Shown one piece after another: positions 1 through 64,000 of a stretch of 64,000 bases of DNA. Made by a program: the position numbers and the translations under genes. The stretch covers positions 90,929,578 to 90,993,577 of the forward strand of contig OX375879.1 of assembly GCA_947359465.1 (NCBI GenBank), in the 5' to 3' direction. The stretch is from Metellina segmentata. Its lineage: Eukaryota > Arthropoda > Arachnida > Araneae > Tetragnathidae. Position 1 is the first letter of the stretch. Each line of letters starts with the position of its first letter. The notes beneath the pieces are model-generated. The model searched no databases and was not told where the DNA came from. It saw only the letters and a program-made list of their open reading frames with translations.

Positions 1-760
1 CGCGGAGAACTTTTTCCACCCGTGTGACTTGCAGTCAGGGTTTGGAAATATGCCAAGTTTTTTTCATCCGCAAAACGCAGAGAAATTTTTTTTTTTTCAA
101 TTCCGCTTTGATTTTGCGGGGACGAATAAATTTCCAGCCATAATAGATCTTTTAAATGAAGTCAGTTTTTTCTCTATCGCCCACACCAGGGATGGGCCAA
201 CTCCGGTCCGCGGGCCAACTCCGGCCCGCCGGAAGGTTTTATCCGGCCCGTGGATAGAATTTTAATTTGCCGGTCCGACGGAAATTAAAAGAAAATATGA
301 TTTATACATTATATATCCATCTCCTTTTCTACTTTGTTTAAATATTTTTTTTTCTTCCTTTTTTTCAAAGGACTGATGATCTTTTTACTTTCTCTATTTT
401 TGTTCTACAAAGAATAAATCGACGGAAATAGCAAGCACAGACAGCTTTCAATCGGTAAAGTGTTAAAAGCGGAAGTTCTTTGTTAGTTATAGCTGTAGAC
501 TGGCGCCAGCAAGCGTTATCTCTTTCTAGGGGAGCAGACATATGGGAATCCAATATAGGTGAATTAGACCTCACATGTGGCAGATTGCGCATTTTAAGCT
601 CCAGTCAGCGGCTTTTTATTTTGGTGCGAGTTTTAATATTATTAATTGCGTATGGAAAGATTGCGGACATAAAACATCATTGTGAATAGTGGTGAAAGTA
701 TTAAAAGTATAGCGTAGCTAGTGCTTGTTTGGGTTATTCGTAAAATATTTCAACCCCAAA

Positions 761-2569
761 ATGGCTACTAAAAAACGTAAAGTTGATTCAGAGTGCCGTG
801 CTTTTAATGATGAATGGGCCTGGAAATATTTTTTTGCAGTTGTTAAAGATAAACCAGTGTGTTTCATCTGCAATAAAGCTGTAGCAGTCTTCAAAGAATA
901 TAACATTTCCCGTCTCTCTCTCTCTCTCTCATTTCACATCTTAAGCATAATAATTCCAATTACGAAGCAATGTCCGAATATGAAAGAAAACAAAATGTAG
1001 AAAGTCCTTGTAAAAAATTGTCAGGCCGACAAAATTTTTTCAAGAAGGTAAACACTATCCAAGAAGCAGCTACGCATGCAAGTTACATTGTAGCATACAA
1101 TATTGCTAAAAATAATAAAGCTCTCAGTGATGGAGAGTTCGTTAAACAATGCATGCTCCAAGTTTGTGATGTTTTATGTCCAGACAAGAAAATTAATTTT
1201 GAGACTGTGAGCTTATCTCGAAAAGCGGTGACTTCTAGAATAGGAGCCATCGATAAAAATCTGACATCACAATTAGAGTCAAAGATTGGCCAGTTTAAAT
1301 TTTGCTTAATAGCTATGGATAAAAGCACTGATATAAATGATACTGCTCAATTAGTATTATTTATAAGAGGCGTTGATAAGAACTTTGAAATTACCGAGGA
1401 ACTGGCGTGCATGCGTTCTTTGAAGGAAACTACAACACGATGTGATATTTTTCGTGAATTTCAGGAAGGGCTTTTAACTTTGAAAATGCCTATAACAAAT
1501 ATATGTAATATTACGACCGATGGAGCACCAAATATGACAGGAAAAAAATCTGGATTTCTTGGACTCTTTAATCAAAACTATCCCGGGAACAATGTTGTTT
1601 TTCTACATTGTATTATACATCAAGATGCTAAGTGTAAATCTGCATTGAATATGAAACCTGTGCTTGATGCAGTCGTGAAGCTTGTAAATACTATTCGATC
1701 TCGTGTGCTTACTCACATGCAATTTCGAGATTTTCTTCAGTCCGTGCAATCTGAATACTCTGATGTACTGTATTACACGAAAGTAAGGTGGCTTAGTGCA
1801 GGATGTGTTTTCGAGCGAGTTTGGCAGCTGAAAGACAACATTGTGTCGTTCTTCCATGAGAAACAGTGTTCTTCGGAGTGCGAAATGTTAGAAGATACAG
1901 AATGGCTTTCGGACTTTGCATTTTTCATAGATCTTCTTTGTCATATGAGCAACTTGAATGTCAAGATACAAGGGAAAATCAATTTATCGACGATATCTGG
2001 GTCCATCTTAAAGCTTTTAAACTAAAACTTAATCTGTTTGCTGGGCAGCTAGCTAAGAACTTGTCTCATTTCTCGAGGTTAAATTCAATACCCTCAGTAA
2101 ATGAAGAAAAGCTTAAGAATTATGAAGATGGCTTGAAAAAACTGCATTTTGAGTTCGAACGCAGATTTCAAGATTTCAGTGCCATTCAAACAGAATTGGA
2201 TATTTTTACCATGCCTTTCAACGTAAATTGTGAAGCAGTGAGGTCAGATTTGCAGCTTGAATTGAGTTGCAATCTAACAATCATCTCATGTAGTTGTTTC
2301 TAAATATGCCAAAGTTAGAGTTTTACAAATCATTATCGAAAGTAAGTTTCCCAAATTTAATATCTCACGCCCAGAAAATCAGTGCTATGTTTGCTTCATT
2401 TTATATATGTGAACAAGTGTTTTCAACTATGAACCTTAGAAAGAATTATTTCAGAAGTAGACTGACAGATGAGCCTTTAGCCTCGTTCCTTAGAATCAGT
2501 ACATCTCACTTCGAACCTCAATATAAGGAACTTTTAAAAATGAAATCGCAATTTCATTCATCTCAGTAA
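761..2569 (+). pseudogene. hAT transposase pseudogene (GTF2IRD2/ZBED-like family)
   Basis: The reading frame starts MATKKRKVDSE and continues with a cysteine pair (CFICNK) typical of the N-terminal finger of this hAT branch. A long open stretch (970-2025) holds the catalytic-core motifs CLIAMDKSTD and ITTDGAPNMTG. A later piece (2294-2569) holds the C-terminal hAT dimerisation region (FASFYICEQVFSTMN, then KNYFRSRLTDE). At least three frame changes split the gene: near a CT microsatellite at about 914-930, near 2000 and near 2290. The products resemble the proteins annotated in arthropods as 'general transcription factor II-I repeat domain-containing protein 2-like', which are hAT transposases. 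No full-length product can be made from this copy. Confidence 0.88.
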
Positions 2570-2589
2570 CATATTTAAATTGTGGAACT

Positions 2590-2619
2590 TGTGTGTGTGT
2601 GTATATATATATATATATT
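2590..2619. repeat. (GT)n(AT)n microsatellite
   Basis: A short run of GT dinucleotides passes directly into AT dinucleotides, inside the 3' part of the hAT element. Confidence 0.9.
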
Positions 2620-2712
2620 GTTTTTAAAATTATAGAAAAATTTATCTTGACCCGCCAAACTTTTTTTTCTTTCGATTTTTGGCCCGTGACCGAAAAAGTT
2701 TGCCCATCCCTG

Positions 2713-2990
2713 TCCTAGACCGTTAAAGTTAGAATAAAAATTTCAACGGATTTGAAATCTGCGGACGATTTCAGTTTAGATTGTTACCTAAAAATATGAT
2801 TTTCTTTAAATAAATAATTTTTAAATTGAATATATCTTCAACGGATTTGAAATCTGCGGAAAATTTTACACCAGATTAATACCTTACATCACGACGTGGG
2901 TTTGCTTCGCAAACAAACACCACGGGCACGGGCAACGACGGGTCTTTTATATTTTCGTAAGAGATTGTGACGTCGAGTTAAGCAAACAGA
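2713..2990 (+). repeat. Degenerate dispersed repeat, related in inverse orientation to 43.2-43.7 kb
   Basis: The motif acggatttgaaatctgcgg occurs twice here (about 2745 and 2840). Its reverse complement occurs at about 43490-43510, together with shared blocks such as ttctttaaataaataatttt and agagattgtgacgtc. Bases 1-186 probably form the left half of the same repeat, split by the hAT insertion. The order of shared blocks is not identical in the two places. A cgggcaacgacggg motif near 2925 recalls the 3' region of some Helitrons, but no clean terminus is visible. Confidence 0.5.
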
Positions 2991-3807
2991 TACGTAATAT
3001 AAACAGATTACCACTGGAGGAAATATATCTTATCACACAAAAGTTAGTTGATTAACATGCGAAACATCGGGAGTGGAGTAAATAGTCATAACTTTACTCG
3101 AAACCTAATGAAAAGATATTTTAAGACCTCGAAAGCCCTACGCTTAATCTTCTACTGAGCATCTGGAGACCTCTCAGGGAAATTTTCGTATTTTCATGTT
3201 AAAAATCACGTGTGTGATATATTCATAAATTATTTCGTAGTACATTGATAAAATTATTGAATATTTTGCGTCGAGCAAGTGTTAGTTACTTTTATTTCAA
3301 AGTCTTTTTTAACAATGTTTTTTTGTATCCCTAGACACTTCGTGTCTAGCCCTTGCCACACACACATAGTTTTTCATAGCTTCAAATAAATTTTTTAAAT
3401 ATCGAAATTAAAATAAAACATGAATAAAATTCAAAAATATTTGAACTAACAATTCCAAGTTGTTTGTTCAAATATTTTTTGAAAAAAAAAAAGAAAAAAA
3501 AAAAAAAAACATAATATTAAGAACTTTCAATTCAAGGATCTTGAGTATATTGTAAAAGTAATGAACACAAATTTGTTTGAGTAGTTTTTGTTATCTTTCA
3601 TTCAGGATATACAAAAAAAAAAAAAAAAAAATTACCTTGAGAGAAACATTTGAATAAAAAAGGCATGATGTTAATTTTAAATAGAGATTGAAGCCCCCGG
3701 AGAAACAATTGAAAACATTTGCGATTCGTAAATTATTCGCTACATAAAGAAATTAAGTGACGTGAAATCTGGAATATCGACATGATTCTGAATCGTTGGA
3801 GTTCCGA
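2991..3807. other. No gene seen; AT-rich with A-tracts
   Basis: No open frame or splice-bounded exon is convincing here. Two long adenine tracts, at about 3481-3509 and 3612-3630, may be old retrotransposition tails, but no source element could be recognised next to them. Confidence 0.5.
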
Positions 3808-5042
3808 GTTATACAAATATTGACGACCAGCTACAGGCTCGAGCTCAACAAGGCTGGTCCTTTGTTTATGAATTCCCCAATTCCCAATGACTATCCAATT
3901 GTATCTTAAATTCGTACACTCCCTTTGAATTAACTATATTTTCTGGCACCGCGTTCCAACTATCTATTACCCTATTAAAGTAGTAGTTTTTCCTTAAATC
4001 CCGATTAAAATGTGTCTTATTCAATTTATACCCATGGCCCCTTGTTCTGTTATCCCTATTGAAATTTAAGCCCTCTGTGTCCCCTTGTTTTACAAACTTG
4101 AAAAGCTGAATCAAATCCCCCCCCCCTTCTTTCCAGTGTATACATGTTTAGCTTACTTAAACGTTCATTATAGTCGAAATTTGCTAGCCCTTTATTATTT
4201 TTGTAGCTCTGTGCTGAACCTTTTCAATTGATTCTATGTCCTTTTTCATATATGGAGCCCAGAATTGTACAGCATATTCTAGATGTGGTCTTACAAAACC
4301 CTTATATAACGGCAAGATTATATTCTTATCCCTTGAAGTTACAGTCTTTTTAATATACCCCAATAACCTATTAGCCTTTTTACCCGCAGCTGAACATTGG
4401 TGACCCATTTTAAAATCCCTGTGAATTATCACCCCAAGATCCTTCACTGTTTCTCCCTCCTTTACCTTTACTCCCTGCAGACAGTACTCGGCTCCACTGT
4501 TCCTGTAACCCATATGCAGAACTTGCCATTTCCCTACATTAAATGACATACCTCATTTTACAGCCCATTCGGATATCTTATCAAAATCCCCTTGTAAATT
4601 TTCTGTCTGCAACTTGGTATCCACTGTCCCCCATATTTTTAATTCATCTGCAAATATACTGATTCTATTCTTGATCCCCTGACCTATATCATATATGAAA
4701 ATTATAAATAAAATTGGTCCCAAAACTGATCCCTGAGGCACCCCACTTATAACTTCTGTCCACTGTGAATAATTTCCTTTTACCTGCACTCTCTGCTTTC
4801 TACCCAATAACCAATTCTTTATCCATATTAATGTTTTCCCCTGAATCCCCAGCCTTTCCAATTTAAACAGTAATGCCTCATGAGGTACTTTATCAAAAGC
4901 CTTTTGAAAATCTATGTACATGATATCCACACTGCTCTTATCATTCAGCTCCTCAGTAATTTTTTCGTAGAACTTCAAAAGGTTTGTAGAGCAGGATCTG
5001 CCCTTCCTAAACCCATACTGATTCTCTGATAACAGTCCCCCT
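3808..5042 (-). mobile_element. 5'-truncated CR1-type non-LTR retrotransposon
   Basis: On the minus strand, reverse-transcriptase coding sequence starts abruptly at about 5042, inside the conserved block ENQYGFRKGRSC. It runs to a stop at 3866 and is followed by a short 3' UTR that ends near 3808 (around gtcgtcaatatttgtataac). The abrupt start is the usual 5' truncation of LINE copies. The C-terminal block with NRDLRKNYYFNRVIDSWN is typical of CR1/L2-like elements. Confidence 0.8.
3866..5030 (-). pseudogene. CR1-like reverse transcriptase, C-terminal part, broken
   Basis: Three frame pieces (4978-4553, 4549-4184 and 4114-3866) can be read as one RT plus its C-terminal region. Visible RT blocks are DFQKAFDKVPH, SGVPQGSVLGPILF and a catalytic block FADELK, where the usual FADDxK/YADD has lost its second aspartate. 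Later blocks are the thumb-like VKDLGVIIHRDFK and HLEYAVQFWAPY. A stop at about 4550 and a frame change near a poly-C run at about 4120 interrupt it. The missing catalytic aspartate and the breaks mean the copy is dead. The endonuclease and ORF1 are absent because of the truncation. Confidence 0.85.
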
Positions 5043-6450
5043 TCCTATTAGCCTTTATATATAAGCCTACGATAAAATGTGACTGCGTAAATTGTGATAA
5101 GAAACGGTATGAACTAGCTTCATTAAAAAATTATCCTTATAATAATAAAAACTACAAATTGTACAATTAAAAATATTTTTCTTCTGTGTCGTTGAAAATT
5201 AAATACGATAACCGTACCAAACTTATCTTTTATTTCATTTAATGGATTGTGTGTGTGTGTTAATCTGTCGTTTTTTAAGGTTTTAAAAACATTTTGTCTA
5301 TTTTTTGACTTGATAACATTTTTATGGAACACGAATTAGTTTCTCTGCTAAGATTAAAATATAACGTTCAGTAGAAGGCTCTCTTGACGCTGAATAAAAA
5401 ATTTACAAAATATAGACTTAAATTTGAATTAAAGAGAAAACGCTTCCTCTCTATTGCAAAAATTCAAATTCGAAGATAATTTTTTTTTGCCTATCTGAAT
5501 GGCCCACCCTAACGTATATGCGCGTGGTAGCTCATACATTAAAATAATACAACAACTGTGGTACTTTTATTAAGGTTATATACGTATATATCAAGATATT
5601 TTTCTCACACTTTAATTTGAATCTGTTTTATGTCACTATCTATTGACATTTTCATTGAAAATATCTGTCTTCCTTTCCTTGTAAGAAACTGCATTCTGTG
5701 TAATACCATGCATGTGTTGATCCTTTAAATGACAAAAATCCTATTCAAGGGAACTTTAATCGATTTTAAAAAGGTGTCATCTGAATACTTGAGTGGTTGC
5801 TCAATACAGCAAAATAAATAAAATCTTACATTTTCAGATGCACATTGTGTTTAAAAATTGAAGTTTTTAAAAATTTTGTTTCTGCTTAGAGAACCACATT
5901 ATTTATATTCTACATCTTCTAACCGTTTCCTTTTACATTTTTTTTACACTCCTATGTCAAAAAATATAAAAATGAAAGAAATGAATCAATAACATTAAGA
6001 GCAGCTGTAAAAATAATGGATTTTTTCAGCAATTTTTAACATTGATGCTTGTATTAAATTTCTCTTGGGGGTTGGTTGGTTTTTTGATGTAAGGGCCATG
6101 TACTTTTTGGAGTTTTGCAAAGTTAATCATCAATACTAAATATGTACAAGATTAAATTCCCCATGACTAAATAATATAGCACTTACTAACATTTTATTTT
6201 TTCTTTTCTAGCCATAACACTCGCCTTTTAATACCCAAATTCCTTTCACTACAGAGCCTCCCTCCTGGAATCCAGATTTGTTTTATTTTACCTTTACAGT
6301 ACTGTTGCTATTTGAATATAATTTTTAAATCAAGAATTTTATTCTATCTTTAGCTCTATTTCAAAAATCTTTGAATAAAACTACAAGAAATGTGCTTAAT
6401 AACTAATAACTTCACCTATGGATCTTGTTTAGCAATTTAAAATTTTATTT
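5043..6450. other. No gene seen
   Basis: Only short chance frames occur. The stretch at about 6066-6110 weakly resembles part of the SINE at 6453-6662, which is too little to call. Confidence 0.5.
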
Positions 6451-6452
6451 TA

Positions 6453-6662
6453 GTGTAGAGGGCTGGGTTTTTGTGGCACAAGGGCCAAATTTAACCATAC
6501 AGCACAAGGTGCTGGACATACAATTATCTAGTAATGGACATACACACCCAAAGACAGTTTTACTGACGTACAGGTGAGAAATACATCCAGGAAGGAATTG
6601 AACCTGCACTGACAACTTGGAGATTGATAGGGCAGTGGACTTACCCACAACCTTAGTGTTGT
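6453..6662 (-). repeat. tRNA-derived SINE, minus strand
   Basis: Read on the minus strand, a tRNA-like head carries the RNA polymerase III B-box GGTTCAATTCC (plus-strand 6594-6604), preceded by an A-box-like tgtgggtaagtcc. A body with GTCCAGCACCTTGTGCTG follows. It is a different family from the SINEs at 24-28 kb, 43.8 kb and 51.4 kb. Confidence 0.65.
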
Positions 6663-7352
6663 GGGAATAAATTATTGAAATGTAAAAAAGTACTAGCATA
6701 AAAAAAGAAAATTGAAAAATATCCAAAATATTCTCCAAAAATAAAAAGTATGTAAAAATAAATTTTAGTTGAATGGTATCTACTGAAGTAAATTTCGCCT
6801 AAGAGTTTAATAAAAATCCTGTTTCGAGTGATATGGAATGTGATAAGACATACAGTTATCCTATCCTATATCAATTCAGGGACAAACAGATGATTGGGAG
6901 TAGAAGCTGGGACATACAGGTTTTTTCAAGCAAAATAAATTCTTGAATTCTTCTTTAATATTCTTAGTACATAATGAAAATTTTTTATTTTGATAATTCG
7001 TAAAATGTGTCAAGGCATTTGGGCTCGTATTTAGGCAAAACATTGTTTTCACCTAAAAGAATCCACAATAAAGGAATTTAATGAGATACTTTAAATGTAT
7101 TTAACACATCAGCAGAACAATTTACCACAGCAAGAAAATTTTCATTTTGGTGGTTCGTACAAGGACTGCAATGGGATTGAACAAAAATCTTCAATGCCTC
7201 CAAAAAGTGAATTTCATTGAGTAGCATTTAAAAACAAGCAAACTCAATGTTATTCACCATTTAGCACAGCAAGAGAACAATACTTTTCAAAACAGAAGCT
7301 AATATGGAAAAGAAAATCTTGATGAAAATATTCCTTCAAATGAAAATATTGC
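6663..7352. other. No gene seen
   Basis: AT-rich DNA without a supported exon or a recognisable element. Confidence 0.5.
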
Positions 7353-7360
7353 TACTAAAT

Positions 7361-7495
7361 CAGGCCTCGAAATAGATTTTTTAATACAGGTGCACCTAAG
7401 TTTTTTAATTAGGTGCACAGTTATGTACAGTGGGAAAAAATTTAGGTGCAGTTATATTTTCATGTGCACTGTGCACCTGGGTATTTCGAGCCCTG
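7361..7495. mobile_element. 135-bp hAT-type MITE
   Basis: The element starts CAGGCCTCGAAATA and ends TATTTCGAGCCCTG, which are inverted repeats with one mismatch. It is flanked by a perfect 8-bp target-site duplication, tactaaat (7353-7360 and 7496-7503). It contains several copies of a tAGGTGCAC motif, probably subterminal transposase binding sites. A larger relative lies at 58678-59226. Confidence 0.93.
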
Positions 7496-7730
7496 TACTA
7501 AATGGAAGAATATTAGGTCGGCAGCATTCCTTCTATCGATGCTGATGGCTCTTCAGGACTGCTAGAATCTTACATTAGAATGTCTTAGGTGCTTCCTCAG
7601 TCGTTAAGATGAGGAAATTTCTCAGGCAATCACAATCTCCACCATAATGTTGTGCAGAAGCTAGTATAGAGATCATTGAGTAGCAAATCAAACAAATTCT
7701 TATTGCACATTTGTTTCACCAGTTACCCAA

Positions 7731-10430
7731 AAAACCACTAGTAAAACTACAGCACATAAAATGTATGCAACAGTGGGTAAGAAATAAATATTTAATAAGT
7801 GAAAACCAATTACTTAAGAATTGATTACAGGTTTCATGCAAACTTAATTTAAAATATCTTGTTATATTCTGTTAAAACATTTCTATACCAGGAGATTTCT
7901 GCTTTGGTTTAAACTGGTTAATCTAGCAAACTTCTTACATAAATAACGAAAAATTGTTACCAAAGCAGAAACCACCAGTAAAACTACAGCACATAAAATG
8001 CATGCAACAGTGGGTTAGAAATAAATATTTAATAAATGAAAACCAATTACTGAAGAATTGATTACAGGTTTCATGCAAACTTAATTTAAAATATCTTGTT
8101 ATATTCTGTTAAAACATTTCGGAGATTTCTGCTTTGGTTTAAACTGGTTAATCTAGCAAACTTCTTACATAAATAACGAAAAATTGTTACCAAAGCAGAA
8201 ACCACCAGTAAAACTACAGCACATAAAATGCATGCAACAGTGGGTAAGAAATAAATATTTAATAAGTGAAAACCAATTACTTAAGAATTGATTACAGGTT
8301 TCATGCAAACTTAATTTAAAATATCTTGTTATATTCTGTTAAAACATTTCTATACCAGGAGATTTCTGCTTTGGTTTAAACTGGTTAATCTAGCAAACTT
8401 CTTACATAAATAACGAAAAATTGTTACCAAAGCAGAAACCACCAGTAAAACTACAGCACATAAAATGCATGCAACAGTGGGTTAGAAATAAATATTTAAT
8501 AAATGAAAACCAATTACTGAAGAATTGATTACAGGTTTCATGCAAACTTAATTTAAAATATCTTGTTATATTCTGTTAAAACATTTCTATACCAGGAGAT
8601 TTCTGCTTTGGTTTAAACTGGTTAATCTAGCAAACTTCTTACATAAATAACGAAAAATTGTTACCAAAGCAGAAACCACCAGTAAAACTACAGCACATAA
8701 AATGCATGCAACAGTGGGTAAGAAATAAATATTTAATAAGTGAAAACCAATTACTTAAGAATTGATTACAGGTTTCATGCAAACTTAATTTAAAATATCT
8801 TGTTATATTCTGTTAAAACATTTCTATACCAGGAGATTTCTGCTTTGGTTTAAACTGGTTAATCTAGCAAACTTCTTACATAAATAACGAAAAATTGTTA
8901 CCAAAGCAGAAACCACCAGTAAAACTACAGCACATAAAATGCATGCAACAGTGGGTTAGAAATAAATATTTAATAAATGAAAACCAATTACTGAAGAATT
9001 GATTACAGGTTTCATGCAAACTTAATTTAAAATATCTTGTTATATTCTGTTAAAACATTTCGGAGATTTCTGCTTTGGTTTAAACTGGTTAATCTAGCAA
9101 ACTTCTTACATAAATAACGAAAAATTGTTACCAAAGCAGAAACCACCAGTAAAACTACAGCACATAAAATGCATGCAACAGTGGGTAAGAAATAAATATT
9201 TAATAAGTGAAAACCAATTACTTAAGAATTGATTACAGGTTTCATGCAAACTTAATTTAAAATATCTTGTTATATTCTGTTAAAACATTTCGGAGATTTC
9301 TGCTTTGGTTTAAACTGGTTAATCTAGCAAACTTCTTACATAAATAACGAAAAATTGTTACCAAAGCAGAAACCACCAGTAAAACTACAGCACATAAAAT
9401 GCATGCAACAGTGGGTAAGAAATAAATATTTAATAAGTGAAAACCAATTACTTAAGAATTGATTACAGGTTTCATGCAAACTTAATTTAAAATATCTTGT
9501 TATATTCTGTTAAAACATTTCTATACCAGGAGATTTCTGCTTTGGTTTAAACTGGTTAATCTAGCAAACTTCTTACATAAATAACGAAAAATTGTTACCA
9601 AAGCAGAAACCACCAGTAAAACTACAGCACATAAAATGCATGCAACAGTGGGTAAGAAATAAATATTTAATAAGTGAAAACCAATTACTTAAGAATTGAT
9701 TACAGGTTTCATGCAAACTTAATTTAAAATATCTTGTTATATTCTGTTAAAACATTTCTATACCAGGAGATTTCTGCTTTGGTTTAAACTGGTTAATCTA
9801 GCAAACTTCTTACATAAATAACGAAAAATTGTTACCAAAGCAGAAACCACCAGTAAAACTACAGCACATAAAATGCATGCAACAGTGGGTTAGAAATAAA
9901 TATTTAATAAATGAAAACCAATTACTGAAGAATTGATTACAGGTTTCATGCAAACTTAATTTAAAATATCTTGTTATATTCTGTTAAAACATTTCTATAC
10001 CAGGAGATTTCTGCTTTGGTTTAAACTGGTTAATCTAGCAAACTTCTTACATAAATAACGAAAAATTGTTACCAAAGCAGAAACCACCAGTAAAACTACA
10101 GCACATAAAATGCATGCAACAGTGGGTTAGAAATAAATATTTAATAAATGAAAACCAATTACTGAAGAATTGATTACAGGTTTCATGCAAACTTAATTTA
10201 AATTATCTTGTTATATTCTGTTAAAACATTTCTATACCAGATTTCTGCTTTGATTTAAATTGGTTAATTTTGCAAACTTCTTTACATAAATAACGAAAAA
10301 TTGTCACCAAAGCAGAAACCACCAGCAAAATTACAACATATAAAATCCATGGAACAGTGGGTTAGAAAAGCAAGCAAAATCCCAAGTATATGAAAACAAA
10401 CAACTGAAAAATTGATTACACGTTTCAAGC
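7731..10430. repeat. Satellite array, about 11 units of 230/237 bp
   Basis: The marker acataaaatg recurs at 7754, 7991, 8221, 8458, 8695, 8932, 9162, 9392, 9629, 9866 and 10103, with spacings of 237 or 230 bp. A degenerate twelfth unit lies near 10336. The 230-bp units lack 7 bp (tatacca) before ggagatttctgc. Two sequence types alternate: A has gggtaag, aataagtg and cttaag; B has gggttag, aataaatg and ctgaag. Their order is A B A B A B A A A B B. Each unit contains an inverted repeat, TTCTGCTTTGGT against ACCAAAGCAGAA, about 60 bp apart, so each could form a hairpin. No coding capacity is seen. It lies directly downstream of the large transposase gene at 10681-14442. Confidence 0.97.
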
Positions 10431-10680
10431 TAACTTAATTTCGTTTGTTAGTTTTCATAAAAAAAGCAATTAATACTAAAAATATAAACCAACTATTCAG
10501 ACTTGACATAGAAAATTTGTTACAAACCAAAAAAAAAAAATCTCGATAGAACTACTTAAAAAATTATTAAGGTTTAAGTAGATAAAATTAACTGTAACTG
10601 TATGGTTTCTCAATTATTGTTTATACACATTAATTTGGCATCTGTTTACTTTCTTGTTTGTGAAGGTATGTATACATACT

Positions 10681-13600
10681 TTATGTTCCAATAATAGTAT
10701 CATAAATAAATTGTCTAAAAATTGGTATTTGGAAATCTGAATTTAAAGATGTATTACTTACTTTTTTATAAACATAATAACAGACAAAAACACCACAATT
10801 TAAATTGTCAGTTTGCTTGACATGTGGAGGGAATGTAAATGTCCACTTATTTGAGTTAGGAAATACACTACTCAATATCGAACACCATTTAAGCAATAAA
10901 AGTGATGATGTTTTATCTATGGAGTCATTTAATGGATCATAAAACTCTATGGTACTGCTATCAATATTAACAACAATTAGAATCCAATGTTTATTGACAT
11001 TGGCTGGAATGAGCAAAATTCTATGTTTTTTTAATAGCTCAATATTTGAGTTAGTTAACTTGCCACGATTTAATATACAAGAGGAACATATTGCATTCAG
11101 TGACCCAAATGTGTTTGAATACCTAATAACATTAAAAACAAAAGCATCAATTATTGCATCATACAGCCAACCTTTGCAAAAAGCAGAAGAAGCTGATTTT
11201 AATAGTGTTTCTTCTTCTAATGAAATAAAGAGATCTAAAGACTTCAGCATGTATGTCTTTATCTCTATGTCATTAACCTTTACTTCACATGCTAAAACAT
11301 TACTTTTATCTATTATCTTAAATTTTGAAAAGTTAAAGGAATTAGTATTTAGAACATTATTTACAGTTGGTTTATTAAACGAGTACTTTGAAGGAGTCAC
11401 TGTTCCTAACAATACACAATAAATGTATTCCCGAAATTTATTTGTATCAAATGGTTCTTGAACACTAGACTCGTATATTATCTGATGGGCAAAGTAACAC
11501 ACAAACACACCACAGTTGACGAAATCTTGTTGCAGCACATGTAAAGGAAAATTAACAGTCCACACCCTATTTGAATCCACAGTTGTACAACTAAAATAAT
11601 TTTTTACATTATCTAAAATTATGCAATACCTGTCAGAAGTATCATTATTTGATGGATCGTAAAAATCAATGCATTTTTTTGCTTTATTAATAACTATCAA
11701 ACACCAATGGTTTTCTATGCAAAGAGGCAGAAAAAAAATTTTTGATGATAAAATTAACGGACTGCCAGCTGGTGTTAGATCTGTTAATGATACACTATTT
11801 ATAATTAGGCTTGTAGTAGCAGAATCAATTAAAACAAATTCTGGATTAACAGTACACAGCACATGAAGAAATGCATCAATGATAACATCAAATAACCACC
11901 CTCTGACAAAATCTTTAGACTTTAATTTTAAAGCTCTTTCCTCAATAGAATTAATAAAAGGATCCAGAGACTTTAAAGATGTTTGACACAATTTGAAGAC
12001 CCCAATGGTTTTCGTAAAAGATTCACCTATTTCATTGTTTATTTTTGTAGTAAATGCTTCATAGGAAGCCACCTTTGCCTTTTTGCATGGGGACATATTT
12101 ATAAGAGAATCGTCAACATCTTCAAAATCTAAGGACCGTTTAGTACTATCACTCTTGCAAGGTATTGCACTTTTGCGATTTTTTCTTGTTTTGAACAGAA
12201 TCTGACGTTTAATAGCCTGATTGGGAGCCACTTTTGAAGGAGGAAAAAGATTAGAACTGTTATCAGTCTTTGAGTTTATAATGCCACGGCATCCAGCAAC
12301 TAATGTTTGCAATGTTGTATATACATTGTCAAGCATGAATTCTTGAACTCGTGGATCGTGTAATTTTTGCGATAAAGAATCCCATAACTTTTGACATGCT
12401 TCTAGTTTACCAGCCTTGCAACGAGGATTGTAAAAATCTTTCTTAATAAAAGTAGACCTTAAGGGTTCTTTAAAAGGATCAGTATCTATCCTAGAAGCAT
12501 CATCAAAAAGATCACTGGTATTAAGATTAATTTTGGGATTAGTGGAATGCACTTTATGTATATGCTTACATAAATTGGAAGTATCTGGGCAGTTACAAAT
12601 ATATAAATGACAGCATAATGACATGCAAGTAATTTCAAGACATTTAAAATAGCAGTGATCAATCATGGGACACTTGGTGTTTACAAGCTTTACAGTGTAC
12701 TCTTTATGTTTCACCGATTGGGACTTCACAGACCAACTATTAGAATTGTGAAGAAACAAATCTGTGTCAGGAATTTTGCTACCTTTTTTATGTCTGGTTT
12801 CAATTTTTGGATTTTTTTCTTTTGGTGGAATGCCATTTAAAATCCTACTTTTGTACATTAAAAAGTTAGCCTTTTCAATATCAAGTAATACTTTTAACAA
12901 GGTATCTAATCTTCTATTAAATTTACGCCCAAAGTAAACAGTTTTTAACTGATTATGAAATGATTCACAATAATTATTTGTATTAACTGAAGCATGATAA
13001 TATCTCCTGTAACAAGCAGCCCACAATTCACAACGGTTAGAATATTCCCTTTTAAAATAATTTACAAATAACTCGCAATTTTCAGAACAGTTCAGTAAAT
13101 CATTAAGAAGCCTATGAAATTCTGTAAGGTTTTTTTCATTTAGCAGATTTTGTAATTTTAATTTAATTTCATTTCGTACCATTTTATCAAAAATGTAAGA
13201 ATTTAAATTCCTATTCCAGGATCTTAACACATGCCACTTGCACAGCAAATGTTTTACTTCATTTCCAAACACAGTTTGAAATGCACTAAAAGTAGTGTGG
13301 TCATCATCAGTCATGACGCAATTAACATTTAAATCAGGAATTCTACACAAAAGACTTTTAAAAAGGCAAACCATTGTTTTATATGTTAAAGAATTTGTAA
13401 TAAAATGTGCTACTGGATACCCATGACCAAATTCATCTGAGACTACCAAATTAATCAAATAAAAATCATATTGATTCGTTTTATGTGTAGAATCAATGCA
13501 TAATACTTTATTGCAAGACTTCACCATCATATCCTTTTGCTCTTTACTTTGAATCCCTAAAGCAAAAGAGGTGTCACTATTTACTAAAAGGTCTAAATCA

Positions 13601-14442
13601 GAAGGACCATACAGTGTATTTGAGCCTTGAGGTTTAAAAATTAACACCGGGTCGTACTCCTCAATTCTTAACTCCTCAACAAGAGCAGCAATGGAAATTG
13701 CATCACTCTTTGGTTGTAATGCGAGTCCATGACGAGAATAGGACTTAATTACTTTCCGTGAAAGGAACACTTCTTTTACAGGAAAAAACTCCCTGCAATC
13801 ACGATCTCCAAATTTTTCTCTAAAAACTAATTGAATTTTTTGCACAGGAATACTTAACAATAACTGTGCTTTGATAGAGTCACGTGTACTTTGCTTCAAT
13901 GGTTGAAACTTACAGTTTTTAAACTGTAGTGGATGGTTATGATTAGTGCTGTAAGAGACAGTAACCAAATCCTTTTGCTCACAAGCACATATTCTGACTG
14001 GACAGTTGAGATTAGGAATTGTACCTTTTCTATTTTTGCGATTTGTTTTCCTGGGATTTTGAAACCGAGATGATAAAAAATTAAACTGACAAGAATAATA
14101 ATGAAATGTTTTAGAGCCATACTGCTTGCCTCCTGTTGTTTTAGTAAAGGATGTAAAAGTTGCTGTTCCTTCCATCTCTAACCAATTTTGGAAACTAACC
14201 ATTGAATCAAATGAAAGTATTTGAAGAGAATCTGAATTGTGTACTTCAAACATATGTCTATTTAAATTCCCAAGGTGCTTAAATGGCTTATTACAATCTT
14301 GAAAAATACAGTAATGTATCTCCCGTTCATTATTTAAATGACATAACTGCTCATGCCCAATAAATTCTGCCTCAATCTTAAAAAACTTTCCACAAACTGA
14401 ACACTTTTTGGCCGTTAAGGTTTTCTCATGAGTACATACCAT
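10681..14442 (-). CDS. MULE-type transposase fused to two tandem Ulp1-like proteases
   Basis: The 1253-codon frame has no interruption. In order it holds: two N-terminal zinc fingers (C14/C17/H30/C35 and C45/C50/H63/H68); a WRKY/GCM1-like zinc region (about 110-172, ending NHNHP); a MULE DDE core with CIDSTHKTN (D317), VMTDDD (D379-381) and NNYCESFHNQ (E493); and a SWIM finger (C616, C618, C625, H627). The C-terminal third holds two Ulp1/C48-like cysteine-protease domains with complete catalytic sets: H912, D929, Q971, C977 and H1152, D1169, Q1210, C1216. The protein is predicted to bind and move DNA in the nucleus; the proteases would act on SUMO-like or other substrates, which is inference. 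The zinc-finger frame stays open upstream to 14505, so the true N-terminus may lie in an upstream exon or in the preceding frame. No poly(A) signal or terminal inverted repeat was identified. Confidence 0.9.
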   Translation of the reverse strand: MVCTHEKTLTAKKCSVCGKFFKIEAEFIGHEQLCHLNNEREIHYCIFQDCNKPFKHLGNLNRHMFEVHNSDSLQILSFDSMVSFQNWLEMEGTATFTSFTKTTGGKQYGSKTFHYYSCQFNFLSSRFQNPRKTNRKNRKGTIPNLNCPVRICACEQKDLVTVSYSTNHNHPLQFKNCKFQPLKQSTRDSIKAQLLLSIPVQKIQLVFREKFGDRDCREFFPVKEVFLSRKVIKSYSRHGLALQPKSDAISIAALVEELRIEEYDPVLIFKPQGSNTLYGPSDLDLLVNSDTSFALGIQSKEQKDMMVKSCNKVLCIDSTHKTNQYDFYLINLVVSDEFGHGYPVAHFITNSLTYKTMVCLFKSLLCRIPDLNVNCVMTDDDHTTFSAFQTVFGNEVKHLLCKWHVLRSWNRNLNSYIFDKMVRNEIKLKLQNLLNEKNLTEFHRLLNDLLNCSENCELFVNYFKREYSNRCELWAACYRRYYHASVNTNNYCESFHNQLKTVYFGRKFNRRLDTLLKVLLDIEKANFLMYKSRILNGIPPKEKNPKIETRHKKGSKIPDTDLFLHNSNSWSVKSQSVKHKEYTVKLVNTKCPMIDHCYFKCLEITCMSLCCHLYICNCPDTSNLCKHIHKVHSTNPKINLNTSDLFDDASRIDTDPFKEPLRSTFIKKDFYNPRCKAGKLEACQKLWDSLSQKLHDPRVQEFMLDNVYTTLQTLVAGCRGIINSKTDNSSNLFPPSKVAPNQAIKRQILFKTRKNRKSAIPCKSDSTKRSLDFEDVDDSLINMSPCKKAKVASYEAFTTKINNEIGESFTKTIGVFKLCQTSLKSLDPFINSIEERALKLKSKDFVRGWLFDVIIDAFLHVLCTVNPEFVLIDSATTSLIINSVSLTDLTPAGSPLILSSKIFFLPLCIENHWCLIVINKAKKCIDFYDPSNNDTSDRYCIILDNVKNYFSCTTVDSNRVWTVNFPLHVLQQDFVNCGVFVCYFAHQIIYESSVQEPFDTNKFREYIYCVLLGTVTPSKYSFNKPTVNNVLNTNSFNFSKFKIIDKSNVLACEVKVNDIEIKTYMLKSLDLFISLEEETLLKSASSAFCKGWLYDAIIDAFVFNVIRYSNTFGSLNAICSSCILNRGKLTNSNIELLKKHRILLIPANVNKHWILIVVNIDSSTIEFYDPLNDSIDKTSSLLLLKWCSILSSVFPNSNKWTFTFPPHVKQTDNLNCGVFVCYYVYKKVSNTSLNSDFQIPIFRQFIYDTIIGT

Positions 14443-17219
14443 TTTATGACGTTGAAGACTGTACTTATTTGAAAATATTTTAAAGCATTTCTCACATGTC
14501 TTAAATTAGAATTTGGTAAACATTTACTAGTTAATGAATTAGCAAGAGATAGGATATCGATCGATTTTGAAATAGTGAGTGGCGAGTTACATCGAAATTC
14601 TTGTGTACTGATTGAAGAAGTTAATGGGATGTCCTTAGTTTTAGGTGATACAGATGAATAGGAGGTTACACTAGACATAGTTTCCGAACCAGAATTGCTA
14701 GATAATTCAGAAACACAGATTTCTGAAATTGAACAAGCATCAGCTGAACAATGTTCTCTAGTAGAATCAGAAACTTTGGGGAGATCCTTCAGTAAACCAC
14801 TATTTTCTTGCATTTTACACTTGCTTTTATGATTAGAAAATGATTTTTTTGAACTGTAGGACTTAAAACACATCTCACATTGACGAGGATATGATATCTT
14901 AACCCTAACATTACATGTTTTAAGATGGTTTCTAAAAGTGAACTTTGACTTGTAAATTTTTTGACAACATGCACATTGTCTGGGATATAATTCCTTTTCC
15001 ACCTCAAAATGCCCAACACTACCTCCACCTGTTATACAATGCTTAATCAAACCTTCCTCCTTACATAGTTGTGCTGATAAACAATCACATACCTTTACTG
15101 CGCTAAAACATTCTATGTTACAAGAAAATGGAAGAGTGGCAACTGACTGAACAGCTGAAATATTAGTAGTAACAGGTAGAACAGTAGGAATAGAGGGTTG
15201 AAAATTTCTCATGTTAGTGTTAAGTTTGGGTAAAGGAGGAAATTCTAACAAAAAAGAGATGTCAGGAACATTAGGTTCATTAGAAGGGGTAATACTGGTA
15301 ATTGTAAGAGAAAGAAAAGGAATTGCAGCAGGTTGAAAATTACACATATTAGTGTTAGAAATAAGTTTGGGTAAAGGAGGAAATTCTAGCAAAGAAGAAA
15401 TGTCAGGAACATTAGATTTGTTAGAAGGGTTAGTAATGGTAATTATTGGAGAATGAACAGCAGGTTGAAAATTACTCATGCTAATGTTAGAAATAAGTTT
15501 AGGTAAAGGAGGAAATTCTAGCAAAGAAGAGATGTCAGGAACAATAGATTTGTTAGAAGGGTTAGTAATGGTAATTGTTGGAGAAGGAACAGGAGGAATA
15601 GCAGGTTGAAAATTACTCATGTTAGAGTTAGAATTAAGTTTAGGTAAAGGAGGAAATTCTAGCAAAGAAGAAATGTCAGGAACAATAGATTTGTTAGAAG
15701 GGTTAGTAATGGTAATTATTGGAGAATGAACAGCAGGTTGAAAATTACTCATGCTAATGTTAGAAATAAGTTTAGGTAAAGGAGGAAATTCTAGCAAAGA
15801 AGAGATGTCAGGAACAATAGATTTGTTAGAAGGGTTAGTAATGGTAATTGTTGGAGAAGGAACAGGAGGAATAGCAGGTTGAAAATTACTCATGTTAGAG
15901 TTAGAATTAAGTTTAGGTAAAGGAGGAAATTCTAGCAAAGAAGAAATGTCAGGAACAATAGATTTGTTAGAAGGGTTAGTAATGGTAATTATTGGAGAAG
16001 GAACAGCAGGTTGAAAATTACTCATGCTAGTGTTAGAAATAAGTTTAGGTAAAGGAGGAAATTCTAGCAAAGAAGAAATGTCAGGAACAATAGATTTGTT
16101 AGAAGGGTTAGTAATGGTAATTGTTGGAGAAGGAACAGCAGGTTGAAAATTACTCATGCTAGTGTTAGAAATAAGTTTAGGTAAAGGAGGAAATTCTAGC
16201 AAAGAAGAGATGTCAGGAACATTAGATTTGTTAGAAGGGTTAGTAATGGTAATTATTGGAGAAGGAACAGCAGGTTGAAAATTACTCATGCTAGTGTTAG
16301 AAATAAGTTTAGGTAAAGGAGGAAATTCTAGCAAAGAATAGATGTCAGGAATGTTAGGTTCATTAGAAGAGGTAGTAGAGGCTATTGTTGGAGGAGGAAC
16401 ATACTGAATAACTGAAATCTTAGCACTTACAGGTAGAACAGGAGGAATAACAGGTTGAAAATTACTCATGATAGTGTTAGAAATAGATTTGGGCAGAAGA
16501 GGAAATTCTAGTAATGAGCAGATGTCAGGAACATTAAAATTATTAGAAGGTACAGGTTTGAAAGGGGTCACAGAACACAGATTAGGCTTAGAAAAAGATT
16601 GAAAGTTACATTTAACTGGCATAACATCCGAAACTGCACTTACTGCAAGACTTTGCTTCTTGGTGATTGCAGCTTCCATTGCAATCAGCCCTAGTAATGT
16701 TTGTGAAAACATTTTCGCCAAATGATGATTCCCAATTCTGTTGAGATGTAATCCATCACGTCCCCAGAGGCCTTTCCATGAACCAAGAGACTGACAAAAA
16801 TAAAACGTCTCTCGGCCCAGGCAAACCTTTTCTAGTTCACGATTGACAATTGATGTCTTTTGGTTAAGGAACTCCAGTTGAGATGCCAGAGAAGAACGGG
16901 ACTCGGAATCCAGAAAAAAATTGGGACCACGTGGTATGATCCCAGAAATAACCACCTTAGCAGCAGGATACAAAACAGAAAGCTCCTGAAAAAGGCTGGT
17001 GTATTTCTGAAGAATTTCAGAAACATCACCAGCAAGGTTATTAGTCCCTACATGAAAAAGCATCCATTCATAATTACCTAAACTACCAAGTTTTCTTGAT
17101 ATCCTTTCTATCTTCGCACCTGGAAAAGAAATGAGATCAACTTCATGATCCTGCAATTCGGTAGTTAAGTATTCGTTCAAATACTTAACCATTGAATCGC
17201 CGATTATTAGAAGTCTCAT
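14415..17219 (-). CDS. SGNH/GDSL hydrolase, coding minisatellite and C2H2-finger protein
   Basis: The frame is open from 17285. I place the start at the second methionine (MRLLIIGDSM, 17219), because the SGNH fold begins there. Counted from this Met, catalytic blocks are GDS (7-9), HVGTNN (56-61) and DGLH (155-158), so serine, aspartate and histidine are all present. After about 200 residues comes a proline/serine-rich repeat region with about ten copies of a 44- or 47-residue unit containing SLLEFPPLPKL. Two C2H2-like fingers follow (CACCQK..H, CEMCFKSYSSKKSFSNH). SGNH domains occur as esterases in transposon proteins such as CR1 ORF1; the substrate here is unknown. The frame overlaps the downstream transposase gene by 28 bp, and its last codons are probably not the natural end. 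At about 14500 the minus-1 frame encodes a further finger that leads straight into the transposase. An intron, a frameshift or a mutation could link them. Confidence 0.8.
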   Translation of the reverse strand: MRLLIIGDSMVKYLNEYLTTELQDHEVDLISFPGAKIERISRKLGSLGNYEWMLFHVGTNNLAGDVSEILQKYTSLFQELSVLYPAAKVVISGIIPRGPNFFLDSESRSSLASQLEFLNQKTSIVNRELEKVCLGRETFYFCQSLGSWKGLWGRDGLHLNRIGNHHLAKMFSQTLLGLIAMEAAITKKQSLAVSAVSDVMPVKCNFQSFSKPNLCSVTPFKPVPSNNFNVPDICSLLEFPLLPKSISNTIMSNFQPVIPPVLPVSAKISVIQYVPPPTIASTTSSNEPNIPDIYSLLEFPPLPKLISNTSMSNFQPAVPSPIITITNPSNKSNVPDISSLLEFPPLPKLISNTSMSNFQPAVPSPTITITNPSNKSIVPDISSLLEFPPLPKLISNTSMSNFQPAVPSPIITITNPSNKSIVPDISSLLEFPPLPKLNSNSNMSNFQPAIPPVPSPTITITNPSNKSIVPDISSLLEFPPLPKLISNISMSNFQPAVHSPIITITNPSNKSIVPDISSLLEFPPLPKLNSNSNMSNFQPAIPPVPSPTITITNPSNKSIVPDISSLLEFPPLPKLISNISMSNFQPAVHSPIITITNPSNKSNVPDISSLLEFPPLPKLISNTNMCNFQPAAIPFLSLTITSITPSNEPNVPDISFLLEFPPLPKLNTNMRNFQPSIPTVLPVTTNISAVQSVATLPFSCNIECFSAVKVCDCLSAQLCKEEGLIKHCITGGGSVGHFEVEKELYPRQCACCQKIYKSKFTFRNHLKTCNVRVKISYPRQCEMCFKSYSSKKSFSNHKSKCKMQENSGLLKDLPKVSDSTREHCSADACSISEICVSELSSNSGSETMSSVTSYSSVSPKTKDIPLTSSISTQEFRCNSPLTISKSIDILSLANSLTSKCLPNSNLRHVRNALKYFQISTVFNVIKWYVLMRKP
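15230..16340 (-). repeat. In-frame coding minisatellite, 132/141-bp units
   Basis: The motif taaaggagga recurs at about 15231, 15372, 15504, 15645, 15777, 15918, 16050, 16182 and 16314. Spacings are 132 or 141 bp, both multiples of three, so the frame is kept. Units differ by an insertion encoding three residues in some copies. A more diverged unit lies near 16500. The near-identity of neighbouring units points to recent expansion or gene conversion. Confidence 0.95.
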
Positions 17220-17399
17220 TATTAACACTGAGATACGGTGATCAACAAATGTGAACAAACACAGAATAAAATGCAAATCAAACAAAATGCAAGTTTATGA
17301 TAATGAATGGATAAAATATATAATATTTGAGAGCAAGCACAAAAATAAGCAATCCAAAGATTCGCGTCCGCCAAATTGATTTCACAAACAATAAACAAT

Positions 17400-17640
17400 T
17401 GTAAAGCGCGGCAATTTGAGTTAAGCGTCTCCCGGATATGAGTCACTTCACTAGAACCTCAGTAAAACGCCAAAGAGAGAATGCCAATTTTCGTAACCAA
17501 TCAGAGTGAATCAACTCCGTTGTAACCCAGTGATAGCGTGAACACTCGCCGGTCCACATTATGACGTCACACATTCTATCTTTCCCCAAAGTTTTACTAG
17601 GATGTGTAAGTCCCCAAGCACAACGGAGTTTCTCCCGATG
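17400..17640 (-). promoter_or_regulatory. Probable promoter of the SGNH/MULE gene pair
   Basis: This stretch is richer in CpG than its surroundings. It contains a CCAAT box (17497-17501) and a perfect cyclic-AMP response element palindrome TGACGTCA (17562-17569). An 11-bp inverted repeat, AACTCCGTTGT (about 17514-17524) against ACAACGGAGTT (about 17620-17630), brackets that element. It lies just upstream of the SGNH frame and ends where homology between the two PGRP locus copies begins (about 17645). It therefore probably also contains the right end of the inserted element. Confidence 0.4.
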
Positions 17641-17864
17641 TCGGATTAGGTTTCATTTCTAAATGTAATACTGGATTGAAAGTTAATTTTTGTTGTGGTG
17701 GCTCAGTTCTCCACAGTGTCAAAGAAAAAGGTTAATGTCAAATTACCTTGACAGTGACAAAAATAAGAAGAGTTTTGATTACTACAGAATAGTACCTCAC
17801 TCTTTTAAAATAGAATAACTCTAATCAGACAATGGCATTTTAATATCCTACCTTTGTTAATTAG

Positions 17865-18047
17865 GTCCAGGTGTTGAAATAGTTTCCCGTTCTGGATGGG
17901 GTGCTCGTCGAGAAACTATTATACGAGTAATGAACAAGCCAGTCAATCATGTAATTATTGGCCATACTGTGACCCCGGAGTGCCATAATTTCCAAGATTG
18001 TACAGCAACAATGCGAAGCATACAGAATTTGCACATGAATTATCCTG
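17865..18047 (+). CDS. Peptidoglycan recognition protein, domain exon 1
   Basis: The exon follows the acceptor cctttgttaattag and ends before gtagtg, in phase 1 at both ends. It encodes the N-terminal third of a PGRP domain: EIVSRSGWGARRE, then HVIIGHTVTPECHNFQDC, then MRSIQNLHMNY. PGRPs bind bacterial peptidoglycan in haemolymph, at membranes or in the gut and trigger or damp innate immunity. In amidase PGRPs the first histidine of the HHT motif ligates zinc; here the motif reads GHT, so this ligand is lost. The exon with the signal peptide and start codon was not found upstream; it may lie beyond the 10.7-17.6 kb insertion or outside the window. Confidence 0.88.
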
Positions 18048-18814
18048 GTAGTGTATTGTTATTACTACAATCGTCTGGTTTTTTCTAAAATGATATAAAA
18101 GTGGCTTATTTTATTTTATCTATATTATCTATCGTACCTTATTTTATCTATATCTTATATAAATAATCTATCTCTATAATTATATTTCATTCGTATACTT
18201 TTATAGTTATCTTCATAATGTAAAACAATTAAGAATATTATTAACATTAATAATTAATTAATATTAATTGCTTAAGTAACTCTAAGTTATTAAACCAAAG
18301 TAGACATTTAAAGATTTCTACTTTTCTCATGAAATTGTGTAGCTGTCATTTTTCTTCAGAAGTTAAGATAAAGATAAGTTAGCCGAAAATGTTAATTCTC
18401 CTGATACTGTCACCCTTGATACATGTCCCCAATCGTTAGAAATGGCTAATTGGAGTTTTGCTTTGCGGAGTTTTTCTTCTGATCATTGACGTTTTCTTTG
18501 AGGCTATTCATCACGTCAAAGTTCAGATCTTAGATTGACGATGGCAATTTAACAGCGTAGCAGATAAAAAAGTTTTCAAATGCTGCATAAAATTGGATCA
18601 TACATTTTCAGGCTGAACAGTTTACCCATTTGCGTCGGACAGTTTTATTATAACACATGAGTATAAGTTCACTTATTTTGAAGAAGTTTATTCAAACGGC
18701 GGGACATAAAATATCGATAAAAATGAACAGTAACATTTCCATTAACAGGTTAAATTTATCAAATACAAAACAAACAGTGAGCTACTCTAAAATACACGTA
18801 ACGAGAACTGCATT

Positions 18815-19440
18815 CTCGTTAGTCTTCGACTGCTCTGTAGATCATTCTATGGGAAACTTTGCCATAAGATCAAATCTATGTATAATACTCTACATATCTC
18901 TTAATCTTTCACTTTATTCAACCTATTATGACAAACAAATATTTCGTAATTGCTCAACGTTCGACAAAAGTATGGTAAATTACAGTTCTCTTTAGTCTTC
19001 GACTATTCTGTAGACCATTCTTTGGGAAACTTTTCCCTTAAGTCTAATCTATGCAATACTCCACAGATATGCTAATTACCCTTTATTCGTCCTATTAGAT
19101 AGACAAATAAATCGTACTCAGTTAACGCGCTACAAAAGTATGGTAGATTTGTGTTCTGATTCAAGTCTTTTTCGGCTATTCCTTAGGCCAATGTTGCAAA
19201 TTTTTCCAGAGAGGTACAAACGAGGTAATATTTCGTATATAAGCTGCTCATCCTAAGTCTCTGACCGTTGTACTGTTATAATAGACAATTAAGCTTTGAC
19301 GTAGTCTGTGTACGACCAATATATGGTCGATTACACAGTTGTGATTAAAATATTTCGGTTATTTAATAGACCATTCTTTTGGAAACGTCTCCATATCTAA
19401 TCAAACAAGGTAATACTTCATAAATCCCTATATAAGAGAG
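18815..19440. repeat. Degenerate tandem repeat in a PGRP intron, about 175-bp units
   Basis: Four related units begin near 18820, 18993, 19164 and 19346. They share the pattern agtctt..cg.ctattc, then gaccattct..gg.aa, a pyrimidine run, and then tcctatta..agacaa. Two or so of the same units lie in copy 2 (about 40010-40260), so the array predates the locus duplication and later shrank or expanded. Confidence 0.7.
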
Positions 19441-19601
19441 ATTTCCTACTTGATTTCCACTATCTTGATGGCTTTAAATAGCAACTTATCTGCTTTAAAT
19501 GTATATAAAGGAAGCTAAAATATTTGCTATCGTTGTAAAACAAACGCTTTTTTAGGTAATGTTTTAAACAATTCGCTAATATAATAAACACGTCCATACA
19601 G

Positions 19602-19807
19602 AATGGGGAGACATAGGCTATACATTTGTCATTGGAGGTGATGGTCGAGCGTACGAAGGTGTAGGATGGGATCGTGAGGGTATACACACCCTTGGATGGA
19701 ACTCGAAGTCCTACGGCATCGCTTTCGTTGGGAACTTCATGGACAAGGCGCCAAACAACGCTATGCTGAAGGCAGCTCGATCTTTAATTGTGTGTGGAAT
19801 ACGAACA
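19602..19807 (+). CDS. Peptidoglycan recognition protein, domain exon 2
   Basis: The exon follows acceptor ccatacag and ends at gtaaga, entering in phase 1 and leaving in phase 0. It encodes the PGRP core WGDIGYTFVIGGDGRAYEG, then GWDREGIHTLGWNSKSYGIA, then VGNF, and ends LIVCGIRT. These blocks are the standard PGRP core, including the tyrosine of DIGY. The phases match those of the first and third exons, which supports one spliced gene with an approximately 174-residue domain. The second copy of this exon (40420-41548) is destroyed. Confidence 0.9.
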
Positions 19808-22636
19808 GTAAGAGACTTTTCATAGTTGATTTCAGAACTGCTATCTATGTCTTAGAGACTAGAACCTGTTGTGATCTGCATTATGTTTGATGGAATAGTC
19901 TCATCTCACCCAAAGTTGAGGGATGAATATTAAAAATACACATATCGATGGCTTTCAAATTTTAGAATGACTCAATCTCACTCCTTAGGTTTATAGATGC
20001 TATATACGGTCACAGAGACGCCCAGTTCCATCCCTTTGTTTTTATGGTTGCTTCCCTAAAAAACATGAGGAATATATATACATATTGCAATAAAATAGAT
20101 AATATTAGTAATTATCTGCATAAGCAAATCTTTCGAAAGCACAATGAAGCATCGTTTTATAACTCCTCCTCACAATAATTTCTCCAAACTAGCACCATTG
20201 TTTAATTTGAATACTTTTTCCTAATTGATGGTATGCTTCTATTGCAATTAGTTAATATCACTAAATACATTTAGAACGGCAAATATAAGTTGTATTTATT
20301 TTATTGTTTTATAGGGGTGTCAAAAATTGTTAAATATTATTTTTCTCCAGTGAACTCAAAGTAATATTCAAGTAATTTTAAATATTTATAGACACGTCTT
20401 TTTCTAATGTAATTGGCTCGATTTCTGCAACTTACTCAAGGTGCATTTCTCTTTTGTCTTTAAAATTTACCTTATGTGCGAATATCGATTACTTGACGTT
20501 GTCTTAGCTTGGAACAAATACTGCCTAATCATTAAACCTAACATATGTTCTTCAAGACAAACTTTATATTTTGAAATCATAACACATCAACGATTCAGCT
20601 CTCAATTTAAATCAAATTTGATAGTCTGAAAATTTTCAGAAGTCAATAAAAAGCAACAAAACACCTGTAAGAATCTTAATAAAAAATGTTTATAAACTAC
20701 AAAGTTTATTAAAAATGAATTAATTTTAAACGAAACATTAATTAATTTTAAACGAAATATTAATTTAACAATAAAACATAATTAGATGCGAACAGTTATA
20801 TTACATGATAACACATTTAAAGATTTTTACAACAGTGCATACGAAAAGGAAGCCTGAATAAAGAATATTTACTATATTTGTCGATAACATTTAAGCTGTG
20901 CATGAACTTCAACCCAAAACCACGAAAAATACCAAACAAAAGAAGTATCCATTTTGAACCAAATATTAAATTCAAATAGATAATACACTACAGCAGAGTT
21001 AAAGTAACGCAAAGGCTAAAGCCAGAAGCTGTTTATCTGGAAAAATGAGTAACACACCCTCATTCCTTAAATCACCGGAATTTATATCTGCACGTGGTAG
21101 ATTCACTTCACCACCAATGACTAGCTGTCGAACGTTGAATATACTATTAGCTACAGACCACCCTTAATGAAAGAAAAATCGCTAATAATATGTTATCCCC
21201 TTTTTTTACAGCAACACACGCTTATTCAGTGGCTATGACACACCCTGAAGTCCTTGGTTCCGTTCAATACTGGTATCTATTTCCGGATTCAATTTACCTT
21301 CTCAGGTAGTAAGATACATCATTAATCGCTCTTCGGCACAGTGAAACTTGCTGTATAACCTGCGATCTTTAACAGGGCCTTTGGCATAAATCAAGTTTTA
21401 CGACAATGGAGTGTCCCAGTTTAACCATTTTTTTTTTCTTTGACTCTTCTGTTTTCTGATTCTTGCCTCGTGTATCTTTTCGATTATATGTTCTACTTCC
21501 GTTTCTTTCGTGTGATATAAGTTTGATTCTAAACAACTTCATTCGGAAATGTCATGCATGTGTTTTAGCTTTGAAACTAAACTTAAAATATTGCATGTAT
21601 AAAATTCAGAATTGTGGGTACATAAAGAATTTGTGGTTTACGAAAGTTGTCAAAAAATATGCAGACAGGTCCGACACTTGACTTAAATTCACTTAGCTTA
21701 AGATTTTTCAATTCGAAATTACAATAATCAGTCTTTACATTTCTCATTAAGTTGTAATTATAAAAATTAACATTTTAAGACTATCGTGGACAGATTCCTC
21801 TACTGTCTAAAAATGATTCAGATTGTCCAATTGTGTATTTATGCTTCTGACAAAAGAACATATTTAACATTGCCCGCTATACTATGCCGTAATCTAATTC
21901 ACAAAAGCTGTTTTCAACCCCATCTCAACCTTTATACAGGTAAATAAGGCGTTATGGATAAAAAAGACACATATTTCGTTTTTCTTATTAATATACTAAC
22001 AACTGTTTTGTTCGGATTTATAATTATTTTCAGATTGTCGAATTTGAATTAAATTGGGCTGTAAATAATTAAACTTGTCTTAAAATAACCGAACAAAGTT
22101 CGCTTAGTTGCATTTGCAAATAGTGTCTAATTTCCTCAAGAGATGGCACTACAAAATGTGTGTTATTTAAATTTCTATTCTATATTCCTTTCTCTCCCTC
22201 TCTACCTTTCGTAAATCTATACAACTCTTAAATAGTCGTTTGAATACGTTGAAGTTGATTCCTTCTTGCCAACTATCAATGATTTGACTGGAATTAAAAA
22301 AAAAATTTCTTGTGGGTTTGTTTGGTGTTTTTTGGAATAAAAAACTTTTTAATCTCGTCATTTGAAGTTGCGGATAAGAAAAGGTCGATAAATCAACAAA
22401 TATGAAAGATTTTATTTCCACAAATGGTCTTAATACAATTTTCCTGAGAAATACAAAGAAGCACTCGTATTTTGAATTCACACCTGCAACGACTTATTTA
22501 TTTTTCTAATTTTTATTTTTTATAAATTATTTTTTCTAATATTATTTTCAATGAATAATAATGACATATATAAATTTACTATAATAGTTTGCAAATTCAA
22601 GACTCGTAAGTAATCACCCAGGTACGTAGTACATTA
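19808..22636. other. PGRP intron, left part
   Basis: AT-rich intron DNA. A splice-bounded open stretch at 21212-21305 is discussed as a finding, but its phases do not fit the PGRP gene. The interval 21630-22490 aligns with 42230-42750 in copy 2. Confidence 0.6.
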
Positions 22637-23474
22637 TATAACAAAAAAAATCGACGCACCAAGAAGAAATCTTCCCATTGCTTTGAAATTTCGTAAGCAA
22701 AAATGTTTTGACCAAATATGCAAATGATTAAAATTTGGTGTCCAATGAATGAATAGTGCGATCTCCAGCGCATCGGAACTGCGCATCCAGCAGATGTATA
22801 TAAGGAGTTGTTCTTGAACTGTTGTTAAAAATTTCTACTGCATTGCGACTTAGGATACCTTTCAACGACTGAAAAAATGCCTCGCCGCAGGGTTCGAGCT
22901 CATTACGAGCAACTTTTAGAGTTTGAAAGAGGTCGTATCAGTGGATTGAAATAGGCAGGTTGGGCGAATCGAAGAATCGCTCGTCATGTGAGTCGAAGCG
23001 ATGCGGCGATTAGAAGTTGCTGGCAAGAGTGGGTGGACAGTGGCAAATTTTAGCGTCATGATGGTAGCGGTCGACGTAGGGCCACAACAGAACGCGAGGA
23101 CAGAGTGATTGTCAGATCAGCTGTCACAGCGCCTGATTCATCGCTATCAACCATCAGTCGTGCGACCCACACACGAGTGTCCACCATGACCTTCACAGAC
23201 GGCTGAGAGAGCGAAATCTACGCTCGTACCGACCATTACGCCACCTGCCACTCACCCCTGCACACATTCGAGCCAGATTACAGTGGCGCTTGGCTCGATC
23301 AGGCTGGAATGATGCTGACTGGGGACGTATAGTCTTTAGCGACGAATCCTGCTTCCAACAGTGTCCTGACGATTATCAAAGACGTGTCTGGAGACGCCAG
23401 GGCATTTTCTGATCCAATTCGACCCTTGACCTCCGAGCCGTACGGACGTGCCGCTCATCCGATCCTGACCTGTC

Positions 23475-25274
23475 ATGAGTGCGAAGAATGAACTAAGCCT
23501 CCTCGCCGAAGCTGAAAAGGCCTTTGTCGCAAATGAGCCGCCTTACGAAAAACTCCTTATTGAAAAGGATGCTATCCTGGCAAAGATTACTGATAGTGAA
23601 AACCTGATCTCTCTACTTGATGGACGGGACTGTCCTATGGCACAGAACGTCATCCAAGAAGCCAGAGCCACATTGGAGCAGCTGAATGGTAAGATCTCTG
23701 AACTTGATTCTTCTATTTTGGAGTGGAAAACTGTTAGCCGTAAAATTAATTCAAAAACCTCGAACTCCCGAAAACGACCCAGCAAAGATGTTGCGACTGC
23801 AACTAAAAAACTCAACTTTAGCCATGCTTCTCCTACGGGAAAATTAGACGGACCTAGTGACGCAAAAGAATTAAAATGCACCAACTCCTTTGATGCTCTA
23901 AAAGACCTACCTGATGGAGAGGATGGGATCATCATTGACGCTGTAAACGCCGACCCGATTCTTAACATTCAGAAACCGAAAGTACCCCCAATTATGATCA
24001 GCATTGATAAAGACTACCGCTCGCTAATCAACAGAATTAATGTAGCCATGGGTTTCCTTGTAGTTGCCAGATTATCTGGTGACCTACTTAAACTAAACGT
24101 TAGCTCCCCCGAGGAATATTCCGACCAACCGGTATAGTGGTTAAGGTGTTAGCCTTTAGATCGGAAGGTTCCTGGTTCGAATCCGGGTCCGGGCATGGAT
24201 GTTTGTAAGCGTATGGTCTAGAGGCGGCTGGTGCACCTTAAATATGTCGTGGCCGAAAGTTCTCTCGTTGGGTTGGCGTGGAAGTTTGGAGAGCGGGGTG
24301 CCAGCTCAGGTGTTGCTTCGTCATCTGACCGTAGTTCAAAATAACGAGGTGTTGTCCTCGAATCTTTCCCTTAAGGGACTGATTCCGGACCATCGTCAAT
24401 AGCCCGTTGTGTTGCTCTAGTACGACGTTAACTAAAATTACCATTACCCCCGAGGAATATCGTTCCTTAACAAAATACTTAGATGAAAACAACATTAAAT
24501 ATTTCTATCGTTCCCTAAATCATGTCAAACCTTTAAAAATTGTTATTAAAGGACTCCCTGTTAATACCCCAAGCTTGCACATCCACGAGGAACTTCAAGA
24601 TCTAGGATTTAAAGTTATCAAAAAAAGTTAACCAACTGAAAAAATCCAAAACTAGAAATAAACTACCGATTTTTCAAATTCATCTTTTTCCAGGAGAAAA
24701 ATCAAACGAAATACTTGAAATAACGCACTTTATGTGCCTAATTGTAGAAGTAGAAAGATACATTAATAGAAGAGGTGTACCCCAATGCTATAATTGCCAG
24801 GGGTTCAATCATAGTTCAATCAATTGCAAAATGCAAATGAGATGTATAGTCTGTGGCGAAGGCCACACTGCCGCTAATTGTAAAAACAAACTAAAAAGAC
24901 CCAAGTGTGCGAACTGTGGTGAATCACACACAGCAAACTTTAAAGGGTGTATCAAATACCCGAAACCAAGCTTCATTGCTCGTAGTCAAATTGATCCTAG
25001 GACTTCCTATGCGGACAAACTCGGAGGAGTAATTCCACTCACCCAAATTCCCATTAACGACCACCAACCTGAAAAAATGAATTTTCCTACACCCTCGTTA
25101 GAAGAAATTGATAACCTTTCAGATATTCTAAACCTATTTAAAGAAATCGCTAAGATTTTTGCAAACACTAATTTTAAAAATCTCATTCAAAAAATTAAAG
25201 AACAAGAAAAACCTGAAGACAAATTATTCACCATCATTAACTGTTTAGTTACGAATAAAAATACAACTGACTAA
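23475..25274 (+). pseudogene. Gag-like ORF1 with PRE_C2HC region and zinc knuckles, interrupted
   Basis: The frame begins MSAKNELSLLAEAEKAF with a coiled-coil-like helix. It continues with a basic linker and NSFDALKDL, then an RNA-binding PRE_C2HC-like region (PLKIVIKGLP, HEELQDLGFKVIKK). The zinc knuckles are CYNCQGFNHSSINC, CIVCGEGHTAANC and CANCGESHTANFKGC. This order is typical of ORF1 of jockey/X-element-like LINEs. A SINE at 24120-24446 interrupts it inside the codons for SPEEY; the frame resumes cleanly after the duplicated site. One further frame shift lies near 24628. The reading ends at 25274 (TTD stop). Confidence 0.88.
24120..24446 (+). repeat. tRNA-derived SINE with 14-bp target-site duplication
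   Basis: The head has a polymerase III A-box-like tagtggttaagg and a perfect B-box GGTTCGAATCC (24174-24184). The body contains a ggaagtttggagag motif, and the tail ends gttaactaaaattacc. The direct repeat cccccgaggaatat flanks it (24106-24119 and 24447-24460). It is the youngest layer of the nest. Confidence 0.94.
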
Positions 25275-26802
25275 AGGCCTAAAAACCCAAAATTGTTGTA
25301 CCAAATGTCTTTGACAAACCATCTTCTTTTCCCTCTTTAAATTTTTTTTAATTGATCCCCCCTGTAATTGTTACCCGTATGACTTGGTGTCCGCACTCCA
25401 CTTGGGAAACCAAAGGAACGGAGTCTCGTCATGCCTGATAGCTTATCCCAAAAAACTTCCAAATTCCGTTTAACTTATTACTTTCCACTCCAAAATTGTT
25501 CAGAGATCACCTGCCTTCACTACATAACCCATTGCCTTACAGATTCCTTGCAGCCAGCTCCTGATTGCTCAACCTGATGCCTTGGCACCTCCCCCACCCC
25601 CTCAACGTGACACCTTGAAGAAATTTTCCTGAACTCTCATTCAGAACGAGAAAGGACCGACTCGGAGACAGAGGGTCTGAGGCCCATGAGCTCTGCCCAC
25701 ACCCTTCCAGCAGCCAGGGCAGCGTGCCGATCCTGCTTTCACTATTGCACGCCACACGGGCCCTCAACAAGGAGTTATGGTCTGGGGTGCCATTTCCCTT
25801 GATAGTCGGACCCCTTTGGTCGTCATTAGAGGTACACTTACTGCACAGCGGTACGTTGACGACATTCTGAGACCTGTTTTGCTACTGTTCCTTTCGCCGT
25901 ACCCTGGGCTTATTTTTCAGCAAGACAATGCCAGACCACATACGGCACGTGTTGCTATGAACTGTCTTCAAGCTTGTCAAACACTTCTTCGGCCAGACAG
26001 ATCACCAGATCTCTCTCCCATTGAGCATGTCTGGGATATGATGGGAAGGCGATTGCATCCTTTAGGGAATGTTGATGACGTAGTCCGACAATTGGAGCAA
26101 ATTTGGCAAGAAATACCGCAGGAGACCATCCGGGAGCTTTATCGGTCTATGTCACGCCGTGTGGTAGCTTGCATCCAGGCTAGAGGCGGGTCAACACCTT
26201 ATTGAGCTCGTTACTGTAACTCTTAAATAAATCATTCAATTGTTCTGAAATTTTAATCATTTTCTATTCTGTACATAATTTTCCTATCCACCAATTTTTG
26301 TCTCCATCGGACAACTCCTTCTTGGTGCGTCGATTTTTTTGTTATAGAGTGTATTACTTTACTGCAAGAATAAGACAGATTCAAAAGGTCTCAAAGGAAT
26401 ATAGGACTTAATACATTTAAAAATAACTTCAAAGATCTATACTAAATGTTCACAACTATTTACAAAACAACCTCAAGCTCAATGAGTAAACAGGTTGTTT
26501 GTTTTGAGTATCAAACATTGTAATTCCTCTCGCTCTTGCAAGACACATTTATGATAGTAGAGATCTGCGCGACAACATAGGGAAAATAGAGTTTACCAAT
26601 ACGTGTGGCAATCGAAAACATTTGTATGTCTTGTAAATTGCAATAAAATTTTTAATTAAAAAGTGCATTTGAATAACCGGCATAATAGTGTTTATAACAA
26701 ACAACTGTCTTACAATGAATTTTATTCTCAAATGAAAGAAACATTACTAATGAAAATAAACAAATGGCTACAAACTCATCTATTTGTACTTCCCAAAAAG
26801 TC

Positions 26803-27103
26803 GGGAGCAACGGCAGCCCGGTTGGAAGAATAACGGCAACAGAATTAGCAACATGAGAGTTGCGAGTTCGAATCCTACCAAAGACCCTCGTGTGCAATCC
26901 TGGCCTGAAATATCTTTACGTTGGCGTAGTGTGGAAGTTTGGATAAGTGGCGTGCCAGCTCATGGTGTTACCTCGTCATCTGACGGTGGTTCGAAATTGC
27001 TGGTGTTGTCTTTGGATCGTACCCTTAGGGGATTGATCCCGGACCGTCGTCAATAGCCCCTTATGTTGTTCCAGTACGACGTTAATTAAAATAACTACCT
27101 ACC
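26803..27103 (+). repeat. tRNA-derived SINE, young copy
   Basis: It is the same family as 24120-24446, with B-box AGTTCGAATCC at about 26865-26875 and the shared 3' end gtacgacgttaattaaaat. A 7-bp direct repeat, aaaagtc (26796-26802 and 27104-27110), flanks it. It is absent from copy 2 of the locus. Confidence 0.88.
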
Positions 27104-27110
27104 AAAAGTC

Positions 27111-27410
27111 ATGGAAGTCGTGGTAGCCCGGAAGGAGAAGTAGTGGAATAAAAACCGAAGTGGTTCCGAGTTCGAAACACGATTGGGGCAGGTGCCGGTT
27201 AAATCTGTCGTGGCCTCAAATGTCCTTACGTTGTAGAGGTGCGAAAGTTTGGAGAGTCGCTGCCACTTCGAGTATTGCTGACTATCTGCCCTTTGTTCAA
27301 AATTACGAGCTATTGTAAACTGAATTTTTCCGTCAGAATTGATCAAAACCTATCACCAATGGCCCGCTGTGTTTATCCTCTGCGATGATAATTCCAACTG
27401 CCTACTTACT
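27111..27410 (+). repeat. tRNA-derived SINE, older copy shared by both PGRP loci
   Basis: It contains gagttcgaaacacgat (degraded B-box), ctgtcgtggcctcaaatgtc and ccaatggcccgctgtgtt. It aligns with 43785-44036, so it was present before the duplication. Confidence 0.82.
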
Positions 27411-27505
27411 TACCCAAATAGGCATATGAATTTTTCAACACGATTAAATGTAGTTATTTTAGTAAATGTTTTATACATATATCTTTACCATGAATTATTT
27501 TGCAG

Positions 27506-27643
27506 GGCTATATTACCCAAACACGTGAAATACATGGAGCAAAGGATGCTACTTGCACTGAATCTCCTGGAAACAGATTGTATGAAATCATCAGGCAATG
27601 GCCCTCCTTTAAAGGAGGACCCTTGGAAGGGTACAAATGTTAG
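27506..27643 (+). CDS. Peptidoglycan recognition protein, last exon
   Basis: The exon follows acceptor ttattttgcag and enters in phase 0, exactly matching the end of the exon at 19602-19807. It encodes GYITQTREIHGAKDATCTES, then PGNRLYEIIRQWPSFKG, and stops at 27641-27643 (TAG). In amidase PGRPs this segment has HGHRD and CPG, which carry the second histidine and the cysteine zinc ligands. Here they read HGAKD and SPG. Together with exon 1, all three canonical ligands are absent, so the product is predicted to recognise peptidoglycan without cleaving it. A longer open frame over the same DNA is in another frame and is not the gene. No third-copy equivalent exists near 44.1 kb. Confidence 0.88.
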   Translation, partial: GYITQTREIHGAKDATCTESPGNRLYEIIRQWPSFKGGPLEGYKC

Positions 27644-27965
27644 AGAATGGGAAATGGTCCCCGGTACCTGCGTATTGTACTCCGTTTTAAAAGTTTATGT
27701 TTACTGCTTATTGTGATATACGGTGATGCATTACAAAGTTAGATATTGTTTGTCGTAGAGTGATATAATTTGATCTGATCTGACATTGAATAACTGTAAA
27801 GATATGCCAAATAAAATCATTACGGCAATGTATTTACACACTTCTTTTGCGTCAATACATAAAATAGATTTTTCAACTAATAAACATATTTTAAAATTTC
27901 ACATCACTTTTGGTGTTTGCTGTGATGATAAAGGCATATCCACATATCGTTGTTATTTATACCTT

Positions 27966-28170
27966 TGTTGAGATCGGTATATGGTTGCAGAAAGAATTCA
28001 CTTGAGGAACAGTAACAACAAGAACTTTAATAAACAATAATAAGTTAGTTACATGGTTCGTCTCACTTTCAGTGCGAGTGCGTCTGCTGGTATTAGTATT
28101 CAATGACAGACTTTATATACAACTCTGCGCTACGGCAGAGTGGAGCGCCATCTACTGGGTGAATACTACA
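27966..28170 (-). mobile_element. Possible short solo LTR
   Basis: The segment starts TGTTGAGATC and ends GAATACTACA (5'-TG..CA-3'). On the minus strand it contains a TATA-like gtatataaag downstream of a GC-rich stretch, as in an LTR promoter. The flanking duplication is unclear (cctt against cttt), so the call is tentative. Confidence 0.4.
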
Positions 28171-28180
28171 CTTTAATAGG

Positions 28181-28440
28181 GCCGCGGAAGCCTAGTTGGT
28201 AGAGGCACAGATTAGCAATAGGAGGGTTGCGATTCTGAAACTCGAACCCGTCATAGACTGTCATGTACGTAGGGTGTGGTGAATGTTCAATCTGATGTGG
28301 CATCGAATATCTTTATGTTGGATAGGCGCGGAAGTTTGTAGAATATGGTGACAGCACAGGTGTTGACTTCATCTGACTAAGTGGATTGTGATTAAAAATT
28401 ATGATGTGATGTCCTCTCATATATCAAGCAAATCGTACGA
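28181..28440 (+). repeat. tRNA-derived SINE, degraded
   Basis: It belongs to the same family as 26803-27103: an A-box-like gcctagttggtagagg, a degraded B-box gaaactcgaaccc, and the body motif aggcgcggaagtttg. Confidence 0.75.
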
Positions 28441-28830
28441 TTTGTCGCCACTACAGATGCAAGCGTTTTAAATTCACTTTTTTGATTAAGGCATTCAAAT
28501 GCCCCTTAAACCTTACAGAATTTTTTCAGAGCAGCACCTGCGTGTGTATTTTATAGCTCAAAATTTCTGCTTCGTATCACACAAAATAATTTTCCTTTGC
28601 TCATTTGGTCATCTTTCACGGCATGGAAACTTTGTTTTCCATACCCTTCCATAACCCTTCCTAGAGTCGGAATCCCACAATGGAGTTAAGTGTTTTACGT
28701 TAAACCCATATTCCTTCACATTCTGTTTTACAGTGACTGGTTGCAAAAAAATTACCACTGGGCTTTTAGTTGAAAGTCCTTTTCATGCAGACACAGATTA
28801 ATGAAGTTGTATTTATTTTTATATTGCCCA

Positions 28831-28854
28831 GAGAGAGAGAGAGAGAGAGAGAGA
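28831..28854. repeat. (GA)n microsatellite
   Basis: Twelve GA dinucleotides in a row. Confidence 0.95.
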
Positions 28855-30839
28855 ACATCAGTCACTGAAGTAGTGAATGTTTGCTATGTGGATAGTTCTT
28901 TCAGAAAGATAGTTACAGTTTTTTGTTTCTCATACACCATACTCGCGTCATGTTTAAGGTCATCAGATTTGATTCAAAGAGGTAAATTCAGTTTTTTATT
29001 GCTTGCATCATTGCAGTGAATTAATAATGACAGGATGAATAGTGCATGAATCTGAGGTCTAGTGGTAACCTTGCGCCTCTTTTTGTATTGTGAAAGCATA
29101 ATTTTCACTAAAATCCAGAGATAACAGCTGTATTTAAGGAAACTGTTTCCTTTAAACTTTTAATAAATGAATCTTGTGATTTAGCAATGTATGAATGAGG
29201 TACTGACCTGTTCAGTTTTTCTACTAAGTTATCACTAACCTCATCAACTGAGCTCGAGCACCCTATCATTTCAGTTCGATCAGTCAAAAAACCCACTGAT
29301 TGTACTCGACAGGGTCTTGATCATCATAGTTCTCAAATTTTGACTGTAAAAACTGGACAAGGCTATATTTTGATGGACACTTGTCGCAATGCCTTAGCAT
29401 ACATTCTCTTACTGTTCCTTCACAAACAATATACGAAAAAGGTCTTTGTAATCCTCTTCAATACCTGCTCAAAAAGAATCAATAAAATCACATTTTGATG
29501 TATTGTGCAAACATACACTAGGTGTGTGCTAGTGGCACCATCCAAAACACACCATATCAGGTACTAATCAAAATTGAAGACACATCTTTTTTGTCACAGC
29601 TTGAGTGTATTTATTGCTTATAATATTTCTTGAAATAAGTTACTGTGTTAGTGAGTTGACTAGTTTAGAACTAGTTTTTAAAACTAAATTTAAATTGTAA
29701 TGTAATTTTATTTACTTTAATTAGACCTAATTGTTGAAAATAAAGAAATTAATTGTCTTATTTCCAAATAATCTCAAGATATAATTGTGGATAACCTATT
29801 TTAAATTTTTTTTGTACACAAACACACAGGCCTGATTAACAATATTAATTACACTATATTACTTTAATAATTTTTAATTTGTGTTAGCTTTGTCTAATTT
29901 TATTTGCAATTGGTTGATATGTGACATTTGTAGTTAAAATTTTACTAAAATTGTAACTTTAATTGAACGTTTTTAAGAAAATTAGTGAGTCAAAAGATTT
30001 CTATCTTAAAGTGAGAAAAAATAATAAAGGAGTGAAAAAACCATTCATTTTATTTTTCCATGTGGTAGAGCATATCTTTTAGAACAAGAATACAAAAAAT
30101 ATTTTTTGATTGTCCTTAACCCTTTTGAAGATATTCCACTTAGCGTAGAACTCGCCATTTTATTTTTAAAATCTTTAAATAGAACTTTGGAATTTTTTTG
30201 TGACTATGTATAAGATACTTGCAGGTATAATTAATTTTTTTCTGGACTCCTTACATATTGATGTAAACTCGTAAAAAATTTCATCATCATTGGTTGATAA
30301 ACAAGGGAGATATAATTTATTTTCTATAAAAAACAAATTTGGTTTCCTCCGTCTGATCGATAAAAACCGGAAAATTCCAAAAACTTTAACAGGCTATAAG
30401 ACATAAGCCATTTGAGATTGAGCAAAAGAAATTTATACGTGTTCTTAAATCCATAAAAGGAACAAACATGCCAAGTTTCATCAAAATCTGAGACCATGGG
30501 TGTCGGACCCTGGTTGAACTGACGTGGAATGACCCGAATGGGAACGAAAGAGCTGCTGAACTTATTGTACTGTCAATGCTCCCTCAACAGACTGATGTCT
30601 ATCAGCCTCGTGTGGAATGACTTCCTTTTTTGGAGAGCTGAAACTCTACGAATGATCGGCATCATGTCTTCGGACATGAAATGTTTTATTTTCACTCATC
30701 TAGAGCTACAAACGCTCAAATGTGATTTGACACTCGCCTCTTGGTGAAGGGTTTAAGGCAAATCTTTAAGCAGCTCTTCCGCTTTCATTGTCAATCAAAC
30801 CCACTAAATGGATGTCAGACATTTTGGAACTCCATCACG
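28855..30839. other. No gene seen; possible unidentified repeat
   Basis: No exon is convincing. The segment around 30340-30540, with atgccaagtttcatcaaaat followed by tgggtgtcggaccctgg, reads like the conserved end of an unidentified transposon, but I could not pair it with a second terminus. Confidence 0.4.
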
Positions 30840-32037
30840 TACGATATCCACTTTACAAATGACGAAATTTAAAAACAAAAAAATTCTTAAAGGGGCAAAC
30901 AGCTTATAAACATTTTTTTGGCAAATAATGTTCGTCTGTTGGTATATCATATTGAAAATTTGGCCATGTTATATTACATTATCCTGCATGTACTTAACAA
31001 ATCATAATGGTGAAGTCATGAGTCTGAGAGATATCGTAACAAAATAGATAATATAGTAAAATAACAGTAAACTAGCCGGGCTGCACCGGCTAGCGCTCGG
31101 CGGTGTGTAATAGTGCTTTTTTTTTTACTCACCGTAATTAAACGTGTTTTGATTTGTTTATTTCATAAATTTTTATGAAACAATTCTTCAAATCATTGCG
31201 TATTCAATCAAATATTTAAGAAAATTGATCGAAATATACATATACCGCTACAAAATTACCCATGTCTAGTGATATTTTGCAGGAAATAGACATATCATTA
31301 CATTATAACTCTAAATAATATTTCTGCAATAGGTAATATACCGGAACACATAATGAAACAAAAATAAAATTCCAATTCTTGAAAAAATACAAAATTCTGA
31401 AAAAAGAAACACGTACGTATCTATTCAGACGTGTTGAATTTCGACTTCCTGAATATATTGTGAAATAGAATAATGCGGCAAAAGACTTTCAACGATATTG
31501 ACAAAGACAATAACGATTTATTAACAAAAAGAACACATATTTATAATACTTGGGAATCCTCAAATATGTCCGCAACATTTCGCAGTCAAATACCCAAACA
31601 CGGAATTCTAAATCAAATTAAAAAAGTAAACATTAATTCTGACGTGGCCAGATACCGGGTAGCAAATTTACGTTTAAATTACTTTTACATCAAAGGAAGA
31701 AATAAAAAGTCAGTTCAAATATAAATATTACAATTTAATTCCTTATTTTGCATAGAAATTGACCTCGGCTATTTGAAAACGGCAAGAATTCAAAATATAT
31801 GGATAATTTTATTTACGTTGATTGTTGCCATTCGACGATACACAAATAACGTCGATTTTGGGTCCACGAACGTTAGTGTTTTATAACAGTAAATTACATT
31901 GAGAACAGGAATGGAAAATGTGATTTGATTTTTCCTTTGAAAGCTCACTACAAGAGCCAAATAACTACATCACACATTGATTCATAATTATCTTTTTACA
32001 TTCCATGCATTCATTTCCGATGTGAGTGCTTTCACTG

Positions 32038-32049
32038 ATGAAACTCAAG
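32038..32049 (+). other. Candidate first coding exon (start codon), block A
   Basis: The sequence tttcactgATGAAACTCAAG followed by gtaaac is conserved in block B (53707-53718), with a conserved leader tcatttccgatgtgag just before it. Homology stops soon after the GT. That pattern suits a short first exon ending in phase 0, at the start of a signal peptide (MKLK). The assignment is inference; the next exon is not identified. Confidence 0.3.
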
Positions 32050-32225
32050 GTAAACCGTGCGAGACAAAATAAAATAAATATTAAAAGCGTTGTGAGAGAA
32101 ATTAGATATAACATGCCCTATTCAAAATATTTACAAAATAAAAAATTTTCACTATCAATTTTTTTTAATCAGGTAAAGGGGATTAAGGTAAGGATTCATA
32201 ACAATCTAATAAACGCTTTGTATAC

Positions 32226-32372
32226 TCATAACATGAATTTAATGAGGTATCTAGGTACTTTAATTGTTGTCGCACAGGATCAACACTATGTCCTATTGGA
32301 AATGGTCAGGGATTAATCACAAAGAGAAAGATCCGAAGACAATACCACGTAATTGTGAACCACGTGAATTTA
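32226..32372 (-). repeat. SINE fragment, minus strand
   Basis: The minus-strand tail of the SINE family seen at 26.8 kb: taattgttgtcgcacaggat, then cacgtaattgtgaaccacg. The same fragment is at 58240-58350, so it predates the block duplication. Confidence 0.7.
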
Positions 32373-33124
32373 ATTAGATGCTCTTATAAAAACACATCGT
32401 CCTGATACTTAGAAAAATTCGTTGCTCCACTTTTAAAGTATGGCCGTTACAAGTTTTGCTAATTAGCATGACGAATGCTGATCAACAACATGAAATATAA
32501 ATTTTTGAGAAAAACATAATGAGAATGAAATTTTATAAATTTTTGATTAGAAAACGCGATGACGAACATGATTTAGAATTTTGAAAGAAATTGGGAAGAA
32601 GTATCTTAAAACGATTTGTTGAGTACAAGCTCTAATGGCAGAATTAGTTAGCAACTCATTGGTGACCAGCATACAAGAGAAAATGCTACTTTTCTTCAAA
32701 ATATTTTAAAAGAATCCATTCAAAAAATTTCTTTAAGTTTCATGGTATGATGGTGATTAGGGAGACAGATGTCTTGTAAACTGATAGCTAACACGTAGTA
32801 TGTATCTGATCCGTACCTCCTTTTTTTTATCTTGCATTTTCTTGTGACACATTACTCTCCCACTGCATTTTTCTAGGGAATTCAAACCTGACTATATGTG
32901 ACTATTATTTAGTATATAAGTTATACTTCAAGTGGCAGTAGGGATATTCTGACGATATATCAAACTTTGAACAGATTTTAGAAATACAAATAATCACGGA
33001 GAAAAATTAAAAATTGAAAATTTCATTTGTTGAAACGCAATTAATGTTAAACACTTTTAATAATCAATTTAATAAAGACTTACGAGAAATTCTATCAAAA
33101 ACTAATTTATAATTTTTTCCTTAG

Positions 33125-33182
33125 TATGAAATGCAGAAAAATGCACCAGCATTGGCAATTCAGTCAAGATTGCTGCCCGTGA
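33125..33182 (+). pseudogene. Knottin-like exon, broken copy
   Basis: This is the block A counterpart of 59598-59712. A good acceptor (tttttccttag) precedes it and the first part of the cysteine framework is readable. The second framework cysteine codon has become tryptophan, and a TGA stop (33180-33182) follows shortly after the CC pair. Downstream sequence no longer aligns as coding. This copy is dead. Confidence 0.6.
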
Positions 33183-34027
33183 ATATCTATCCGTGCAGCA
33201 TTAAGTTCAACTTCTTAATTTTATAAATAATGAAGTTTTAACTCTTACTTTGCATGGCCATAGGTTTCATTATCTTCAAAGAGGAACTACAATAAAAAAA
33301 TATCCTTTTTGATTTATGAACTAAGTCAAATTTACGTCGGATTAAGTATCAGCGCGTTTCCAAATATTTTTTTTTCTGAAGTACATAATCATAGATTACC
33401 TCTCTTAACCTTGCCCAATATCTATCCTTTTAAAGGAAGATTTAAGAAGAAATTAATTTTATAACAAATGAAAAGAAAATAATTTTGGTCTTGAAACATA
33501 TTTAACACTCAAAGTGATTTTGATGAGACATATCTTTTTGGTTTTGTGTATCCTGTTGTTCTTTGTTGTTGACGTGTGTCTCCTGAACTGTGAAACATGA
33601 GATCAGGCCCAGTGATCTGAAGTAGGACAGACACAGAAGAAGAATACAGTGTGTATCCTGTTACATTGTACATTCTGTTAATGGAAGGATATTGAATTAA
33701 AAACCTACAAAGGAACACTCACAGGATTTACCCCCTTGGTTTTAAATTGCAGTTTTTAATTAAGTTTTTTATTCTAGAAAAATGGCACACCTACACTTTA
33801 AAAAATTTTCTGCCAAATTTAACTTTAGTTTTCATTTGTATAGTCTGGAGTCGATTTTTTTAATACGCGATTCATTTGTTCAATTATATTTTTAAATGCA
33901 TAATTTTATTTTATTTTAATACTTACTTAGGCATGAGTAATAAGTTCCATCTAACCGTAGTCCAATCAATAAACAAACGCGAAAGTGTAAAGCTCCGGAC
34001 TTGTCATCCTTTGAAAGTAACGATTTA

Positions 34028-34471
34028 GGCCTGGTGCACACATCCGGCTTTTCAACGTGCGGCGTCTCTGCTGCAACGCAAGTGCGTCTGAGATACATTA
34101 GATCCAATGAAGCAGTGCACACATGTCTCCAGCGCCGCTGGGGCGACGCACGTAAAACTTGCGTGCAATTTGTACCGCAATTCCCCACGGTGCCGCACGG
34201 TCACTGCACATGAGTCTCCATTCTGAAGTAACTTGTTTTCATAAACAAATGGAATATAAATAATAATTAATAAAGTGTTGTATACAGTAACGTATATTTT
34301 GTTTCAAAATATCCTTTTTTATTATACCAAGTAAGCGAAATAAACACGTTTTCTTCGATAGAATATTTATCGCAAATGGCACGAAATGAGTTCGTGGGTC
34401 ATTTCACGGTTATGTGTGAACAGTTAGGCTTTGATGCCGCACGTTGAAAAACTGGATGTGTGCACCGGGCT
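34028..34471. mobile_element. PIF/Harbinger-like MITE, 444 bp
   Basis: Ends are near-perfect inverted repeats: ggCCTGGTGCACACATCCGG at the left, and GGATGTGTGCACCGGGct at the right. The repeats extend inward through cttttcaacgtgcggc. A 3-bp direct repeat, tta, flanks it (34025-34027 and 34472-34474), as in PIF/Harbinger elements. Block B has the uninterrupted site at about 60615-60625, so the insertion followed the block duplication. Confidence 0.88.
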
Positions 34472-35181
34472 TTAATTAGATCTCTTTAATTGGTATTCCA
34501 ACAATGAGCCTAATGGACAAAAAATTAAATCCATGAGAAAGAAAGAGCTCTGGGTACTGTCCAGGAACATTCCTTTTTCACGCGCACGTTATATAAAATA
34601 AAAATTGAAATTTTGGGCTTCAGAAGCCGACAACTCGAAACAAAACCATTATTTCGAACAATACCACACCATACACAAAACAGTACGAGTATCTCTCATT
34701 TTCATTCCATTCATGACCATTCTGGCTGCAACGGGAAAAACCAAGGCTACTTAGGGTCTATTTTACTAGCCTTGGGGGAAAACTACCTACAGAGATTGTC
34801 TTCCTCCCCCATCCGAAGTGAAGGAGAAACTTGCGATCTCTTCACTTGCGTCTACCCCCAGAAATGAACTCTCAACATCTAATTGGTCCGCGTGACAAGA
34901 CAGAAGACTTGGTACAATCACTATTTTTATTTCCAATCTAGTCCTGTGGCCAATTAAATAAGCAGCCTTTGTAGGAGCGTGCGCTTCTATAAGAATTGCT
35001 TTTTAATTCGTCCTTTCTGGAAGCAGACGCAAATATACTGAACATTGAATGTCCTAAAAAATAATTAATCCTTCGGCACTCTTTATCATAGTACACTTTC
35101 AGATTACAAAATTCTAAAATTATTTTTAAACTAAATTTTCATGTGTTAACGAAGACCAGTTAAGGAATTTCTGATTTTTAG

Positions 35182-35289
35182 TGATCTGCGTAGAGAAGAA
35201 GGGCCGAAACTGTGATAAAAAGTGGTTACCTATTTGTGATATACTTTCAGTTCTACGTAAGCGGTTCCGATATTACCAAGAGGAAAAAA
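35182..35289 (+). CDS. Candidate phase 1-1 coding exon, Cys-containing and basic
   Basis: A strong acceptor (ctgatttttag) and a strong donor (gtaagt at 35290) bound 108 bp that are open only in the phase-1 frame. It reads ICVEKKGRNCDKKWLPIC, then DILSVLRKRF and YYQEEK. Symmetric phase-1 exons often encode extracellular modules, and three cysteines in 18 residues fit a secreted domain. I do not recognise the family. No partner exon was found. Confidence 0.35.
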
Positions 35290-35532
35290 GTAAGTCGGTT
35301 TTCATTATTCTAGCAATAGAAATTAGGAAAACTTGGCTAATTTATAATTTGTTTTTTCAATTTTTCAAAAGAAGTCCTTGAAAAACCTTTAAAATTAAGC
35401 GTAATACATTGTAAGAAATCCGTTTCCATCCAGGAGAGAAGCCGTGTTTTGAGATATTTGTAATCTTATAGATTATTTTAAAAATGTATACATTTGTGTT
35501 TTTTTTTTTTGGAATTTTTAATTTATACCTTT

Positions 35533-35770
35533 GGTAGTAAGGTAGGTATTTTAATTAACGTCGCACAAGAGCAACACAACGTGCTATTTTTACACCTTTG
35601 GTATATTGGTTTTGTAGGTAGATATTTTAATTAACATCGTACATGAGTCACACAATGGGCTATTGACGGTCCGGAATCCATCCCCCAATGGAAATATTCG
35701 AGAACACCACGCAATTTTGAATCACGGTCAGATGACGAGGTAACACAGGAGCTGGCATCCCACTTAGTGT
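35533..35770 (-). repeat. SINE fragments, minus strand
   Basis: Two partial tails in the same orientation: ttaattaacgtcgcacaaga at about 35552 and ttaattaacatcgtacatga at about 35621. The second continues into tgaatcacggtcagatgacg and on into the SINE body. Possibly one SINE inserted into another. Confidence 0.7.
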
Positions 35771-37091
35771 ATCCGTAAGAGATACATTACTTTCAAAGCT
35801 ATATTTTTCCAAAGTGGGTTAATTTTAACTCACAACTATTTTAATACTGTGTAGCAGTTCCTTTGATTAACTCTCTGAGCGTCTCCAGATTTCAGGGTAG
35901 AGTGGCTTTGCTGCTCTACTCCATCTATTCAAAATCATCGCATCTATTGGTTGAAAGGTTTCTCGGAAAGATTTGATTGGTTAAGAAAGTCATATCTGGT
36001 TAGAAGTCATGCAATAGAAACAGCAGGTTACACAACAGATATTTGAGTGTGAACCCTTCAGTAGGTTAAATTGTACATTGTTTTGTGAAACAAAGGTCTT
36101 TCAATAACACAAACTATCTACTTCGTTGCGTATTACTTACCTAGAGTTACAAACAACTTATACAGAACTTGATTTTGAGTTTGTGAAAAGTTCATAACTT
36201 GATTTCAATAAATGTTTCTAAATAATAATTAGAATAATCGTATGATATTGCATGGAATATCGATTTCAACTTAAAATACTGTTTGAAATAACAGTTTTTA
36301 TACTGCTAAACGTTAGAGATGAGGTACTAAGGAAAACATTTCTACTTTTGAGAAGGCAGGGAAAAGTACTGTACCAGAGGTACAAAATTCTATATTGAAT
36401 TTTATAATCGTTCTATCAAAGTTAGAGAGGTTTGCTGGTAAAAATGTTGAACTTTTGGTAATTTGCTACCTATATCTTATTTCAGAGTTCGTTATTTTCG
36501 TTTTTATCAATACGAAAAATGAAAGATTGTTAACCTCTTTCACTGTACCTTGGTACAACAATACCTAGTTACAAGGGGTGTTGCCCAGAAAATAAAGAAA
36601 AAAACTAAAACGATTTTTCGACTCAAACTGTTTTTGAACAATCAAGAACTGTACTCTCCATAAATTGAGATTATTTAGAAAAATGTCAAATTATCAAGTA
36701 ATGCAAAAATAATATCAAAATGTTTCAATTTTACTTAAAAGCTTCAGGCTTCAATTTTACAACAAAATCCCAGCTCAGTGAAATTTTTTCATGTTCACAA
36801 TCATGTAAGACTTGTTCATTAACAATACATCGCAGCGAAAGAACTAGTATTTCTTTAACATGTCAGTTTTGCGTGCATCGAAAAATGTGAAAAACCTTAC
36901 ACAAAATACCATATCCTAATAAAAATCTGCTAAAGGAAACAGTAAACTGAAGTTTTTTTTTATCATTTTTGACTGTCCTACTAATCACTGTGAGGGCTGA
37001 TAACTTTGCAAACTATGTCCGTATCCTCATTCTCGTACTCAACACTACAGAGTCAATAAATTAAGGTTTACTATCCCCTGGCTTTTTTTCC
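35771..37091. other. No gene seen
   Basis: AT-rich DNA without a recognisable exon or element. Confidence 0.5.
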
Positions 37092-37421
37092 TCAAACCTT
37101 TTCCAAGTAGCGGATGATATATGAAGTTAAGTCAACCTTAGAAGTTATTATTGCCACGAAATGTTTAACAGATATTTTTCTTTCTACAGTTGTAATAATA
37201 TAATCAACAACAGCTAAATCATTTATATCCAACAACTTTTGCTCGGGCTTCTCTTTAAACTGTTCATCAATGATTTGCTGAAGATAGGTGTAAGACTTCT
37301 CTGTGGGTGTAAGAATCTTCAGATGAGGAATCAAACGGTAGTTCTGGATTACCGTTTTCCTCCTATAAGATATCAAACATTTGGCTTTTAGACTTCTAAC
37401 AAATTTCTTACAAAAGCGCAT
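37092..37421 (-). CDS. Unidentified open frame, 109 codons
   Basis: The frame is lysine- and isoleucine-rich and includes LTPTEKSYTYLQQIIDEQFK and a C-terminal hydrophobic stretch (VKHFVAIITSKVDLTSYIIR). The LTPTE..QQ segment faintly recalls linker regions of BEL/Pao retroelement polyproteins, but no catalytic motif is present. It could be a retroelement fragment or chance. I do not recognise it. Confidence 0.2.
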   Translation of the reverse strand: MRFCKKFVRSLKAKCLISYRRKTVIQNYRLIPHLKILTPTEKSYTYLQQIIDEQFKEKPEQKLLDINDLAVVDYIITTVERKISVKHFVAIITSKVDLTSYIIRYLEKV

Positions 37422-37773
37422 ACTAAATCATCATACCTATGCATTATATTACAGTCTGAAAATTTCAAAGTAGCTTGGAAACAGATCATTGACAATCCGG
37501 TGTTGTACGTACTCTCAGAGACAGCAGCATATTTTGCCTCTATATGACAGACAAAAGTGTCCCTTGGAACAACAGCTGGCCATTTTGAATTCGATCCACA
37601 ATATGACAGGCTAAAGTTGCGTGAATAATCAAAAAAAAAATTATGAATTAACTCTTGAAAAGCAGTATAATTAGATTGCTAAACCGTGTGTCTGTAAAGT
37701 ACACTGAAGAATGATAAAAGATCGAGAAAAACTACTTCAAAATCTTACTTTATGTAGGAAAATATAGAAAAAC

Positions 37774-38417
37774 TTGGGGGTCCGCCCACTGCTCGCTTAC
37801 GCTCGGCAACCCCCTCATTGGTTGGCTGCGCGAACTTATGCTCGCTTCGCTCGCATCAATGAAGACATGTGTCCTAGCAGAAGGAATAGTTTACAAAATA
37901 TGATATTTCTAAAAATATTTTTTTATATCTAAATTTGTGTGCTGTATTACAGAAAAAATAAATACACTACCTCTAGAATCAGAATTTAAATGAAAACGAG
38001 CAAATTTTGACTTGAAATGTGAGCGCTGATTTGGAAATTGAATACCATGCATGTTGTTTGTGTGTACATTTACCCAGCACTAGAGCCACCCACACTTTTT
38101 TATTGAGTTTGTTGTCGAAAGTTGTAGTGCAAGCGTCTTGTTGAACTATAATTGTTGGCCCTAAAAAGAACCGTTTTTTAAATGACTCTTAAAAGAGCCT
38201 CCGCTTTTTTTGACTTCTATTAACTGTAACAGCTCGACTAAAATTCATTCTTTTTCAATAAAATTTCATTCGATAACGCTATGTATTCAATTGAGGCTCG
38301 AGGCTTTGTGGTAAACAAACAATCGTACAATGTTGACTAAACGTTGTTGAAATGTTGACAATGTTAACTAAAACAGATAACATCTTTTTTGTGTGCCACG
38401 TAAGAGAATTATATAGT
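37774..38417 (-). mobile_element. Non-autonomous Helitron, minus strand
   Basis: The reverse complement matches the element at 61377-62025. Its 5' end (right side here) is tatataattctcttacgtgg-like. Its 3' end (left side) has repeated gcgagc motifs and a terminal GC hairpin (gggcggaccccc) before the end near 37774. No Rep/helicase gene is present. Confidence 0.82.
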
Positions 38418-39429
38418 ATTTGGATGCAAAATGCGTCTTATCTGTTAAAGTCACAACCTTCGAGCAACATAAGTGATTGACGGCATCCTATCCAAGTGTT
38501 GATCCTATTCCAGTGTTACCACCCTGTTCAAACGGAAATCCCCACTCTTCTATTTTTTAACAGCGACTGTTCCTAGCCATGACTGTACTTTGTATTTATA
38601 TTTATTATTACATTGTATGTACTGTATAGTTGATTTCAACAGGGAAAGCGTTACAACCTACGTCATATTTTCCTCTCTATTAAACACCATTGTCAATGCA
38701 TGTAAGTAATTTTACTTCTCTCAAGTAAATAAAATTATTTTCACACTTTTAAAGAGTAAGGAAGTGTATCCAAAATCGAATACAAAATGAAAGAGTGAAT
38801 TTATGAACACGATACAAAATCTCTCATTTCAAATAACGTCCTTTATTTTTTAAATACATTTTGGTGTTTGTTTTAGCATGACACATGGAAGGCAATGCAA
38901 CTTTGTCAACCAAAAAGTAATTCATAGGGGAGATAGGTTTCAATTTCTAAATGTACTACTGGATTGAAAGTTAATTTTTTTTTGTGGTTAGTCAGTCCAC
39001 CGCAGTGTCCTTGATAAAAGTTGATGTCAAATTACCTCGACAGTGGCAAAAATAATAGTTTTGATTACTCCAGAATAGTACCTCGCACTACCAAAATAGA
39101 ATAACTCTATTAACATAATGATATTTTAATATCCTTTCTTTGTTAATTAGGTACAGGTGTTGAAATTGTTTCCCGTTCTGGATGGGGTTCACGTCGAGAA
39201 GGTATAAAACGAATTATAAACAAGCCAGTAAATCATGTTATTATTGGCCATCCGTACTGCCACCTTGGAGTGTCTTAATTTCCAAGAATGTGCAGCAACA
39301 TTGCGAAGCATACAGAATTCTCACATGAATTATCCTGGTAATGCATTGTTATTACTACAATCGTCAGTTTTTTTTCTAAAACCATATGAAACAAAAAGTT
39401 TATAAAGGTATCAGAGAATAAGAAATAAT

Positions 39430-39518
39430 TATAGAGATAGATTATTTATATTAATAGTTATAAAGATAACATCTTATTTTATCTTTATAACTATTAATAT
39501 AAATAATCTTTCTCTATA
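39430..39518. repeat. Long AT-rich palindrome, about 40-bp arms
   Basis: The left arm (39430-39469, starting tatagagatagattattta) pairs with the right arm (39479-39518, ending taatctttctctata), with one or two mismatches and a 9-base loop. It lies in the pseudogene intron. The matching part of copy 1 (18100-18190) has AT-rich half-related sequence but no such long palindrome. Confidence 0.85.
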
Positions 39519-40429
39519 ACTACGTTTTACTTTTATAACTTTATAAATATTTTCATAATGTAAAACTAATAAAACAATGGTTAAAATTAATAATTACTAT
39601 TAACTGCATTAGAAACTCTAAGTTATTTATCCAAGGTAGACATTTTAAACTTTTCTACGTTTCTCATAAAATTGCGTAGCATCTTTTATCTTCAGATAAA
39701 TATAAGTTGGTACTATGACCGAAAATATTAATAATCATGGTAGTGTCACTCTTGATACAAAGGTCTATCACAGGGTTAAAAAACAAGTCGCCAATCGTCA
39801 CAAATGGCTAATTGGAGTTTTGCTTCACGGAGTTTTTTCTTTGGATCATTGACATTTTCTGTGATGCTATTCACCAAGTCGGAATTCAGATCTCGGATAA
39901 ACGAAATAAATTTAATTTAGCTAATCTTTCACTTTATTTTCATCCTATTTGATAGACAAATATATCGTACTTAGTTAGCATGCGACAAAAATATGTAGAT
40001 GTGAGTTCTGATTCATGTCTTTTTCGGCTATTCGTTAGGCCATTCTGTAGGACATTTTTCCAGAGCGGAAAAAAAAAGTCATAATATTTCGTATGTTTGC
40101 TGCTTATCCTAAATCTCTGACTTTATTCATCCTATTAGAATATACAATTTCCTATTAACGCAGTCTGAGTACGACAAATATATAGTCGATTGCAATTGTG
40201 ATTAAGCTATTTCTGTTATTTATTAAACCATTCTTTTGGAAAATTCTTCAGACCGGGCAAGTAAGGTAATATCCCATTATAATAGACATTTTGTTCTTGA
40301 TTTTCTCTATCTTAATGGCTTCAAAGACTAACTTAGATCAAATATTTGCTGTAGTTGTAAAACAAACGCTTTTTAAGTGTTGTTTTAAAGATTTCGCTAA
40401 TGAACTAAACACGTTTGTTGAATGGGGAG

Positions 40430-41346
40430 TGTAATGATTTCTCTGGGTAGCGTGCAGATGAAGAATCTACAGAGAACAGTCTAGCTTAGTTAATATAAGA
40501 ATTTTTATTTACAGTTTTCTTGATTAATTAATGGTATGTTATATACAAGATTCTGAAATTAGACATAGGTCTATAATAATTAGATTGGACAGGTCGTCTC
40601 AACTCAATTCTAATCTAGCAGAAGAAAAGTCTCCAGCAGAAGAAAAGTCTACACCGAAGAACAGTTCTAGAGTAGTATAACGGCACTACGCTCGTACAAT
40701 TTTATCTCGGGAGGAGATCACTTCGTCGGCGACACAGATCCACACAGGATCTCACTGTAGACGTATGTCTAGTGACGGTCTACACCAGGAACTCTAGGAC
40801 GTTCCTTCTAAATAAAGTCGCGGGGACTTAAGTATTCAGCCTCTCAAGGCTTCTGAGTAGGTGTCCTCTCAGGGCGAGGTCACACCAAACTCCAAAAGTG
40901 ACTTCTCCAAAGAGAAGAAATTGGTCGCCCTATTTGGGTCTCTGAGTACGACGCACCTCAGGATGAGATCAAGTCAAAAACTGATATTTTTTCTTCTCCC
41001 GATTCCTCTGCTTGGATTTTGGCGCGCTCCGGCCGCTGGGCGGAGCTGGTCCTCGATTGGTCCTGGTTGGCTCTGATGTCACTCCGTTGGGTCTGTCATT
41101 GGCCTCGTATCTAGCGTCGGTTCGGCTAACCCTCTCTTCTGTTTCAACCCAAGCTGATGACAGTAATCCATAAAGGCGGGGTAGAACTACATTTCCTTTG
41201 TAGTTTTACTGTCAACAGTCCAGACAGACTGGCGACTCTCCATTGTCCGCAGTGGTTCGCACCTGTGCCTCTCGGCGAACTCCGTCGGGGGTTTAGATTT
41301 CGCATTGGGAGGATCAATGGATGGCCTTCATCAATGAATCCTCACA
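40430..41346 (+). mobile_element. Solo LTR, 917 bp, inside a PGRP pseudo-exon
   Basis: The insert starts TGTAATGATTTC and ends AATCCTCACA, the TG..CA signature of LTRs. The exon sequence ggag is repeated on both sides (40426-40429 and 41347-41350), giving a 4-bp target-site duplication. Copy 1 shows the uninterrupted exon at 19604-19615. It has no internal coding region or second LTR, so it is a solo LTR formed by recombination. The 4-bp duplication fits Gypsy-type elements. Confidence 0.85.
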
Positions 41347-41719
41347 GGAGATATTGGCTATGCTTTTGTCATTGGAGGTGGTGGTCAAGTGTACGAAGAC
41401 ACTAGATGGGATTGAGAGGGTATACACACCCTTGGATGGAATCTCGTAGGACTTCTACGGCATAGCTTTCGTTGGGAACTCATGAACAAGGCACCAAACA
41501 ACGCTATGCTGAAGGCAGCACAGGCCTTAATTGTGTGGAATACGAACAGTAAGAGATCTTTCATACTTGAATTCAAAACTGCTACACATATCAAATGCAA
41601 TATTACAAATACACAATCATTTTGTCAAACAGGAACGCGTTTGGAAGTTTCAAAGTGAACCAAAGTTGTATTACAGATAAGTATATAACGGCCCAACTAA
41701 AACATGAACACAACGATTA

Positions 41720-41915
41720 ATATCTGAATTCGTTTGTGAAACTGGTGAAACATCAGCACCAGAGGAGACTCATGCTGATTTTGTTCAAGAGATCATAGAA
41801 AGAAATTAATTATTTGAAGAAGAATACGATGTCCTTAACATTTCTAATGATAACAGTGATATTCCAGTCGTAAGCAAATGTATACGCCGTTTATTGTCAG
41901 AAAATGAAAGCAAAT
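41720..41915 (+). pseudogene. Short coding remnant of unknown origin
   Basis: Two frame pieces read ETGETSAPEETHADFVQEII and, after a frame change, EEYDVLNISNDNSDIPVVSK, followed by RRLLSENESK and a stop. A poly(A)-like aataaa follows. The acidic, stop-terminated stretch looks like the C-terminal tail of a DNA transposase, but I cannot name the family. Confidence 0.3.
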
Positions 41916-43211
41916 AAAATCTTTTTTGTGTAAAGCATTTTTTTTTTGTTCATGAAGAATTCTTTTTCATTCAAATGCAAATGTATTTTGATACATTTTC
42001 ATAACATATTATTACATGTGTATTTTGTTGAAATAAAATAATATTCTTAAAACGAATATTTTCATCTGTTCTTTTTAAACTATTTTTACTAATTTTTTAG
42101 ATCCGGAACCAATTTCCTTTCTTCCATAGATACAATATCTTTTGAACACTAATTTTTTACACGTGTTCTTCAGGAACTTATCTATCGTGTAAAAACAGAA
42201 TTACAATGTACTTTAAAAAATTGATGGTTTTTGAAAGTTGTCAAAAAAATGCAGATAAGTCCGCCTTGACAGTTTCACACAGCTTTAAGCCCGTAAGATT
42301 CTTGGCAGTTCAAAAATAATTAACTTTTTCAATCCTGAAGTAGAATTATTTCAAAATATTAAACTTCTCTCAAAATAACCGAACAAAATTCTCTTAGTTG
42401 CATTTGCAAATAGTGTTTAATTTTCTCAAGAGATGGCACTACAAACTGTGTGTTATTAAAATTTCTATATTCTCTTCCTTTCTCTTTCTACCTTTACTAC
42501 TCTTCAATAATCGTTTGAATAGGTTGAAGTTAATTGTTTCTTACAACAACAATGTTCTAAAGGGAATTTTTTAAATTCGTTCGTTCGTCGTTATTGGAAC
42601 AAAATTCTATTCAATCTGATCTGTTCAAGTTGAGGACAAGAAAAGGTCAATAAATCAGCGAATATGAAAGATTTTACATCCACAAATGGTCTTGATACAT
42701 TCTTTCTTGAAAATACAAGTAAGAACTCACATATCTTGAATTTACACCTGCAACGACTTCTTTATATTTATAACATTATTTTCAATGAATAATAATGTGA
42801 CTTATATAAATTTACTTTAATTGTTTGGTATCTAGTGTTATATATACGATACTCCATGAGTAAAACAGATTCAGAAGGTCTGAAACTAATATAGGATTAA
42901 ATACATTTAAAATAACGTCAACGATCTATTCCAAATGTTTACAACTATTTACACAACAAACACAAGTTAAATGAGTAAACAGGTCGTTTGTTTTGAGAGT
43001 CAAACTATGTCTATCCTCTCGCTCTTGCAAACCGCGCTTATGATATTCGAGATTTATACAACACACGTAAAATACAGTTTCCAACTCGCATGACTGTTGA
43101 AAGTAATTTTGCATACCTTAAAAATTGAAATACAAATTTTTTGAAGATACATTAGAATAACTTTAAAATTACATAACAAACAATAGTTTCACATAAAATT
43201 TTATTCTCAAC

Positions 43212-43690
43212 TAGCCACTGCGTAGCTAGCACGGCGTTGCGCGTGACAGTTCTTTTCGTGGGGTCAGGTGTGACAACTCCTCGCTAACCCCCGGTGACGA
43301 ATTCCCCTAACACGAATTCCGAAATTCATAGCCTTTTTTATAACAGCCATCACGGCGTTGCCTATGATGTTGTGCAGCTAGTGACGTCACAATCTCTTGC
43401 CAAAATATAAATATTTAATTGAAAAAAAAATTTTAAGAAAATAAAATGTATAAGGTATCTTATCTGATGTTAAATTTCACGCAGATTTCAAATCCGTTGA
43501 AATTTTTAATCTATCTTTAACGATCCCAATTTTACAAAAAAAAAAACTAAACAGTGGCAGTCAAAATTTTTGTTTGTTTGTTTTGCTTTCCTTTGCTGGA
43601 AGCGTTTGAGCGCAGGAAATGAAATCTGATTTCTCGATAGCGAAGGTCATATGGGAAAAAATATAAAAGTTCGAATTTAAAAATTATTTA
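43212..43690 (-). repeat. Helitron-like or related dispersed repeat, minus strand
   Basis: Read on the minus strand, it ends caacgccgtgctagctacgc, then agtggctag next to t, that is, a GC-rich imperfect hairpin followed by CTAG. This resembles Helitron 3' ends. Its body shares blocks with 2713-2990. The 5' end is not defined. Confidence 0.45.
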
Positions 43691-43784
43691 TTTAAAGAAA
43701 ACCACATTTAAAATTAACATTAGTAATCAAAATAAACAAGGAGCTACAAACTGATCTCTTTGTATTTCCCAAAAAATCATGGGT

Positions 43785-44036
43785 CCGCTGTAATTCGGTA
43801 GAAGTAGTGGATTAGCAACAGGTGCGTTTAGAGTTCGAAACTCGATCCAACCAAACACGGTTGTGTACATTGGGGGTGGTGCAGGATAAATCTGTCGTGG
43901 CCTCAAATGTCCTTACATCGGCGAGGTACGAAAGTTTGGAGAGTCGTGTGCTACTTCGGGTAGTGCTAAAGTCCGTCACCAATGGCCCGCTGTGTTCGTC
44001 TTGTGTGATTATAAACCAACTGTCTACTTACCCAAA
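43785..44036 (+). repeat. tRNA-derived SINE (copy 2 counterpart)
   Basis: It aligns with 27111-27410. It shows an A-box-like attcggtagaagtagtgg, a degraded B-box gagttcgaaactcgatcc, and ctgtcgtggcctcaaatgtc. Confidence 0.85.
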
Positions 44037-44110
44037 AATGCATATGAATTTTTCAACACAATTAAATGTAGTTATTTTAGTATATGTTTTATACATATAT
44101 ATTTGTTTTA

Positions 44111-44789
44111 TACATATCTATTAGTTTGTTTTTAGAGTTGAAATATTCTCGTATCTTCTATTAGTATTTAATGCATCGATACATAAAAATTAAGCAAGAG
44201 TAAACACTCAGTCATTGTTTCCCGTACTTTCAATCAACGTGCGTTTTAGCTGTCATACATGTTTAAGTAATGGATGTGTAAAGAAATATACGACCTATAT
44301 AACACTGTTAAAAACCAGTTGTTCTAGTTCCTTAAAAAGGAACTTTAAAGCCTTAAACAACTTTGGTATCTTTTTTAACTTGACTGAAGCAAAATAAAAA
44401 TCTATTTCCCTCTATAGAAATATATTTATCCCAAAATAAAACAATTTAAAAGTTATTTTTAAGCCTTTCATGTAAAACAAATGCGCTTATTTGCTGAGCT
44501 ATTAAAAGAGGAAAAATGAATCCTTTTATATTTCATGTGATTGTTTTATGGTCAACAGTTCATGACCGAACCTTATTGTTCGATTGGAAATCCGTTTTTA
44601 AGGATAAAACCGAAATTACAGATCAAATTACTTAAAGTACAGAATGGAAGCTTTGAATAAAATATTAGCAAAACATACCATTTAGTACGAAGTGCTCATT
44701 AAAATCATAGATAAAATTGCAAAACTGAAGATCAAAGCATCAATTTTCCGAGTTTAGAGTGAAACTTTGAATTTCGTTCGAGAAAGAGA
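44111..44789. other. No gene seen
   Basis: AT-rich DNA beyond the end of the locus duplication. The missing last PGRP exon was looked for here and not found. Confidence 0.55.
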
Positions 44790-45351
44790 AGATTGATGTT
44801 TCCACATAATGCTCGCAGATTTTGACTCCGGTGTCATATGTAACGCCCAGGTTTTATCTCCTGTGACAATACTCGAAAAAAAAATCATTACCTTCCTCGT
44901 GGTACCTCTGCAAATGTGTCAGACTTCAAGCCATTCTGCATCCAGTGTGCTGTTCGGACAGTTGTTTTGGTACCCATCGAGAAAAAACTTTCATGTACCC
45001 TAGATTCTCATGAACAATGTCCCAGGCACATCCATAAGAAATGTTGCAACGTTCCTTTATTTCATTCAACGTCGTTAGATGGTTATCTCGTATGACGTTG
45101 TCAATTTCATCAACAATTGAACAGGTAAAAGAAAACACTGGTCTCCCAGATCGGACTTCATCTACCCAATTCATTCGCCCATCTTGAAACATCTTACACC
45201 ATCTTCCCACATTGGTACGGTCAATAAAGTCTTTTCTTTAAACTTCCACCATCTCCTAATGGATCTCTCCAGCTTTATATCCTTTTGCAAAAAGAAATCT
45301 TATCACAGCTCATTGCTCCTCCACAGTTGACGATATAATCACTGACGCCAT
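44790..45351 (-). pseudogene. mariner transposase fragment
   Basis: The minus-strand frame begins MASVIISSTVEEQ at 45351. After a stop and a frame change it continues WCKMFQDGRMNWVDEVRSGR and later VFSRWVPKQLSEQH, as in SETMAR/mariner transposases (helix-turn-helix DNA-binding half and linker). Beyond GCRMA, the next pieces LQRYHEEGNDFF and VTYDT mark the beginning of the catalytic half, after which the homology ends. The catalytic domain is incomplete, so the element is dead. Confidence 0.85.
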
Positions 45352-45749
45352 TTTACCGGTGACTGACGAACGGTAACGGTACGTGAAATCACGAGATCTT
45401 GCTTTCCGCTCAGTCAGTAGCGCCCTGTATAGTTCACTTTTTAGTAAATAATTTCATTTTGACTAATTATTTGCCTTCTTAAAAATTGACATGTGCATTA
45501 CTCATTAACACGCCCTCGTACCAACCTGGCGATAGACAAAAGTAGTGGAGAATCGTAGCTTCAGTTTTCATATGTCTACGCTGAAATTTACTCAAACATA
45601 TAATATACATTTCTGACTGTAAAAATTGCAACACAATTAAAGAATCATCAGAAATAAATAAAATTTATTCCACGTATTACTTATAGTGGTTTAAAAAAGG
45701 TCAAATTTATAGAGCAATAAAACAAAAATAATGCCGAAAATCAAGAACT

Positions 45750-46745
45750 TCTGCAACCACCATGCGCAGCGGTGAGGTCCCGTATAGGTCGTGGCATCAA
45801 ATCATAAGAGATTCTGAATGTCATGCTGAGGAATGGCATTCCAGCCGGCCTCTATCTGATTCCAAAGTTCAGCCGTACTCTCTGCCCTACGAGCAAGTCG
45901 CCAACCGATATAATCCCAGACATGTTTAATGAAGGACATATCCGGGAATCGTGCAGGTCATGGAAAAAGCGGAACTTGTCGTGCACTGAAGAAGGATTGT
46001 ACATTCCGAGCAACATGACGATGGGCATTGTCTTGTTGAAATACAGCTCCGGGAATGCTTTGCAGGAGGGTTAGAACCTCGGGCTCCACAACTTCCCTGA
46101 TGTAGAGTTCTCTGTTCAGGGTCCTCACAATTTTTAGTAGACGGGATCGTCCATGAAAAGCCAATAGCGTCCCAGATCATAGTGTTCGTCCAGTATAACA
46201 CAGAATAAGACGCTCCGGGAGAAGACGTTAACCGCTGTAGCGTCTGACTAGTGATTGTCGATCGTTATAGTCCAGACTGTAGCGGGACTCATATGAGAAG
46301 ACGATTATTTTACAACCTGCATACCATTGGCTGTGGTGGTGAGTCCATTGTAGTCTGAGGCGTCGGTGATTCAGCGTCAAGGGAATCCTGCGTAGAAGAA
46401 TCCTTGCACGTAGCCTATGGTATAGCAGAAGTAAGCGAAGCGTGGGGCAGGCAATGACACCTGAAGACGTGCTCCAATATTGTGCCGACGCACGAGAGGA
46501 CGCTGTACGGTCCGTCACCGCCATGCGGATGTGTTCTCTGCCGTCCCGTTATGATGTCATATTGCGTTGCCGATTGCCGGTATTTCAAATTGTCCGGTTC
46601 TCCATGGTTAATCTCTTCCACACACGCATCACTGTAGTGACATTATGCCCCGGTGCGAGTGGCGATTTCACGTTACGAAAGTCCACCCTCACGGAGGCTG
46701 ATCATGCGACCCTGTTTGTACTCTGTTAGTTGCTCGTATGGCACA
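45750..46745 (-). pseudogene. Second Tc1 transposase, decayed
   Basis: Pieces in several frames line up with a Tc1 transposase on the minus strand. From N to C these are EYKQGRMISLREGG, TDRTASSRASAQYWS, LRRIPLTLNHRRLRLQW, YIREVVEPEVLTLLQSIPGA followed by FQQDNAHRHVARN, and LWNQIEAGWNAIPQ. The order is complete, but there are many stops and frame changes. It is a different Tc1 family from the one at 22.6-26.3 kb. No inverted repeats could be identified with confidence. Confidence 0.88.
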
Positions 46746-46799
46746 TATTGACTTCTAATCAGTCATTTACAGCAGTCAAATGACTAAACACATATTTCA

Positions 46800-48031
46800 A
46801 CGCACCTTTACAGTGCTTTTTATATACGTCTCAAAGGAAGTTTAGAGGGTGTTTCTCGTCCCGCACATGCGTGATCGCTTTGTGATTATTATCATTGGCA
46901 TATTGTAACTATTTTACATTTCCTGCGAGTTTCGTTTAATATGCATGATTCCTTTATGGTTGTTGCGATTTTTACAAACAGTTGCACAGAAATATATGTA
47001 TTGTTGGCTTAAGCAATCTAATTAACTCCTGGAGATACTAAGTGCTTTCATGGTGATGAAAAGTACATAAGCACATTACAAACTGTTTGAAACATATATA
47101 ATATTATAAAAATATTTATAATTAAAAATTTTTGTCCTGAAAATTAATAGTTAATCGTTAAACAGATATACAGAAAAAAGATTTTTGTCAGTAATTAGTT
47201 TCTGCTCTAAGCCAAGGATATTGTCGTATTTAATTTACCTACTGTCGATAACTTTAAACAGAATAAAAATCCTGAAAATCGATAGTGGTAAGGTCATTTC
47301 AAGAATTTGTGATCATTACAATTTACTTTTAAACCATATGAAAACTTTAATCAAAGAATTGAGAATACAATTACAATAAAAATTTCACGATGTAAAGGAA
47401 TGTATGTCTTTAAACAACTACTTCAAAGACGATGAAAGGTAAAATTTATCTCTAGCATTTTCTATACTTATGAAATACATCATTGTTTTTCACGTATTTA
47501 TGACTCAACGGAAAACATGCATATTAAAGCTCTATTATTTTATTTCATTAATTAAAACAGAGGGAAATTGATATAATGATGCTATATGTTTGCAGTTTTA
47601 GAAGTGAAATCAGTGTAATCTTCTTTTGTTTGGATTCAACTCTATAGATTGCAAGTTTGGGTTAAATATATCGAACCGAAATACTTGTAATCTGTACTTT
47701 TTATTTTTAGTGTAACAGTAACAGTAGGAAGTATTTCGATGGAAAACGGAATAATATTACATCCTATTCGAACAACTGGTGTGAAATCAGGGATTGGATA
47801 GAATAAAACGCACATAAGTCAACACATGTGTGTTCTATACTTTTGATTTGAGTATCCATAAAAATAATATCTTATCAGAAAAAACCTAATACCGTACTTT
47901 TATTTTATGTGGTTACAATATTGAATTCAAATCATGCGGTAGGTATTTTATGTTTTATTTTAAGTCATTGGAAAAATAAATCAGTAAGTTGGCATAAAAT
48001 ATTGTTTATTGTGATTCATTCTGCTTGGTAC
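46800..48031. other. No gene seen
   Basis: AT-rich DNA; only short chance frames. Confidence 0.5.
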
Positions 48032-48039
48032 GTTATAAC

Positions 48040-48858
48040 TAGAGCACGGATATTGCATATTTTGCATATCATTTTTTAGTCTGTATTGTTGATGGAAATC
48101 CATATTGAGTGTTTTTTAGAAATTTGCAACCAAAAAACCCGAATTTATTTTGCATGTTTTGTGGCTATTTGGTCAATTTTTCTCTATTTTTAATCATTTT
48201 TACAAAAAAAAAAAAAAAAAAATTATTAAAGAATTTTGTTCAGCGCTTTTGGAAGGATGGTTTTCAAAAGCAATCAAATTCAAATCAATTACGACTCACA
48301 AACAAAAAGTGGAAAATGCGCATAAAAATAAGAATATTCAATATCCTTTCATCGAGCACGTCAAAGTCTGAGTCAGTGTCCAAATCTTCGGAGAATAACG
48401 AGATGTATCAAGTTCAAGGCAATGTTGAAATCCAATATTGTAAGCCGATGTAATATTTAGAGCCTTCTTGAAGACGTAAACAGGTAAAGAAATTCCTCTT
48501 CAATCGACAGTGTGCGCGATAAGGTGTTACAAATAATACAAAATGATTCCCCCATCTGGATGTCGATGAAACGATTGACCCCCTGCTTATGATACCTAAT
48601 TTATGTAAAGATTTAGAAAAAAACAAATCACTCCACGATTGCCAGGACAGTGGGTGAAGCGATTAATAAATAAAATTATGTATTAATTGATTGAAAGTTT
48701 GGCTCATTTTCACTTTATTCTCCTCACTACCCCTTTTGTGAGAATAAATTTTTTTTTTTTTTTTTTTTTAATTTCGCATATTTTGGGTTTTAGTGCATAT
48801 TTTGGGATTTTGTAATGCATATTTCAAGTCACATTTTTGCATATCGATCCGAGCTCTA
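48040..48858 (+). mobile_element. Internally deleted hAT element, 819 bp
   Basis: A perfect 8-bp target-site duplication, gttataac, flanks it (48032-48039 and 48859-48866). The ends are TAGAGCACGGATATTGCA at the left and TGCATATCGATCCGAGCTCTA-type at the right, which are inverted with a few differences. gcatatttt motifs repeat near both ends. A plus-strand remnant around 48109-48260 reads NLQPKNPNLFCMFCGY, like the N-terminal finger of a hAT transposase. Long A and T tracts interrupt it. Confidence 0.9.
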
Positions 48859-48866
48859 GTTATAAC

Positions 48867-50334
48867 TAAACATACAACCCCACAAACAGGATAGGTAGAC
48901 GCTATATGAAAATTACAAGCTGGATGTTTTAGATTTTAACGTATTTTACAAGTGGTAAAAGTTAATATTTTAATTTAACCATCCAATACGAAGATTACTT
49001 TATTTCTTTTCAATTGTTTCCTAAAGTTATCGTTTCGAGGGTTAAAAGTATGTTCGTTATTTGATACTCAAATGCAAATATACCTAGTACGAAAGTATTT
49101 TTTAATATGCAGTACGTTTTTCATTAAAGATTATTTTTTATCTCATTCCTCTTAAAAAAATGTCTGTCTACGAATGAAAAATGCCTGTATGAGTCAAATG
49201 ATACATTAATTCGCTATTAAATGCTACTCTTGAATATTTATTAATATATTTTGAAGAAGTTGAAAATTAAAAGAAAGTTTTACTGAACTCTCTTTTAGGT
49301 GTACATTGATTGTTTTTAGGATAATCTTTATTTAGTATATATAGAAGGATTTAGTAATATATAGAAATTGATATTTTAAGTTATAATATCAAACATGCGG
49401 CATTGAATATTAGTATGAATTCCGGAAAGCTTGCCCGTGATTTTCCTAATTCTAATTGAAGTGAAAAAAATTAATAATTTTGTTTTAACGAAAAGTAAAC
49501 GAAAGAACAGAAAACTCAAAATAAAAATATTTTGAAAAGTTGTAATTTTAAGAAATCAATGGCTACAAATGAAACGATTTTAAGCATTGTTCTCTATTTC
49601 CTGGTATTACTAAATACTTAATGTTAGTTCTAGAAAATTAAAATTCAACCCCGAATTTAAGTAAAAAGTATTAAAAGTATTTAAGTAAGTATTTTAAATG
49701 TCATTTTTAAGACTTTTACTTATTTAATATTCAGGAAGTCTGAAATCTGAAATCAGGAAGTCTGAGAATTTTCTCTATCATTTATAATTTTGTCTTAAAA
49801 CCAGTTTAACATTAAAATCTTCAAATATCTTTGCCTAATTTTTATATTTAAACAAAGATTTTTTTTTTATGATTACTGTTTACGTGTTTATCGGTACCTT
49901 TAAAAATCGACCTACACAAATCTTCTACTTTATGTGATTTTTAATGATTACGAGAAATTGCTCCTAGCTATTTGTGTAGATATAAGTATATAACTTTTAA
50001 ATTCATTTATACTATGTGAACTCGCACCCAATGCTCTTTTTATAGCATAGTGTGTGTTTGGGGAGCTCTACATTTAGTATGTGACAGAAGTATAACATTA
50101 TTAAATAATAATAACAGTATTTATGACAATGAAGTCTTCTTAGGTAAAATTAATTATAATTACCTGTTTATGGAACTTGAAAACATTTAATTTCTATTGA
50201 AACATTATTTTGCACAGATAATAAAATTATCTTACATTAAAAAAAAATTAGAGTGCAACTACTACAAATATATAACCGATTGTTTAATTCTTAATGTTTG
50301 ATCAATTTTAATGTATGAAGGCCCTGCATTTATT
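48867..50334. other. No gene seen
   Basis: Very AT-rich DNA without a supported feature. Confidence 0.5.
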
Positions 50335-50431
50335 ATGATTATTCCAATTTATTTCAGAATTCTACTTTTTGTTTTCATTCTGCTTATGATGCTGGAAGTT
50401 TTCTTTACAGAAGTAGTTAACGTGACCCCAG
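50335..50431 (+). CDS. Candidate signal-peptide exon of a small secreted protein
   Basis: From ATG (50335) the frame reads MIIPIYFRILLFVFILLMML followed by EVFFTEVVNV. This is a hydrophobic run of about 20 residues after a short N-region, ending in phase 1 at a good donor (ccag then gtaagg). The phase matches the acceptor at 52234. It would act as a signal peptide or, less likely, a signal anchor. No similarity is recognised. Confidence 0.4.
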
Positions 50432-51194
50432 GTAAGGTAGTATATATTTGGATTCAACCTTAACAAAATGTGTACTGTTTACTTACTTGTGAATATATTT
50501 GTCATTTTAAGAACTTAATCCTTGCACTTGCTTGCAATGAAAATAAATAATATTTATTCTTCCACCATTTTAAATAATTTTATTGCATATTTTCATGGTT
50601 TTAATATTATAAAAAAAAAACGTAACTCCAAAGGAAACAGAATACAACCAGGGTTAAAGTACATACAGCTTAATTTCCCCTGCAATTTAATTACACAGTT
50701 CTACAAAAAAAAAACCAAGCCCTGACACCATTTCTGCTGATTGTTATATAAAACGACCTCTTGAATTCGAATATGACCCCCGTTTTCCCCCATCAACCAC
50801 CGTTTTCTGGGGACGCAAACCCCCCCCCTCCCCCAGTGATTATCACTTTTCGATATAATTTTATGCACATAAATTTGATTTGGGAGAGGGGAAAAGTGAA
50901 TCTTCCAAACTTTCTTGCGAGGGATTCGGGACCTCTCCCCACTCACCCGCTTTTTGTCAAAAGTGTTGCTTGTATTTTTTTTAGTTGGGGTGTTTGGGTT
51001 AATAAAGTGGGAGGCTAAAAGCTGGAATATATATGTAGAAAATAATCAAAAAAATTGCGAAAAAAACCTTGAAAGAAACGATATTTTTTAATGATTATTT
51101 TTACAATTTAAGTTGACAAATCCCCTCCAAATCTCCCTCCTTGCTACAAATGTTCATGTTTTAGAGCTTTTCACCTCTCTAGACCCTCAGAAGA

Positions 51195-51232
51195 AATTTA
51201 ATGGTTAAAATAATCATTTTAACCATTAAATT
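51195..51232. repeat. Perfect 17-bp inverted repeat with 4-base loop
   Basis: The arms 51195-51211 (aatttaatggttaaaat) and 51216-51232 are exact complements, with the loop aatc between. It could extrude as a cruciform or be the fused ends of a small palindromic element. It lies in the candidate intron between 50431 and 52234. Confidence 0.85.
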
Positions 51233-51289
51233 AAATGTCAGTCAATTAGCAAAGCTCCGTCAAACGCAAGAGAGACAACGTCAAGTAAA

Positions 51290-51535
51290 TGGACAGATGC
51301 TCAAATGAAAGGCTTAATGACATAGAATAGAAAAATACATCCTAGGAGAAATATAACGTGCACTGCCTAAAACTCGCAGGTTGCAAGATCAGATGTCGAA
51401 CCCATTGAGATAAGATCCCGATAAATCCCATAGACCTATCGTCATATGACCGTGATTCAAAATTACGAAAATTGATCGCCAACAGCCCGTTGCGTTGCTC
51501 CAGTGTGAAGTAAGAATCCAACTTACCCTTGAATC
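51290..51535 (+). repeat. tRNA-derived SINE, degraded
   Basis: Same family as at 26.8 kb: the 3' part cgtgattcaaaattacgaaa, then caacagcccgttgcgttgct and ccagtgtgaagtaa, is clear. The head with caagatcagatgtcgaaccc is weak. Confidence 0.7.
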
Positions 51536-52233
51536 TTCAATAGAATATCAAAAACACATTAAGAGACAGGTATAAATCGAAAGTGGTTGAGAATACAAAA
51601 CATGAAGAGTGGGGAGGAGTTCATTTACGACATACTTGCTGGCCTTCTGTATATACCGGCGAAGGCCTTTAGATTATTGACAGTACATGATTCACTTACA
51701 TCGTTTGGGCATCTATGGTAGCTAAAATGTGTCATCTGTAGAGAGATGATTGATATGGACTGTGTCCACCTTTTAAAATGTTCGGTACTTTTCAGGGAAA
51801 AGAGCCTATGAACTATATTGGAAATCTAGTGAACTTGTGAAGCAGCTGGACTCTTATTGCTAATTATACTACTTTTTGCTCTATGCTCAAGCTTCATGTG
51901 TCACTATGTGACACATAGGGGTTAATAAATGTACTTGTCTAAGTGACTTTGTAATACAAATTAGTTAAAATGGGCTATCTAAATAGCTATAGGAATCGTT
52001 ACTTTGCTCTTTAGATAGAATAGTAAATGTGATGAGAATATTGAATGGTACTTCATGATTGAAGTTTCAGGTGACCCACATGCTCAGATTGCACAGTAGA
52101 AATAAGTGCTGAACAAAATAATAATCAAACAGTGGTTTATTTATATTGGTCTAAAGTTTCATAATTATTCAACAAAACAGAAGTGTTGTTAAACATTTTT
52201 AATCTTAATTTGATTTTACTTATACTATTTCAG

Positions 52234-52313
52234 GAGGCTCAATTAATCAAAAGATTGTGAAAAAACGTCGCAAGAAGTATAAAACAAGAATAACTTTTGT
52301 TACTCTTCCATAG
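52234..52313 (+). CDS. Candidate second exon of the small basic secreted protein
   Basis: The acceptor tatactatttcag leads in phase 1 into GGSINQKIVKKRRKKYKTR, then ITFVTLP and TAG (52311-52313). Joined to 50335-50431 the coding length is 177 bp, an exact multiple of three, giving 58 residues with a strongly basic tail. The stop overlaps a perfect donor (gtaagt at 52313), so the real exon may instead splice onward in phase 2 and the protein may be longer. The KKRRKK run could be a dibasic processing site or a heparin/nucleic-acid-binding patch. Function unknown. Confidence 0.38.
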
Positions 52314-53160
52314 TAAGTATCAACAAAAATCTTAATAAATTCAATGCGAGTTTGAAAAGTAAGATACAAAAAGTAGTACAAAATTACAACAAAATTATTT
52401 GAACATCTCTTGAAGGAGATACTTAATAAAATACATTTAAGGAAATTAGAATATTTAATTTCTAAAATACTTTATAATGAAGATTAAACTGATAGAATGT
52501 CCACTATCTATATTTTGTATCATATTACAATTCCTTTAAGGATTTTGTATGAACAAATTTCATTCATGATGTTTCAAAACTTCTTGTGTCCACAAACACT
52601 GATAACTATTTATTCATAAAATTATTCTGTTGTAACTCTGGATGTTAGTAAATTTTTTTAAATATTTTCTGAAGTGAAAAAACTCTTACGATCCAATATT
52701 TACTTTAAGTCACTTTTTTCTGAAGATAAGCTGTGTTAAAGAAATGTTCTAATGACTATAGTAATGTAAAGCATTCACCATCACGATAACCATTGTTACA
52801 TTCCAATTTTTTACTATGTCATAGTTTAAGTATAAATTATGAAAGTAATTTAGTTTATTTGAATAGCTAATATAATTCTAGAACTTGGTATAAGTCTCTT
52901 TCATTATTTTGTTTGGAAAAAAAAGCACCCATCAAACTTTGTCTATAGATGTTAAAATCTGTGTAATTCCGCAAATGATAAGTGAAAAAGAAATGAACAT
53001 AAGCAATAAGAACTCAAACAAAGCGATACTATTTATGGCAAAAAGTTCAAATTCAACAAAGAAAATACTTTAGCTTAATTTCCAGTTTTATTTTATTTAC
53101 ATTTTATGCCAAACCTTGATCTTTTTTATACGTGATAGCGTCGGCTTAAAGCATAAATTC

Positions 53161-53254
53161 ATTAACTGACAAGAGCATGTCTTGCATTAACTGACAATAG
53201 CATGTCTTGCATTAACTGACAAGAGCATGTCTTGCATTAACTGACAAGAGCATT
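53161..53254. repeat. 25-bp tandem repeat, 3.8 copies
   Basis: The unit attaactgacaagagcatgt plus cttgc repeats at 53161, 53186, 53211 and (partial) 53236. There is one difference in the second copy (aatagc for aagagc). Confidence 0.96.
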
Positions 53255-53706
53255 GTTTAAAGACTATTTGTTTTCTATAAAAGAAAAATTTAGAAGCAGT
53301 TTTATCGTGTAATATATCTACAAAAGACGAAATCTAAAAAAATAATCATCTGTAAAAGGGTCAAAAACAGAGACCTGTTGCACTAACGGACAAACATTCT
53401 TTGGCAAGTGATGTTTATTTCAATCCCCTCTACCATCTCTAAAGTTTGGTCATGTTAGTTTAAATTACACTGTATATACCAAACAAAACATAAAGCTGAA
53501 AACACGAGTGTGAGCGCAATCGTAACGAAATGGATAACAGAGCAAAATAGCAGTAAAATACAACATTGAAAACAGGAATGAAAAAAATGCGATTTCATAT
53601 TCCCTCTGAAAGCTCACTTCGAAAGACAAATGACTGCATTATACATTGATTTATGATTCTGTTTTTACATTCCACGCACTCATTTCCGATGTGAGTGTAT
53701 TCACTG

Positions 53707-53718
53707 ATGAAACTCAAG
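53707..53718 (+). other. Candidate first coding exon (start codon), block B
   Basis: ATGAAACTCAAG followed by gtaatc, identical to 32038-32049 in block A and preceded by the same conserved leader. It is proposed as the first codons (MKLK) of the signal peptide of the gene that contains the exon at 59598. The connecting signal-peptide exon was not located in the 5.9 kb between. Confidence 0.3.
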
Positions 53719-53803
53719 GTAATCCATTCACAATTTATATTCCTCTGAATCAACACACATAATGACATTTCTTCAAATAGGATAAATAGTGGAAAGTAAT
53801 GAC

Positions 53804-54600
53804 TAGGGCACCTTTTTGCAACAAATGCAGCTTTTTTTCACGCGTTCTACTCTGCATGTGAAGTACTAAAACCAAAATTCCTCTTACATGGGGTGTATAG
53901 TAAGTGAGTTATAACCGCAACATAAATGCAAATTTCTGCATAAATGCAACTTTTTGCATAAATGCAACCAACTGCAACTTTTTAAAATATAGCTTAAAAT
54001 TAATTAATATCTAATTACTATTTCATTTTTTGCTCTCTGAATCAACTCTTCGATCACGTGTGTCTGATCTTGCGAACGCTGAAGTATTGCGGATCATACA
54101 AGTTCATGGTAAGAAGGTGTTCGTCCTAAGTGAAATAAATGACAAGAAGTACTTTAATACATTGATTGGCACTCTTAATAATCCAGAGGAAACTTGCGTA
54201 ATCGACTGCAGAGTTTACGAGGTGAGTGTCGATATACAATATGGTGTTCGCCTTGTAGATGACGTTTTAAAATCTCTGAATGTTGAGCGAAAGGATTTTG
54301 CTCTTCTACTATCCTATACAACACATTATATGACTACGGCTGGCGCAGGTTTTCAATATTAAAGAAATTACTGTCCAAGGATCGGCCATTCAACGTTCTT
54401 CTGTATTTCAGTATGTATTATAATACTGGTGTACACAACTAAAATTGTCAATATATTTTGAATGTTTTTCATTTTTTGCGAATAATTTATTTTAGAATTT
54501 AGTGTATCAAAAAAAATTCAACTTTATTTCCATAAATGCAACTTTAGGGAATGATAAATGCAACTTTCCCCATTTTAACTGCAACAAAAAAGTTGCCCTA
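53804..54600 (+). mobile_element. Internally deleted hAT element, 797 bp
   Basis: The left end is TAGGGCACCTTTTTGCAAC and the right end is GCAACAAAAAAGTTGCCCTA, which are inverted repeats with a few differences. An 8-bp target-site duplication flanks it: gtaatgac (53796-53803) against gtaatgat (54601-54608). Copies of ataaatgcaac are clustered inside both ends, as expected for transposase binding sites. Confidence 0.9.
54030..54362 (+). pseudogene. hAT transposase fragment
   Basis: The 110-codon frame inside the hAT element contains LKSLNVERKDFALLLSYTTH, then YMTTAGAG. This matches the segment of hAT-like transposases around the 'DFxLLLSDAARYM' block. The upstream part (AEVLRIIQVHGKKVFVLSEI) is less clear. 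The catalytic core and dimerisation region are absent. Confidence 0.65.
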
Positions 54601-54608
54601 GTAATGAT

Positions 54609-56953
54609 TTTTGTATTTTTTGGCAGTTTTGGGCCTCTCGTTAAAATAGTTGTGTTTAGTTTTTAGGTAGTTCTTAAAGCATTTACTTTTCGGAGTATTT
54701 ACATTTTTTTTAAATTGAATGATAAATTAGATATTCTTTAAGATTTAAATTTTCATTCGAAACCAGATTTGACAGATTTACTGCAGAAACAAATCCTTCA
54801 ATAACAATTGACTTTTGGAACCTTTCTTAAGAACCGCTGAGATCAGGCCATTTTGTTTCAAAGGATCCCCGCTGTCTAGCATTGAAAATTACTTTTCAGA
54901 ATGTAAAAAAAATATCTACTTGATGTTCTTTTCATATGTGACTTTAAATGCGTTTGATAATAAAGGATTAATATGAATACATGAATTGAAGCAACTACAG
55001 GGAACATAGTCATAAGGCGTTAAATAAAAATTTCTTAAGGAGTTCCGAGACTCATCGAAAAAAAAATTTATTAATTAATTTAGAATTTTGATTTTTTTGT
55101 ACTGATTACCCATTTAACTAATTAGCAAAATCACAACACAACATTTTTCCAAAAGTTCTTTAAAAATTTAAAATTAAAATTTTTTGAAAAAAAAAGAGGG
55201 GTCATTTTAAATTGCTAAGGCTCAAAATATTCTTGATCAATTTTCAAAATTCTTGAAAGTAAATTATTCACAAATTTATTAACTTTAATTTTGATTCAGC
55301 AATTTAAAAATTAATAACTTAATAAAAAAAATATTTGAATGAAATTTTTTTTTTAAAGTCATATTTTTAAAAGTAAATATTTGTTTCAAATTTGCTGAAT
55401 CAAAATTAAAGTATAATGTTTGAAAAGATGTATTCCAAATTTCAACCCTTAAACTTTATCGGTTTTCGACTTATAGAAATTTGAATACAGGAAATCTTGA
55501 AAAAATGTATCATGGAGAAAAACGCATTTAAAGTTTTAAGGACAGATGTTGTTGTCATGGCAACAACTGTCAAGAGTGTTAGATTTTCAAAACAACGCAC
55601 CACAAAAATTATTATATCTCTAGTTCTAATTAAGATAGAAACATGATTTAAAAGTCATTTTAAGCAGAAAAACACAAAGAATTTCTTAAAATAATAAAAA
55701 AAAATTTCGAAAATTTGATGATTTTTGTGTCCCGGACCCCATTAAAAGAAAAAATGAAAATAAAACATTCAATTGAATTCAAAGAATTGTTGATTGTTTG
55801 AATAAATACTTATTACTTGAAAGTGTAGACATGAACTAGAGTTATTAAACCATTATAATTTTGGAATGTTTTAAAACTTGAAAAGGGCTCTACTGAATTT
55901 TTTGTTGCGCTTTATCATTTTGTTGACCTAAGCCCTTGTATTGACTAATATGAATTAATGTAATATTTAATTTTAAAACCCTGATATGGACTGCTTTAAG
56001 GAATTTTTCTTTTAAAATTAATAGGTTCTATTTAAGGAACTTGTATATTTTCATATCCAGGTCCTGTTAAAATGGAAAATAATAGCTCATATAATTAGTT
56101 TTTCATTATTATTTTTGCTCTTGCCTTTGTTTATGTGAAGCGAAAAATGCATTACCTCTCACTTCTGAACCATCACAATGCTATGGTTTTTTGGTTCAGT
56201 TTAAATGGTACAAAAACCATATTTGACCAAGCTGCTCCATTCATAATTCTATTTATAACCACATACAACGTTATGTAATCGGCGTACACATAAGGAAAGC
56301 ACTACTGTTACGAAGCACGGTTTTTTATGCGTACAACAATCAAGAGTTACTCAGGGGTCGCCAAATGAACTAAGATAATTACGGAAGGTTGCCATGTCTG
56401 ACACCATTAAGATTACCCGGAGGCTTCCGAAACTAATGTACTCGCGAGATCGAAATTCCAGTGATGGTACTTTCCCACGCACTTGATTTGGTGAAAGTAA
56501 ATATTTCCCTCTCATGATGGAATGAGCTGAATCAGCTAATTTCAGCACATCATCTGTTGTCAACTGGATCCAGAAGAGTGGTCCACGAATCCAGGAAAGT
56601 TTATTTAATAAATAAAATAAAATATATTGCAATAATATGTAACAATATTACACTTAAGTAATACTCAAATGAGCTTTCTGCAAATCGCTAAATTGAAAAA
56701 TGATAAACTTGCTTGTTAGACGTCAACTAATGGATAAATTAAATATCAAGATATATTGTGGCGGAATATATATTGTCGGCTTAGAGCCGAAACTGATTAA
56801 AATAATTATTTAAAGACTAACAAAATGCTTTTAAGCATGTAGTGTGATTATAACATTTTGATAGCGTATTTATTAAACAGATTGTTAGGAGACTATGTAT
56901 TTCTCCTCGTTACGAAAATAACAATGTACTGTCTCCAAAAAAATGTAAGTTAA
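54609..56953. other. No gene seen; AT-rich, possible unidentified element
   Basis: I searched here for a hydrophobic exon joining 53718 to 59598 and found none that fits phase 0 in and phase 2 out. The stretch from about 55040 (gttccgagactc) to about 55740 (gtgtcccggacccc) looks like a non-autonomous element, but its ends do not pair convincingly. A CAGGGGTCGCC motif at about 56352 resembles a hAT end without a visible partner. Confidence 0.45.
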
Positions 56954-57674
56954 CCCACTGGCTGATTATCTCGCGATTTCCACGGGCAACTCAAATGTAA
57001 TAAAATTTGCTCATCCCGCGATTTTCGCGGGCAGGTGTTTTTCTATCTTTATTGAGGAGCGCATCCCGCTTTTTCACCGTTTAACCAATGAAATAAATTA
57101 CATACAGTGTTAGACGTTAAATTTAGATTTTGGTCAACAGTTGTCGCTAGTCGTCCACTAAATTGCGGCATTTGAAAGTACTTTGTATTTACCGCTCTAA
57201 CTTCGCGCCTTTGTTTGGCGCCTTTTTCTAATCAGAAATGGCTGCTAGAAAACGTTCAGCGATTGACAGAGTATATATTCCTGATGATTTATCAGATTCT
57301 GAAAGTGATTTTAGTTTTGATAGTGATAGCGATATATATTTTTCGGACTGCTATTCAGATAGCGATGAATCTGATTATGATTCAATAAACTTGCAAAGCG
57401 TTAAGCAGTGGTGCAAAATTGATATGAAGAATATTCCTCCTCCTCCAGTTCCTTTTCGTGGAAATCCGGGAATTACTGTGCATATAGCGAACAATAACTT
57501 CTGACATTTTAGTTTCTTATGATAAAAATCTATATAAAAAGTCTTTTCTAGAAAGTAAAAAATGCATATTTCAATTCTCCAATATATATAGATTTTTAAT
57601 ATGCAAAAAAAAAAAAAAAAAAAAACACGATTTTTGAAGCGATTTTTCGGTCTACAAATTGAGCAGTCAGAGGG
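56954..57674 (+). mobile_element. Internally deleted piggyBac element, 721 bp
   Basis: The element is bounded by TTAA on both sides (56950-56953 and 57675-57678), the strict piggyBac target site. Terminal repeats are CCCACTGGCTG at the left and CAGTCAGAGGG at the right. It carries only the beginning of a transposase gene. gcgattttcgcgggca-type short repeats lie near the left end. Confidence 0.92.
57238..57504 (+). pseudogene. piggyBac transposase N-terminal fragment
   Basis: An 88-codon frame starts MAARKRSAIDRVYIPDD and continues with an acidic, serine-rich region (SDSESDFSFDSDSD, SDSDESDYDS). It ends with PVPFRGNPGITVHI. This is the usual layout of the N-terminus of piggyBac-derived transposases (acidic stretch, then F.GNPGI). 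The catalytic DDD domain is deleted. The frame before the deletion is clean, so the internal loss is fairly recent. Confidence 0.85.
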
Positions 57675-57678
57675 TTAA

Positions 57679-58239
57679 AGAGTTTCTTAGTTTTAATCCG
57701 ACGCTATTACTTCTATTTTAATAATACAATCAATTGCTTCTTAATCCCATCGGACTTGGTCTAGACAAGCTAGACTATGTCCATGTGTGAATTCATGCAC
57801 CTTCAAAAATTCCGAGACGAGAGTAGAATTAAAACGCAGAACATCATTGGACAGTGGCAGAACAGCAAACCGAAGTCCGGAAAAGACAGAGACTAGTAGG
57901 ATGGTTCATATGATTGAATATTGTATCAAATGCTTTGAAACTGCAATTTTGAGTTATTACTTATCAAGAACAGCCTAATTAATATGAATAAATGCTTAAA
58001 AAATTGGAGGTTTGACGAAACTCTGGTTGGTAGGTAGTTTTGGTTTTATGGTACAAATGCCGAACAGAACAATATACGCCAAACGTAAGACAAAATGAAA
58101 TAATTTTAAAACAAAATTGTTAGGGAAAAACGATATAACATGCTCCAGAAAGTTAACACATAAAGTATTCATTATCATTTTTATATTTTAAAATCAGGCC
58201 ACTTGTAAAAATGAAATTCAAAATGAAATACTTTAATTT
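57679..58239. other. No gene assigned
   Basis: A 63-codon frame around 57787-57978 (RVELKRRTSLDSGRTANRSP) is coding-like in composition, but no family was recognised. Confidence 0.4.
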
Positions 58240-58350
58240 ACTGGAAGCAACACAGTGGTCTTTTGGCGACTGTCTGGTATGAATCCCAAGGAGAAAGGTC
58301 CGAAGACAAACCATGTAATTTTGAACCACGTGAAGTTAATGAGATACTTA
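58240..58350 (-). repeat. SINE fragment, minus strand
   Basis: Counterpart of 32226-32372: ggagaaaggtccgaagacaa, then gtaattttgaaccacgtgaa. It was present before the block duplication. Confidence 0.7.
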
Positions 58351-58677
58351 TAAAAACATGTTGATCAACAATATGAAAGTATAAATTGTTAATGAAAACA
58401 GAATGAAAGAATAAAAATTTATAAATTTATGATGAAAAAACAGTCGTTGAACTACATAATTTACAATTTTGAAAGAAATTGGGAAGATGTATCTTAAAAA
58501 GGACTTGATGAGGACAAAACTCAAAAGGAGGAACTTGTAAGTTACGCATTGGTGACCATCAAGCAAGACAAAACACTACTTCTCTAGAAAATATTTCAAA
58601 AGAATCCATTCACAAAAATGAAAATTTTCTGATTCATTAAACTTGCTTTAAATTCCATAGTATGATGGTGATTAGGG

Positions 58678-59226
58678 CAGGCCTCGAAATATATTTTTTA
58701 CTACAGGTGCCCCTTGTGCACCTAAGATTTTAAATTAGGTGCACAGGTTATATTTTAGGTGCACATTTAAAAAAATGTAATATAAGAGCATTAATGTAAT
58801 TTAAACTACTTTATTGATTTGGTATGTTTATATGGGTCAGTAGTATATAAAATTATTTAAACATCTAAATTCTCCCTTCTCTCCGGGGTACGGCTGTCGA
58901 GACAGTCGCTTCAACAGAGCCATCTGCAAAATGTTTCGATCATCGGAAAGTTCTGGTGGCAGTGAAACAAGTAAACCTTCCTAATGTATAAACCCGTTAC
59001 GGCTCAACGATTTTGGTTTTGCATAGTGTGTATTTAGGAATTTTAATTACGTTCCTTTAGAGCGAGAGAGGTCGATAACTAATATTTTGTTCAAACATCA
59101 AAATAAGAGAAAGCACGTTCCCCCCCCCCTTTTTTTTTTTAACGTTAGGTGCACCGCGTGCACCTAGCGGGAAGGAATTAGGTGCACAATTTTATTTTCA
59201 TGTGCACCCGGGTATTTCGAGCCCTG
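58678..59226 (+). mobile_element. hAT-type element, 549 bp, same family as 7361-7495
   Basis: It starts CAGGCCTCGAAATA and ends TATTTCGAGCCCTG. An 8-bp target-site duplication with one mismatch flanks it: gattaggg (58670-58677) against gattagga (59227-59234). The block A counterpart shows the empty site (gtgattagggagacagatg, about 32755). Clusters of AGGTGCAC lie near both ends. A short internal frame starting MFRSSESSGGS may be the first codons of the lost transposase. Confidence 0.93.
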
Positions 59227-59597
59227 GATTAGGAAGACGGATGTCTTGTAAACTGTTAGTTAAAATGTAATATATGTCTGATCCGTACCTTCGTTTTTTA
59301 CCTTGTATATTCTTGTGATATATTATTCTCCTATGCACCTTTCTCGTGAATTGAGACCTGATTATGTGACTATTATTTAGTAAACAAGTTATACTTCAAG
59401 TGACAGTAGAGTTATTCTGACGGTATATCGAATTTTGAACAGATTTTATATAGAAATACAAATAATCACGATGAAGAACTGAAAACATAAATTTTCATTT
59501 GTTGAAACACAATTAATGTTAAATACTTTTAATTATGAATAGAATAAAGACACATGAAAAATTCTCATCAAAAACTAATTTATATTCCCTTCCTTAG

Positions 59598-59712
59598 CAT
59601 GAAATGCAGAAAAATGCACCAGCATTGCCGATTCAGTCAAGATTGCTGCCCGGGCACATTCTGTTACGAAAAAGAAGGAACATCTCCAAAGAGATACTGT
59701 AACATAAAATAA
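59598..59712 (+). CDS. Knottin-like (inhibitor cystine knot) last exon
   Basis: A strong acceptor (ttcccttccttag) precedes the exon. In the frame starting ATG at 59599, 37 codons end at TAA (59710-59712). A poly(A)-signal-like AATAAA lies at about 59739. Six cysteines are spaced C-x6-C-x5-C-C-x4-C-x10-C, the inhibitor-cystine-knot pattern shared by spider venom peptides and by non-toxic arthropod knottins. It would be the mature domain of a small secreted peptide, stabilised by three disulfides. The acceptor implies entry in phase 2, so an upstream exon with the signal peptide must exist; only a candidate start (53707-53718) was found. Whether it is a venom component, a defence peptide or an unexpressed relic cannot be told from this DNA. 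A broken copy is at 33125-33182. Confidence 0.6.
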
Positions 59713-60689
59713 TGTTTTTGTATTCATGAACTACGTCAAATAAATGTCATGTTCTTTATCAGAGTTTCCAAGTAATATTTCTTCTGAAGTACATAATCAC
59801 TTTTTAACTCTCTGAACTATAACTAATATCTATAATATCTGAAGGAAGTTTCAGGAAGAAATTAATTTTATTTAACGAATGATAAGTAAATAATTTTGGT
59901 CTTAAAACAGATTTAACCCGTAAAGTGGTTTCGATGAGATATCTTTGGATTTGTGTATCCTGTTACAGGGTGCATTCTGTTAGTGGAAGGATATTGAACT
60001 AAAACATGAAAACTTGTGAATTTTTGCGATTTATTGGCAGCTACCATATTTTTATTCATATGTTAAAAAGGTTCTTTTAAGTGTGATCCATTGGAACGGC
60101 CATTTTAAATCAACAGATATATACTGCTGCTCGCTATGGATAAAATATTATGGTCTTTCATAGTAAAAATAAAAACTCTGTAGCAAAAGCGCATTGTTTA
60201 GACAGTCTGCATTCATTTTGTAGAGTAAACTTAATAATTTCATAGTCATATTCTAACTACAATGCTACAAAGATGGAATTAAGCGTAGTGTGAGCTGACG
60301 CTAAACAAAAGAAACACTCAACAAGTTTCCTCTCGGTTTTAAATTGTAAAATGTTTTTATTCAGTATTTTATTTTCAAAAAGTGGCAAATCTACACTTTT
60401 AAAAATCTGCCAAATTAATTTTTGTCTTTCTTTTATACATTCTTGAATCTATTTTTAATCACGCGATTTAATTGTTTAGTTACATTTCAGTGCATAATTT
60501 AATTAATTTAATTTTTTTCCATGGGCATGATTAATAAGATCCAGCTAATCGTAGTTAAATCAGTAAACAACCGTGAAAATATAAAGCTCTGGACATGTCA
60601 TCCTTTGAAACTAAACGATTTTATTTAGATCGTTTTAATTGGTACTTTGACAACTACAACAGGTGCGTATGAAACAAAAATATAAAATA

Positions 60690-61069
60690 CACGAGAAAAA
60701 AAAGAGGTCTGGGTACCATCCAGAAACATTCCTTTTTCATGTGCACGTTAAACAAAATAAAAATCGAAATTTCAAGCTCCAGAAGCCGACGATTCGAAAC
60801 AATACCATACTTTCGAACAACCCGAAAAAAATATCGCTCATTTTTCCCAGGCAAATGACCATTCTGTCTGGAACGGGAAAAACTACCTTCAGAGATCGCC
60901 TTCCCCCCCATCCGAAGTGAAGGGGGAAAGTTGCGCTCTCTTTTCAACCGCATCGCTCCAAGCCGAAAGTAAAAAAAGAAAACAAAAACATTCACTCTCG
61001 GCTCACTCAGTGAGTGATGTTGGTCTCGAGCAGACCGGTGTGGCTCGATTTTTGCAAACGAATGCATTA
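60690..61069 (+). promoter_or_regulatory. Probable promoter and 5' UTR of the signal-anchor gene
   Basis: This region is clearly richer in G, C and CpG than its surroundings. Its left two thirds are strongly conserved in block A (34530-34860), more evenly than the rest of the block, although block A lacks the exon that follows. Such a pattern suits a promoter or CpG-containing first-exon region. Confidence 0.45.
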
Positions 61070-61180
61070 ATGTGGCGGTTGAAGAGACGTCGGTCCATTT
61101 GCTTCGGGATAGTCTGCCTCTGCCTGGTCTATGTCGTGAGAATTGAAGTCGACAAGAGCTACGCCAACAGGAAACAGAAG
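61070..61180 (+). CDS. First coding exon with type II signal anchor
   Basis: From ATG (61070), 37 codons end in phase 0 at a donor (cagaag then gtaatg). The layout is a basic cytosolic tail (MWRLKRRRS), a hydrophobic span (ICFGIVCLCLVYVV), then a charged stem (RIEVDKSYANRKQK). This is the usual N-terminus of Golgi type II enzymes such as glycosyltransferases or sulfotransferases; the family cannot be decided from this exon. Downstream exons are not in the window or were not recognised. The counterpart in block A is lost. A longer frame starting at 60917 is in phase, but 61070 gives the typical topology. Confidence 0.5.
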
Positions 61181-61376
61181 GTAATGCGATTTCCACGATT
61201 ATCCTTCTCAAATAGACATGTCTTACGCTGGAATCTAGACCATAGTTTCCCAATCTTTTTTGGCTCAACAAGCTTTTTCCAAAGACAGTATTTTCCGGCA
61301 CCGACCTCTTGTAATTTCTATCCCAACTAAAAATAAATTGCAAGAATAGCAGGTACTTTTTTTTTCAATTTTACCT

Positions 61377-62025
61377 TCTATATATATAATTCTCTTACGT
61401 GGCACGCAAAAAAGACGTTATTTGTAATCGCGTTTCGGCAACACTGTACGATTGTTTGTTTATCGCGAAGTCTCGCGCATCGATTGAATTTATAGCGTTA
61501 TCGGATGAAATTTTATTGGAAAAAAAAGGAAATTTTAATGAGCTGTTGCAGTTAGTTTATAATAGAAATAAAAGAAAGCGGAAGATCTTTTCAGGGCCAT
61601 TTAAAAAACGGTCCTTTTCAGGGCCAACAATTATAGTTCAACAAGACGCTTGCACTATAACTTTCGACAACAAACTCAATGAAAAAGTGTGGGTCGTTTG
61701 AGTGCTGGGAAAATGTACATACAAACAACATGCTGGGTATTCAATTTCCAAAGCAACGCTCACATTTCGAGTCAAAATTTGCACAAAGTTTTCATTTGAA
61801 TTCTGATTTTAGAGATACTGTATATATTTTTTCTGTAATACAGCAAATTTAGATTTGAAAAACATTTTTTTGGTAACATATTTTGTAAACAATTCTTCTG
61901 CTAGGACACATGTCTTCATTGAGGCGAGCGAAGCGAACATAGGTTCGCGCAGCGAACCAATGAGGATTGCGAAGCAATCCTCCGGGGGTTGGCGAGCGTT
62001 AGCGAGCAGGGGGCACGCCCCCTAG
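61377..62025 (+). mobile_element. Non-autonomous Helitron, 649 bp
   Basis: It begins TCTATATATATAATTCTC and ends with a GC hairpin (GGGGG cacg CCCCC, 62009-62022) followed by CTAG and a T, the classic Helitron termini. Short gcgagcg/gcgaagc repeats lie before the hairpin. The same family lies inverted at 37774-38417. It has no Rep/helicase; a 100-codon frame inside is probably not a gene. Confidence 0.9.
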
Positions 62026-64000
62026 TCATATATATTTAGCTGTGGGCTTTATTACACATTAGCGAATTAAATGTTTCAATTTTTCATTCTTCAAGTGATT
62101 TCGACGAAAAACCTCGTCTATCAAGGTCTGACGAGTTGTGCTATTGACGAGATACCTCGTTATCAAGATATATTCCATTTTGTATGACGATGAGATCAAG
62201 ACCTGGCCAGTTTTCTTCTAATGACGAGATATCTCGTCCATCACTATCATCGAAACAACCACTAGAAGGGTTAATATCGATCAAATCAGAACAATCGAAT
62301 GCTACCATTAATAAGAAGGATGTCCCTGGTGTTGTGCTGCCAATTTGTAGTTTTTTGCTCTAATTTATCAACGGTAGCCTTAAACTTTTGCAGTCGGTTT
62401 CTCTTTTCGATAAATGACTTTTTACCACACTAAATCCACATTAAACTAAACAGTATAGTAATGGAATTACAATAAAACTTCTTGCAAATGCCAACATGTC
62501 ACTATCTTGCTACGACATGTCGTCACTTACACAGTCGAACAGTTGTAACTTGCATTTTACAATTTATATAATGCTTGTTACAATGTATCACTGTAATGAG
62601 TACGTCTGTATTGATCAAGTGATAAGTGGTTTGCTCAAAACATTCTGAAGCGACAGTATTTTAAAATCTTATTGCCCTAAACTACACTACCGTGTTCCTA
62701 AACACTACCGTTTTGCCCCTGGTGACATCATTACCCTCAAGATTCCTTCAGCGTCCAAAGAGGACCACCATTGTAAACAATATATTAGCGCATATTTCCA
62801 AGCTCTTTTGGCTCAACGATCCCATTTCAAAGACAGACTAATTGTTTTGGCACCCACTCTGGAAAACTCTATCTCAACTAATAATAAAGCGTAAGAAAAG
62901 CGCTTCCTGTAAATTTTTTAATTCGCACAAATATTTGTGAAACTGTGCGCACAGCTAATAACTCTCACATTTTGAAAACACCATAATAGTAATTTAAGTC
63001 TACTTTTTATAGTATTGTGCATATAACATGGCACAAATTGGTGCCGCTACACTTTAAGAACCTGAGTAATTCCTTAGCTCACACAAAAACATATATTATA
63101 ATACTCGCTTGTTTGGACCAATCGTCTTGTTTTTAGACTTGCATTATACACCGTTTATTTCTTGAGACAATGTATCATTCATTGAGTTTCTATACAAGAG
63201 GATAAGTGTTTAAAACAAATTTAGGCGAAAAATTTTTTAGCATCTTTTTGCCCCCTTTTGCTCTCTAACGCCCTCTTTATTTTACTTGGGGCCACAATTG
63301 CCCAACTTCGTTGAGAAATTATGCTTTCGACAGCATTTATAATGCAGGAACGAACTTGATCTTTTGTGCCCTGTAATCTTGTCTCGAGTTTGCCGGCCCC
63401 CATTCACCATCTGATTACAGGTTTTTATAGGTTAAATTACTGATAGTGTTGCGTCTTCTGTTATTAGACGTATTCGGAATGAATTACTTTGTAATATTTG
63501 TTTGAAAAATGTATTTGAATATTAAATATTATTTATCATTTTGAAAATTTAGTTATTATTTTTTAATATTGTTGATTATTTTTAAAGTACTATTTTTTAA
63601 ATATTATTACAATCATCTTGGTCAAGATATATCCTATACCAAGTCCTGGATACCATGTTTTACAATTCATGTTTATCTAGGAGCTATTTTATAGACACCG
63701 ATACAATCTAAAATATTAGATAGAGTTGTAGTCTCTCATGTTCATATTCCCTGCCAAATGCTAATATAAGTAAAGTAAATAATCACCATAAGTAAAGCAA
63801 AGTCTATTAAATTGAATATAATTGGAAAAGTATAAATAATTCGTGTCTATCACAAACAATTAAAGTACTTAAATCAACCTATAACTCTCTCTGAAAAATA
63901 TCACAAAAACTTTCTATCACTAAGAAATCAGCCAAGGAAAAAATCTAACAATACGAAATTAAGACATTATAGCTTTCCCCCTCCCTATTCTGACGTCTGC
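62026..64000. other. No gene seen
   Basis: AT-rich DNA. Two short direct repeats, gacgagatacctcgttatca and gacgagatatctcgtccatc, lie at about 62147 and 62223. No exon or element with clear borders was recognised. Confidence 0.5.

Follow-up and report, generated by a model that had tools for sequence, protein, structure and literature searches.

A cut-and-paste transposon is usually small and has hardly anything besides its transposase. Among arthropods, MULEs of the Phantom, Spectre, Ghost and other clades combine a MULE DDE core with zinc fingers and target duplications of 8–11 bp (PMC6446971, PMC13359780; these and the papers below are cited for the passages bearing on the elements named), and in a survey of 4,268 genomes the elements measured 1.4–10.0 kb, with frames of 313–1,136 aa (PMC13359780). 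Since flanks of 5 kb were taken around each match in that survey, elements of the length reported here could not be delimited there. The main text of PMC13359780 mentions no Ulp1, protease, esterase or SGNH, and that of PMC6446971 no protease, lipase or esterase. MULEs without long terminal inverted repeats (TIRs) are known, and aphid Phantom elements carry, as here, a minisatellite after the transposase frame (PMC6446971). Rehavkus, of which Rehavkus-1_TC measures 9.5 kb, resembles the present element in its arthropod hosts, its 9-bp duplication and a minisatellite near the end (PMC6446971, PMC10218199); going by its description, it differs in having a PHD finger, for which neither the open reading frames of the window nor the intact 2,135-aa protein gave a match. 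Ulp1 domains are carried by the plant Kaonashi (KI/KIU) MULEs, a parallel drawn in the initial annotation that holds for the presence of Ulp1 on a MULE. It fails for orientation in Arabidopsis, where KI-MULEs are non-TIR elements whose one Ulp1 runs opposite to the transposase; in some grapevine MULE families, by contrast, a Ulp1-like region is oriented as the transposase (PMC2528002). Here there are two Ulp1 domains, in the transposase frame and together with an SGNH domain.

The window analysed here is a stretch of 64,000 nucleotides from the spider Metellina segmentata. In our reading (with a probability of roughly 0.85) the locus is part of a very large DNA transposon of the cut-and-paste type, a member of the Mutator superfamily, whose single polyprotein joins an SGNH hydrolase, a repeat linker, C2H2 fingers, a DDE transposase with SWIM finger, and tandem Ulp1 cysteine proteases. 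What is seen directly are defined ends, duplications of 9–10 bp (inside the MULE range), dispersed near-identical copies, whole frames that are open, and the same fused order in other arthropods. Compared with the MULEs of the arthropod survey, the elements are 15–26 kb long, code for up to 2,135 aa, and add SGNH and two Ulp1 domains; at more than 20 kb they are about twice the longest arthropod MULE among the 4,268 genomes (PMC13359780). A search of literature titles and abstracts (subscription papers and Repbase reports were outside its scope) found no MULE with an SGNH domain and no animal MULE with Ulp1, in keeping with the suggestion that the full domain set is undescribed. The features of the element, up to the end of its coding frame, are as follows.

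17615..17624, strand not assigned: 10-bp target site duplication, its partner beyond the left window edge (flank comparison)
1..17614, minus strand: transposon copy of 23,334 bp in all, of which 5,719 bp lie past the left window edge (ends common to copies with different flanks; duplications on both sides)
17588..17604, minus strand: element positions 11–27, the best-conserved part of the 5' terminal inverted repeat (in register, 15 of 17 bases agree with the 3' end)
14415..17219, minus strand: ORF1, first part of the coding frame (frame reading)
10681..14505, minus strand: ORF2, second part of the coding frame, stop to stop (frame reading)
16680..17219, minus strand: SGNH hydrolase domain (profile and structure matches; GDS 17190–17201, FPG 17115–17126, GTNN 17037–17048, DGLH 16743–16760)
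15221..16401, minus strand: repeat linker, 132/141-bp units, nine LLEFPPLPKL motifs (repeat analysis; not under constraint)
15021..15032, minus strand: TGGG motif, proposed site of Ulp1 cleavage (comparison of relatives)
14239..14975, minus strand: five C2H2/C2HC fingers, two ending ORF1 and three starting ORF2, across the frame break (Pfam and pattern)
12955..13500, minus strand: MULE DDE core (Pfam and residues; D 13483–13500, D 13300–13314, CxxH 13231–13242, E 12955–12972)
12562..12597, minus strand: SWIM finger (pattern only)
11416..12000, minus strand: first Ulp1 domain, limits approximate (H 11698–11709, D 11653–11664, Q/C 11509–11532)
10684..11226, minus strand: second Ulp1 domain, limits approximate (H 10978–10989, D 10933–10944, Q/C 10792–10815)

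Both long frames and every domain named in the initial annotation were found on the minus strand, and all of them – SGNH, C2H2, MULE, SWIM (as a pattern) and two complete Ulp1 domains – lie on the transposon, as judged by Pfam, fold and residues. The MULE profile matches at 1.2e-13, above the cut-off, and the D, D, CxxH and E of the transposase are invariant across the aligned rows. Pfam recognizes two separate C48 stretches. The catalytic residues are indeed kept, as had been reported, in the hydrolase (GDS, FPG, GTNN, DGLH) and in both proteases (H, D, Q and C in each); the catalytic positions of SGNH, transposase, SWIM and both Ulp1 domains were assigned by motifs that we take to be those of the respective families. 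The second Ulp1 domain, the only part for which the tandem-Ulp1 model is confident (residues 1–221 of 439 fall below pLDDT 50), matches Ulp1 and SENPs in fold, among SUMO and NEDD8 proteases. The SGNH fold is predicted with confidence and, with the Ser, Gly, Asn and His blocks present, the domain belongs to the SGNH hydrolase superfamily. Evidence on a descent of the domain from a LINE is divided: the best phmmer match among solved structures is 4c1b (ZfL2-1 ORF1p, 1.1e-6), but PAF acetylhydrolases rank first by fold, and 4c1b is absent from the best 50 fold matches. Two further observations concern the protein. The linker (window 15222–16334, nine LLEFPPLPKL motifs) has a counterpart in EFPALP of Araneus linkers, possibly a short binding motif; and ORF2 matches, besides MULE, PF21056 (the ZSWIM1/3 RNaseH-like domain); those host genes may have arisen from a source near this group of elements.

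The two frames had been described as a gene pair, and here the initial annotation has to be revised. In five of the seven other family-A copies that were fetched the frame is single and uninterrupted (2160, 2159, 2152, 2117 and 2067 codons, stop to stop), and in two it is broken; the largest intact protein has 2,135 aa, in the order SGNH esterase, repeat linker, C2H2 fingers, MULE transposase, SWIM, Ulp1, Ulp1. The window copy, the eighth of family A, has a frame break of one base near 14,500, within the finger array, at which all five intact copies show a single-base gap relative to the window. ORF1 and ORF2 are one reading frame, broken in this copy; the break may be an assembly error. A -1 frameshift or an intron at the overlap of ORF1 and ORF2 was considered and dropped, the frame being single in other copies. 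Over the 3.8-kb second frame, identity to the window is 99.2–99.9% in six of the seven copies and 95.3% in the seventh. Recent activity of the element is likely, because six copies are this similar to the window and five are intact.

A search of the spider's own genome (1.665 Gb) with the coding part gave at least 41 matches – a lower bound, since only the best candidates are scored. These include two further families whose layout is common with family A. Family B is about 63% identical, and the three copies fetched have frames of 1,999 codons (including a start), 1,791 and 1,752 codons. Family C is about 48% identical, and five copies are listed with a 1,613-codon frame; in the one copy fetched (L035) 2.5 kb separate the SGNH frame from the rest of the coding sequence downstream (frames at 136–840 and 3385–8223), a gap that may be an intron, an insertion or decay.

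Selection for transposition carries a prediction: the enzymes should be constrained and the linker should not. Ratios of dN/dS were obtained by Nei-Gojobori counting between and within families. Between families A and B they are 0.13 for MULE, 0.19 for the first and 0.24 for the second Ulp1, 0.29 for SGNH, 0.37 for the fingers and 1.14 for the linker, values that are rough, dS ranging from 0.56 to 1.70 (for SWIM, synonymous sites are saturated and no ratio could be computed). Between A and C six parts give 0.13–0.36, and within B the ratio is 0.82 in the linker part and 0.21–0.24 elsewhere. On these ratios purifying selection acts on the esterase, on the transposase and on both proteases but spares the linker: three kinds of enzyme are kept in one frame. 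The initial annotation had attributed the preserved catalytic residues to recent activity or host selection and had proposed dN/dS between copies as a check. The enzyme domains bear the constraint out (0.13–0.29, A vs B), and recent activity agrees with the similar and intact copies; host selection is not needed, because constraint between element families is what transposition predicts. As a separate observation, dS between A and B is 0.56 in SGNH (window 16680–17219) vs 1.30–1.70 in the transposase and Ulp1 domains, which could reflect gene conversion or recombination at the 5' end, or some other constraint.

The ends of the element were defined by comparison of copies. At the 5' end (window 17614) the window copy and six others share the same starting bases while their flanks differ. 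Perfect duplications of 9–10 bp surround seven of the nine copies whose flanks were examined: 10 bp in the window copy and C12a, and 9 bp in C31, C3, C2, C13:78.75 and C12:108 (the last with one changed base at the element start, its duplication being read from the flanks). In C12b the duplication matches at seven of nine positions, and C5 shows none. The core of the inverted repeat (element positions 11–27, 15 of 17 in register) was equalled by 0 of 20,000 random stretches; over its whole length the repeat is weak (19 of 40 positions, a value reached by 92 of 20,000 controls). Ten of the first 12 bases are identical between families A and B, a comparison made at the 5' end, the family B sequence stopping short of its 3' end. 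The predicted location of the 5' end (17.3–17.7 kb) was thus right, and that of the 3' end (7–10.6 kb) was not: it lies 5.7 kb past the left window edge, and because it lies outside, no useful terminal repeats are found within the window.

Searching the genome with each end gave 27 5' matches at 26 places and 28 3' matches. Each 5' end was then joined to the closest same-strand 3' end no more than 40 kb away, which yielded 19 two-ended copies of 4.9–26.2 kb. Fifteen of these hold a coding match (out of the 20 family-A-like matches, among the at least 41 in the genome, that were used in the pairing) and span 15.4–26.2 kb, with a median of 21.5 kb; none of the 15 is shorter than 15.4 kb. One of the four two-ended copies without a listed coding match measures 16.3 kb and has a 9-bp duplication, which suggests either movement in trans or later loss of the gene.

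Behind the frame the element continues in a long tail, with these features:

7732..10368, strand not assigned: 237-bp minisatellite, 11.2 units, directly behind the frame (repeat analysis)
3869..5044, minus strand: broken LINE inside the element (RVT_1 1.4e-23 in 4556–5044)
722..2566, plus strand: broken hAT-like transposon inside the element (Dimer_Tnp_hAT 3.7e-5 in 2294–2566; the frame at 904–2022 has no Pfam match and was called hAT by reading)

After the minisatellite the tail extends over 7.7 kb in the window and 5.7 kb outside it. The same stretch is present in copies C12a and C31 at 98.7–99.8% identity; the dead LINE and hAT pieces therefore ride inside the element. They had been taken for surrounding broken transposons: broken they are, but they are part of the element, in two other copies as well. 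In the first 5.5 kb behind the frame, family B has only pieces of 48–216 bases in common with the window, and apart from the reverse transcriptase and hAT remnants there are no other long frames inside the element.

Such a tail could be a passenger, the unit being a smaller transposon stuck in a larger one; its broken LINE, hAT pieces and minisatellite, and its divergence, over the part compared, between families A and B, are what one would then expect. The duplications, however, flank the 5' start and the far 3' end together in seven copies, so the whole unit moves, and we consider a compound unit improbable. Conservation of all enzyme domains might equally mark a host gene derived from a MULE by domestication, but the many near-identical dispersed copies with target duplications make that very improbable. 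The size of about 20 kb, and a protease that presumably belongs to the adenain clan, recall Polinton/Maverick-like or virus-derived elements. Polintons have a 6-bp duplication together with polymerase and capsid genes; here the duplications are 9–10 bp, the transposase is that of a MULE, no long frame exists besides the two remnants, and a scan of IMG/VR with a four-protein alignment gave 51 pattern matches of which none was confirmed, which leaves an origin of this kind scarcely credible.

Three protein searches returned 12 distinct relatives, and five of the six relatives from the first search come from the orb-weavers Araneus ventricosus and Argiope bruennichi. SGNH, MULE and Ulp1 occur in one protein in three of the 12 (P0003 and P0010 of the damselfly Ischnura elegans, P0008 of the mealybug Planococcus citri). 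Another Ischnura protein (P0009) lacks MULE but has SGNH and Ulp1; Araneus P0002 combines SGNH with MULE and ends before Ulp1; and in thrips P0012 (Frankliniella) MULE, Ulp1 and PHD are present and SGNH is absent, its gene model possibly being cut. A second Ulp1 domain was seen in the spider-like families alone, the damselfly and mealybug proteins having a single one. In the transposase tree (13 rows, without P0004 and P0009) spider, damselfly and mealybug form one group (100/100), and thrips, whitefly and a metagenome sequence a separate one (100/100). The SGNH tree (9 rows, long branches) sets Planococcus and Ischnura apart from the spider rows. In the Ulp1 tree (10 rows, long branches) the a-group (93/92) and the b-group (99/99) each hold families A, B and C, and the tandem duplication is therefore probably older than the three families. 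As an aside, P0012 and the metagenome protein P0011 are MULE proteins whose C-terminus carries a PHD finger, and P0012 has Ulp1 as well; both are perhaps Rehavkus-like, which would tie Ulp1 to that group.

Comparison of the relatives draws attention to the end of the linker, where all 11 proteins with a clear linker and fingers have Gly-Gly 8–18 residues before the first finger (P0011 and P0012, having no matching finger, were outside the count). In the families of this genome the context is TGGG, and among four extra copies fetched to test the motif it was present in the three that could be read (L044, L045 and L047, the last close to family B), L046 being too decayed. In the ten aligned rows GG is always followed by G or S; the automatic alignment of these rows gave one strictly invariant Gly column, the damselfly rows being shifted by one. 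Gly-Gly is otherwise sparse: the intact 2,135-aa protein has it at TGGG and once more, at residue 986; family B has one further instance, inside SGNH, P0001 and P0005 one each, and P0010 two; the family C frame, P0002, P0004, P0006, P0003 and P0009 have none besides that before the fingers. Bemisia P0013, with fingers and without SGNH, has no Gly-Gly. When each linker was shuffled 5,000 times, six proteins had a Gly-Gly among the last 60 residues in between 25 and 640 of the trials, frequencies that are not to be multiplied, the rows being related to one another; the mealybug linker is Gly-rich and uninformative (4,018 of 5,000).

SUMO tails end in TGG, and adenain-type proteases, which belong to the Ulp1 clan, cut viral polyproteins after Gly-Gly. 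By analogy, the Gly-Gly at the linker end resembles a cut site of Ulp1/adenain type, hence the proposal that the Ulp1 domains cut here. One or both would then process the polyprotein after the Gly-Gly, a reading that we advance tentatively. Equally tentative is the wider picture of a transposon built like a polyprotein virus, with all enzymes in one chain and Ulp1 cutting after a SUMO-tail-like TGG, an arrangement kept in spiders, damselflies and perhaps mealybugs; the viral proteases act in viruses, and the setting here would be a cut-and-paste transposon. The same transposon might instead use Ulp1 on SUMO- or ubiquitin-like conjugates of the host, to loosen silencing or to regulate the transposase, in which case the Gly-Gly is no cut site. 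For this we see a chance not far below even. By fold the second Ulp1 domain falls with SUMO and NEDD8 proteases, another MULE with Ulp1 lacks SGNH in its gene model (P0012), and in plants the Vandal KIU proteins (Ulp1-carrying VANC) are tied to hypomethylation of related elements (PMC13317346). Action on host conjugates leaves unexplained, however, why Gly-Gly is kept at one place in an unconstrained, Gly-poor linker. Why transposons carry Ulp1 is left open in the same plant review, in the passages on these elements (PMC13317346), and the present element offers a testable answer: self-processing or control of host SUMO.

If the polyprotein is processed by its own Ulp1 domains, the cut would separate a transposase-protease part from a protein made of SGNH and linker, which can be compared with the esterase that some LINEs encode as their ORF1 protein. 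Going by what is known of the family, the DDE core is expected to excise and insert the element, and the fingers and SWIM to bind its ends. Least certain is what the esterase does; if LINE ORF1p is a guide, its targets may be membranes or lipids. The ORF1 esterase of L2/CR1 LINEs (ZfL2-1 ORF1p) has the same catalytic S, G, N, D and H as the SGNH domain here, with the difference that it is a separate ORF1 protein of a retrotransposon and the SGNH domain is part of a DNA-transposon polyprotein; it hydrolyses esters and binds membranes (PMC3905857), activities that provide the best hint to the SGNH role. GDSL esterases are named as accessory functions in giant rotifer retroelements (PMC6431247). 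The same type of esterase occurs in a DNA transposon and in LINE ORF1 proteins.

Outside the element, two plus-strand stretches (window 17861–18088 and 19580–19825) appear to be exons of a peptidoglycan-recognition-like gene; the second matches Amidase_2 (3.7e-12), and the first, which has no Pfam match, was named by reading. A plus-strand frame at 24606–25274 has PRE_C2HC (3.1e-4) and zf-CCHC (0.0023) matches, both below the cut-off, and is perhaps a LINE gag-like ORF. The element lies about 250 bp upstream of the first peptidoglycan-recognition-like exon, in the opposite orientation.
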